A stretch of DNA of 64,000 bases from Larus michahellis (taxonomy: Eukaryota > Chordata > Aves > Charadriiformes > Laridae), in the NCBI RefSeq assembly GCF_964199755.1, contig NC_133901.1, positions 50,317,324 through 50,381,323 on the forward strand. The letters run 5' to 3'. Below, piece after piece: positions 1 through 64,000 of this stretch; position 1 is the stretch's first letter, and each line of letters starts with the position of its first letter. Under the pieces are notes generated by a model. That model ran no database searches. It had not been told where the DNA came from and saw only the letters and a list, made by a program, of their open reading frames with translations. The position numbers and the translations under genes were made by a program.

Positions 1-3000
1 TTGTTTCTGACGTTTTTAGCAAATCTGATCCAGGCTGACTGTATAGTGTCCTCAAGATCATCAGTGAAACTAGTAAATGCTTACCATATTCCCCCAACAT
101 CTTTCCTAGTCTCACCATGATGGGTGATCAGTCTTGACGTTCTGATTGTTACTGATTCATTTTCTCTTAATTTTCATCTGATTGACATTTCTCCAGTACA
201 TGGATTTTTTTGCATCGACTCCCACCAACTCCTAACAACTACAGCTCCTTTCCCTGCCTTTGCTACAAGGATACACATCATGTGGCAATTGCCGGAGGTG
301 ACACTGCTGTCTAACATCTGCTTTGCATCGCAGTAACACAGAAGCAAATGGAGCTCACTTATTTACACTAGGGAAGGATTTGACTCCGGGAGCAGAACAC
401 AGTGTGGCGGCAAGTACCAAAAGCTCAAGGCTGTACAAATCGGTACACCCATTTGCCAGTGGGTGGGGTGGAGCAAAGTAAGCACAGAGAAGAGGGAGCA
501 GTAGCTGATGGTGCTACTTCACAATGCCCTGCATGTTGTCAGCTGCTGAGCTGTGCCTCTCCTTCCCCAGCAAAAACACCAGGCTTTAAAGCTCCTTAGA
601 AAGGCAACAGCCCTTGCAGTGAGGTTTGGGCCTGTCTCTTTCCAAAGTTCCTTGCCCTGTTTGCATATTGGTCTTGGCTCATTTTTTCCAGCCGGTGGGA
701 TAAGCACGTACATCACTCCAGCCCTCCACAGGACACATGACTTGGACATGTCTCAAAAACCACACAGAACATTGCTGATGCAGACTAGTGGGGCAGAGTG
801 GGGAGCCACACACCATCCAAATGTGGGGAACTTGCCCTACAAGTAATAGGATTTCAAGTCTTCATTGATACGCAGTGGCTGCTATGCACCCTGGTGTTTT
901 GCTCTGTGGGGCAAGAGAACAGCCAGCAAACGGGGACTCTTCTGTACTTTAAATGAACTACAGGAGAGCATTCACACTTGTGAATAGACAATATTTTGCC
1001 TAATCTGAAGAAACAAAAGTATAAATTTGTTTCCTTCCTACTAAAACAGTAACTCGCTCTCTTTAAAGAGGTGATTAATCCCTGATGAAACTGGGATCTT
1101 TAGGGCCTCAGTTCATCATCACTGTAAAGGGCCAAGCCACATCCCTTCCTGAGATTAATTCTGTGCTGCTTGGACAGTGCAGAAGGAAAGGAAGAGATAA
1201 CAAGACAGAAAATGCAAATAAAAAAATCTGAATGAGTTTTAGGAGGTTAGGGGAAAGTGGGAGCTTATGGCAGGGAGAATCAGACTATAGTTGTCACAAG
1301 TAATTCCTAGCGAGGTTCTTTGGTTCCCTGTAGCTCCTGCAGTGTCCTCTTCTGCTCACTCCACCCTCAGAGGCTTGGGATCCATCTGTAGCCAAGGCTA
1401 ATTCTCTTCAGCCACCTGTGCTCTCTAAGGTGCACTGTATTTTCACCCCCATCTTTCTCACAACTGGAAATACCAATTGCTAACAGAAGACAGACATACC
1501 AGGACAGCAGTCTAGTCCTAACTTGCTATCACACTGTAGGAATTTGTGTCAGTGCAAGAAGTGCTTCAAAATATCTCAATTTAAACTTATCCACTGGACT
1601 ATTTTTAGTTCCTAGGATTAAGAGCTTCTCCATGTACGGTCGGGGAAGGGAGGGAAAAATGGGTGGGGAAATTTTCTCCTCTGCTTTATATGGACCTGGC
1701 TGCCTGTGCAGAGTCATCAAAGTTACTACATTCCATATCAGAAAAGGAAATCCTTCTTGTTTAAAGCGGATGTACGGCGGCATCACTTGACGAGATAGGA
1801 TGCTTATAAATAAGTGGCCTATTCATTGGGGGTCATACAGATTACCTTCTCTAAGAGTGACTGCAGTCACATTTCCCTACAGAGAGAGGGAGTCCAGCAA
1901 GCCATGTATCAGCCTGTTACAATCAGTATAGGCCACAGGAGCTGTGAACAAGATAAAGTACCTGAATGGTGGTTTGAACTTACTGCACCACATTTCCTTC
2001 TTGGCTTTCAGCTTTGACAGTTGTATCTGTAATGATCACAGTTACGTGACTGTTAGGCTAGCTTACTGCTTTTGTCATTCACTGCAGTCTAGAAGACTGA
2101 AAGGTTTAGGATAGTAGTCAACTGTCCCCATCCTACGTGCTTTAAAGTAAAATAGAAAAGCATTCTGCTCAGACCAGGAGATTAAAATTAATTGCCTGAA
2201 CTATTCGTCTTACAGGAAGTCTGTTCCTATCAGTATGAAGCAATGCTGAATAACCCTTGACCCGTGCTACTCAGCGAGCGGCCAACCACTAGGAAAACAA
2301 GGACGACAGCCTCCATGCTTGAATCACAGATGGAGAGTCTGATCTCACTTCAACACGCATTAAACTGGAAATTGCCTCCACTTGGGAAATCAATTTACGT
2401 ACACTGGTGTACGCAGTCTAGTTGTATGCTTTTGCTGAAGAATATCCCAGTTGATAACCAACATTCAGTTTTTAATTCTCTGCAGCATGGAAGGCATTTA
2501 TCATAGAAGACAACAGAGAGATAAACACTCTTCTCTTTCTCCTCCAGTTTTAGGCTTGAGGCCAACATTTGAGCTTATGCCTTCAGTTTACGTTCTTCTA
2601 TCAAAAGCACAGAGGTGGTATTTTCAGGCTGATATATTAACTGTTTGGGCAGAAGACAGATAGTATTGTCTGGTTTGGCTAGTGTGGATGAATTTTTCCT
2701 TCTGTCTTCTCAGAAATTGTCACAAGTAATTGGCCATGTTCCTCAGGTATGCTTACTGGAGACTTCCAGCATCGTTCCCTTGGGCATCACTCTTGTCCAG
2801 CATTTCAGTGCAGATACTGTGGGTTGCAGCACTGAAAGTAAAGCTGATAGAGCTCTGGTCTGCTTCCCCTTTGTACTTCAATGCTATCCTGCTGCCCCAG
2901 AGCCCGACAGAGACGTGGATTTAGCTGAACATGTGTTAGCTCAAGAAAAATCTAGCTGCATATAATAATCTCTGGGAGGGGAAAGATCTTTGGTATGTGA

Positions 3001-4220
3001 AAGTGTTTGGAGGAAAGCTGTATGCAGTCCCTGAAATGAAAAGGTACATACTTTCGTTTGTTGCCATTTTGAGTATCTTTTTTAAACTATCAGTTACTCA
3101 GACATTACTTCTCTGTGTTATTATTGTCAGTGCAGGGACTCTGACTCTGGGTCACAGTTCCTCAGACATGGTCAGAGGTCATTCATCATCCTGCTGCTGG
3201 TGAAACAGCATCAGCAGTTCTCTTCCACGCTCACACTTCCATGGTCCTTGCAGAGCCTCAGCTAGTTATTTTTCAGAATATGCTGCCACACACATGAAGT
3301 TAACATAGCCTGCCCTTGCACATGCACATCTGGAGTGACTTATGATGTGTAAGGCTGATGTGGAACAATGAGATTAAGCCAAAATTTTGCCTTTTGCCAA
3401 TAATTCAGATCTCAAGGTGATCACACTGAAACAACTATAAATACAACCCTTAACCAAGCTGATAGTTTCTAGGTTCCAGGATTTTGAGAGCTGAGTTGAA
3501 AGAAATCGTAATGCAAACAGGCAATGGGAATCCCTCTGCCTGTTCAATGTTGTTTCCATCAGTTCTGGAAGTGATGTGGGACTTGCTGACAGGGTTGGGA
3601 CAAGTCTGCTCAGGGGCAACACTGAAATGAGACAAAGTGATAATGATAGGGGAGGGAGAGGCATAAAAGGGTGAGGCATAAAAGGACTTTGACAAGGGGT
3701 AATTAAACAACAGAGTCATTGCTCAACAAAGGTGAGAGAAAGTTACAGCTAGGAAGGAGAAAACTGTAAACATGCAAATAATCATTCTTCAGTCTCACTT
3801 AAATCCATTGTAGGAAGAGTTTGTTGTGAAATCTGTAAAGATTTATGTTACCTACCGCTTATGTTAGCCGAGAATCAAGCCCTTTGTATAAATGAAATAG
3901 GAGCAGGAAAGGGGGCGAGTAGATTCAGCATATCTTGATACACTGACTATAATGAAATGACAAGGCTGAATCATATTCTCTGTAGAGGTGAAATGTAAGG
4001 AATTAGTGAAAATTGTATCAGAATGGCCCTCAGTCCTCGATAAATAATCTGGAATAATGGGAAGGGCCTCAGGGAAAGAGACCAAGAATAGCACCCTTCT
4101 TACAGACACAGGCTCTGGGGATAAGAAAAAAAATAATAAATGTTTACCTTCAGTTCGGTGACCAAAGTAGTTCTTTTGAGCACACTTTGTGGAAAACAAA
4201 ATGATCAGTAAAAACAACAT
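1..4220. other. Noncoding sequence, probably SYNPO2L intron or 5' flank
   Basis: No open reading frame here shows conserved protein character, and I found no PDZ-like coding exon with flanking splice sites. The reading frames present are short and of random composition. A perfect MEF2-type core (CTATTTTTAG) lies at 1599-1608. Because the only recognised SYNPO2L exon (12087 onward) begins in the middle of a codon, an upstream coding exon must exist, so this stretch is either a large intron or contains exons I did not recognise. Confidence 0.5.
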
Positions 4221-4515
4221 GGACTAACAAAAACTAGAAAAAGAGATAGTCTTTGACCTGTTCAGTAAGATAAGACTTTGTGGCTAAAGAAATAAGGTGG
4301 ACACAGTATATGTTGGCTTCTGTAAGATATCTGATACGGTTCCACATGACTTTTCCAATGAGAGAAATATGGATGAGATAGGACTACTGTAAGGTGACTG
4401 CACAATTGGCTAAGAATAGAACAGAAAACATAACTATTAATGGCTCATGATGTCAGATTAGCTAACTGGCTAAGTTGGTAGTAGTGTTTCACTGGGCTTC
4501 TGAATCTAACAGGAC
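4221..4515 (+). mobile_element. Decayed CR1/L3-like LINE ORF2 fragment (reverse transcriptase region)
   Basis: In frame on the + strand at 4315-4350 the translation reads G-F-C-K-I-S-D-T-V-P-H-D. This closely matches the D-F-x-K-A-F-D-T-V-P-H-D block of CR1/L3-type reverse transcriptases. The DNA on either side also resembles the same LINE region: a start near 'ggactaacaaa', 'ggctaagaatagaacag' downstream, and a degenerate counterpart of the G-V-P-Q-G segment near 4490-4515. The frame is broken around this block, so the copy is inactive. The family assignment comes from motif recall, not alignment. Confidence 0.6.
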
Positions 4516-7500
4516 TACCTCTATATTTTCACCCATGGAGCTTTAAACACTAACATATGTCAATCAAATGTCCTCTCCACCTCAATGTTATATGACTGGT
4601 GAGGAGACAGATGATTAAAAATCCCAGCCCTCCTCTCTTCTGTCAGTGGATCTTGTCCTCTGACTGCATCTAGACAGAACAGGCAGTATGCGCTGTGGGG
4701 CACCCCACAGCCCCAAAACTGCTACTACCCAGAGCTGGGACCTGGCTGGGACACCTTGCAGCTTTTCTTTGGTCTTTCTTCACACAGAAACCCAGGTGTG
4801 TGTGGGACACGGGGGAGGGAGGTGGGTTCCTGGATTGAGGAGGTGCATCACCATTGTCTTCCTATCAGCTTTTTCAACTGCAAACTCCTGCTAGTGAAGC
4901 TTTTAAAATGTATTTTGTTTCTCTTGAGTGGGTCGTACCTAGGAAGCAGTAACAGGAAATAGCAATAATACCATTTTTAAAGGATGGCCTGAGGATTCAG
5001 CAGACATTGCTGTGTATTAATCAGCAGATGACATAAGGCATGGAAGGTAAACAGTTGTCTCATGAAAGCCTGGATTTTTAAATGTAGAAGGAGCTTGACT
5101 GGTTGCAGAAAAGGACTAAAATCAATATATGGCAAGTGCTACAGGATTAATCAAGTCCACAGACCCAGATGGTGAGCATATGCTTGTCTGTATTACTAGA
5201 GAGTGGATGGTGGAAACACTGAAGGACAAAGAGAAGATAAATCAGTGGTATCCTGCTGTCAGACATCAAGCAGTTTTGTGAGCAGTAGAATTAACAGATC
5301 CTGGTGTCCTTTTAATTTATGTCTTGCATTTGATATCTCATTGTCTCATATCTAGTAAAATGCAGATCTGTCTGATGTCTCTCACATTCAAAATAAGAAC
5401 TCATAATTTCTCTGTTGTGTGTGTTCTTCAGTTTTTGGTGCCTAATTAAGACTGCACTCAGGCTTCCTGCTGCCTATGGTGCGGTCTGTCACCTCTGTTC
5501 AGCCACCTACTTTCATGTAAACTTGTAGGAGTGTTGTATCTTTGTGACTTCAGGCTCCTAAAATTAGCTCAAAATAGGCTCAAAAACTATTAGCATGAAA
5601 CAAGATCAAAAGACATGGAGCATGACTGCATAGATCTTTCTCAGGAAATTGGGCTAAAACTGCAAAAGACAGATTCACTAGTGCATTCCGGAGGTGCTCT
5701 CCTGGCAAAAGAAAGCTCTTTTTTGGCAACAGAAGACTATCCAGGGCCCGAGTGCGAGCTGTCGGCACAGGAGAACTGGCCGTGTGCGTTACCTTTTGCA
5801 CTGAGGACACATTTCCATCCTCAGCTCAGGAAAAAACTCTCACTCAACTGAGGGAGATTTTTTTAAGGGAACAAGCTATTCAAGTCTGCAGCAGGATACC
5901 ATGAGACTAATACATTGCAACCACGTATAGCAATGTCTCCGCACCTCCTCTGCCTGGCAGAGCTCTTCAATAGCAGGGTGGGAGTCGCAGAATGGCTAAG
6001 AATGGTCAAAAATCTACAAAATGACTGGTCATGTTTTTTCCCGTGGGCTGTTGATTCATCTGCAGAGAAGGTTGATTTCTATTTTTCTAAAAGCAGGAGA
6101 TTGCAGTGGGGCAGTGTCTCACTGGGAGCTCTTAAAAACTAGCCATTTAAGAAGAAATACTGGTTTGACAAGTACTTAACTACATATTTAACATCAGATA
6201 CATTCTTAAGTGTTGCAGAGTTAAGTAGGACTGAAGCATGCTTGTAGCATCCTAAACTGGAGCCATATCTATGTTTTATATTATGCATAGACTATGTGAT
6301 GGAAGTGTGCTGATATCCAAGAATGAGAAACAAGTTTTCTGTCCCAAGAGTTTTGTCACTTCTTTTAAGTAAAAGAATATACACTCCTCTGCTTTACTGT
6401 TTGCAATTCAAGCTTTGGTCGAAGCTTGAAAGGTTGAAGCTTTCAACAGGGAAATACTTAGAAGGCCAATATAACCTATCCAAATCTTATTTTGAAAGGA
6501 CTCCAGGTATGAAAAGCATGAGGTGTCTGTAGCCTCTAATGACTTACTGAGATATTTGCAACGTTAGCCATGGAAAAATGACCTTATCTAACATAAATAG
6601 CTGGAAGAACAAAATTCTAGTTGATCCCATGTGAAAAAATAGTAGACAAGTAGTATTTCATCACAGAGGAACAGGCTCTTTATCTCTGAAATTAGCAGCA
6701 TGCTTATTTTCTATGGTAATGGCTTTTCTAGAATTTGGTCTTTGGTAGTAAAATTTACTGTTGTTTTTTTCCTAGTGAACATGAACAGTGTCTGGCATCA
6801 TGTAAGCCTACTTGCTCAGTAGTTTTCCTGAGCATACGTTAAAATGCTTTCTTTTAACAGGGCCTGATCTTGAAAAGATTTGTACTTTTTACACTTCTCT
6901 TTATTGTAATTAGTAACATAATGCATTTCACTTCAGTGAAATTTAGTTAAGTTAATGGAAAAATCTTTGTAGGCTTTGCTTGATAGAAATTTTTCCCTCT
7001 TGTGGTTTATTCCAATATAATTTAGTGCTTTAAAAGTTAACAAAAAGTTTTCTGTAGAAATTACCCGCCATACCAGCATTTAGGAGAGTTTTATAACCCT
7101 TCCATTTACTCTTTTATCTACTCCATTTGAATGTCCTTAATAGAGAATTTTTTCTGTACTGCAGAGCTGTATTTTCATTTCCAATTGCTTATTGTATATA
7201 TCAGATTCTACAAGGTTTTCCCAAAGAGACTGTATTCCTATATGTGTAAATACTCATCAAAGAAGAAGAGACTGAACTACTTGCATTGCTTTTGCTTTTG
7301 CTGTAAGAGCCTCTGTATGAGGCATGACATGAACATTGCCTGTGGAAGTTGTCTTCCTCGGCATGCAGCGATGGCTAGTGGATTTCAGGAGGCATGGTTA
7401 GACCTTCACTTTTCTAGATTCACTAACACTGGAGATGGTCCGCTCCAGTCCTGGGCTACAGTCTTGCTAAGGCTGGGACTGCTGGGAGGGAGAATCGCAG

Positions 7501-8679
7501 GGCAGTGTCCCTTGGCCACAGCTCTGGGATTCTCTCACAGGACTTATTGCTCGTGTACAGAAAGAGGCAGTAAGACAAGACCTCGACAAAGTGTGAGGAG
7601 ATGCTGAGCAGGCCACAACTGCAGAGATTTGTAGACTCCCAGAACCCTCTGTTCCCTTCCTCCCTGTCCACCTCAGTCCTCACTATCAGCATCTCATCTT
7701 TCAACACCTCTCAGTCTCCAGCGCGGGAGCTCTGAATGGTGCTGACAAAACACCAGTCCTTGACCTCCAAACGCTGCATGACCCTCCCTGGGCACAGCCA
7801 CACTCTTCCGTGGTGTAGGTAACAGCCTCTGCCATTTTAACTCAACTAAACCTCTTCACTACAGGAATGCAGGACCCTCATGATCCTCTGTTAAATGTTC
7901 CTCAGTCCTGGTACACAACAGGAATCTGTATCATGGACTGGTTCTCCTCAGACATGGAAGGAAATTGATATACACAGGAAAAGAAAGGCGCTCGTCTCTC
8001 TTTTATTCCTTATATTTACCTTCCTTATATTTTCTTCATTATATTTACCCTCAGGGTGCTCTCTGAGGGTTTCAGACAGGGAAAATTGCTTTCCTCCTGG
8101 GTGGGTTTCTCTGCTTGTCCATGTTGGACATGAGCACTGTGTTAGTCTCACCTCTTTGAAGGGCTCTTTAGCACAGAAATGCTGGACATTGTGGCATTGG
8201 AAACAGTAACCTGACGCTAGCACCTTTTTACCCTGAAGCTTACACCACAGCAGCGGTGAGAGTATAGAGTATATTTTCTTATTGTAAAATAAAAAAGAGG
8301 AGTTTCTCCTCACAGGGAGTAGAGGGTGGGGGAAAAAGGGAGGGTGTTTAAGTGCCAGGTGACAATGTCCATCACACTGCTCAGTGATGAAGCTAAGAAG
8401 ACAGAAATAGACAATGTGACCTCATGGCTTTCGGCAGCAATGCCTATGAGACAAAAGAGAGGCTTTAAAAGGCTTGTGGAGCTGATAGCAAAGGGCTTGG
8501 ACACCTCAGAGTTTTGGTTCTGCTCCAGCAGGGAACTGCTTGGCTTCTCTCTCATTGCCTCTCTCTCTGTTTATGGGGAGTTGTGAATTAAACGGGCTTT
8601 GTGACATGCCCAGCTCTCCAGGTCTGGACTCTGCCTTCTCAAGCTTGGATCAGCCTTATGCAGGTACAGATGTCTCCTC
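4516..8679. other. Noncoding sequence, nothing recognised
   Basis: I see no exon with convincing splice sites and protein similarity, no RNA gene and no clear repeat. The sequence has ordinary intronic composition, with scattered short A/T runs. Reading frames of up to 158 codons (7131-7607) have unstructured, atypical composition and no family resemblance. Confidence 0.45.
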
Positions 8680-9060
8680 TTTTCTATCTTTCTTCTTTTT
8701 TCTCTTTTCTTTTCTTTTCTTTTCTTTTCTTTTCTTTTCTTTTCTTTTCTTTTCTTTTCTTTTCTTTTCTTTTCTTTTCTTTTCTTTTCTTTTCTTTTCT
8801 TTTCTTTTCTTTTCTTTTCTTTTCTTTTCTTTTCTTTTCTTTTCTTTTTTCTTTTCTTTTTTCTTTTCTTTTTCTTTTCTTTTCTTCTCTTTTTTCTTTT
8901 CCTTTTCTTCTCTTTTTTCTTCTCTTTTCTTTTCTTCTGTTTTCTTTTCTTTTCTTCTCTTTTCTTTTTTCTTTTTTTCTTTTCCTTTTCCCCCCTTTTG
9001 TTTGCTCTCATTTTTCTTCTCCTCTCCTTCCCCTATTCTTTTGCCTATTCTGATTTCATT
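8680..9060 (+). repeat. (TTTTC)n pentanucleotide microsatellite within a 380-bp pyrimidine tract
   Basis: A run of about 28 uninterrupted CTTTT units spans roughly 8704-8845. It is followed by degenerate TTTTCTTC/TTTTTTC units to about 9000 and a pyrimidine-rich tail to about 9050. Nearly every base on the + strand is C or T. Such homopurine-homopyrimidine mirror-symmetric tracts can form triplex (H-) DNA, are length-polymorphic and are prone to assembly error. The apparent 140-180 codon reading frames across it (Phe/Ser-rich on +, Lys/Glu/Arg-rich on -) are artefacts of the repeat. Confidence 0.97.
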
Positions 9061-9446
9061 CTTGCTCTTTACCTTCAGCAAGTAATCTCAGGAAGATTTC
9101 TCTTTCCCTTTTTTCTTAAACTGTTGTGGGAGATTGTGGCTTGAATACTGTGAACATTTTTCTGTTGTGAGGATCGGTATAATTACTTATGTGCTTTAGC
9201 CTTTGATGAGAAAGTAGGAAAAAGAGCAGGGGGAGGCGAGTAGCAGGTTGCAGAGGGCCTTACTTGCCTGCTGCTTCAGAGCACAGGGCAATTGAGAGGA
9301 ACTTCCTAGGGAAGTTGTTCGTGGACGCTAACACTGAGCCAGGAACAAGAGTTGGTGGAAGCATAGCCAAGGCTGTCTACTGTTATATTTTCTCTGACAG
9401 TATTTGCTAGCCCAGAGTTGAGCACTTTCATGGTACTCTGTAGTGA
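9061..9446. other. Noncoding spacer between microsatellite and CR1
   Basis: Unremarkable single-copy-looking sequence. No exon, RNA or repeat is recognised. Confidence 0.4.
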
Positions 9447-9751
9447 GTGATAGGACGAGGTTTTCTCTCACCATCGCAATAGGATGAGAGGTAATGGTTT
9501 TAAACTGAAAGAGGTGAGATCTAGATTAGAAATCAGGTAGAAATTCTTTACTGTGAGGGTGGTGAGACACTGGAACAGGTTGCCCAGAGAAGTTGTACAT
9601 GCCCCTTCCCTAGAGGTGTTCAAGGCCAGGCTGGATGGGGCTTTGAGCAGCCTGGTCTAGTGGAGGTGTCCCTGCCCATGGCAGGAGGGTTGGAACTAGA
9701 TGATCTTTAAGGTCCCTTCCAACCCAAACCATTCTATGATTCTATGATTCT
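9447..9751 (+). mobile_element. CR1 LINE, 5'-truncated 3' end
   Basis: The sequence carries the characteristic CR1 3' region in order: 'tactgtgagggtggtgaga', 'tggaacaggttgcccagaga', 'ttcaaggccaggctggatgg', 'gatctttaaggtcccttcca', and the terminal octamer array ATTCTATG-ATTCTATG-ATTCT at about 9731-9751. Only the last 300 bp of the element remain, typical of 5'-truncated CR1 insertions. Low divergence from the consensus suggests a relatively young copy. CR1 of this type is the dominant interspersed repeat of bird genomes, which identifies the host as avian or a close archosaur. Confidence 0.95.
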
Positions 9752-10741
9752 ACTCTGCTGCCAGAAGGGGCTGCACAGACACTCACTTTGGATGGTGTAT
9801 CTCCCTAGCTGTTAGCTCCCGATGCCAGAAATCATCCTAAGTCACTCAGGGCCCAGAGTTTATGTATTCTGGACTTGACTCAGATTCTGTAGTGTTTCTC
9901 TTCCTCCTTGTAAATTTAGAAGCAAAATACAAGCCAGGTGAGGTGTAGTAGCTTGTAGCAAGGATGCCTGTAGTAAGAAAGAAATCTCTCTTATTTCCTC
10001 CATTGTGAACAACCCCCAGAGACACATGCGTGCAGATTTCTAAAGTAAAGTGGACAGACCTTCAGGGACTGTAGCTCATTTCCATCATGGACCGCAGGTC
10101 CTCCCCTGAAGTCTCCACAAAAACCTGGAAACTATTTCAGTCTTGGTTCAGCAAGGTGGAGCCATTCTGTAAGGAAAGTTTTGCAGAGAGCCTTCCCTTT
10201 GCAAGTGAGAGCACAAATAGTGAGCCATTTTTTCACCATTGATTTTGCTGTTTCCAGTTTTCTGAGTGCAAAGGGGAGGAATGGACTGTGCACCCATGTG
10301 AGGTGATCTCAAATTGCTGAAGTCCCTTTGTTGAAATCCCAAAGCAGCAGCATGTGTGATGGAAGGCCTGCAAACCTTTAGAAGAGTCTTTCCTTGTATT
10401 TTTCTTAAGCTTCCTGGAAGGATGACTGCTCAGCAAATCAACACCTTATTTTCAGCATGGGGTGAGAGAAGGAAGCTCTTTCTGCCGTGGTTACACTGGT
10501 GCAGTATGGAACGATTACACCTACCACAATTGTGCAGCCTAGCCAGGTTTTGGGGAGCATCTGCAGCCCTTAGGATCCTTCCTAGCTAAGCTCTTTGTCC
10601 CCCACTGCAGGTTATTGACACATCAGCAGGTCCCCATTGAATGAATGCTCTGTGATAAAGTGGTCAGAAGTGAGATCCCGAGAGGACCGAGCCGCTTCCC
10701 TCTTCTCCTGAGCTAACACCATCCTCCAGCACTGCTCGGAG
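9752..10741. other. Noncoding sequence, nothing recognised
   Basis: Between the CR1 copy and the second pentanucleotide tract I find no exon, RNA gene or repeat. Short reading frames are present on both strands but none resembles a protein family. Confidence 0.4.
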
Positions 10742-10839
10742 CTCTCCTCTCCTCTCCTCTCCTCTCCTCTCCTCTCCTCTCCTCTCCTCTCCTCTCCTCT
10801 CCTCTCCTCTCCTCTCCTCTCTCCTCTCCTCTCCTCTCC
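10742..10839 (+). repeat. (CTCCT)n pentanucleotide microsatellite
   Basis: About 15-16 near-perfect CTCCT units run from 10743 to 10820. After a single phase shift (loss of two bases of the unit), three to four more units run to 10839. The + strand is pure pyrimidine and the - strand reads (GGAGA)n, rich in GG doublets. The tract lies 1.25 kb upstream of the SYNPO2L terminal exon, in the same pyrimidine orientation as the (TTTTC)n tract 2 kb away. Confidence 0.97.
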
Positions 10840-12086
10840 CTTCAGCAGGCATAATTTTATACCTCTTTCTGGAGAATATCAGGGCTGGACAAGGTGCTAT
10901 ACAGTTTTTTTACAAATTATTAGATGCAGGCAGTGGATGAATGTTTCATCTGTACTATCATGCTGGGAAAAAGACAATGGGAGTACAGAAAAGGATGAAA
11001 TGAAAGAAGTAAGAAATTAGTCTATGGTTTGGGTATGTTCTTTTTTTGCTGTGCAAAGTTAGCGCTGATTTCTGTCACTTGGAACACTGATTCAAGGCAT
11101 GTCCATACCTTCCTTAGGGCAGCCGAGTTTCATTTTACTATTGCATCTCGTTCACCCTCTACTTTCCCAGGGCAGAGAACACAATGTTCCTCCCTGGGGC
11201 TTTACTGACCGCTGGTCTGGCAGAGCAGGTGGAAAATGATTATCCCACACTTTCATACCAGTGTCCCAACAGGTGTTGGCTTTTCCAAGCAAGCCTGCCT
11301 AAGTGGATTCCTTCTGGCCTGGGTGATCAGTTGTGGAGGTCTGGAATTCTTGCTCAGGAGCAAATGCTCTTCTTCTTTGCTGGGCATGGGGCACAGGCAA
11401 GGGACTGCAGCAAGGGTGAAAACATGTCTCCTGCTGTTGCAGGGTAGATGCAGAGAGGCGCAAACAGCTCTATACACAGTGCTGCTGCAAAACCCTCTGA
11501 CTCTGTAGCTGGCACTGCAGGGCCCAGAGCAGGAGCAGCCCGGCTGCGCCTGCAGGGCACCTCTCCCATTGCACACGTGCATGGGTGCTAAAGGTAGCAG
11601 GCTGCTTCCCAGACTCTCAGAGTCAGAGGGATTGCTTGCTCCTGGGAATCCTCCATATGGTAGGAGGAAGGTCTACAAAAAGCAGGGCTCCACCTTCAGG
11701 GTGATAAGTGGTAAAAATTCCTAGGAGCAAAGGCATGCACTGTAAAAATACTGTGGGAGCCTGGAACTCTTGGCCACATGCTGCAGAAATAGGAAATCTG
11801 AGGTCGGACCAGGAAACAGAGACCATCTGTCAGAGAGGAGGGAGTTCCCTCCCCACACCTGCATGGACTTCTAGTGTGTCTGTAGGAAAAGAGAAAACTG
11901 CACCTGGATTTCTATCAGCAGTTCCTAAAGACACTATCAGCAAAGGTAGGAAAGAAAAGGCAGGGCAGGGGGTAACAGGGTGTTTCCTCATATGGGCACT
12001 AGAATATCTATAGCCATGTCATTGTCCATCTTTGCCCACCCAGCCACTTGCTAAGCTGTGAGCTTGCCTCTTTTTGTCTCTTGCAG
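10840..12086 (+). other. SYNPO2L: 3' part of the intron preceding the SYNPO2L terminal exon
   Basis: No coding exon is recognised. The last 20 bases (12067-12086) form a strong 3' splice site: a continuous pyrimidine stretch 'cctctttttgtctcttgcag' ending in CAG at 12084-12086. Possible branch-point sequence 'ttgctaagc' lies about 35 bases upstream. Reading frames at 11184-11582 and 11708-12013 lack conserved features. Confidence 0.6.
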
Positions 12087-14422
12087 AGCTCCACCGCCAC
12101 GAGAGCATCCAAGAGAAGAACGTGAAAGAAGCCAAAACCAAGTGCAGAACCATTGCATCCCTGCTGACAGACGCACCCAACCCCCACTCCAAGGGAGTGC
12201 TGATGTTCAAGAAGCGCAGGCAGAGGGCTAAGAAGTATACATTGGTAAGCTTTGGGAGTGTTGACGAAGACCGCTCCTACGAGGAGGAAGACGGAATTTT
12301 TCCAACTAGTGAGTCTGAATTTGATGAGGAAGGTTTCTCTGATGCCCGAAGCCTAACTAATCACTTGGACTGGGACAACACTTACCTGGACATTGAAAAG
12401 GCCAAGTCTGACTCCGAACAGAAGGAAGAGAAGCAAAAAGGACTGAGTGAGGCCTCAGGTAAAGGAGCACGATTATTTGAGCAGCAGAGGGAACGGGCTG
12501 GGAAGTACACAGTCGAGAAAGTCCCAGCGCAGAAGAGCCCCCAGCTTCCCTCAGTTGCCCAGCCACAGCAGGGCACGGTGAACGGAGATATGCCTGTGCC
12601 ACAGAAGGTGGACAGCATGCCCCTCAGCATCCAGCTGGAAGGCGTGCAAGTGCCCAGCAAGCAGCCAGCCACCCTCCCCACCCAGCTCTTGGCTCCCCCT
12701 AGCCCCACTTTCTTCCCACCTCCCCCAAGCACTCCCGACCCCTTCTCTGCAAGCACAACGAGCATGTTCAACAGGTCTGCACGGCCCTTTACTCCTGGCT
12801 TTTCTGGACAACGCCCAGCAACATCCTCTGTCATCTTCAGGCCATCTGCACCGAAAAAACCTAGTGAAAGTCTGGGTGGGCAAAGCACGGTGGTTCCCCC
12901 TTTCTCACCTCTGGCTCCAGGAACACCTGCCAATGCACCAGTGTCAATGCACCGTGGTCCAGTCAGTTCCTCCACAACTCTCTATATTCCTGCACCAGGA
13001 AGACCAACACCACCACTGGAGTCACAGCCAAGAGAGGGAGGAAATGCTCCAGAGACTAAGCCTTCTGCCAACACTGCCCGGACATCCACCACCTCTATCT
13101 TTCTGTCAGCTCCCTCAAAGCCAGGAGGGGAGGTGGCCTCTGCAGCATCCCAGCCACGAGTCCCTGGAACAGCCTCTTCTTCATTGTATATTAGTCCAGC
13201 ACCATCACAGCACACAATAAGCAGTTCCCCTGCACCAAAGCAGCCTTCTCCTGCCATCTCGCCAGCAATGCCACGACCTCCTTCTGAGCCCTTAACCTCC
13301 AGGGAGCAGAGGATTGCCACGCCGGCTCCCCGCACAGGCATCCTGCAGGAGGCTCGCCGGCGGGGCAACAAGAAACCCATGTTCAGTAAGATTGAGGAGA
13401 AGAAGAAGAATTCACCCAACCCTGAGCTCCTGTCTCTGGTGCAGAACCTGGATGAGAAGCCAAAAGGTGACCACCCCGGGGCAGGCTTCGAATCTGGGCC
13501 TGAGGAGGACTTCCTCAGCCTGGGTGCTGAGGCTTGCAACTTCATGCAGTCCTCTGGCCGCAAGTTCAAGACCCCACCTCCGGTGGCTCCTAAGCCTCAG
13601 CAAGATGCTGGACTGGTGAATGGGGCCCAGGACATGCCTCAGCTTAAAGGCAAAGGAGCAGAGCTCTTTGCCAAACGCCAGAGCCGCATGGACAAATTTG
13701 TGGTGGAGACAACACCAAGGCCAGAGTCCAAGCCCAGGACCCCGTCTCCTTCTCCTTCTCTACCCTCATCCTGGAAATATTCACCCAACATCCGGGCTCC
13801 CCCTCCAATAGCTTACAACCCAATGCATTCCCCTTTCTATCCACTGGCAGCCAGCAAATCTCAGGCTAGCAAAGCAGAGAGCAAAGTGAAAAAGGCACCT
13901 GGCCAGAAATCAGGGATCAAGGTCATTGATTTAATGCGCCACCAGCCCTATCAATTAAAGTCAGCCATGTTCTGTTTTGGGGATCCCCCAAGCCCCAGCA
14001 TTCAGGATTCTCCTGGCCAGCCAGCCCCACAGGCTAGCTCGTCCTTCATGGCAGCCAAGCAGGTCCCCGTGAAAACAGCCAAGACCCAGGAGATACGTCG
14101 CTTCTCCACTCCAGCTCCCATGCCAGCTTCAAGCAGCCTGACACCCACCGTGCTTGTGCCCCGCTCAGCCACCACCTTGGATGAGCCAGTGTGGAGAACA
14201 GAAATGGCCTCTTCTGCCCCCACTACACCAGCACCCTTCCAGGCAGAGCTCAGCCAGTCCCCTAAGCCATACTTGAGCTCCCCAGAGCCCAGTCAAGTGG
14301 CCCAGGGGCCTTCCCCAAACCCAGCCTCGGCCACTCGGTTTCAGGTGGCCAGGCCCAAATTCTCAGCAGCGAGAACAGGGATGCAGGCCAATGTGTGGAG
14401 GCCAAGCTTTGGCCACCACTGA
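12087..14422 (+). CDS. SYNPO2L: SYNPO2L (synaptopodin 2-like) terminal coding exon
   Basis: Encodes the C-terminal 777 full codons plus two bases of a split codon of synaptopodin 2-like (CHAP), a striated-muscle Z-disc scaffold whose family binds actin, alpha-actinin and filamin C. Family blocks in order: E-A-K-T-K-C-R-T-I-A-S-L-L-T near 12128; K-G-V-L-M-F plus a basic KKRRQRAKK stretch (12191-12244); an acidic S-E-S-E-x-D-E-E segment (12311); K-G-A-R-L-F (12461-12517); a long Pro/Ser-rich region with F-N-R-S-A-R-P-F (12767-12790); R-T-G-I-L-Q-E-A-R-R-R (13331); S-L-G-A-E-A-C-N-F-M-Q (13517); K-G-A-E-L-F (13652-13708); A-P-P-P-I-A-Y-N-P (about 13796); R-H-Q-P-Y-Q-L-K-x-A-M-F-C-F (13937); and a C-terminal R-T-G-M-Q-A-N-V-W-R-P-S-F. 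It begins after the CAG acceptor at 12084-12086, in phase 1, so there is no start codon here. The human long form is about 977 residues, so roughly 200 N-terminal residues including a PDZ domain lie in unseen exons. SYNPO2 is excluded by the C-terminus and by the MYOZ1 neighbour. Confidence 0.95.
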
Positions 14423-14918
14423 GGCAGGCACCCCTCCCATCCCATTTGTGGCCCCGCAGAGATAGTGCTCGTTTTGTCTTTCATGTCAGCTCAGTACATT
14501 GGGATGAGTGACACAAAATGAAGAAAAGAGAAAAAAAAGAAATTATGCCCCTTCTGCACCACCCTCTCCCCCAGCCTCCCCCTGGTCTCAGATGGGCAGC
14601 TTCATAGCAAAGCTTACGGGCTGTGGCTACAGCAGGAGGAAGAATGTGGAGAGAGGGCACATGTGCAGTACACAGACACTGGGAACTTACACGTGGCAGC
14701 AAAATCCACCTCTGGAGGGGGTGAATGGCAGAGGTTGTCTCAAATGAGGACATGTCGGCGGTAGTGGTTTTCCTTTCCCAAGGGCTTTGGAGTCACCCCT
14801 GAATGGAGGGAGACTGGGGGGCAAGAGCTTTCCAGGAAGAAAGGGTCAGTGGTGGGATTACAATACAGAAGCCCTAGCTTCCCCATTAGACTGCTTTTCT
14901 CTGAGCCTGTCAGTCTGT

Positions 14919-14957
14919 ACACACGCACGTGTGTGCACACACACACACACACACAGA
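14919..14957 (+). repeat. (CA)n dinucleotide microsatellite
   Basis: An imperfect ACACGCACGTGTGTGC segment leads into a pure run of about ten CA units (about 14936-14956). The GTGTG interruption makes the first half self-complementary. It sits in the putative SYNPO2L 3' UTR. Confidence 0.9.
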
Positions 14958-17900
14958 GCAACGCGCAGCAGGGAGCGAAAGCGGGGCTTCATCTTGGACA
15001 CTTCTCCCAGACTCCCCTCCACAGGGGCATGGGAAAGGAGGCGAGAGAGCAGAGTGAGCAGGGCTGTTTGTGCATGTACGTGTGGGCAGTGTGCCCTGCA
15101 CAGGAGGGTGGCCATGTGTGCCCGTCCCTCCAGTCACCTGGGCTGGGATTAAAAGGGAAAGTCATCCTAGCTGGTGCTAAACGTGGCTATCAGGTCTGTG
15201 AGCAGTTTGCCAGAGTGGTGTCGAATTGACTTGATGGGCCTATCACAAGCTGGAGGAACCACAGAAGGAAGCATCAATTTTTGAGGATAGACAAAACTAG
15301 GCTCAGGCAGTGGCTGGCTGGCACAAGGAAGGCCCTGAAGCATTAGTCCCACTGGAAAAGGACACAGATGCTGTAAGTACAAAGGAGGATTGCGTGGGAG
15401 AAGGTACAGTTGACTTTAAAAGGAGACAGGATTGAATATGCATTTGCACATCATCTTTTTGTTCAGTTTAGGACAGACGCGTGGCTAGGTTGGAAATGGG
15501 TCATGACATTTGCTGAAAACTCTGTAATGAGCTGGAAAACGGAGACCCTTTACAGACGCTCTCAGTATGGAAGTGGAGGACAGGGAAACAGAAAGTCACA
15601 AGTAGAATTTCATACTAAATGATTTAAGTATCCTTGGGGTCTATTTGGTAAGAACTGAAGTGCTCTAAGAGTCCCAGAGGATCTGCACTCACATACACAT
15701 ACAGAGCTCAGTTTCCTGGCGATGCTGGGGAAACAGGACTGGTTATTCCTTGAATGTGCCTGGGTAGCCTCAGACTTAATCCCTACACTAAAGACATACA
15801 AGAAGAAAGCATTCCCTTTCCAAAGAAAGAATTCAGAATATTAGTAGGGACTGTGCAGGTGTGTGTGCATGTCATCTGTGCTCTGATCTGCACACCCCCC
15901 TGTGATTTGCTTTCCAACTGCGCTCCCCCTTTTGCAGCAGCCACTTTTACAGTGTGATCCCACAAGTACCCCAAGAAAAGCAGTGCTCCTGAAGCACTGG
16001 CTCACAAACACAGCGGATGCCCCAGCTGCAGGGAAGGGGTTTGCCACCTCTTCCTGGGCAGGGGTTGCCCAGCCTTTTGCTAGACCCTCAAAAATAAGTA
16101 CTGGAGGCAGGATGAGGGTCTCCTAGCCCTGCTTGAGACATGTCTCCATCTCATTAGACTTGCTCCTCTCCTTCAAGCAGAAGCTGTCCTCTGACTGGAC
16201 TGAGCACAAACTTTGGCTCTACAAAACTGTAGGTTCTGGGGGGAAAAAATGGTGTGCACATGGGGCTGATGCCAAGTCTATAAGCAGTGCAGCTAGTGTG
16301 GTTTCACACTAAGTCCAAGCCAACCTTCCTCCGCACAGCTGGAGCTTACCACGTGTAGCTCTTTTCACAAAAGCTGGGGACTCTACTTTTTCTTGGAGGC
16401 TCTAAAGTGCTTCTCTGTGAGCCTCTGGAGATTTTGCATGTGTGCTCTCCCACAAAGAAAAAGAGGCCTGGAGAACCTAGTTAGCAGCTCTAGTCCCAGA
16501 CAAACTTGGGAGGGAGATAATGAGAGAAACGGAAAAGTAATATACAATCCTGCCTTGAATCCTTCACACTCATCTGGGCTTGTTCTGCAGGCCTGTGTTT
16601 GCAGTGCACAGTCCTGGGAGCCCTGAAACATAGGATGAGCATGCTGGGGAGGGAGGAGGACAGCACTTACACCTCACTTAGCAGACTATCAGCCATGGGA
16701 GAGGATGGAAAGAAAATCTTTGGAAATGCGTTTGAGTTAATGATCAAAGGGGTGCCTGAGCCAGAAGAGGTGCTGCACCTGGTTGTATGACATAGGAGCA
16801 GCCAACCTGAACTGATGAGGTGATTGTATGTGTTCCTGGAAAGCCCAAGAGGGGAGGTCTTAGGACAAGTCACCACCACAGAGTTAATTCAGATCACCAG
16901 AATCCACTTAGGTCTGGTGAAGAGGAGCAGCCATGCTACAAAACCTAACTTGGACGACTGCTTTCTCACTCATCCTGTACTACATTGTATTGCTGGCATT
17001 TCCAGAAAAAAATCCTGTGTGCTGTGACAAGCTGAATCTCTGTGATTCTTCCCAAACATGGAAGGAGGAGTCTTCTATTTTTCTAGGAAAGCTGTGGGAA
17101 GGAACTCATGGACTAGCAGTGCTCCAAAAGCTTCATCTCTAGTCTCCTTGTGGAGTGCTGTCTGTCACTAGCTAGTGGTTTTAGCCACTAGCCTTAGACA
17201 GACAAGCTAGCCCAGGCTGAAAGCATCAGTGAACTCAGGTGCAGAGAGGGGTTGTGTGGACCAGAGAAAGGGTGCTCAAGATAATTCTGCAGTGAAGAAA
17301 TAACCTCAGAAAGTCTGAATCTCACTGCAGTGTCCCTTTCCCTCAGGCCCCTAAAGGTAAGTGCTCTCAGGGCCTGAGTATCTTGGGAAATTCATTTTGC
17401 CACTGGAAAAAAAGACAGGTCTGTCCTTAGCATGTAGGGGAGGTTGCATGTGGTTAGTATTTCAGTGGTCCCACTCCAGATTTCTGGGAGGCACTGATGC
17501 AAGCCAAGGACTGATGGCCAAACACTGTTGAATGTTAGATGTCAGGACCCACATGAGTGGAATAACTGCATTTGGCCCATCATTTCTGATAATGTAATGG
17601 GCAGGAGATTAAAAAGAGGTTAGGTCCGATTGGAGAACAAATATTAAACATCAGAGCAAGGAAAAGAACCAGGAGGCTGGGGATCCTGCATTTCACTTCT
17701 AACATCCTTGGTTCAAAGCTGTGTTTAAAAGAAAAGCCAAAGTAGTTTGATGGATCTCAGCCCCCTCAATCTTTTCTGGATCCTATGCTGACACAGGACT
17801 TGATCTGCAGAAGCAGAGGGTGTTGCAGATGAGGCCTACAGTGCTTGTGGAGTATCCCAAATAGGGCCTGTGGCTGTAATTCTATGAAGTAGCATGAAAT

Positions 17901-18716
17901 GAGAAGTAATACTGAGATGCATTTGCTAAGCTACAAGGAAGAAACCTGCACTACTGCTGGCTTCAAGCAGCTCTGCTAGCGTCTGCTCATGAAATATTGT
18001 GGGTCGCCTATTGAAAGGTCACAGGTGAGGTTATAAGAAATACTTTTGAATCATATAAGCTTGTCTTGAGGCTCTCCAAATTTCTAATTCCTCAGCTGTT
18101 GAACAAGCACAGACATAAACAGTTGTTTGACAAGTTTTAGCTCCCACCTGCTGAGTTATAAGCTTCAGTGATAGGCCAACCCCAGTGTCCCCTTGTTAAG
18201 CATTTGAAGATGTCTGCATGGGCTGTGATTTAAAACTGCCTGTCATCCCTCCTCTCTAGCACGCTGCAGGTTACACATTGCAGCTATGGCAATTCTGGGG
18301 GGTTATCTTTGCTTCAGAATATCAGCCCTTTCCCTCAGAATATATGGGAAACACTTGCCAGAGATAACTTCAAGATCCTGCAGCAGCTGAGAGGAAGAAT
18401 CTTGGAAGAGACTGGTGTGATGAGGAGTCACTGATCGCCAGACATGAGCACACTGCAAGCAAGAACTGTCCCTTTGAAAGAATATGCTCCTTTTCTGCTA
18501 TAATATCCAGCATCCCCTAACAGACACTCTTCCTAGAAGAGACTCGTCAGTGCTCTGAAAATGGGAGCCCAGCAGCAGTGCTCTGTCTGGTGGAAGATGT
18601 GACCCCAGACAGAGAACAGATTTGGCATCTTTGTTTATGGAAATACTTTTTTTCATTCTCTGTTTTGTCTTTTTTCTTCCCCATTTACAGTCACTTTCTA
18701 TTTGTTTGTGCAGAAG

Positions 18717-18722
18717 AATAAA
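18717..18722 (+). terminator. SYNPO2L: Candidate SYNPO2L polyadenylation signal AATAAA
   Basis: AATAAA sits in a T-rich context ('tttgtttgtgcagaagaataaa') and is followed within 30-50 bases by TG/T-rich sequence ('gtggcattttgtcacc'), the usual arrangement for a cleavage site near 18740. It is the first canonical hexamer downstream of the stop codon. Confidence 0.45.
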
Positions 18723-18740
18723 CTTGTGATATGCACTTTA

Positions 18741-21700
18741 CATGTGGCATTTTGTCACCTTCTTTGCTTGGCACCCAGAAGTAACTAACTGCTATGTGTA
18801 CAGACATGCAGTTAGCACTACCGACAAACTACTAAGGCCAACAGAATATAAGGAGTCCAAAAAAGGATGGGATGTCTCAGCAATAAAAACACATAAGTTG
18901 GACTTAAAACCCCTATAAAAAAGCCCCATGCAAGCAAAAACTTAACTGAGATCCAAAATTTTGGTACTACAGGCTATAAAACACTCACTGACAGAGTGAA
19001 GAAATTTCTTTATGGGCCACCCCCAGCTGGCCGCCCCGGTGCTGCCCCTCAGCCTGCTCTAATCTAAACCCTACTCTCCGCTTGTAAATCTGGTATCAAC
19101 AGAAGTTTGTCAGCCCTGGTAAATCCAAATATAAACTCATATGGAACAATTCAACTTAATAGTAACCAAGAGATCAGAAAACCAAATCAGTCAGAAAATC
19201 AAATATATCCCATTGCATCCTCAGGCTCCAAGCCTAATCCTAACTCTAACCCTATTCATGTTAAAGTCTACCCAATTTCTGGGTCCTGAGAGGTTCATTG
19301 TGCTCAGTTTAGGACAAGTGATGGCAGGTTGCCTTTCCAAGATGTGTGTCACTCACAGACAGCAATTCCTGAGTGCTGCAGGAGATGCTGAGGTCAGCTG
19401 TAGGATTGGACTACAGACTCTGGACACTTGTCCAGATATCATTTTGTAGATGTTTTTCAGATTAATTACAAGGATGCGTCCCTTATGCAGGGGTCTGGAG
19501 GTGAGTCTTGGGACTATCCAGCATATTTCTGATTGACCCGTGGACAGGAAATGCACAAAGGGGCAGCGATGTTTGCTGATGCCAAACCTGATCTTCTGTC
19601 CAACCAGAAGCACAGCTTCCAAAGAAATAAGTCTACAGATGCACAGGCTGCAGATTAGGACTGCATCTTGTTTTGCTTAATAAAGCTGACATAGTAGGAT
19701 TATGAGCTACTCCAGATGGTTTGACACATTGCAGGACAGTTGCTGTGTCCAGGGCTCTGATTAAATTCCCTGTTAACCTCTACAGCCTTCTCAAGTGAGA
19801 GTCATTTCTTCTCACAGCAGATCATGTCAGAAGGAGCCAGACAAAGAGACTTTCAAAAGTGGAACAGAAGGCGGCCCTGAGGTTACCGGCCCAAGGCAAA
19901 GCCGAAGGATTACTGAAACAGCTATGCAGCAGGCTAGGGATGAACATGGACTTCAGTGCACTACTCAGAGTGTAATTTAAAACCAGAAAATAGTAAGGTG
20001 CCTAGTGGGGATGTCCACCCCCAAACAATCATACCCGATGGAAGAAGTGTCCAGCAAAGAGCACAGCAGGGCGAGTATGTTGTGGCATGTAGGAGAATAA
20101 AGGTATTCCCAGGGAGTATAGACCTATAGCTTCAACGGCCACTAGATGTTGCCACTGTTCTTCTGTGAGTTACCTGGGGTTTTGGCATTCGCCTGACGTG
20201 GTGTTAAGTCTGGAGGCTTTAAAATTTTAGGAAATCCTTTCTTCCTAATCTATCCTGTTTTGGCGGTCACATATGGTATTGCTCAGTCCCACATACCGGA
20301 GGAGAAGGCCAGCCTCATACCAAGGAGTTTTGGCAGCGAGAGGCTTGCTGCAGCTTGGAGGGGATTCCTGGGTGGTAGCATGTGGGGCACGCAGGCAAAC
20401 AGGCTGCCCAGCAAGTAACACACCATGGGTACGCCAGTTATTTCAACACATACTCCAGCTCTGTGATCAAATACTGCATATTTCTGTCCCAGTCCTACAT
20501 CTCATCGTGCATTAAGCCCACTTAATGGCAAGAGGGAGCCTGGCATTAAGTGTTTTTCCTGTTGTGGTGCGGTGCTAGAAACTATTGACAAGTCTTCCTG
20601 ATGTCTGTGTAAAAGTGGAAGAGATTAAGCACATATGAAATATTATAAAATAACAAGTATTGTATATGATGTATTTCAAAATAAAAAAGAACCAGGAAAA
20701 AAAAAGCAACTTATTTTCAGAACAGATTGAATCATGTTGAAATCTGCTGCAGCACAGATCAGTCCTCCGGTCCAGGGGAAACGGAGAGCAGGTTCAAGGT
20801 CTAATTCTCTATCTTTGGAAAATTAAAATGGCGAAGGCTATTTGCCAGACTGATGCTGTTTGCCAGACCTCCACATGATCAAAATGTGCTCAGGAGACAG
20901 CCCTGCTGACGACACCTGTCTTAACTACTGCTTATGTCCATCTAGCACTGTGTAATGAGGCAGATCTCATCTGCTGCTCTTAAAATGATTTTGCAGACAT
21001 CAATAATTTCAAGTTAGACCATTTGAAATTAGGTGTACAAGAATGCAGCACAAAAATAAATTAATTTTCAAGATACAAGTCAGAGAAAGCAAAGCTTTGT
21101 GCAGGTTGTTCCTAAGGCCACTTAAGCAAAGGGTATATTTGGAAAGAGGGAGGTGGTCACAGTGAGATACAGACAGTTCCTTGTATGATTAAAAACTCCT
21201 CCCTGAAGTGCTGAAATGCCCTACAGGCAGCACATGTACTATCCCACTGACCTAAGTGGGAACTCCATGTAGTCAAGCAAAGATTGAATTTAGCCTCCAA
21301 ACCTCACCACGTTCCAGGTAAATCCCACCCTCCCACCAAACCAAAACTAAAACAGCTCATCAAGCAAGGCATGTAATGATTTAAAACCTTGAGCACTGAG
21401 TAGCATAAGTAGGTAAGACTACAGTAAGAGCCCTACATAACTTCTTATGTATGCTGAGTTCATTGTATCACTTATGGCAGAGATATCGGATTGGTATAAT
21501 ATTCCTAGCAGAAAAAGCCACTGAGCTGCTGAACTTGGCACCACGGCAGGGCACAAGTGAGGTCTCTGCTAGACCCACCACTGACATTTCTAGACTGGTG
21601 AACTAGATACTTCTGTCTCTCAGGAGAAACTGTGCATACAGAGGAAAAAGGGGCAGGATTTAGTTCTCAGCCTGGTAAACAAAAATTGAGACATATAATT

Positions 21701-24700
21701 TTATTTGAAGGTAAGAGTAGGAAGTGAGAATCTCAGTTAAAGATGTGCCCTGGTGCATTAAGTGTCAGACGCAAGGCTGCTTTACCCAAATCGCCCTATA
21801 AATCCTGGTGCCATACTAGTAGGATAAACCCTGTCTTACATTCCTTCTGGGTTCAAGGCTCAGGCTCTGTGCAGTACACTCCAGCTGCACTCTTAGCTCC
21901 TGTGTCTCACTCGTTGTATGTATATAGGCACATGCAGATGAAAATAACCTCTGGAGGATCATGGCTGCAAGAACAGAATGGGACTTCACATAGCACTGAA
22001 TGAAGGCTGTGGATCATCCTTCAAAGTGGAGGTGGCCAACGTCTCTTCAGAATTTGAGCCTGATGACAGCCACAGACAACAGCACTGAAAAACCTGGGCA
22101 AGAGGCTGGTCGAAACCTTGGATTTTGCTACTGGAGTTTCTGAGGAGGCCGACAATTGGCCTAGGAATCTAAATACTACTCACCAGCATCTAGGGAATAA
22201 AGGAATCTCCCCATTTGATCATTTCAGCTTCTAGATAATATTTCTGAGCCCTGGGTAAAGATCCTACCCTGTACTCTCTACTCCTAGCTTACTTTCCGTC
22301 ATATGCCTGCTCAACTTGTCTTATTACCAGTTCCTCACTACCCTGTCTACTTCTCACACAAGACCTTGACTTGGCGTACAAATGGTTTGTTCCCATCAGA
22401 CCACAGTTCCCATCAGTCCTTGAAGCTGGACCTCAAGGTCCTTGGCTTTCTCCCTAACCCTACTTGCCTCTTGCCCTTTGGGCTGGGGATTCATGGTGGA
22501 GTCTCGTCTCTTGGAGTTGGCCCACCCTGAGTTGCTGTCACTGCCGTGTTTCTGATCCCTAATTGCTGGGCATGCCTGCTCATAACCTGACTGAGATCCA
22601 TACACACCATTCCAGTCATGCCTTCTCATCTTCTCCTTGCTACTGCTTTTCCCTAGTCTCTCTTGAGTTTTATAAGAAGGTTCACATCCATTTCCTGTTC
22701 ATTACCTCCAATTACCAGCTAGCCATGGGGCACTCCCCTCCCTTCCAGCCTGCTCAGCTCCTCTCTCCCTGCAGCTGCCTGATCGAGCAGATGTGAACCT
22801 CTAGGGTGGGAGGAAGCAGAGGAGCAGCAGCTCATGCTCATGGCAAGGAAAAGCAACCACACACTTCCTTGCAACACCATCTTTTGGAGACACCTGGCAC
22901 AAATTGTTCCCCTAAGGTTTAATTTGTTCTCAGGAAGGCACAGGAGATGACTGGAGAAATAATACAGCAGCTATAAATTGGTCTGAAAACAGCTGCTGGA
23001 AGCAAGTAGAGAGGAGGCAGAGTTTAGCATCACCCTAGTGACTGCAGGAAGGTGCCGTATAGTGGTAGGTGCATTTCTCAGCTTCTCACCCCATAACATA
23101 TATCACATTAATTTCTTAGATGATTATCAAAATGGAGACAGGAACTTCTTAAAATTAAGAGGTAGCTGTACCTCATGCCTTTGGGAAAGGAGAGGCAAAG
23201 GGCTGCTGATTTTAAGCAATATAGCAGCACACTGTGTCTGTTCTCTCTATGCCTCCCCCTACAAGTCATCACCTTGTGACAGACAATAGCTCCCTTAATA
23301 AATAGAGTTTAGAATGGAGAGAACTTGAACAGGAGAGCAGCATCTCAAAGAACACAACTGGGCTTCACAGTAGGTACTGGGCACTCTGGGAAAATTCCCA
23401 ACATGGTGCTAAACCAATCCAAAAGAAATAAATGTGGTGAAAAAATACTCCTCATTGTACAACCTGCAGTGAGCAGGGCTTGGCCAACACCAAGAGACAT
23501 GCTCCTCTGTGGCCACCTGCACTTGTGCAGAGTGGGTGTGAAGCGTGGACAGATGGTCAGTTGTGAGAGTAGTATTTGACACCCTCCAGCTTTGTGCAGA
23601 TGTAAATGCTTTCACCAGGCGTGAAGCTCTGTGATGGTGCCCAGAGCAGGCAGTGGGTGTTTACAGTTCAATTGTGCTATCCCCTACACCTGCTTTACAC
23701 TGGCACAGCTCCGGGGAGAGACTCACAGATCACCGGCATGGGAGTGCGGGGGCAGGATCCAGGCTGTCCAGCCCTCGTGCATCATTCTGTTGTGTCTGCT
23801 GGGCTCAGTGAAGGACGCGGCACTCTCTTGGATAGTGGACAGCCTACAGCACTGTGCTACAGTAGATACAAATGAGGGAGAATAAGAGCACAATAAGAAT
23901 TGTGCTATAGGCACATAGTGGTTATATGGATGCAAGCAAGAGGAAAATGGGAAACTTTAGGCCAGGAGATTGCCATACATGCCCTGACTCCAAGCTTGAT
24001 TATTGCCCATAGGTACATTACAGCACTCTTATACAGGATCTTCTAAACAGTACTGGGGGTTAACACTTTCTGCTTTCAACCCACTTATCACACTGGGAAG
24101 TTTTATATGCATTTGGTGCAGGCAAAAACAACTTCAAAATCTAGGAAAAAGGGAAAGTGGCTGTCTCCTGATGTTCCTTTATATCAACTTTGCTTGCAAT
24201 TCTCTGTGCAGAGGATTTTCTATTACAATCACAGCTGTGTATTGGGGTTTTTTCCACACTAGACTCTAGGTTTATTCAGCGGACAACTCAATTTTGATCC
24301 AATGTAAAATAGGAATACAATGTTTTCTGCAGGATTTCTGCTTTACATAGAAGCTGAAATGTATGTGCATCTTTGATCAATCCAGTAAAATGAGATATGT
24401 TCCCTTCATCCTAGAACCAGAACCCAACTAGGTATGGGGGAAAAAACAGAGAGAATCACCCCATAATGAACAGGAGCTAGAGAGGGGGAGTCATTGGCAT
24501 GTACAAAGCTGCACCAAATGCAGGCAATCAACCCTATTTCTGTCATGAATCAGAAATTAGCTTCCTTGCTATTTGATTCCGATGGGTTTCCCACACACAT
24601 TACACAGCTACTTCCTAGAACTCTGTAAATAGCTTTCTAGACTTTGTGGTTTTCCTACTACTTCTCACTCATGCATACAATTCTTCTTCTTCTGTGCTTT

Positions 24701-25099
24701 CCGATGTATTATTTGAATGCCTGACATTTTAAGAATTATGTATGAGAGCCTAGAGGACACTGGGTTGAATGATGGAGTGAGGAGGGGGCAGAAGAAGGGT
24801 GTCAAACAGAGCAAGACCTGAGATAGCTTTTGAGACACTACTGACAAACAGGATATTGAGAAGGTTTTATGAATGTCATTAAAATGCAATCGAAAGAGGA
24901 AGGGGAACGACATGTTAATTTGAACAGAGAGGAGGAAGAAGTGAGGCACTTATGGAGTGCCTGGTCTTACTGGGAACTGAGGTAGTGACTGCAGGAGGCC
25001 TGAGGAGCAACCTTTTCTTTTCCCCTCTCCTTGGGGCTGGTGGCAGTGCTATCTGAGACTCTGCCCTCTGGGCCGTTGGCTATTAATAACCACAGGATG
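18741..25099. other. SYNPO2L-MYOZ1 intergenic region
   Basis: No exon, RNA gene or repeat was recognised in 6.3 kb. A degenerate telomere-like stretch (cctaatcctaactctaaccct, 19233-19253) is too short to count as an interstitial telomere. All reading frames are under 100 codons and resemble no family. Any MYOZ1 distal enhancer would be expected here, but I can point to none with confidence. Confidence 0.4.
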
Positions 25100-25314
25100 C
25101 CTGTGCGAGCAGCCTTCAGGGGTCAAATTCACAGCACTTCGCATCAGCACTTTGTGCTGGGCAGAGCTTGCCTGCGCCCAGGCACCCTGGGTGAGCGGGG
25201 CTGCGGGACGAGGCTCCCCAGCAGCGCCCAGAGACGGGCTGGGAGGAAGGAGCCCACTGCCGAGCTCTGGGGCAGGCGCGTGAGCTGGTCTGAGCCTGGC
25301 ACCGCAAGCCTGAG
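25100..25314 (+). promoter_or_regulatory. MYOZ1: CpG/GC-rich segment ending in a strong splice donor; candidate MYOZ1 noncoding exon 1
   Basis: About a dozen CpG dinucleotides occur in 215 bp, whereas flanking kilobases have very few. The segment ends exactly at TGAG|GTGAGT, with GT at 25315-25316, a full-consensus donor. The MYOZ1 start-codon exon needs an upstream noncoding exon, because it begins at an acceptor (AG 27450-27451), so this is a candidate first exon 2.1 kb upstream. A competing TATA/E-box candidate lies at 25921-25951. Confidence 0.35.
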
Positions 25315-27451
25315 GTGAGTTGACTGGGCAGCGAAATAGTTTAGAGTAGGTGCTGGAGAGGGTAAAGACTGGTTTGGTTTGCAGCAAAAACAAGGAAGTG
25401 ACTGCTGCAAAGATGGATGCAGAAAGACAGAGGAATTGCACCAAGGAACAGAGCTCAGGGGAGGAAAGGATAATTGTGGCCCTGGCTTTATGTACGGGAT
25501 AGTGGGGAGGATAGGGACTGAGGCTCCAGCAGCCTCCCTGTGGTGGGGTGGCTGGAAGAGCAGTAGTCCCAGTGTAGCTCTGGACCCTGTCCACAGTGAA
25601 AGACTGATGCCCCTTTCCTTAAGCCAGACCAATTGCACGCAGCGGGTTTTCCACTCCCCAATCCTGCTGGATTAATAAAGGAGGACAGCCGAATGGGATG
25701 GGCTTGCACCCACTGCTCCTTGGGAATGGGTGTGCTAGAAGAGCACGGTTGCCCACCAGGGCCAGCCCTTTCTGCCTTGCCCCAGGGAGTCCATGTTCGG
25801 GGCATACAAATGATTTCCCTCTGTTTTGCCAGTCTTATGACCCATTAGATGGGCCATAATGTCCCACCCCCCCTGCCTCCTGGCAACATTGCCCCTTTCC
25901 TGTCAAGCAGGGCCTGCTTCTTTTATATAGCCAAGCAGATGTCCATCTGCTCGAGGAGAATGTGAAGTGCGTGCTTTACGGCTGCACCTGCTCACGCTTG
26001 CTTTGGGAATACACCAGAATGGGCTCTTTTATCATGTCAACTACATAGGCAGCATCTCAATAAAGAGAAAAGCTTGGAAATCTGAAAGAAAAACTAATCC
26101 AAGAGAGTATCTGCCAATGTGATTGGAGCTGGTTTGCCATGGATGGGCTTCTTTTAGCAGTTATCATCACTTCATCATGTGAAAATCATGTTGCAAAAGG
26201 AGCAACAGTGGAATGAAACTGCAAAATACATAGGAGATAAAAATGTCTTGATCACAACAAGAGCAGTGTAGAAACTCCTAGAGCTAACTGTTTGCTTGCT
26301 AGTTTTAAAATATAACTCATAGTTCAATGTCTTTGGTTCTGAAATTTTAAGCAACTAAAGCGCAAAGAAGCACGAGGACAGAGATGGCTAGTTATTGATA
26401 TTGCTGAAACCAATGGGTCTTTGCCCATTTTATTTTGTATTGTATTGTATTAGGTGAGGCTGTGTGCCCCTATATGCTGTTGTTTGGGCATGGACAGTGT
26501 TGAAATGAAGGTAAGACATTTGCCCTACTTACATTATGTGTAATAACACCCAAGAAGGACGCTGAGAGGCTGCCTGAAGTGGAATTGCTGAGATTTCTCA
26601 TAATTTTCCCTGACTTGCAGTACAGATCTCTCATCCTATCTGGGGACAGAGATGGGGAACACTGTACCAGAAGAAATCTCCCTCTTCCCCTCCTTCCTCC
26701 TCCAAAATGATATGCAGTAAGATCAATACATAAGATACAGGTGCAAGTGACTTCAAACAGATTGGGCAAACAACTTTTCAATCAAGTTTGCCCGTGCCTT
26801 CTTCTTCCAGCCGTTCTGTAAGAAAATGGTAGCAGTTATAAATTAGCATTTTGTTTTGTTTCTTTTTTTTTTCAGAACATGCAGTCTAGTTGTTTTCTGA
26901 ATACCTATTCTATTTCTAATAGTACTATCTAAATATCCAAACCAAACTTGCATATTATTCAAAATTCTCCCAAATAACTCATGGACAGACCCAAAATCTT
27001 TATACAAAAATATATATTACCATCCAATGATAACTGCATGGTATTATAATATGGTATGATAGAGCAACTTTTCAAACTGACATTCTATTACTTCAGCACA
27101 AGATGATAACGGAGTACCACTGTGGCACACGTGGGTGCTGGGAGACTGCCATGTTGCAATTAAAATGCCTATTTTGGATGACAATACTGTATGGCACCTT
27201 GGCAACGGTCCTGCTGTGATCTGCTGCCATATTTTGTGCCATAATGCTAATTCTCCAGAGAACACCACAATGGCCTGCTGATAATATTTTGTATAGGATG
27301 ATACCATTCACTAACTCCTTCATGTGGAAGGGATAGAAAAGAACCTGTGTGTGAAATGAAGGCTGTGTATCTCTTAACTGTAGATGGCAATTAAAAAAGA
27401 GGCAAGAAATACCTTTCCAGTGTTTCATTCTCCATTTCCTTGTGTGTTTAG
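25315..27451 (+). other. MYOZ1: Probable MYOZ1 5' intron or proximal upstream sequence
   Basis: Contains the TATA/E-box cluster at 25921-25990 and an AAG|GTAAGA donor-like site at 26511. It ends in the acceptor 'tgtgtgtttag' with AG at 27450-27451. No coding sequence is recognised. Confidence 0.45.
25921..25951 (+). promoter_or_regulatory. MYOZ1: TATA-like box with paired inverted E-boxes; alternative MYOZ1 promoter
   Basis: TTTTATATAG (25921-25930) is followed by CAGATG (25936-25941) and CATCTG (25944-25949). The two E-boxes form an 8-bp inverted repeat with a 2-bp centre (25934-25951). A further E-box, CACCTG, lies at 25985-25990. E-boxes are bound by myogenic bHLH factors and MYOZ1 is a fast-muscle gene, so a TATA-type muscle promoter here is plausible. 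A strong donor AAG|GTAAGA (GT 26511-26512) could end an exon starting here. There is no transcript evidence. Confidence 0.3.
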
Positions 27452-27553
27452 AGCAAAGCAGAGAACCTTTTGTGGGAATGCCCCTTGCAGGGACTCCTGC
27501 TCCTGTTAAAAGGAAAAAGTCCACTAAACTCATTGGGAAGCTGACACACGAAG
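27452..27553 (+). CDS. MYOZ1: MYOZ1 coding exon 1 (5' UTR end plus start codon)
   Basis: Begins after AG at 27450-27451 and carries 26 nt of 5' UTR. The start is ATG at 27478-27480, chosen because the following M-P-L-x-G-T-P-A-P matches the conserved N-terminus of myozenin-1. It encodes residues 1-25 and the first base of codon 26, ending at the consensus donor GAAG|GTAAGA (GT 27554-27555). The segment is Lys-rich (V-K-R-K-K-S-T-K). The in-frame ATG at 27442 is upstream of the acceptor and so not used. Confidence 0.9.
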
Positions 27554-30500
27554 GTAAGATATGCAAAACTGCACATGTGAGAATTGCTTGGATTTCAACC
27601 TGGATTTCAGCCTTTAAAATTTCACACCCTGTCTGACTGAATTCCCAGAGCAAGACCACTAGGCAGAGGCACAAATATTACTAAAGCTGAGCCTTCAGCC
27701 ACATCACATTTTCTAATTTACTGTTCAAAAGCATTGCACGCACACTCAGGTCAAATGTTGACCTAGATAACACTTGGTAAACCCATATTCTCCTGCAGCA
27801 TTAATTTGGATTAATTCACCAGTGTGAATGGAAAGAGAACATGATCTTTTATGGGTATGAATATTGCAGTGCCTAGTTATATTCTATGTTGCGCTCTCTC
27901 ATATAACCTTTGTCTCTAATTTGCTTTTCCTCTGTGTGAAAGAACTCCTTTGATTCCGGCACTCATTAGTTGAAAAAGTCAAAGTCTCTTAGAGGTGGTA
28001 ATACAGCAGGAAGAATATAAATTGGGACACTTCTCTTTCTACAGAATACCTGTGTATTGGGTAGGGTGACTTTTAATTAACTCGGATATCCTTATCTTCA
28101 CTCTACTTTTGACAGCATGGGGAAGATTTTTAGAGGTTTCGAAAAGTAATAATTCAGTGCTGTCTCTTTCTTCAGCCCCCAAAAAGGGCTGTAGAAGCTT
28201 CTTTGTAGGATACAGGTATATATTTTTCTGTTTGTCCCTAATCCTTTATTCAAATAAACAAGTAAGTAAAAATCCAATTTTCAGTTAAAGAACATTTTCT
28301 CCTGTGCTATGAAATAGTACTATATAAAATTGGCTTGCTAAAAAAGCTAATAATTTCTTCAGAGAATGTCTAATAAAATGAATGGGCTTATACCAATTTT
28401 ATACTAGTTTAAGGATGGAGATTCATTCTCTGTTGTAAATGAGATGTAGAGATGGAGAAGTGGTCTTAACCTTGCTTAATACAAAAAAAGGAAGCCTAGC
28501 AAAAGTTGCTTAGTCGCTTGTTTCTGAATGAAATGCTTTAACTGCAGTTCTGCAAGATTTTTACACTGAAAATGTTTGAATCCATTGTTTTGATGGATAA
28601 TTGGTGGTATGAAATTAAATGGAAAAGGACTTATCGAGTAACTAGAGTATTAAGACTAGAAGAGAATGTCAAGTACTTTTCCCTTTAAAAATTCTTCTTA
28701 AAACAAACAAAAAAAATAATTGGTAACATTGAATCTTTCATGATTTAATGTTTAAACCGAAGCACAACAGAGTTGTCTTTATTTATTATATGTCAGCCCA
28801 ATTCCAAGAGCTGACGGCTACTCATCTAATTCCAGAGGAGGGGAGATGAGCATAGGGCAGCAACCAGACAAGGCAGTGGTGCATTTTGAGGCAGTAGTAA
28901 GGAATACTGCTGCACTGACTGAGGTGCTTTAGATGTGGGACACATGCATCTCGCTCCACCCTTATGCAACTCTTCTCTGCGGATTTGCCATGATCGAAAT
29001 CCAGAGTAAATTCCACTCATACATATCCAGAGCGTCATCAATGTAAAAATTTAGTGCATATGTTCTTTCATAAGAACTTAATTTAGAAGAGAATTTGGCT
29101 GCTTTGAAGTCATTACTGATGCTGGGAAGCAATGGACAAGAGCCTTGAACCAGAACACTTCCTAAAGTGTCGCATTTCATATGTTTTATAGTCATGCCAC
29201 AAGAGGTGTCCAAGCTGAACTTGGGGAAGAAGATCAGCATCCCCAGAGATGTCATGCTGGAAGAGCTTTCTCTCCTCACAAATAAAGGATCCAAGATGTT
29301 CAAATTACGTCAGCTCAGAGTGGAGAAGTTCATTTATGAGAACAACCCTGATGCCTTCACCGACAATTCTGTGGTAGGTCAGAGATTAAAACTGAAGAGC
29401 TGCTCCATACGCTCAGGGGAAACGGGAACTGAGTGTGCCCAAGCGCTCCTCTGTCTGTATGTGCATGAGCTTGGGAGAGGGTGGTGGGGATCTACTAGCA
29501 AAGAAGTGCAGGAGAAAGCCAAAATTATATAAACGCACAAGTTTTATTTCCTTTCAGCAGCAGCATTAGTTTCCTTTGGCAAATACTTGGTATCACACAG
29601 GCAGAAACATGAGAAAATTCAGTATCGAGTGATGGGGGAGGACTGTATGTTTGGCAGGTGTTCAGAGCTGTGCAGGGCAGGACTAATTGGTTTTGTACCT
29701 ATTTCATTTCTTCTTTGCAAGATGGAAATGATCCATCCAGGTGTGACTTCAGCTCCAGTAGGTGTGGTTCTATTTTTAGCCCAGGATACACTTTTATGCT
29801 TCTCGCCCGGCAAAGTCCTCTGTGCATTCTGCAAGAAGCTCCCTAAATGAAAATTCAGACAGAAACCTCTACCCTGACACTGCAATATCTTCAGTTTATT
29901 TGCTAGAAGCTACGTTTGTTTTCTTCTAATGTATTTTCCTATCAGAGATGGTGTATAAATTCAGACATTCTTTTTTTTTCATTTTCCCATGAGTTAGTAC
30001 TGTTATTTAATTTTTGAACTTCTCTCTACAGTTAAGTATTGGTGTAAAGTCTTCTGAAGATACTTAAACTTTTACAGATGAAACTGTCCTTTCGCATCAT
30101 TGTCAGCAGTTCAGTAAAACAAACAGAAAATGTTTCAGGTTCATATGCATTTTGATGTGGCATCTCGTCTTCTGATGTTCTTTAAAATTAATTTGGTGTC
30201 ATGTTATCCCTCAATGGCATCTATTTTCCAGTCCAAGGAAACTAAAGCAAAATAATAAAAGTCAAGCTGAAGAAAACGTTCTGCTAAACAAAAACATGCT
30301 GTTTTTTAGCCTTCTGATGTTTTCAAAAGCAGCAATAAGTAAAACTTTGTGGTTCACTTCTCAAAATGACAATGACAATTTGGAAAGCAGTATGTGGAAA
30401 GATCCCTGACAAAAAAAATGTCATCAAAATTACAACAGTAGGTCAGATTACAGATGAGGGATGACAGACCAGAGATACAGAAAGCAAATCCAGCATTGTT

Positions 30501-33500
30501 AGACTTCGGGCAGCTTCTTCATCTCTTTTTGCTTTAGGTAGTTCATCTCCTCAATGAGCTATCTCCTAGAAAGGATGTGAGAATGAATGGGGTGTTGAAC
30601 TTTGGACTCTTCAGATGAAAATCTGAAAGAAAAGCAAGCTGGTTTTATAGATACTCAGCAATTTCAGAGCTCCTAAAACATATGAGGGCTAAATTCATAT
30701 GTCAGAATCTGCTGCAGTGAGGAGTGAGAAAATAATACAGTGAGGGAATAAAAAGACTGAAGTCCAAACTTTCAAAAATTTGAGGGTGTCACTTACGGGT
30801 GTCCAATCAGAGAAATACAAAGTGAATGAGTTGTGACAAACTGACTCAAAACTGAACGTGCACAGAGTCCCACCAAGACAGACATTACAAAGGCTTTATT
30901 TTTGCTAGCTGTTTTTCCTACTTTGTTTATTCATCTGTGCCTGACTTTCACTTCATACCCTTTCTGTAGTGAATCTCTCCCTCTATTCCCCAAGCTCTTT
31001 GAGCAACACTGTAAGATACTGTACTGTGGAGAAATGTATTTGTGGGTTAGACAAGACCCTAACAAGCCTAAGATTTTCTTTATGGCTTTGCTATATGAGA
31101 ACAATGGCGTGGTCTCCAAGCAGCAGCTGGTACTTTGCTTTAAAATCCTCCATGACTCACTTTCAGGGCTATCTTTTCTCCACATTCATGGTACAAATAA
31201 CAAATCTCCATCAGTCAGTGCAGGAAGACCTTGGTTTGCCTTACAGCCCTCGCTTGGGGCCAGCTTAACAGGATCACAGACATAACTGCTTCCATTTGCT
31301 GGCTGCCTGGTGTGCTCTGTGCAAAGACTGTGGCAGGCTGCATCCACTGCCTCCCTGGATAACTATTCCCATCACCACAGCCAGCACGAGTTTGCACCTT
31401 TGCTGGCACTCAGAGCAACGAGAAGAAGAGATGAGCAATCGCAGCAACTGAGCCACTCTCTTGGAGAGCTGGCTGCTCAGGCAGGTAAAGGAGACGGATC
31501 CACGGCCTCACTGTTACGTTCCAAACCACGAGGACAGCGCCTGACCTTAGCACCAAATAACTTCCATCAAAAAGCCCTTTTGATTGCAATATTTGATGAG
31601 CTTCCTGTTCGTGTCCTTTCTTGCTCCTGGCTCTGCTCAAAGGCAGATGCAGAAAAGAAGGCTTAAACAAAAGGGAACTGTGGGAGGAAGATAATAGCAG
31701 AGTAAAGAATTCCTACTGCTACTTCCAGTTACTTCCTCCTCCCAGTTAATTTTCATGTCCTTTGCTCCCCATCCCAAAGGCACACATCCTTGTGCCTTTA
31801 AGGCTGTGGGACAGTGATGGGATTTAAAGCTGGTGGTGTGTTTTCTGCTTTGATATTATAGATTTCTTAACTGTCTTAGCATATTCTCAGGACACACTTA
31901 GCAAAGCAGAGCAAGAAAGGTCTGGGATGGAGTACAGATTGTTTCTTTCCCCCAAAAAAAGTTTAACAGCAAGGTAATGTAATATAAAAACACACAAAGA
32001 GAAAGGTTATTAAAAATAAATCCAAACCATATAAGGGGTCCCAGAATAGCCTGTGCCGTAGCCATAAACCTTCCACACAAGGGAGAAAATCTCAGCAGTC
32101 ACATGTTATTGATCCACCCTCCTACTTCTCTCCTCCTCCTTCTTCTCCAGCCAAAAAACCATGCTGGACAATCAGATCACTCTCTTTACGGACAGTTTTC
32201 TCCTTACTGGAGAAAACATATATATTGTGTGTGCATGAATGTCAGACAGCTCCATGCAAAAGCAAGAACATGCCCCTCTATCGCTGCTGCAGCTCCACCC
32301 ATCCAGTTAAAGGCAAACAGTAGCTAAACCCATAGTCGAAAGGACTGACTATTCCCAGCATGAGCAAAATGAAGCGCACTACTTACTGCATAGCTGTTTT
32401 CAACACTGTGACCACCTTCTCTTGCAAATATATAGTACAAGGGGATGTATTTAGGGAGGGCTGAGTTTAACACTTTTAGCACACTGATTCCCTGCCAAAC
32501 AGGGAGAGTTCATGTAACGTCCTCCTTGTTTGGTGCTGTGCTGGAGAAGCTGGGCTCTGCTGCGCCCTGTCTAGTAAATCAGAAGAAGGCTTTCTTCTCC
32601 TCACCCCAGGCTATGCCATGCTGTTGCAGGAACTGTGGTTCTCTCCATGTATCAGAGGATATTATCAACCTCACTGTGGAGCTGCAAGATGCAATTTACT
32701 ACTGACTAAAGACCATGATGAAATCCTGTCTTGCTATGTGCTCCATTACTGTAGCACCTAACTATAGCACGAAGGAAATTACTACATTTATTTTTTAATG
32801 GTGAAACTGAACCATAGGGTAGATTAACGAATCACACAAAATCATAGAGAGTCTTAGTCTTATCTCTGGGTCTCCTAAATCCACTTCACTGTTCAGCAAT
32901 TAATAGATGAGCATTTCACAGACCTTTTCTCCACTTCATATTGCTAAATTTGTTTGGCCTCAAACACATCAACATCATGTGAAACTATTACTATTACAGC
33001 CCCACTCATTATTGCCTTAATTCCTCTCAAGGTCCCACGTCCACTTTGGGAACTTCTATGCAAGATCTTCTTGCTATCATCAAGTGGAAACTGAAAACAA
33101 AACCATAGTTACACTTTTTGGGTGGTGCTGTTATGCTGTTTTTTTTCCAGTGAGGGTGCTCAAAAATAGTCTTTTTGCTAGTCAAAACCTGTGGCCTGAT
33201 TTGGGTTACATGCAGGAGACAGTTTATAGAAAGACTTGAATTGCTTGCTTCTTTTTTTTTTTTCATATTTCTGCTTTACCTACCAAATCTGAAATTAAAA
33301 CCATTAGGAAGGTGGAATAACCAATATCTGAGTAGACAATTATCAGCAGTAATACATCAAAAAAACCCAGACCCACAAACAAAAAACCCCACTTTTGATA
33401 CTTTCTCAGACTCACCCACAAGTTAAAAGAAATGTAGTTTCCACATTTTGGCAATGCTTGTATGAAAACAAGCTGAACATGCGTTGGCAAGTGATTTCTG

Positions 33501-36500
33501 CTGGTCTTCAGGTCAAGAGGTCTCTTCAGATAAGCTAAGACACCAATTGTGAAACAAAACATAAGAAATGAAAAAGGGTTAAAGAATTGGATTACTGTTC
33601 TTCTGGATAATGGCAGGAGCTAACCTGTATCCCTTTTGCTGCTGAACAAGAACTCAGAGGAATAAGCAGAGGCGACAGGAAGAAAATGGAAGTGGTTATG
33701 TTACAATGCCAAAAGTGGTGCTTCACAGCAGACAGAAGCACACAACCAACCTGCCTCAGAGCTCTTACACGTTAAATAGCCAGACATGATACAGTGTGTG
33801 ACGGAAAGCATAACCAATACTTGGTTTAATGCACAAGCATACAGTGATGGCTCCGTTTGCCCCTAAACGTACTGAGAAGAATGTGAGTCAAGATCACTGG
33901 AGGTAGGGTTAAAGAGAAAATGTTAGGAAAAGCATTCTTTCTAGGAAGTCTGTTCTGCAGGGAATGTTAAACCTCTTGAACAAACGTTACAGGATAACCA
34001 CAAGCTGAGACTGAGAGAGTCTCAGGTTATTACCTAAGTAGAGTGAGCTAGCTGAGATGTAACTTTTCTAACAAAATGAGCCTTGCTGTGCTGGAGTTGG
34101 ACTAGTGCAGAAGACCTAGAGTTCCCAACTATACCCAAAGCAGTGTAAGAGTGAACATGAAGTCTGATGCCTTCTTACTCAAGAAGTGACTGGCATGGAA
34201 ACAGCAGAATGCCAGAGAGGCCTTTTATTTTCCACAGCAGTTTGTTGGAGCACTGTGAGAAAACTTTGAACAGAAATTCTGAAACTCAATTTCTTTCACC
34301 CACAAAGAAAATGTGGCAAGGATTATATAAAATATACAAATAAGATATAAATAATTTTAGGTAGTATTAGATAAAAATACCCATTATCTAGATGGGTAAA
34401 TTCAGGCATAGAGGAAAAAAATAATTTGCCTAAGATTAAATAGTAAGTCAGAAGTAGACCTGGAAATAGAAAGCAGGAGCTCAACTTGCTGTGCCTCTTG
34501 GGGGAGCACGTTTTAAAAAAAAAATTAGCTGAAGACACTTTAACAGCTGAAATTTCATCCTTTTTTTTAAACTGAATCATAGGTTTAAAGCTATTCAGCT
34601 CTCCAAATTAAGGACCAAGGCACACACTTCGATAAAAACAGCAGGCAGTCTATGAGACTCTCCAAGTGTCTGAATTTTAAATCTCCCGTGCCACCATTAA
34701 GGAGCATTGGTGTGGCTGCCACTAAGAGGACGCAGTCACAGTAACTTCAGAAGTGTTAGTAACCACATAGGCATCAAACCTTTGGGAAGCTCTTTATCAG
34801 TGAGGTGGAAATAGAAACACATTTGGTGGCCTCAATCATTCTCTTTAGGGCACAGCAAGGAGCTGACAGGGAGCACACAGTGTTTCCTCCTGGGGACTGC
34901 CTGCAGTGACATCAGGGCCTTGAGATACTTTGAGATCTCAGCTCCATTAGCTGGATCATCTTTCATTATCTATTTTTCATGAGACACATACAGTAGCTCT
35001 AGAGAATTCAGAATTCATCCATCTATGCACTCAGCCTGCAGGATCAGGCCCTTGCTAGCACTAAGGACTTCAAAGACATGAGCCCAATTTGTTTAGCAAA
35101 CACAGGGGACTACACATCACATGAACTTGCCACAGTTGTTCTCGTTAGAGTAGATTTAGGGATGCCCAGGGACTGATAACATCCACTACCTCCAGCAACG
35201 CACAGACAGGGCAGACCCTGCCACAGAGGGACAGTGTGATCCGCCCTCAGAGCCAAGAGGTGAAGGTTATCAGCCTTCACAATTGACACTCCTGGGCTTC
35301 TCTCCTGGGACTTCCACCAACAGGGTCAATCAATCCTAATGCAGAGATTGGTTTTGTGATGTGAATATGCGTACACATAAAAGCTCCACATGCTGTCAGC
35401 AATGGCCCAAGACACACATTCCCCTCAGTGTAAGCTGTTTCACCCTGAACATCCTGACCAAAGGCATACTGCAAGTACCGCAGACAAAGCTGGACCTACC
35501 CAGCTTTGACCATATTGAGACTCCTGCTTAAGGCTGCCCTTCCTCAGCTCTGCTCTCTTGGAATGAGCTCGCTTGAATATACTGAGGGTCAATATTTCAA
35601 AAACATGAATTTGCCTTTGCCTCCTTTTAATTTGAGCTAAGACAATCTATTGTGGCCACCAAAACTAAAGAAAATTATATTTTTATTCTAGCAGGTGAGT
35701 AGACTGGGGTGTTGCATGGAAAATAGGTCTTTCCTATCTGAATGGAGATGTCTGCTCAATGCAGGATGTTTTGCCAGCAGGTTCATGAAGAATCATGAGC
35801 GAGCCTGAGACCAACCAAACTCATTTTATTTGCAGCTAAATAAGATTTAGGTGTGGCTTTCCTGAGGCAGACCCTGTGTTTCAGAGAAACTTCATCGCTG
35901 CTTAGCGATAATACTGTAATTTAAAATAACACCAGATGACAATGATGTCCCTTCCTGGTCACATCAAATACTGCTGTGCACAAAATCAAATCAGCCCTTT
36001 TTGCTGTAGCTCATGTTATGCTGATGTTTTGTGACCTTTTTTTTTTGCAGGAGAGTGCATATAAGTAACCAGAGTAAAAGAGAAATAAGCATTTAATTCT
36101 CAGGAAGGGCACACAGCATGGGTGAAACTTGAAGGAAAACAGATGCAGATCCTGTTTTGAAACTACTGAGCAAACCAGTAGAAGAATTAACCTTGCATAT
36201 ATATTAATGTTTTGAGAATAACCTCATTCTGACCCGTAGCCCTCAAAATACCCTTTTTTTCAGTTTGCCTTTTTACAGCTACATAGCTCCCACGCATAAT
36301 TGAACAGATTGCCCTGCTAGCTCCTGTGTACAGCTTAATGCTCACAATCCTCTACCCTCTCAGTGCTTCCTGACATTCAAGGGGAACATTATCTCCTCTG
36401 TTCCTAAAAAGGGAATTCCCTACAGCTAGGAGAAGGACAGACAGTCCCTAAAGGCCCTGGGGGCACCAGCTCTGCCACTTCAGCCTGCAGCTGGCTGCCT

Positions 36501-39500
36501 GCCTGGGCTGCAGCCTGGTGACCTGCTGTGAAACCCTGGACACTGTTGCTGGAGACACAGGGAGCAGAGGGTTAGATAATTCTGCCTTGAGCCTTGTGGG
36601 GTTTTCACTTCTCATCTATTTTTAGCTGACCGAACAGCTGGCCTTGGAAGCCTGTTTACAGCCTGGAAAGCTTCTTTTTGCTAAACTGTTCTAGGTGTAA
36701 GACCCCTGAGAAAGCCTTAACTCTTTGAGAGCCAGCGCTGAGGCTGGCACTCTTGTCTCCCATTGACCGCCTAAGATGAATTTATACAAGCAGAATTGCA
36801 GCATGAGGAACCACAGATTCATTCACTTCAGCCGTATTTGTTACATCTTTGTGCACCTATAGCCAATCCCCTGGTCCCAACAGGAAAGACCATGTGTGAT
36901 ATATAAACCAGGTAACTTGTATTATACAGTTGTGTGGGCTGTAATACACAAGAGATGATACATTTTTACATCTGGTAGGAGTCAAGCTTTGATCTCACTT
37001 ATGACCAATACATAAAACATTTTTCCAAACATATTTTATCGGTTTCTGTTCCACACAAGTATTTATTAAAATTGCTGTGTGCAAAGACAAGACCTTGTGC
37101 TGGCACCACAAGGTCTATAAATCCTGCACGGACTATTTGCTCTTTCACTGTGTACTGCAGGGATTGTGCCTTCTGGCCTTGACTGGGGAGAGTGGATGGC
37201 CTGGAAAATAAGACTAACTTGATTCTACTGATGGATACAGCTTGCTTTCTTGCCTTGCTGCTGGTTAGATTTGGTTTGTTAATGCACATATTGCAACAAA
37301 CAAAACCCTTCCTTTTTGTCATTTTCCTCTTGTGGTCTCCAGGAAGTCTTTCATGTTTTCCCAGGCTGCTATCGCTTCAGTCTTTCTCAATGTGTACATA
37401 CCCCTCCCCATACATACAGAAAAGAGACATAAAGGCAGTCATCTTCCATGTTTTTATGTTGTCACAGGTATCCTGTTGTTCTGGTGCCCTGTAACACTTA
37501 GCTCCCACACTCTAATTAAGCTGACTTTGTTGGGCTATCTTAACCTTGACATGAAACACTTCTATTTCTTGTCCAGCTTGCTTTCCCACAGGTTAGCCAA
37601 TGTATCTCTGTCTGGACCTTTACCTGCTCTGGCAAAAGCTGTATTTCCTTTCCCTTCCTCCTATATTTCATACTGATCACTGCTGGGGACAACACACAGA
37701 TCCCTCTCTTCTCACCCTGGTCATATAAAATGACTATGAGTTGTCCATGAAAAGGTGTGCTTCCATTGCCCTTGCTGCTGTTCTACGACTGCTCTATACT
37801 GAATATAGAGAATAACTCACACAAAGTTCTGCCACTGGTTTTGTAACTAAGACATAAAACTGGTCACATCACGGGGACTTGGGACCTTCTGGGGTTCTGG
37901 GACTCAATCCTGCAAATGTGAACGGACCATGTCCTGTAACAGGGATTCTTACTCTCTTTTCTCCTGCCCTAGGATCACTTTCAGAAGTTCATCCCACCAG
38001 GAGGGCATTACGGGGAAGATGCTGATAGCTATGCCCAGGGACGGATGGTAGGAGGAGTGACAGCTGGGCAGCATGGCGCCAGCAAGCAGCAGTATCCTGG
38101 TGCCCCTCCTAGGCCTGGAAGCAAAGGCGGCCCTGGGGACAGCAAAGGGGAGCATGCAGGGGAATTGGCTGGAAGTGGTGGAGAAGGAGGCGATGGTACT
38201 GACAAGGGCAAGTATCTCTGCAAGAACAAGAAATAGCTAAAGCTATCAGAGCTCGTGCCAACCTTACTCTTAGGGACAAATAAATTAATTTGACTAAAAC
38301 CTGAATTCTTCCAAACTAAGTTCCATTGCAAAGTCTAGAAAAACTTAAGTGCCTTCAGCTTGATAATTTTCTTTGCATGCTTCTGTGTTGCTCAATCATA
38401 GGTAAGAGCCAGAAATACCTGCCTTGGCTGGACCAAAGAAATGATGGGAAACTTAACTACTGAGCTCCTAAGGTTGATACGGCAGTGTGCCAGTATGGCA
38501 TTCCCTTGCCTTTCAAGGCTTTCACACTGACCACTACTGGAGACAGAAGTATTAGCTCTTTAGCTCAGTAGTCTGACCTGACACATCAGTCTTGAGTATA
38601 CCAGCCCTGATTTCAAATCAAAGTTTTCACCTAAACAAACAGCACTTTTTGGATAATCTTCAGAAAGGAACAGTGATATTTCTAAAAGTATCTGGTAATT
38701 ACCACCAGTCTAGTGAAGCAATATCTTTATGAGTAAAAGTATTTTTCATTGAACTTAGTCCTTGCTTAATTTTATCCTCTGTTTAGATTGGCCAGAAACT
38801 TCTAGAACCAAATCCCTTGTATGAAAATCATCAGGTGAAAGAGTTATTTTAACAGTCCCTATGTGATTTTACAACAAAAAGCAAATTTGGTTGGGAACCA
38901 GGAACTGCTGTTGTAAATTACCAAATGAGTGACTTGTAAAATCCAAGGCTTTTCGTTTACATTCTGGAAGAATGTGCACTTTATATCAAAATCAGTTTTT
39001 ACATTCATGGGCATCCCTGTGATAAAGAAATCTGTGTAGACTCTGTCTTCTTACAGGACATTTTTCTCCATTGTTATCCTATTTCTGTGTGCAGGGAGAA
39101 GGAGGATTAACATCATCCCATAGCTTTTACTGCAGAGGTGGATCCCAACTGCAGTTCTTCATCCTTTTATTCTTCAATCCTAGCAATCAATTTACTACTA
39201 AACTACTTAGTTTAAGTCCTTCACAGAGAAAGAGGGAGGCAGTTGTGGGTTTTTTTTAATGAAAATGAGATTCTTGTACATGTCTGCAATTCTTTGAAAC
39301 CAGGAAAGCCCAGGATTTGACAAGGTTTGAAGAAAATAAGCAAGACAACGAAAGAAGGTGTGATGAAAGTTTCAGATAATAGTGTTCATTCTTTGCCACT
39401 TACTTCATAAGGATTTATGTTTTCTACACAAACTATAGCACAATGAAAGCACTAAAATGTCTAAATCCATTAACCTATTATTCTCGTCTGCCCTAATCAA

Positions 39501-41791
39501 GCTTAGTGGAAGTCATTGCTCAGGAGTTTTAAGGTTTCTGAAGATTGAGGTTAATACATATCAATACATAATCAATGCTATTATTATCAAGGTAGTATTT
39601 TCCAGAACTAGACCAAAAAAAAAAAAAAAAAGAGGCACACAGAATGAAAACCTTTATCTAAGCTCATTTGCTTCATCAAGCAACCAGAAGCTAACCTAAA
39701 ATTTCTGGCGATCAAGTATCTGACTTAACAGCATAGTGCAGCTCTGTCATTGACAGGATCTTAACTTCCAGAGAGATACCCCATCATACTTTCAAACTGC
39801 TTTTAGCCATCCTGAGATGGTTGAGACAGACTTGTCTCTAACATCCTGGCTCAGGACGGGGAAAATATGAATGTAATCCCAAAGAAAATGCCAACCTATA
39901 AAAATACTGAGATAAGGGAGATGGTAATTTTAGAACATTCAAGAACAGACTACTGAGAAACATGTTAGTAAAGATGGCTGTGGGTTGCCAAGACCCTGAA
40001 ATACGATGGTTAAAGGTTTTTGGTCAGTTAGAGCTAACTTCAAAGTTTGAGCTAACTTCAAAGTTTGAGCCTAGTTTTGGAGTTTACAGTCAGAGCTTTG
40101 TTTTTTGCATCTCATGATGATGATGATTTTTATGTGGAGGGGTTATGTCTGCTATGATCAGAAAGGGAAGACAGAAGTAAATTATGAAATTAGATAGCAT
40201 TTTGCCTTGTATAAAGTTTCCCTCGATATAGCAAAAGAGATGACGGGGTAAGGACATTGGTTCTTGGTGTAAGAGGTTTCTATTTGAGTGACCAGAGAGA
40301 ACAATGAAAAATTAGCTTTCAAATATATGCTCTAATGTAAATTCCTGGATGAGTGGATCTTAGCCTGTGGTACACATACTTTTGCAGGAAGGACAGAATT
40401 GGCATATGACAGTCTTTTTTAAGAGAAATCTAACCATAAAGTCTCAGGCTCCAGAATCTGGAAATCAAGCTGGTGTCTCAACTTCAGTAGCAGATTACAG
40501 ATAGGCAATGTATCTAGAGTGAGTGTCACCTAACTAGTGTTTTACCTTCCTCTGTTTACAGATGGAAAGTCAGGAGGCAAAAAAATCACTATATTTAAAA
40601 CTTACATCTCCCCCTGGGAACGAGCAATGGGTATCAGCCCCGAGGACAAAAGTCAGTTCACCATTGACTTGCTGTCATATAGCCCCAAAGCTGATTTCCC
40701 TCATTACAAGTCTTTTAACCGGTAAGTCTTCTTGGATATTCAATTAATTTTATTTAGCATGAGAAAACACAATAACCCTGACCATAGCCCTTTTGTCTTG
40801 TGCAATGTAAATAGGTTTTAGTCACATGTCATGTTGCTTAGCACAGTCTCCTGTGAACGACGTTTGGAGGCCTACAAAGAGAAAATACATTAAGAGCTAG
40901 AGATTTTAATTCAGTTTATGGACAGAAAACCTACGCAGCAGGATAAGAGGACTTTAATCCTATTTTCCTTTCTTTCTCGCCCCATTTGACCAGGGAGATT
41001 TAGCTTGCCACTGTTTATTACTGCAGCCATTTAAAGTTCAAGAGTTCAGGAAAAATACTTAACGATAAGAAGCCATATACTTCACAGTACTTCAGATAAG
41101 AATCAGGATCTTCCTGCTGCTTCTGATAAGAACTGAAAGTTTTGCAAATATTTCTAGGGCAGCAACAATTTTCTGTTAGCCTCTCCATAGAATTTTTCCA
41201 CCCACTTCCATAGCCTCAGGGCATCAGTACCCAGGACAAACGCAAATCCCACTCATTTCTGCAATAACGCAGCCTCTGCCTCCTACATGTACAGGGTACC
41301 AACAGGTGTGAAAGGTGTATGGTTTGATGGAGATTGATGCAACAGGGAGGAAGGAAGTGCACAGGGGAAAAGAGGGTTCTTTTTTGTTTTAAAATCTTTT
41401 TTAGTACATAGGCAATGGATACGTGTAGGTTCTTGGAAAGGATTTATTGGCAACAGTGGTAAAATTTACAATCATCTCAATAACTTTGATTATTTATTTT
41501 CTAAATCCTGTTGTTTACCTATGTTCTGTTTGCTAATGCCATGTATTCCCCTATGCCAGGACTGCCATGCCTTACGGGGGTTATGAGAAAGCAGCCAAAC
41601 GGATGACCTTCAAAGTGCCTCAGTTTGATATTTGCCCTTTGCTTCCAGAATCTCTTATGATATATAATCAAAATTTCAGCAACAGACCCTCCTTCAACAG
41701 AACCCCGATACCTTGGATGCCTTCAGGAGACTCCTCCGAGTACCATACTGAGGTCAACGTGCCAAGGAGTGGTGAAACAGAAGAGTTGTAG
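27478..41791 (+). CDS. MYOZ1: MYOZ1 (myozenin-1 / calsarcin-2 / FATZ-1), complete CDS, five coding exons
   Basis: Join of 27478-27553, 29192-29373, 37973-38207, 40562-40721 and 41560-41791: 885 nt, 294 residues plus stop, against 299 remembered for human. The exon phases (1, 0, 1, 2) are mutually consistent. Myozenin-1 is a Z-disc scaffold of fast skeletal muscle that binds alpha-actinin, filamin C, telethonin and calcineurin. Diagnostic features: N-terminal M-P-L-A-G-T-P-A-P; L-N-L-G-K-K-I-S-I-P-R-D-V-M-L-E-E-L-S-L-L-T; K-G-S-K-M-F...E-K-F-I-Y-E (residues 57-75); a Gly-rich linker in exon 3; F-K-T-Y-I-S-P-W-E-R-A-M; F-N-R-T-A-M-P-Y (216-223); F-N-R-T-P-I-P-W (263-270); and the C-terminal E-T-E-E-L ligand for PDZ domains. 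MYOZ2 is excluded by the Gly-rich linker, the S-P-W-E-R-A-M block and the ETEEL end. The third intron seems to use a GC donor. Confidence 0.96.
27554..29191 (+). other. MYOZ1: MYOZ1 intron 1 (between coding exons 1 and 2)
   Basis: GT-AG intron of 1638 nt, ending 'catatgttttatag'. Nothing else is recognised in it. Confidence 0.85.
29192..29373 (+). CDS. MYOZ1: MYOZ1 coding exon 2
   Basis: 182 nt, residues 26-86, between AG 29190-29191 and the donor GTG|GTAGGT (GT 29374-29375). The split codon G|TC gives Val26. It contains the most conserved myozenin block, L-G-K-K-I-S-I-P-R-D-V-M-L-E-E-L, and the 19-residue K-G-S-K-M-F...E-K-F-I-Y-E motif at 29284-29340, which is shared with SYNPO2L. In the family this N-terminal half contributes to partner binding at the Z-disc. 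Confidence 0.95.
29374..37972 (+). other. MYOZ1: MYOZ1 intron 2 (8.6 kb)
   Basis: GT-AG intron of 8599 nt, ending in the pyrimidine-rich 'tactctcttttctcctgccctag'. Two perfect MEF2-type cores (CTATTTTTAG) occur at 29770-29779 and 36616-36625. No exon, RNA gene or clear transposon is recognised; reading frames of up to 127 codons (30902-31285) show no family resemblance. Confidence 0.8.
37973..38207 (+). CDS. MYOZ1: MYOZ1 coding exon 3 (Gly-rich linker)
   Basis: 235 nt, residues 87-164 plus one base. It opens with D-H-F-Q-K-F-I-P-P-G, matching the family's D-H-F-Q-K-F, then becomes a low-complexity Gly/Ser/Ala/Gln linker (G-E-L-A-G-S-G-G-E-G-G). In this family the linker is the fast-evolving region and is disordered. 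The 3' end is set by phase: the best site is AAGG|GCAAGT, a GC donor at 38208-38209, giving the split codon G|AT (Asp165). A weak GT at 38196-38197 is also in phase and would remove four residues. Confidence 0.85.
38208..40561 (+). other. MYOZ1: MYOZ1 intron 3, apparent GC-AG intron
   Basis: 2354 nt, beginning GCAAGT and ending 'cctctgtttacag'. The +3 to +6 bases (AAGT) are perfect for U1 pairing, the usual compensation in GC-AG introns. It contains an 18-bp tandem duplication at 40031-40070 and a 17-18 base A-run near 39616. Confidence 0.7.
40031..40070 (+). repeat. Exact 18-bp tandem duplication (2.2 copies)
   Basis: GAGCTAACTTCAAAGTTT occurs at 40031-40048 and again without mismatch at 40049-40066, followed by GAGC. 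Perfect identity implies a recent replication-slippage event or active polymorphism. It lies inside MYOZ1 intron 3. Confidence 0.97.
40562..40721 (+). CDS. MYOZ1: MYOZ1 coding exon 4
   Basis: 160 nt between AG 40560-40561 and the donor ACCG|GTAAGT (GT 40722-40723). It completes Asp165 and encodes residues to 217 plus two bases of Arg218. It carries F-K-T-Y-I-S-P-W-E-R-A-M-G and K-A-D-F-P-H-Y-K-S-F-N-R, conserved C-terminal calsarcin-domain blocks. In the paralogues this half carries alpha-actinin- and calcineurin-binding regions. Confidence 0.96.
40722..41559 (+). other. MYOZ1: MYOZ1 intron 4
   Basis: GT-AG intron of 838 nt, ending 'attcccctatgccag'. Nothing further is recognised. Confidence 0.9.
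41560..41791 (+). CDS. MYOZ1: MYOZ1 coding exon 5 (terminal)
   Basis: Starts after AG 41558-41559, completes Arg218 and encodes T-A-M-P-Y-G-G-Y-E-K-A-A-K-R-M-T-F, then N-R-P-S-F-N-R-T-P-I-P-W and the C-terminal G-E-T-E-E-L before TAG (41789-41791). The final five residues are the class of ligand that myozenins, myotilin and palladin share for PDZ domains of the ZASP/Enigma type (established knowledge). Confidence 0.97.
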
Positions 41792-42120
41792 ATCCCCACT
41801 GCCAAGGCTTTCCTTTTTTCTCAGCCCTTCCTATTTGCAAGCTGATAGTAAGGAGCTGAAAAGTGCAACTCTAGTTCTGTCAGCCCTTCCTTTCTTTTGC
41901 CCTTAGCCCAGAGAAGTTCCTAGCAGGTTCTAAACTTATCTTCCCTGTGCTGTTGATCCATATCAGAAACAGTTTAAGGGAAAGGAGCTTTTTATTCACC
42001 AGGGCATAAAAGGGCAAAACTAGGATGTCTTCTGTTTAGCAATGCTAAATGCTGCCTGTCTGCTCTGTAATAGATCTGTTTTGTCATCTATTAACAAGTA
42101 ATAAAACACCAAGAGGAAAA
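41792..42120 (+). other. MYOZ1: MYOZ1 3' UTR
   Basis: About 325 nt from the stop codon to a cleavage site inferred 15-20 bases after AATAAA at 42100-42105. An A-run at 42117-42125 and the T/TG-rich 'cctttgtgttttctc' just downstream fit a cleavage region. Confidence 0.75.
42100..42105 (+). terminator. MYOZ1: MYOZ1 polyadenylation signal AATAAA
   Basis: Canonical AATAAA 309 nt after the stop codon, with a GT/T-rich downstream element at about 42126-42142. It is the first such signal after the CDS. Confidence 0.8.
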
Positions 42121-43057
42121 AAAAACCTTTGTGTTTTCTCTTTAAAAAATATGCTGAATCAATTTGGGGATTAGCAGTAACAAAAGTTTCTATCTGAAAT
42201 TAGCTGTTAGGTGTGGGAAGAAATATTGGGGACTAATGGGGATGGTCACATCAAGGTGAATTGGATAAATACTTCAAAACTGAGGGTGAAGAATGATGAC
42301 TTTGAGACAAAATGATCCAGGTAATCATAACAGCATCAGAGATAAAATAGCAAGTCAGCCTGTCAGTGTAACAGACATAAAAGTATTTCACGGCCACCTA
42401 AGATTCCCCAATTCTCCAGAGTATAAAATAGGTGATAGCTTAAGCAGTTTTTTTTTCACACAGAGAGACCAAGAAGGCAATGGGTCACGAAGGAACAGAA
42501 GCACACCCAAGTCAGATGACTTGCCTGTAGTTACAGAGCAAGAAAGAAAAAGCTTTAATTACAACAAAAGTAATTTGACACCTGCTGTTGTGTATTACTT
42601 ACTCAAACACACAGCATCAAAGTCTATTCCATTTCTTGTAACAGTTTTATCAATGCCACACACATAGACAGAAAGGCAGGCACTGTGGAAAACCAATAAA
42701 GAACTTTATTTATCTATATGAAATACCTTCTGTTTCATGAACATTTGCACTCTGACACATACAAGACTGCCATTTCACTACCATACCCTAGCTCAGCCTG
42801 CATGGGGACTGGTTTGGAATTCCCTCTCCTGGTGCCTTCTTTAGATTGACATTTCCTCTTATAAACAGGGCTAAATAGCTTATTTACAGGGACAGCTTCC
42901 ACTGAAGTACTTTTAATTTACTAGTTTTTCCTCCTTGTCTGGAAATCCCTGCAACCATATATTTGATTTTTATTCTGTTTGGATAGTTACAAGGTTGGCT
43001 TTATTACAGTCCTCTAAAAGGCTACTGCCAGGGCTACCCTGATATCGCTTAAAAATT

Positions 43058-43090
43058 TACTACTACTACTATTACTACTACTACTACTAC
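43058..43090 (+). repeat. (TAC)n trinucleotide microsatellite
   Basis: Ten to eleven TAC units, interrupted once by ATT near 43071. It is short and intergenic. Confidence 0.95.
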
Positions 43091-44494
43091 AAAGCTGCAG
43101 AAGTAATGAGTAAGTAGTTTCCTAACCTTTCTGCTGAAATGGCTAAAGAACATTTATGATATGTCCTATTAAATGATTAAGAAGTATCCATAACTCAGTT
43201 CCTATGACTAAAGTTAGAAACATTAAGGTGGTACTTTGAAGAACATTTCAACAAAAATGAAAAAGGTTGTCTTTTTTGACATGCTCCTATAAAGTATTTG
43301 AAGTTCGAGTTGAAAATAAACCATTAGAAAAACCTATTTTGTTTCTTTGCATAAAATGGATCCAGGAATTAGTTGAAAAGTCATTTCCCACACTAATTTC
43401 CTTATCTAATGCCAACATAAATACATGCAAATTTCACTGGTGAAAGACATTTAAATGGGAAATTCTTACATCCTACTAAACTATTAGTTTATTCTGTATT
43501 TGATCTCTGTCTGGAGATAAGGTTGCTGTGGGTTTTCCAACACTTTTAATAAATCCAGCTTTTTCAATTGCATTGTAATTAAGAGGGAGGAATTTCTTTT
43601 CCAGTTCGAAAAGTATTCTAACTGTATTACAAGAATCCAAGCTCCAAAGAGAATGCGAGAACTTCAGAAAGACAGAGGAAATTTCAGAGAAAACTAGGTG
43701 ACACTAAGCAAAATATTTTCCCACAAAATATGCCACTTATTGCCTCCCCTTTTCTGACAGGGATTTTAGACTCTTGGAATATGGAATTACATGATTTTTT
43801 TACTGTGAAATAGATGATGCTTTCATGGTAAATATGTGAAGAGCAGCAGAAACAACACAGTTTGGTATCTGAATGTCATGGTCTGTTTTCAGTAGCAGAT
43901 ACTCCAGATCATGGTCCAGTTAGACATGTCAAGGTGCAGAGAGGGCTGGCTGCTCCGAGGAGGGGTGAGCCCCAGATGAGCCCAGCACAAGCAGTGCCCT
44001 CACCAACCAGCACACAAGCCCACCACATCTGAGCACGGCATCATGACACGGTCCATCACTCATCCCACACATGGGGAGCAGATAAATCAGGCAAGGGGCC
44101 TTCCAGGGTGTCTGGTCAGGAGGAAAAGGAGACAGGGCTGGATACAAACTACACTGTGGGTCCAAAGTCCATCTAGGACACAAGCTAGCTACAGCACATA
44201 TCTCAGGTCCACCCAGGGGACAGAGCCCCTACAACACAGGTCAGACAAGGGCCTCAGACTTATTGAGCTTAAATGGGGTTTCTGGGCCATAAGTGGAGTG
44301 AAGGTCCCAGCTAAGGCTGGTCAGGGCAAGTAAGGGCTATTGGTGCACACAAGGCAATGATACCAAAATGTCTGGGAATTCCAACATAATCACAACAATT
44401 ATTTGAGCTCTACTGGAGCACGTGGGAAAAAAAAGACTAAATAAAACAGGTCTTTAAGCATGCAGGGAAAGTTAAATACTGTGCAGAAAGAGCA

Positions 44495-44510
44495 CAGTGC
44501 TCCCTGGTGG
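44495..44510 (-). promoter_or_regulatory. Candidate CTCF binding site
   Basis: The + strand reads CAGTGCTCCCTGGTGG. The - strand core CCACCAGGGAGCAC matches the CTCF core CCASNAGRKGGCRS at 13 of 14 positions. The position between a muscle-specific gene and a CpG-island promoter would suit an insulator, but occupancy cannot be seen from sequence. Confidence 0.4.
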
Positions 44511-46881
44511 TGTATTTTCAAAGTCCCCACGTACAAGGAAGGCAGCATCATCCAGCAAGTAGGTCAAAGGACGGGGAATACACCCAAAGCTCTCACGGGT
44601 TCATAATGTACTGTTGGACAAGAGTTTTTGTCTGTGTGCTCCATTATCCCAAACCCTAAATGAGGATAAAAAGTTGCAATGTGCTTGGAATTAGTATTGT
44701 ATCACTGCAAATTATTAATAATATTGCTATAATCCATACGTGTAAGCTAAGAGGATCCTTCAATTTTGGTAAATCTGCTTAATGAGGCATATAGGTCTTC
44801 TTTTGTCAGTACACCTTCAATCTCAAATCCTGTCAAGCAGGATTTATGTGCTTTTGTTTCTAGTACAAAATGGGAAATACAACACTATATTTTGTAGAAC
44901 AATTCACACTATAGTCTTGCTGTTTACATAGCTTAAAATACATGCTAGTTTAGTCATTATTCAAAGTAACATTAGAAGTAAGAAAAATCAGTAATCCAAA
45001 TTGTGCCTTAAAAATAATTAATTTCAGTGAGGCTTGCAGCTACTGTAATCAGGGCAGGAGTTTGTCCAAAATGTTCAAATATTTAAGAGGAAGTAAGTAA
45101 CTGCTCCTGCTCTTTGTTTTCCTTGGGCTATGATGTAGACTCAGGGGAATCGCCTATGTCAGAGAATTATTTATATTGGAAATAAGAGGATTTTATAAGA
45201 TTTAATTATAGTGAATTTCCCCCACATACTAGGAGCTACAGAATGGAAACTCAGTCATCTGCCTTTAAGCAGGATCATTGCAGTTAGAGATAAAAAAGAA
45301 CTAACAAATTATTGAGCCCATCCTCCTGTAAAGGCAGGCTACAGTTCCCTCATAGAGGATGTACTGGATATTAAGCTTATACTCCATGGAACAGCAGCCA
45401 AAAATCCATTTAATAGAGAGGGGCTGGCCCATGAAAAACAGATTAGATAGATAGAATTTTCTGACATTCCAATCTTTCATTCAGAACAAAAGTTATTATA
45501 TTTTTATTTATTAACAGTGTTATTTTTAGGAATATTATTTTACAGTTTCCAAGCTTTGAAATGCTTATCTCATGTAAGGCAACTTGTATGATAAAGAATC
45601 CAAGTCATACTGAAAATGTGTAAAAAATAACACCCATGTTTTAATGTAAAAGGAAGGTGTTTAACAAATCTCAGCAATACTGTCCATAAATATGGACTTA
45701 TGTTATAAATTCTTGCCTGAAGCTATAGCTGATGGCATAAATATTTGGCAGGTAGTAGCACAGTTGGTATGCTTCTCTGCATTGCACAGAAAACCTTCCA
45801 CTTGACTGCAATGTATTCCTTAGTCAAAGGGTTTGCATCTCACAATTGTCTCTCTCATGTGAGCAGCTTGCCATTAGTGATGATGATGATATAATTCATA
45901 CAGCTAACATCTGGGAATTACATTTGATGTTGTTATTGAAAGAGCACTTAGAGGAGATGGCTTTGTCGTTAGGCTTAGTGACTCTCTGAAATAAAAATTG
46001 GAACAGTTTCAGGCTGTTGGGAGAATATGGGCTGTGTCTTGTTTGATTTTTTTTTTTAAATCATACTGTGAATACATAATATTTATTCACTTCTCTTATA
46101 CAAGATGGCAGGCACCAGACAGAAGAGAACCTGAACACGATCATTCTGTTATAGAGCAAAGAGGTCTGCATGTGCCTGTTGCTCCATGGGAAGCGCTGAT
46201 TTGTGGTGCAAGGCTTGAACATTCACTGCACAAGTTTTTTTTTCCTGCCTAGCTTGTCTGCAAGTATATGTTCTCTTCCACAGACGACTGCCACAGGTGC
46301 GATCATCTGGCAAACACCCCACTTCCAAAGGACTGGCCCTTGGCACAACAAGCTGCTGTTATCATTTTTCTGGCAACTTAGGGGGTCCACCGCTGCCCAT
46401 CAGCAGCACATGTGCTGATTTCTCTTGAAAGAGTATCAGAAAAGTTTGCTGGCTCACAGCACATTAGTACATTTATATGCAATCTCATCTATGCCCAAAT
46501 CCTCAAATTGCAGGTTACAAACTAGTTTAGACTAGTTGCCTGTTCTGTCTTGGAGATGTGCCTGACCAGGACCACAGATAATCAAACAGAATTTGCAGAC
46601 ACAGGCAGAAGCAAGATTGCACACATTTTGTGAAACCCTACAACTTTTGTGAACTGCTGAGTATGTGGGATTTGAGACTATTAATTATATTCATGGCATC
46701 ATATATCTATTAGTGAAAGTCTCTTCAGCTAATGTAATTAATTAGCAGTGCCTTTATGCTATACCTCTTGCTCTCTCTGTGTTTAACACACAGTAAGTGT
46801 CATCTTCTCTCTGATGACGATCTGCTTACAGTACAGCTTAAATGATGCTTTAATGAGTGCAAGTACTTGCTCAGGTATATA

Positions 46882-46899
46882 TTGTGTTAATTAACACAA
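46882..46899. promoter_or_regulatory. 18-bp perfect palindrome with TTAATTAA core
   Basis: TTGTGTTAATTAACACAA is perfectly self-complementary. The TAATTA core is a dimeric homeodomain-type site, and another TAATTAATTAG cluster lies 150 bp upstream (about 46735-46745). This suggests a regulatory element, but base composition makes chance occurrence possible. Confidence 0.3.
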
Positions 46900-49299
46900 G
46901 CAGTAAAGGGAAGAGAACTACATAAACCACTTTGAAGCAATGCTCTTAAATGCAGCCTAATCTCCAGTCAGCTTAATAAACAAATTCTCAGATATAAACT
47001 CTTCCTTTAATTTTCAATTATACTTTTTAGAAACATTATTTAAATCAAAAATTTTAATGCACATTTTCCAACCTTTTTGAAGAAAACCTGCAGGCTTTTT
47101 TGTTTATTTGTTTTGACCTTTTGCTTAACAATAAAAAACACTAAATAGTTTGTGCAAAGTTTGAATTTTAGGTCTGTCTTTCATTTAAAGAAAATTCCGT
47201 CCAATGTACTTTCAGAGAGAACTGACACAAATAAATTTGTAGACAGGGACCACTACCCTTTAAAAATAGGAAGTTACAGTTATAGCTCTAGCCAGAGTCA
47301 TAACGAACATTTGCCTTTCAAAAACCCACAGTGAACAAATAAATGTAAAATAAGGCTAGATTAATTTATGGTTATAAGTTCTTCTTCTAGTGCCAAACCA
47401 AAATAACTATTCTTCTTTGTTCTTCTGTCAAGGCTTACTGGAAACACTTATTTTTGGGAAATTTGGACAAGGAATGCACAACCATAGTACGAAGGGCCAA
47501 CAAAGGTCTCAACTCTTCCCAAGCTCAGATATGAGCCAAGGGCAGCACCACTGTTTTATTCCAGGTCCCTGCATTTGTAGATGGGGAGAAAAAAACATAC
47601 AAGGAGGGCACTAACAGCATTGGAAAAGGCTCCCACTAAGCAATGCTTTACTTGTACTCCAAAACATCCCTCTACACAAAAGGGTAAATAAGGACTCTGC
47701 AGACTTCCCCTTCTTACTGAGGGAAGCTCCTGCCTTAAGCAACAATCTCATTACACATCATGCACTGCAGGGAAAACAAAGTGGCCCCTGGAAGGAGAAA
47801 CAAACAAATGAGAAACTTTCTGCTGGCCAGCCTAAGGACAACCTATGGGCCTTATTGCACAGGACCTCCCCTGCTCACAGATGCTATACAAATTCAATTA
47901 CACTGAAGAGCGCTTTAGTCAAACTCCACAGCGCCTGACTCAGATGAGTAATTACTTCCATATTCTATTATAAAAACAGCCATACTTTAACGGGCCTGAA
48001 GCTAGCATGGATTCAGGGCTTCATTATATCTACTATCTCTAAATGTTTCTCTTAATTATCTCTGGTCCCTAAGAGAGGATTGAGGCCTTCCTCATTTGCT
48101 CTCTCTCCCAGTACAACTGGCTTTATTCCCAAAGCAAAAGACTGAAATGGGATGGGAAGCCACAACAAGTAAACAAGCATTCTTCCAAAGGCACAAACTT
48201 TTTTTGGGGTATTATTGTAGTGGTGTTAGAAATGCTACATTAACAGCAGCAGCACAAACAGTATTGCAGACACCTGTATATACAAACAGTATGTTTTAAG
48301 TGTTTGCTCTGGGCAGAACAAGAGGTAGTCCCAGTCCTTCAGGCATACCACTGACAGTATACCTGAATTATCAGAAATACATCTTTCAGATACAGAACAT
48401 TATGCATCAACTCACTTCTTGTATGTAAAGATGGGGTTCAACAACTGGATAAAAAGAACTTCCTCCACAACTTACAGAGCTGGTGGCACTCCTTTAAGGA
48501 CTGTTACAAAAGGCATATCTCTAAGATGTTGGGAACACTGAAATACAAGGGCAGAAAAGAAAGTGTGTTAGCCCTCATATCTTCATTGTTCAGTCTGAGC
48601 AATTAATTACATTGTTTATCCAGGCTGCTAGCACTGAGATACCAACTGCTCATGGAAATGTCAGTCCCCCAGTAATCTCCAGGCTCTCTCTACACACATG
48701 ATCCGTAATTCACAGGAAAGGACACACTTATTTCCGTGGGCTTGAAGAGTGTTTCTTGGATACCAGCAAAAATACTGCTACTCCAGAATTAACATTATTA
48801 CCAGCACTCTGCAATGGTGACAGGAAAATCACATACTGCAATGTGCAGATCATGCAGTTCAGGGAATGTGAGTTAATAATTTCATACACTGCCTAGTAGT
48901 CAGAAAATCAAAATACAAATTTGTAGATTTTATTTGAATTTTCCTAGATCCTGAGATGGTCTAATTCACACCTGAAGTACTTGGACAGATGATGAACCTA
49001 ACGTGTTATGGGTCTAACCTGTGAGGAAACCCAGCTCTCGCATAAACTACAAGTAAACTTTGCTAGATAGGAATGTACTGGACTGTTATTTGGCTCCAGC
49101 CATATCCCACAGCCATCACAGCCTGTACTTTGCAATTGTCCCTACCTGGCAAGCCTCGACCCCTGCCACCTTTGCAGAGCCAGGCAGTTTACCGGGACTC
49201 AGGCAGCTACACACCCCCAGAATTATTCCTAGCTACGGCCTGGCTTCAGGCTGGGCCTGGGGAAGAGCTCTACAGGCTGCCGCCTAACGAGGGGGTTGG

Positions 49300-50180
49300 T
49301 TAAACACACCGGAGACCTCTCGCCCCTTCTGGGACGGGACATCGGGTTAGGCCGACTGCCCTCTGAGACGCCCCCACCCAGGGTAGGGCTGCCCTGCACT
49401 GAGGGAACGAGAAATGGCGGTGGAGATACCAGACCAGCCCGAAGCTGGCCGTGCTCCCTCAGCCCTCTCGCGAGAGGAGGCGCCCCCCACCGCCAGCGGC
49501 GCGGCCCGCGGCTCTCGCGGGAAGATGGCGCCTCTCGCGAGAGGCGGCGGCCGCGGCTGCCCGTAGCTATAGCAGCGGGGGATGAGGGCGGTCTAGGGGA
49601 GGGGACGTTGCGCTCCGCGGCGGGACTCGATGCCGGCAGGTAGGGACTTACTGAACCGCCGCTGTGTTCTCCCCTTGTGCCGGGTCCCGCTGCGGCTGTC
49701 TGGAGCTGTCCTGAGCCGGGCGGCAGTGGGGCCGTGGCTCCGGCGGTGGGGCGGGAGGGCTCGGTTCCCTCAGCGGCACGGGCGGGCTGGGCGAGCGGCC
49801 GGGGCAGCCTGTACCGCGGGGCTGTCAGCGGCAGGGTCCTTGAGGGGCGCGGGGGGAACCTCGGATCCACGGCTCTGGGTAATGCTTAGGGCTTCTTTCC
49901 TCCCGTCCCGTCCCCTCAGGGAAAACACCAACTCAGCCGTTAACCGGTTGCTCGCTCCGTGAGCCCGGAGGCCCGCCGGCGGCTCTCCCAGCTCTCTAGA
50001 GCGCTGCAGCCCCGTGTGCCCGCACGGCCTGGCCCTAGCCCACGCGTGGGTAGGCTGCGGCCGGCAGCCGTTCGGTGCTGAGGTTCCGCCGGGGCCCCCG
50101 GGGCCTGACCTCCGGCGTGGTTGTCGGTGAAGGGCCCCCCTGCCTGCCTCAGCTGGAGCAGAGGGACGGAGCAGCAGGTA
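49300..50180 (+). promoter_or_regulatory. USP54: CpG-island promoter, probably of USP54
   Basis: About 0.9 kb of dense CpG in an otherwise CpG-poor window. It contains two TCTCGCGAGA palindromes (49466-49475 and 49533-49542), a one-mismatch third copy (49513-49522) and an AAGATGGCGCC YY1-type site (49522-49532), all combinations typical of housekeeping TATA-less promoters. The USP54 assignment is inferred from gene order (SYNPO2L-MYOZ1-USP54, same orientation in human); no USP54 coding sequence is visible. A divergent noncoding transcript on the - strand is also possible. Confidence 0.75.
49545..49639 (+). other. USP54: Candidate 5' exon 1 of USP54 (noncoding; start approximate)
   Basis: The segment just downstream of the YY1/TCTCGCGAGA cluster ends at GGCAG|GTAGGG (GT 49640-49641), a good donor. 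YY1 sites of this type usually lie at or just downstream of the start site, so transcription probably begins at about 49520-49560. An ATG at 49630 lies 10 nt before the donor; it does not resemble the known USP54 N-terminus and would at most begin a short upstream reading frame. Confidence 0.45.
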
Positions 50181-53100
50181 CGGGAAAAGGGATACGGGAT
50201 GCTAAAAAGGCCCTTTGTCAGCAGGGACCTTTGAAATTAGCATCGCTGACGCTGTAGTGTCAGTATATTTAACTGACATCTAACAACTTATGTTGTTATA
50301 TGTAAATAACTCAGATGCGATCAACTGCCATTAAAAGTTAAAGTTGTATCGAAGCTGTTGGTTAGAAGAAGCCATTCGGTTATAGTATTACGTGTACTAT
50401 GCTGGTCCAAGGTAGGCAAAAGCATGTGCTTTTTTTTTTTTAATAAAAAAAAAGCAGAAGCTGTTTGCTTTTCCAGGACCTGATCCCGCTTGAGACCCCT
50501 CATTCAGTGGGAGGATTATAAGTGAGGATTCATGAGAATTACAGCCCTAAATAGAAACCACAACAATATACACCTTCTGCTTTCAAAAAAAGTTTCAGAC
50601 ACAATGGCTTTCTGGTCTTTCAGCTCTGTGAAGTTGTTGTGAGTATTGTAGTGGCTGACTGTGCGTGTGAAAAGAATTCAAAGAGCTTTTCAGATTTCAG
50701 GACAAATTCTGAGTGTTATAACCATGGAAAAAATACGCATGTGAAATGGGAGGAAAAATAGTTGTGGAATTTCTCATGCAGTTTGAAAGAAAGAAGTATG
50801 TACTGAAAACAAACCTCTAAGCTTGTGCTGCTCTTCAGACTTGAAAATCTACAACTGAAAGGTTATGTGCTGCAATATACTTGAATAGCAGTGTTGGAAA
50901 ACAATAGCAACATAGATAGTCTTGTGCTTGTTTGCAGAGGGAAAGAAAGTACTGCTGTGCTGAGAACTAAACTGGTGAGGTAATACATAACTTGAACAAA
51001 ATAATTACCAAAAATGTATTATGGACTACAAAAAATTTGAATGAGCCTTTTGAAATCTGTTTTCATTTAGGAAGTAAGAGAAATAATTATAATTTCACTA
51101 GATGGGATACTCTTTAAATTCTATTCGAGTGCCTAATCAAGAGTATATCTAATCAAGCATGCTGCATATCATTCAGACTGAATTAAGTGGGAGCCTTTTC
51201 TTTTTCTTTTTTTTTCTTTTTTTTTTTTTTTTTTCTCACCTGGGTGATGCCAGCCAGGAAGCCTTTTACTACGCTGTTCTTGGGGTGAGGTGAGGGGGAA
51301 AAGTGAACTTGATTTGTCCAGTACAGACAAAGTTACAGTTATCTCAGAGAATTTATAAATTTTGCTTTCTTTATGCTAGTGACATCTTTAAAAAGCATTT
51401 CAGTTCATTTCTTTCAGTTGTTGCAGGTAAAAATTATGTCAGTTCTTCTTTCTGTTCTGGGTTAACAGTCTATTTTGAGACTGTAGTCACGAGTTCATTA
51501 AAAAGGATAATGGGAATTTAAATCCTTCTTTATCCAGTCCTGGTGATGTTATTAGGCATTAAGCCTTCTTATGCGAATTTTCATGGAGAGTACATAGAAG
51601 AGAAAGCGTGTTTATTTCTCATTCTGTGGAGCTTCAAAAACGTTACGTAGGGATGAAAGAATAGTGGCAGAGCTCTTAGGTATCACATTATTGTAGTTAC
51701 AGTAGGTTCTGTCCACACTAATCAGAATTTAGTCTCTGTTGTGTTTGAGTGCTCTATAAACATATCTATATAAAGAACAGTTGTGGCTGTCCCAAATGTC
51801 TTTTGATGCAACTCTGCAAAATGCAGCAGGTGATATAAAAAGGAAACTGAGGCAGGAAGATGAAAGAATTAATAACGAATTGCAGCTATTCTTTTTTTAA
51901 AACTGCTTGTGTTACTGTTCAGAACCAATAAAAGTCTAAGTCTTATAATAAACGTCCCTATTGGCACCTGTAGAACTTATTAGTCTTTTCATTTCTCTCA
52001 TGTTAAATTTAAATCCCTTACACATCCTTTAGTTTCCTAACATATGTTCCACCCACATTTATTCAAACAGTTTATTTTAATTTGTTCTCTGAAATACTCC
52101 GCTTCTTGCCTTTGTCTAAACTTTCGCCTTTTAGCAGTCACCATTCCAAAGTTATTGTGTATTTCTGTCACTGAAGGTCATTTCCTAGCACAGCTTTGCA
52201 GAGTTTGATGGCAGAGAGGAGTAGCAAGAAATCTTGTTACTGACTGTCAAGGAATTTTGATCATCTTGCATGGATCTCTCTATTGTTAACTGCTACTTAA
52301 GTAATAGGTAGTCTTTAATCTTTAAGATTTTGTCTTCATCTGTAGGCAGCCCCCTTTCCTAGGCTTGCACCCTGTGTGTAAGACTGCTAGGAGGAGCCAT
52401 CTTCTGGCTACAGTCTGGACACTTTCAAAGGCAAGTGACACAGTCTATAGGTCTCTTATTGTGTCTCTTGACACGCAAGTTTACTATGCAGTTTATTGCT
52501 TCTTTTGTCTCCGTTATGTCACTCGATGCATGGGTTTCCTCTTCTTTGACCTGAGAAAATTAAAAGGTTTGGGTGGATCTCACCCACCATTGTCTATGGG
52601 ACACAGGACTAGTGTTTGGCCAAACTAGGGCATCACTTGGCTATGCTACTCTGATTTTATAGCAATAGACTACATGTCAGCTCAGTCATTCAGGTTACTG
52701 AACTTATGTGCAATCATTCAGTTGTGAAGTTAACCTGTTGTGGCTTTCCTAAAGTTACAGTAGGTATTCTATTTCTGGAGTTGTTGGAAAAGGAAGGAGA
52801 AACTTCAGTATGTTATCAACACCTTAGTAAAACCCAAGGAACCCACAAGGAAAGTGGGAGGCTCTTAAGTTATTTTTTCCATGCTTTCCAAGATTTGTGA
52901 GCTGTATGTCTTCTGTTCTAGTTTTAAATGTTAGAAGTGATGTTTCGTGTTCATACAGTGGAAAACTTCCAGTAGATTGTGTTTTCTAGTGCCCTAAACG
53001 TGTGAAGTAAAGGTGATCTTGAAAGATGCTGTATTAAAACTTGCTGTCTTTATTCACTTCTGTAGCGTTTATCACTTGGTAAAATGGAGAACTGTGGTAC

Positions 53101-56100
53101 CTGCAGAGCATTTGCTGTGACTGTTGCCAAACTATTAAGAGGCAAAGGAAGAGGCTAGACTTACGGTTTTGAGGCTTAAAACCGTTTTTGTTCAAATCAT
53201 GAAAGCATCCAGAAAGTTATGTGCTGTTATGGACTAATCTGTACATTTTCTGTCTAACATTTATGACGAAATACTGTAGAAACGTGACTTCATATAATTC
53301 GTAGTAACTTGTAAATAAATCAGTTTCTGAATTAAACCCATCTGCAGGGAATACAATTCTTAAGCATTGCTGCTACAAGTGGTGTTCGAACATTTTCGCT
53401 ACAAATACATCATGACAACATGGATATTAAATTTTACATTCCTTTTATAGAGCACTGTGAACATTTTCATCAAAACCTTCAGCCTTATGAAAGGCATCTT
53501 TGAACAAGATATCGAAAGAAATCTTTAGCAGCACTGTGAAATTTCATTTTTAAAAACCTCATAGTGGTGTTTCTTTTCTTGTCTTCTTTCTTTAGTACCA
53601 GAAAACCTGAAAGCTTTGTACTGGTACAGAGGTAATTATAATCGGATATCTGAGAGGAAGAAGTAATCTTTATGCACAGAATGATATGCTGTGCTACTGG
53701 TGGTGTAATTTTCACTGTTCCTCTGGCACTCTCTCTAGGTCCTGGTCTGGAGATGGTGCCCGAGGAGTAAGAGATTACTTTTGTCTCTGTTCAATTTTTT
53801 GTTACTTTGCTGAGGTGAAGTTGTTTTCAGGAGTGCAAATTGTAATGGTGAATTTTGAGTTTGATGGGAACTGGACTGAGCCTGACAAATCAATTTGCAA
53901 AGGCCAGAGCTGTCAGATGATAATAGCTTGCCTTCATTACCCACCAGTTTAGGTTTGAACCAATGACCTAGAGGTGAAAAGCTCAGTATTGCATTACCGA
54001 TCCTCTGATCTATCCATATGTTCTCTTGCTTAAAGTCCCTGTAGTCCTCTTAAACAGAACATGCAGTAAATATTGAGCATCGTTTGCACTTGTAAATACT
54101 AGAACAGTGTCCATTCCAATTGTCTGCTGTGCCTGTGAGGACACTGAAGTTAAATATAGCAACAATTTCTTACACTCTCTTGCTTTCCATGAGAAACCCT
54201 CATACAAATCTAACCATATGGCAAAGCCCAGCATTATCTTAAAACCATTAACGAAGAACCTATTGCTACCATTAACATGAAAATGAATCCACAGCTCTAA
54301 GTAGTGTACTGGGAGTTATTAATAACCTCAGGCTGCTGCTAAGAAAATGGACTTAAATGAAATATCATTAGGAGCTGAGTCATCCCACCAACACTTCTGC
54401 ATGTTGTATCCAGGTTTGTATTTATCTATGGAAGCCTTTTCAGAGCATATTATCATTATTGCATGTCTACTTTGTTTGTTCTTCATTGAGTATCTTCATT
54501 GTGCTCAATGGTTTAAAAAGCGTAATGGAAAATGATTTCCATGGATTTCATAAATTAGATTCAGCAAAATATTTGAAATAAGCTGATAGGAGCGCATAAT
54601 CCATTTTCCCATTCGTTCTGAGGTAAGATGTTTCTAGGCAACCTACTTAGCAGGAGGAGGTCAAGAAATGTAAATACATGTCCAAGTTATTCTCAGTTTG
54701 TGAGGCTATTAAAACAAGTTACTGCTTGCAGGTCATAGTTTCTGTGAGCTGCAGAAATAATAAAATTTACATTTGTATGTATTTGGATTGTCTTTTTATC
54801 TCCTTATCCCTCCTCCTCCAGTCCTTAATCCCATTCTCCTCCATAACAAGGGACAGTGCTGTAGATAGTCTGTACTGATTGACCTGCTGCCAAATCAATG
54901 AGATGAATTTTCCTCCTTTCCCCTCACTGAAAGTGCAAATTGGGTCTTTTTCCTCTACCTGACCATCAATTTTCATGTAGTCTATAGGAACATAATTATT
55001 TTTGAGATCTCTGTGGTTTTTATTTCAGAATGTTGGAAATTGGCCAACTGATTCAAAAGGTGTTGGAAGAAAACTGATTTTGGTCAGATGCTTCTGTGGG
55101 CAATAGAAATAATTTGCTGCCTAGTTACTAATGAAATGAGGCTTATGATCATGCTGTCCGATGTATCCTTGGTCCCATTTGTTTTCTCCCCCTTTTTCAG
55201 TTAGAGCACCCCACTTATTCTTTTTAGCACAGCATTTCTGGTATACAGGATGCGATCCATATCTGTTTTGTCATTTTTTTTTCCCACTCCTTTGATTGCA
55301 CTGCACTGATTTCCCAGTGGTTCTGTCATTAAAAGCAAAATGATTGAATTCTCAGGGGGTTTTTTGAGAATTGGAGAAATCAGGTTTTTAAAACTCGTAG
55401 ATATAAATTGTGAATGTTTCCTTCTTTTGAACGTCTCTCCAAGCTTGAAATGATACCATTTTATGTCGCAGATAAGACTTCAGTGAATTGTGGTTGGCTG
55501 TAAAAGTGTGACAGGACGTGAACCCCGGTGATCTTTTTTGCTTAATTGTTTTGCAATAGGCCCTGACTTGTTACGTTCTGCCATAATTGATTTGATGCGT
55601 GGATATGGTCAAGCTTGCAGTCCTTGAGTTTGAAGGCTAGAAGCCTGGCTTTTGGAATGGCTTTCCCTTGTCGTCTTTTATAGCTCCAAAAATTCAGACA
55701 GTTAAAGCTCAGCTGCTTTCCTATACTGTTTAAATCGGAACAGTTAATGTGGGTTTATAGTAGATGTCTATTTTTAAAATGTAGTCAAGCTTACAAAATG
55801 GTATAAACACTTTTTGGCACAAAGGTAGTTTGTTTTTTTGAGTTATGTACATTGCAAATAAGCAGTAAGTAATTGCTGGTTCAAAGGTTAATGCTAAAGA
55901 CGGAAGTAGGTAGGATGAACTATAATAATGATTGCATATTAATGTCTTATCTAGAATTCTTTTTTATGGTACAGTTTGGCTCACCAAAACTTATACAGAA
56001 GTATACGCTGCATACTGTGTGTGTGGGGAAGGGAACAGTTCGCATATGAGAAGCCTATAGGGAATCAAGGGGAAAAAAGCTTTTTCTTTTGCCCTTTTTT

Positions 56101-58825
56101 TTTTTTTGCTTTTTTTTCCTGCTATCTTAATGAAATTTGTTACGGCATTTTACACTCTTGAGTAAAGTCCAGCTAGCTTGTTCTTTTCTAATAGTTGGTA
56201 AAATGTAAATCAGTACTTTGTAGTAGGTAATGTTTGGTGCATGCAATTCCTATGTTTTTATTTTTAAAAAATGGTATGCAATTTGTTACATTTTGACTTT
56301 TGAAAATAATGAATGGACTAAAAATATGTAAGAGTGATTCAGACGTGGGAGACTGTTTGAAGAGGAGGCATCTTCTGTAAGTATTTCCACAAAATGTTAA
56401 AATAAATGTATTTTAGGAAACAGTTAATCCATAAAGTGTGTCACAAAGCAGAGGATAGCAAAAGACTTTATGATCCTCCAGCTGGTATTCCCCGTAAAAT
56501 GAACTTATAAATGGATCAATAAACAACAGCTAATGCATCTCAGCATATCGGTACATGAGCTGTACTGTTACACGGAAACAAGTTAATGTCCTCACTGGCT
56601 CTGCATGTTATTCAAGAAAATAGGTCATGGTGGGGGAAAGGAAGGGAAAATTTAAAAAAAAAAAAAAAAAAAAAGAGGGGAAAAAAAGTGTTGATTATAT
56701 ACTTTACCTGTTCCCTGAAACTCTTCCATTATACTGTACCTGAGGCATGCTAATAAATAGACAGCAAAGCTTCATAAAACTTGTGATTAGTAAACTGCAG
56801 CATTCTCTGTGATCTCTATTATGGACGCTGTTATGCACAGCAAATCTATACAGTACTTATATTGTAATAGATGATATCTGGGGAGTTTATATATATACTT
56901 TTGAAGTATGTTAAAAAAAGGCATTGCCAACAAACCCAAATCCTTTGATTATGGATGCCTCATAGATTTTTAAATTTAGGTTTGTATATTTTTCTCAAAG
57001 AGAACCAGGAAAGAATGCTGCAGTGTGAGCTTGGCAGTGCTGCAGGATGAACGACAGTTTTTATTGAAAGTGTTGGTTTGGTTTTAAGGTGCTCCTAATT
57101 TGTTTAAATTCTTGAAGCTAGACAACTTCCACAAATTTTTCAGCAAAGCTTTTTAAAACATTATTTTAGACATTTCTCTTGAAATGCATTGTTTCAGGAG
57201 AGGATGGGTAAGGAGAGAATATAATTTTCCTGTTAGCAGAAAGGTTTTATATTATCTTCTTTTAGATAGCTGGGTTTAAGACTGTTGGTTTGATATGGAA
57301 ATAGCCATCTTTTGAGAAGAAATACATTCTGTAGTGCAAATGTGTTTTCTTAAAGGGATCTTCCTTTTGGGAAGAGATAGAAAGGTAGTTTAATTAATTT
57401 AGTAATGTATTTCTTCTGTCAGTCCATTTACATTTGTTAATAATTATAGCAGTCATATTCAGCAGTATAATTATCACATAAATTAAGCTATTTACCACCT
57501 CTCCGTTGTGTTTCTCTCTGTTCAGTTTTTGCTTGTCATGGGTTCTCCTCTGCCTGTCTGTTTGGTATCGCAGCTGCAGCGTGGAAGGGTACCTGGGCAG
57601 TTCCACTGTATTCAAGTCTTGCTCTGGTAGGAACTGGCAGTGTTCATAGGCGGAAGATGGTAACGTCTTGTTATTTCTACCAGAAGAGAGAGCTTCTCAG
57701 GCTTAAGGATAAAGAGTGACATTTTCAAGTTGAAGTTGTTTTTTCTGACTGTGTAGCTCCAGGAATGTTTCTAGGCAGAAGCAGCAGTACTAGCAAGATC
57801 TTATTTTTCAGGATTATTCCGCAAAGGAATACGTGAGGTTTTGTGAGAGAAAATGTGGAAAATGTGTGACTGTTGCAGTGTCATGCCCAACTGAATTGCT
57901 TCATTCTGCTGTGAAAAATATTACTTCAAGTATCAATTACAAAATTATATCACTTTTTTTTCCTCTGATAAGGAGTATATGTACTGTTTTGCAGGAGTTA
58001 GGATTGATATGTCATTTATCAATAAATTTTAACCTTTGATATATTTTATCTCATGTATGCATAGTAAATAAATGAAAAAAAAAAAAAGTAAAATTGTTTG
58101 CACAAGAATCCAGAGCCTAAAATAAGATTTCTAATTAATCCTGAACTCTTTAAACATCTTCTGATGATTTTTTTAATTTGGATTTTCATAGCAGAAAGCA
58201 TTAAATACTAATTTGTTTTAGTATAGTTTTACTTCAAATTTAGCCGTCTCTGGCAGGTCTGAAAATGGTTATGCTAGCTGTAGTGGTTCTTTCCTCATTT
58301 TTCTACCCTCCCACTTCATTTTGATGGTATAAATTAAAAAATTGCAACAATATTCCAGATTGTTCCTGGGCTTTTTTTCTTATTCCAGCTTGTCTGGAAT
58401 TCATTTGAGTAATGACATGAGTGCCAAATGCCGGGGCCCATATTGTTATCCAAAGATGTGAAGGAATTATGATATTCATCTTGTCTGTAATTGCAAATGG
58501 CCTTGAGTATTAATAACATCCAAATTTCAATAATTACTTCAATAAAACAATGGAAGTGTTTTTGAGGCGAACTCTGAGAATTTTCAGTGGCAATTCCTTG
58601 TTTTCTACATATTAAATTTTCACTACTTCTTTGTGAGATGCTGGCCTGTTGTGCTGATCTGGAAGTGCCAGTAAGTCTCCGTTTTTATATAGGACGTAAT
58701 AATGTTTTCATTTGTCCAGTCATATTAATGTCCCCATTCGCTTTGTGAAAATCACTCATAAATAAGCAGTAGGAACTTTCATCATGAAGCATGTGAAGGA
58801 TGTTATAAATTTGTGGACGTAAATT
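50181..58825 (+). other. Probable USP54 intron 1, first part; no features recognised
   Basis: AT-rich sequence without recognisable exons. Simple tracts include a T-rich run at 51196-51235 and an A-run of about 21 at 56654-56674. All reading frames are under 90 codons and show no USP-domain motifs such as the Cys-box or His-box. The assignment to USP54 intron rests on the upstream promoter and synteny. Confidence 0.45.
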
Positions 58826-59072
58826 AAAACAAGAAAGGTTCCAACTGATTGTAAGGAAGACTGTTTTGGTTTTTTTCCTCCATTAGGACAGTCATGCATT
58901 TGAATGAGAGGCGGTACAGTTTCCATCCTTAGAGGATTTTAAGACCCAACTGGGTAAAACCCTGAGCAACCTGATCTGACCTCTTGGTTGTGCTTAGAGC
59001 ATGAGGTTAGACTAGAAGCCTCCTCTGAGGTCCTTTCTAGCCTCAGTTATTCTGTGATTCTGAGTTACTTGT
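58826..59072 (+). mobile_element. Older CR1 LINE 3' end
   Basis: Shows the CR1 3' signature with more divergence than the copy at 9447: 'tttccatccttagaggatttt', 'aactgggtaaaaccctgagc', 'aacctgatctgacc', 'gttagactagaagcctcc', 'gaggtcctttctagcctcag', and the tail TTATTCTGTGATTCTG. The many mismatches and the short octamer tail indicate an old insertion. Confidence 0.88.
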
Positions 59073-62000
59073 TCATCGCTCTCATCTTCTTCAGCATTCT
59101 TTGTTCTGAACGGCATGAGCTGATCATTTGGAATGCTCAGTAAATTCCTTCAGTAAGAGTGGCATCACACGAGACTGAAGAATTAGAAGCATCAACTCTG
59201 GAAGAAAAGGAGTGCAGAGAAATTGTTCTCCAACTGTCCTGAGAAGCGGCTGAGGCTGTGGACATGTTAACACCTGCTTTGAAGAATATTTCTGTGAAGA
59301 TTTGGTATAGATCAAGCCATTTTCCTAAGAGGGCTTAACCAAACTATGAAATACTATGTTCCAGATTTTAATAAATTATGGAGGAACTTGACTAAGCAAA
59401 CACTAATTTTTGTGCAAGAAATAGAGGATTCTGACACATATTGCAAAATATTCAGAACAGATTCTAGCTGTTGGTAGGATATAGCATAACTTAGATATAA
59501 TGCACATAAGAAGAATTTGAGCAAGGGAGCCAGCACACTCTTTCTCCTGATGAAACTGAGACAAAACTTCAGACCTACCAGACGAGTTTAGCAGATTTAC
59601 CAGATTTGTTTTTAAGCAGGAAGTCACCAAAGCACCATATAATGTGCCTGTTGCTGAGCTTGTTGCTTCAACTAAACTTTTTTTCTTTCTCATTTTTTTT
59701 TGTTGTTGTTACTGATGTAAACAAAGACAGAAAGAGGCCAAAAATAAATTTTGTTTAATTGCAGTCAGCTGTTAAGCAGACTGAACTGCATAAATCTTTC
59801 TAAAAGAATAGCATTGTCAGTTACTTTTCAGTCTTTTAGAAGAAAGAAATGATGCATTTAGATTTTAAAAAAATCTCTTCATGGGAATTTTTTTTTTGAA
59901 ACTGTGTAAAAAAAAAAAAAATCCTTTTGTCGTCAGAGTTATGTCATGAGAAAGGAAAAATTATAGAAACTATAGTTTATGCCTCTATAGTGTAATTAGT
60001 ATCTTTTTATGAAGAGGTTAATACCTGCTTAAAGTTACAGCGGGGAGGAAGAAATCTTATTTCTCTATCCAGTAGTAATATTTTCTTCATAAAACTGGTC
60101 CTAGACTTAACTGAGGTCAGTTTTGATTTAAATACCCATTTTACATTTCAGTGTTATCCTTTGGTGTTGGAGGAAGATCAAACAGTTGATTTTCATTTAT
60201 GTATTTTTAAGGAGAGCTCCAGGTTCAGGGCCTGACTGCTGCAGCAGAGCTGCTAGTGCTGTGTAGTGGTGTTCTGCATGGCCGCTCCAGTTTGCCAAAT
60301 TACTTTGATATGAGGTAGGTGCTGGCGATGTTTTCTAGTGTGAATGCCAAAGTGAGATCCAGCTGCTTGTTTTGGACTGCGCACAGTTGGTAACAACTGA
60401 AAAGCAGTTCAAGAAATAGCTTGCCCTTCACTTTCCCCCACAATGATCTTATATCTGTCCTCCCCCACGATGACTGTAGGCAATAAATAGAATTTTAGCA
60501 CATAAATTAATGTTCGAAATTTCCTTCCTCTACCCATTCCCATTATTTAGGTGTGTAGTCATGCAGTTTTAATTCTGCCAACATTCTTTGTTCTTAAAAA
60601 AAAAAAAAAATTAAACCAAAACAAAAAACCCAACAACTACTGAATACAGAGGAAAGCAGTGTCAAATGAAATGAAGGGTCTTCCATTCCCCCCTTTTTTA
60701 TGAGTATTAAACTGTTTGGTTAGTGTGGGTTTTTTAATTAGTTTATTTTTTCTTTGTCAGAATGGGGAGAAGTTGCCTTAGCTGCTTACCAAAAGACTTT
60801 CTGTTGACTGGTAATATTATCACATTAATCAGAAACAGTGGTGTTGATTTTGAGTCCGTTAAGGACTGGTGAGGGGCAGCTCTGGGCTGCTCGAAAGAGG
60901 TTGTGGAAGACTCTTGATCTTCAGGAGCGAGATGAACCCTCAGTCCCTTTTAATGAAAGACAGGATTTTTACCTTATCATCATCTGTAGGTGCCCTAGCT
61001 CAGGGCAGCATGAAGGCTCTTGGTTACTAGTTCTGTCTTTAATAGTGCTATCCTCAATCCTTCATCTCACAAGCAATTTACCTCCTCAGAAAGAAAAGAA
61101 ATAGTAATACGATGTACTACTCCTTGAACAAGAAGTCTGTTTGCAGCAGTAGCTGATATGTAGAACTTTCCATTACTCTACAGAGGATTTTTCTTCTGTC
61201 TATGCACTTCTGGAAAACCGTTCTTTGTGGTTTTCCAATCAGCTTTCACAGAAGTTTCTATTATTGATCTTGTAAAACCATAATAATACTGATGGAGCGC
61301 TACACATATCAGTCTAGCCAAAGCCAATCACTTGAATTCTGGCTTTTGAAACATGTATGCTTGTAACTTTCTATATTAGTAGGAACTTCTGGAAATGCTA
61401 ATGGTCAAACAGGTGTTCACATCAATTTTTTTTCTCCTGTTTGGGCTTTACAAAACAAATGACATGCCTGCAAAGTCTAATTACTGAATAGTTTCTTCAA
61501 GTGTTCAGCACTGTTTTCAGGCTATAATTATCCAAATGACTTTAGAGAGGGGAAAATTATATTCTTCTGCCTTAACAGCATTCACTTAAATGTCTTGATT
61601 TATGAATCTGGGGGCAGAGGGGGAAGTATGTGTATGTGTTTGCCTGTCATCTGCATGTTCCTTGGGAAATGCAGTGCCAAATCCAGTGCCTTTCTCTAAG
61701 CTTATGTGGACTTAATGTCACAACTCGTTTATCTTCTTGCCCTGTTGGCAGATTGAGACCATTGAAATCATGGTTTTGAAAATTGGAAGTTGGAATAAGA
61801 AAACTATCACTGCCAAAAATCCATTGGATGTTTTTATAAAAAAAGAAAAAAACCAAACAAACAAAAAAACCAAAACAAAACGAACAACTATCTTCCTGTA
61901 GGAAACACCATCATTTTTGTGGACTTTCAAGGCAAAATTGCTTTGGAGATCCTTTAGTTGCTAGGGAAATTTTTTTTCTCTTCGAGTAAGATTTTATCAA

Positions 62001-63099
62001 TGCATGCTGGTACTGCAGAAATTATTTGGAATGTAGACTAGGATAATGTAGAGCAGCATTTGTCTTCTTTTTAATGATGTCTGTTCTCCTGCTTTCACAG
62101 CTGGAGTAACCTCTCTCTTGCAGACAGAAGTTTCTCCCAGGAGAGAATTTCTGCGACTTCAGTGGCTGTTGCCACCTTAGGCAGCAACCCAGGCTTGGAA
62201 ATACAGACATTATTACAGCTGGAATCAGTCCAGTTTTCTTATGCTGTTTAAATTTCAGCCTTGTGAGTCTCTTATTCCCATTGAAGGAAGTAACAGAAAA
62301 ATATGTTTGCTGGTACCTTCAGATTTCTGGATGCAGCCAGGATGCCAGCATTGAAAGCTTTGTGTTATGAATGATACAGGTTTTATATGTCACTTGGCTG
62401 CATATTTAGTTATGTTTTGATCAGAAATATAACTCTGCCCAATAGAAAAGACAATCAGGTATAATTGCTAGGCAAAGTATAAGAATGCTTTTTCGAAATG
62501 CTGCAAATTTGCAAGATGTACTAATAATTAAATAAACAATATCTATTATGTAAGTAATTGGAAATAAATTGATGTGCCTTGCATATTTACACTTTATGCA
62601 CCTCTTTAAGTCCAATGACATTGCTCGCTTACTCAGCTCTTTCAGATCCTTTGCAGTAAGGAGAAGAAAAATACAGAGGAAAACACAGAAGAATTTGAGT
62701 CTGATGTTTTGGTTTCAAATATTCGTGAGCCTTAATACTGAGTTTGCTCATTACATTCGGTCTTCCTGACCATCTCAGTGAAAAACATGAGAGCTACCAT
62801 GCGGAGTTAGACCGAGTTGTTTTTTTGTTCATGTGGTCCTTTAGTTTGGTGTTTGGTTTTTTTTTTTTATTAATTGTTTTGGTTTCTTAGGAAGGATTTT
62901 GGCTAGGGTTACATCATTTCTATTGGTCAAGCAGTGTCAACTGTGGCCTAAAGAAAACACATAGAGAAAGACTATGGGAGAAACAATGCAAGCCTAAAAT
63001 GGGTCTTTCTGTGTTTGTTTTTTATCTTTTCAAAGGTCAGTAGTTAAGGGGTATCAAGAACTAGATCTAGATAACAGTCTGTAATTGCCTCTGATTGAC
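59073..63099 (+). other. Probable USP54 intron 1, continued
   Basis: No exon, RNA gene or transposon is recognised. Several A or T homopolymer runs of 10-14 occur (59911, 60598). Reading frames are short and featureless. Confidence 0.4.
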
Positions 63100-63310
63100 C
63101 TGTCCTCCATTAATAAATCTAGTCTTTTTTAACTAAATTTTATTTTGACATAGGCAATGTTCTGTGGTAGGGAATTCCACAATTTATGTGCTGTATAGTA
63201 AATTGGTATCTCTATATTTGTTTTTAAACCTGTTGCCTTGTAATTTCTTTGCTTTCCAGATTATAGTATTGTGAGATAATGCGTAATCACTTGTGATATA
63301 GAGACCTCTA
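63100..63310 (+). mobile_element. Ancient amniote interspersed repeat fragment (family not named)
   Basis: 'tgtggtagggaattccacaa', 'tatgtgctgtatagtaaatt' and 'tttttaaacctgttgccttg' then 'taatttctttgctttccaga' follow, in order and spacing, an old dispersed element I recall from reptile, bird and mammal genomes (typically TGAGTTCCACA...GTGCTGTGTGAA...AAACCTGCTGCC...TAATTTCATTTGGTG). It is highly diverged. I cannot assign the family name without a repeat library. Confidence 0.5.
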
Positions 63311-64000
63311 TTGCAGCCCCTTTGTTCCCTTTCTACCTACCTGGTCTCCTTGTCTTCTTTTGCTGTATCTTTTGTGGCTCTACCTTAGTATTTCAGGGAT
63401 GTGGTGGCAGGAATTATATATAATAGTCAAACTTTAGAAGCATAATGGATTTACACAAATAATACTTGGGTTTTTTTTGTGTGCCCCAGGAAGATCTTGG
63501 TGAAGTCTGTGTACAGAACCATCTGGTGGTCTACAGTGCTTGATACACAAAAATTTTTTGCACTCTTATCCAAAGCGTTTGACTGCAGCTTTGCTCTTTG
63601 TGGGGGAGGTTAGCCCTTGCTGGGAGTATATTTGTGTTTAATGATCCCATTGTGTTCTATGCAGTTGCACAGCTTCCTAGGTTGCTTGTGGAAGGTGTTT
63701 TTAGTGAGACAGTATGTTGTTTAACTTCCTTGGTCTTTGCCTGGCTCTAGATTAATTCTTGCTTTGCCCAATTAAGCAGGGATAACAAACATCTGTGTCT
63801 GCAGAAGTAATAATGTTGGCAAAAGTTATGTGTACTCAGTAAAATATAAGCATGTTTTTAAAAAGAGCTATGGACGTGATCTGATTTTTAAAAATGTAAT
63901 CAGTTTAAACTTTGCAGTTTCAAAGCAGCCAGTTTTTAAATTGCAAAACTGTTGACCTATTAAAGGGGAAGTAAATATAAAGGAGAGAAGGCTGGCAGGC
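63311..64000 (+). other. Noncoding sequence to end of window
   Basis: No exon or repeat is recognised. Presumably a continuation of the USP54 first intron. Confidence 0.4.

Follow-up and report, generated by a model that had tools for sequence, protein, structure and literature searches.

Calsarcin segments shared by neighbouring synaptopodin-family and myozenin genes point to a probable ancient tandem duplication

How two neighbouring genes, SYNPO2L and MYOZ1, came to encode the same short segment is the question raised by this locus of Larus michahellis, for which a DNA stretch of 64,000 nucleotides (the window) was analyzed. An initial annotation had listed four segments that align without gaps and fit K-G-x-x-[LM]-F-x(5)-R-x-x-K-[YF]; SYNPO2L holds three of them and MYOZ1 the fourth. 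It had attributed them either to an ancient tandem duplication or to a convergent ligand for a common Z-disc partner. All four segments were recovered by translation where it had placed them (Table 1), copy 1 at 12191-12244, which the table extends to 12247. In six-frame translation, the window yielded four matches to this pattern, all within the SYNPO2L and MYOZ1 exons, whereas 50 mononucleotide-shuffled versions of the window yielded none. Likewise, the identity between SYNPO2L copy 3 and the MYOZ1 segment (9/19 positions) was reproduced.

Table 1. Features of the SYNPO2L and MYOZ1 genes in the window.
Feature	Position	Strand	Sequence or remark
SYNPO2L large 3' coding exon	12087..14422	+	phase-1 acceptor 12085-12086, stop 14420-14422
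SYNPO2L motif copy 1	12191..12247	+	KGVLMFKKRRQRAKKYTLV
SYNPO2L motif copy 2	12461..12517	+	KGARLFEQQRERAGKYTVE
Possible second common block, MFNRSARPF	12764..12790	+	hhalign rest-versus-rest
SYNPO2L motif copy 3	13652..13708	+	KGAELFAKRQSRMDKFVVE
MYOZ1 first coding exon found	27478..27553	+	MPLAGTPAPVKRKKSTKLIGKLTHE
MYOZ1 motif exon	29192..29373	+	phase-1 acceptor, phase 0 at end
MYOZ1 motif copy	29284..29340	+	KGSKMFKLRQLRVEKFIYE
MYOZ1 exon 4	37973..38207	+	donor gcaagt at 38208, apparently GC-AG type (by eye)
MYOZ1 exon 5	40562..40721	+	YKSFNR at end, final codon split
MYOZ1 last coding exon	41560..41791	+	TAMPYGGYEKA, RPSFNRTPIPW, C-terminal ETEEL

The SYNPO2L exon is an open frame of 786 codons with counterparts in SYNPO2 and SYNPO. 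The three large 3' exons align at the blocks TGILxE, PNPxLLxLV and HQPYQL and at a VWxPS tail; these blocks, picked as diagnostic from the present alignment, were not seen in the MYOZ models, those of MYOZ2 and MYOZ3 being partial. An upstream SYNPO2L exon (PDZ part) was not recognised in the window by short-word searches. The MYOZ1 model fits the Pfam Calsarcin profile (PF05556) over its full length (330.8 bits, profile positions 1-255), with 109.3 bits for positions 29194-29373; together with the long SYNPO2L frame, this fit identifies the exons as coding. Myozenin/FATZ proteins end in an acidic PDZ ligand, E-[ST]-[DE]-[DE]-L, represented here by ETEEL in MYOZ1, ETEDL in MYOZ2 and ESDEL in MYOZ3. 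SYNPO2L terminates in PSFGHH without such a ligand and is therefore not a myozenin. No Pfam family (E<=0.01) was assigned to any of five frames with a minimum of 120 codons lying between or alongside the two genes, nor to seven other frames of that minimum length in the window.

Three copies of the segment were found in SYNPO2L, three in SYNPO2, two in SYNPO and one in each myozenin gene. Copy 2 has a counterpart in SYNPO2, and SYNPO gave no match to it under a loose pattern. The segments are basic in composition, with net charges of +2 to +8. Comparison of the eight synaptopodin-family copies with the three myozenin copies by hhalign yielded a probability of 96.6% and a score of 39.4, reached in 0/500 column shuffles. 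For each of the SYNPO2L, SYNPO2 and SYNPO exon proteins, the highest score given by any of the three MYOZ motifs was reached in 0/300 shuffles of that protein. Copy 3 is the synaptopodin-family copy nearest to MYOZ: mean motif scores, calculated from the pairwise table, were 51 between MYOZ and copy 3, 58 among MYOZ and 33 between copies 1 and 3, so that copy 3 resembles MYOZ more than it does copy 1, which belongs to its own family. In a tree of 23 residues of the motif the three MYOZ copies cluster, and their joining point is not settled (bootstraps of 22-58 at six of eight nodes, 74 and 92 at the others).

The Calsarcin model PF05556 is named for myozenins. The claim that the two families are normally treated as unrelated proved wrong for databases, as this model matches both and their similarity is described in PMC11753949. 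The whole SYNPO2L exon belongs to PF05556 by score (44.6 bits, E=1.7e-11, three stretches; curated cut-off 24 bits). Taken singly, its copies reached 13.6, 17.4 and 20.9 bits, below this cut-off, as did the top-scoring of the five single synaptopodin-family fragments, out of eight, that gave any Calsarcin match (22.8 bits). Whereas MYOZ1 matches the profile over its full length, synaptopodin-family genes match only between profile positions ~49 and 114, and the best SYNPO2L stretch covers positions 52-100 of 255 rather than the whole profile. In the main-text parts of PMC11753949 (2024), a synaptopodin segment is named the calsarcin domain, its similarity to myozenin is noted, and it is described as present in SYNPO2, SYNPO2L and fly CG1674 and as resembling a myozenin helix. 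This domain is the same segment as SYNPO2L copy 3; the two upstream copies and the gene linkage are not mentioned in these parts. Added by the present analysis are the three same-strand gene pairs, their shared paralogon, the proximity of copy 3 to MYOZ and the identity of copy 1 as the copy containing the published SYNPO2 nuclear localisation signal (NLS).

Genome-wide searches, which scored first-look candidates only, located the segment almost exclusively in these two families. PF05556 matched 13 places, nine in MYOZ1/2/3 and four in SYNPO2L/SYNPO2/SYNPO, and none outside these genes among the candidates scored; synaptopodins may be part of the Pfam seed, in which case this result would be partly circular. 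All six places reached by SYNPO2L copy 3 in the 1.4 Gb genome at E<=10 lie in synaptopodin-family genes or MYOZ1. With MYOZ2 as query, six places were returned, the three MYOZ genes first, followed by SYNPO2L copies 2 (E=1.85) and 3 at ranks 4 and 5. Individual cross-family matches are weak (E 1.85, 2.35 and 6.13), and the copy 1 exon as query reached no MYOZ gene. At the sensitivity used, the motif is thus restricted to the six SYNPO/MYOZ genes plus three isolated weak places. The latter comprise one on contig C2 (MYOZ2 query), which contains a stop, and two found with the copy 1 exon, on C1, also containing a stop, and on C13, by eye antisense to another coding frame.

Each of the three synaptopodin-family genes is followed downstream, in the same orientation, by a MYOZ gene, forming the head-to-tail pairs SYNPO2L-MYOZ1, SYNPO2-MYOZ2 and SYNPO-MYOZ3, which are distributed over contigs C9, C10 and C15. 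The SYNPO2-MYOZ2 linkage, mentioned in the initial annotation, was thereby located, with motif exons ~47 kb apart, and SYNPO-MYOZ3 represents a third pair beyond it. As is characteristic of ohnologue pairs, these paralogous pairs are accompanied by other multi-member families: CaMKII matches were obtained at four loci (C9, C10, C15 and C24), three of them on contigs bearing a pair, and NDST matches at four loci (two on C9, one each on C10 and C15), all on such contigs. This three-contig pattern is what is expected for a pair predating the vertebrate genome duplications and suggests such an age. Moreover, the motif exon of all six genes follows a phase-1 intron, located ~26-35 codons upstream of the motif, which is weak evidence. 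Exon start and intron phase favour copy 1 as the MYOZ counterpart, whereas sequence favours copy 3.

Based on these results, the four segments are probably homologous copies of one ancestral 'calsarcin' segment of ~20-25 residues, descended via an ancient tandem duplication. Of the two origins first considered, the tandem one is supported by three same-strand pairs in one paralogon and the convergent one is disfavoured. Before the two rounds of vertebrate genome duplication, all or part of a SYNPO-like gene would have been duplicated in tandem; its downstream duplicate would have become the myozenin ancestor, retaining one segment, and the genome duplications would then have distributed the pair to three loci. 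A broader proposal, for and against which we see evenly balanced prospects, is that the whole myozenin (calsarcin/FATZ) family is a truncated tandem copy of a synaptopodin-like gene, with CG1674 as its reported fly orthologue, made before the vertebrate genome duplications. A single ancestral docking segment would then be the source of the N-terminal MYOZ segment, of the SYNPO repeats and of the SYNPO2 NLS, each being a copy of it, and the block FNR[ST]AxP[FY], located in the alpha-actinin-binding part of myozenin-1, would have been co-inherited.

An unlikely, yet the best surviving, alternative is local motif transfer, by which a short stretch was copied between otherwise unrelated neighbours before the genome duplications, MYOZ not being a SYNPO copy; this would still represent common descent of the motif. 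It agrees with differing exon layouts and C-termini of the two families and with the limitation of significant similarity to the motif. Similarity beyond it was not established by hhalign of the upstream exon part or of the unanchored remainder. The idea that the exon portion preceding copy 1 is homologous to the MYOZ exon was rejected, as hhalign aligned the motif alone. Against transfer, although not decisive, are the common phase-1 intron and the FNR[ST]AxP[FY] block, which follows the motif on its 3' side in MYOZ and copies 1 and 2 in the SYNPO genes. For this block, the rest-versus-rest hhalign score was 26.8 versus a null maximum of 23.2 (0/400 shuffles), in an alignment anchored on the block after it had been seen; two targeted comparisons gave 0/300 each, and the unanchored alignment E=0.32, so that the block is retained as a candidate for further homology.

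Convergence is considered very improbable; here, a short linear motif would have arisen independently in each family as a ligand of one Z-disc protein, e.g., alpha-actinin or filamin C. Short linear motifs are able to converge, and both families bind these partners. Filamin binding on the myozenin side is reported in the title of a reference. Passages of PMC10778272 describe binding of SYNPO2 to alpha-actinin and filamin, and passages of PMC11070111 binding of MYOZ1 to alpha-actinin. However, the motif was found in genes that form linked pairs, one at each of three paralogous loci, and not in a broader set of alpha-actinin/filamin ligands; several unrelated ligands of one partner were not found in the genome-wide (first-look candidates) and PDB searches. 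Furthermore, ~20 residues match without gaps, and copy 3 is on average closer to MYOZ than to copy 1. Solved fragments of myozenin-1, the same protein as MYOZ1 (PDB 7a8t, 7a8u, 7ank), contain the FNRTAMPYGG block and lack the motif. 7A8T is a complex with alpha-actinin-2, as described in part of PMC10754285. Because the MYOZ1 chains of all three entries begin downstream of KGxxLF, the alpha-actinin contact of the FATZ-1 structures was rejected for the motif, and a PDB profile search found no motif-bearing chain among solved structures (one unrelated match, E=4.3). Finally, chance resemblance of basic disordered sequences, conceivable for so short and basic a segment, is refuted at the sensitivities used by the column shuffles, the composition shuffles for each of the three proteins and the gathering of genome-wide matches in six genes.

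Regarding function, PMC11753949 states that F-actin inclusions of synaptopodin require the calsarcin segment and that the segment alone, as an EGFP fusion, is cytosolic; it is therefore not sufficient as an anchor. Its helicity likewise rests on that source. The mean hydrophobic moment of 11 motif copies was reached in 1930/5000 joint position shuffles, and an amphipathic helix is therefore not claimed. According to part of PMC10405370, the N-terminal NLS of SYNPO2 (myopodin) is 58-KKRRRRARK-66; it lies inside copy 1, reading KKRRQRARK in SYNPO2 of this genome, and that source does not present it as a calsarcin-segment copy. The full basic cluster is missing from the other copies, MYOZ2 being closest. 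Tentatively, and with slightly less than even confidence, we suggest that a basic, weak docking segment, repeated in SYNPO proteins, may help to tie disordered scaffolds to the actin/alpha-actinin network, and that SYNPO2 copy 1 would additionally act as NLS.

An atrial fibrillation locus is common to SYNPO2L and MYOZ1, as stated in part of PMC11477451. If the proposed descent is true, the origin of the calcineurin-binding Z-disc myozenins would be explained, and two muscle scaffold families would be joined in one evolutionary and mechanistic frame. The function of the segment in one protein, e.g., its requirement for synaptopodin actin inclusions, would then provide a direct prediction for the others, with the caution that one copy functions as the NLS of SYNPO2 and that its sister copies probably act differently.

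An ungapped motif of about 19 residues, K-G-x-x-[LM]-F-x(5)-R-x-x-K-[YF], had been claimed for SYNPO2L (copies 1, 2 and 3) and neighbouring MYOZ1. Translation confirmed the positions of all four segments, and the nine identities over 19 positions between copy 3 and MYOZ1 were correct. The pattern matched four times in the six-frame translation of the window, 4/4 inside the exons concerned, and occurred in 0/50 mononucleotide-shuffled windows. The MYOZ1 gene model covers all of Pfam Calsarcin (PF05556) positions 1-255. The window spans C10:50317324-50381323; coordinates within it are compiled in the table below.

Gene pairs on contigs of the gull genome, and features in the window
Feature	Contig	Strand	Window position	Remarks
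SYNPO2L then MYOZ1	C10	+		about 13 kb, SYNPO2L stop to first MYOZ1 coding exon found
SYNPO2 then MYOZ2	C9	-		motif exons about 47 kb apart
SYNPO then MYOZ3	C15	+		about 6 kb
Pentanucleotide array			8693-8990	TTCTT, 58.6 copies, upstream of large SYNPO2L exon
Retroelement tail			about 9440-9755	CR1-like, terminal ATTCTATGATTCTATGATT-type repeats (by eye)
Pentanucleotide array			10742-10839	CTCTC, 19.2 copies, upstream of large SYNPO2L exon
SYNPO2L exon with all its copies			begins 12087	one 786-codon open frame
SYNPO2L copies 1, 2, 3			12191, 12461, 13652	segment starts
FNR[ST]AxP[FY] block			12764-12790	candidate second element common to SYNPO and MYOZ genes
MYOZ1 exon with motif copy			29192-29373	motif 29284-29340
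MYOZ1 exon 4 donor			38208	gcaagt, apparently GC-AG splice site (by eye)
MYOZ1 counterpart of block			40721 / 41560	split: exon ending / exon starting

Similarity between the SYNPO and MYOZ families was above chance in the HMM-HMM comparison that the initial annotation had named as a check. Profiles made solely from sequences of this genome (eight SYNPO-family copies and three of MYOZ) were aligned by hhalign with a score of 39.4 and a probability of 96.6%, a score equalled by 0/500 column shuffles. Individually, copies 3, 2 and 1 scored 38.7, 29.3 and 26.3 against MYOZ, and the best three matches of the full-length comparison fell on the same copies (73.6%, 11.2% and 9.9% probability, respectively). 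When the three SYNPO exons were compared with shuffled sequence, the top score that the MYOZ motifs attained in a given exon was reached by 0/300 shuffles of it. Based on mean ungapped BLOSUM62 scores, MYOZ reached 51 against copy 3 (9 pairs, range 44-56), 40 against copy 2 and 33 against copy 1, compared with 58 among myozenins (3 pairs, range 54-62) and 33 between copies 1 and 3. Judged by sequence, copy 3 is therefore nearer to MYOZ than to copy 1, and nearly as close to MYOZ as the myozenins are to each other.

The PF05556 profile matched 13 places in the 1.4 Gb genome: three per gene in the myozenins MYOZ1, MYOZ2 and MYOZ3, and four in the SYNPO family (SYNPO2L two, SYNPO2 one, SYNPO one). 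Of the 13, nine were above the cut-off, including two only together with in-frame neighbours. Genes were named from translations and from the linkage in human. This result would be partly circular if the Pfam seed held synaptopodins; single-sequence searches are free of such circularity. With MYOZ2 as query, the order was MYOZ2, MYOZ1, MYOZ3, SYNPO2L copies 2 and 3 (E=1.85 and 2.35) and one place with a stop. In the reverse direction, copy 3 found six places, 6/6 in SYNPO-family genes or MYOZ1 (the latter at E=6.13). Two results count against homology: the copy 1 exon retrieved copy 1 of the three SYNPO-family genes, two stray places elsewhere in the genome and no MYOZ, and none of the single SYNPO fragments exceeded the Calsarcin cut-off alone. 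Only first-look candidates were scored in the genome searches, and absence elsewhere therefore holds at that sensitivity.

The SYNPO2-MYOZ2 linkage named in the initial annotation is present on C9. CaMKII loci lie on all three contigs carrying SYNPO-MYOZ pairs, with a fourth on C24, and all four NDST loci found sit on the pair-bearing contigs, two of them on C9. C24 gave no PF05556 match among first-look candidates, which would fit the loss of a fourth pair. This layout is expected for a pair that predates the vertebrate genome duplications, with subsequent loss of the fourth. In the window, no Pfam match was obtained for five open frames (120 codons or longer) that lie between SYNPO2L and MYOZ1 or next to them. 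By a loose pattern, SYNPO on C15 carries copies 1 and 3 only, copy 1 ending in VDGLTG versus AKKYTL at that place in SYNPO2L.

Common descent by tandem copying, whether of the whole gene or merely a short stretch, explains the linked pairs directly. Convergence, i.e., independent origin of the motif in both families, is disfavoured, as it must account for the genes in which the motif was found being linked pairs at three paralogous loci. Within common descent, sequence favours copy 3 as the MYOZ counterpart; copy 1 is favoured by where the exon starts and by the phase of the intron (1 in 6/6 SYNPO and MYOZ genes).

The SYNPO2L exon is matched by Pfam's existing Calsarcin model. The excerpt of PMC11753949 names mouse synaptopodin residues 464-508 the calsarcin domain, with a helix resembling one of myozenin, and reports this domain in fly CG1674. 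The segment is needed for F-actin inclusions, which its deletion abolished, yet alone it does not anchor a protein at the ER, and its EGFP fusion was cytosolic. The SYNPO2 nuclear localisation signal KKRRRRARK (residues 58-66; PMC10405370, in excerpt) falls inside copy 1. Neither a proposal of tandem SYNPO-MYOZ origin nor a description of the multi-copy structure was found in the literature searched, most subscription papers lying beyond it.

Amphipathicity of the motif segment was tested and unsupported. None of the MYOZ1 chains deposited in the Protein Data Bank includes the motif; the MYOZ1 block FNRTAMPYGG falls within fragments of 7a8t, 7a8u and 7ank and may be a second element common to both families. 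MYOZ2 S48 (human numbering) presumably lies in the EELS block immediately before the motif. S48P is listed among hypertrophic cardiomyopathy variants (PMC11070111, in excerpt). Furthermore, the disordered FATZ-1 segment of 7A8T binds alpha-actinin spectrin repeats at the same surface as predicted PDLIM linker regions (PMC10754285, in excerpt). Several weak SYNPO copies would jointly form putative docking sites in the actin/alpha-actinin network, and the myozenins would have retained one such copy.
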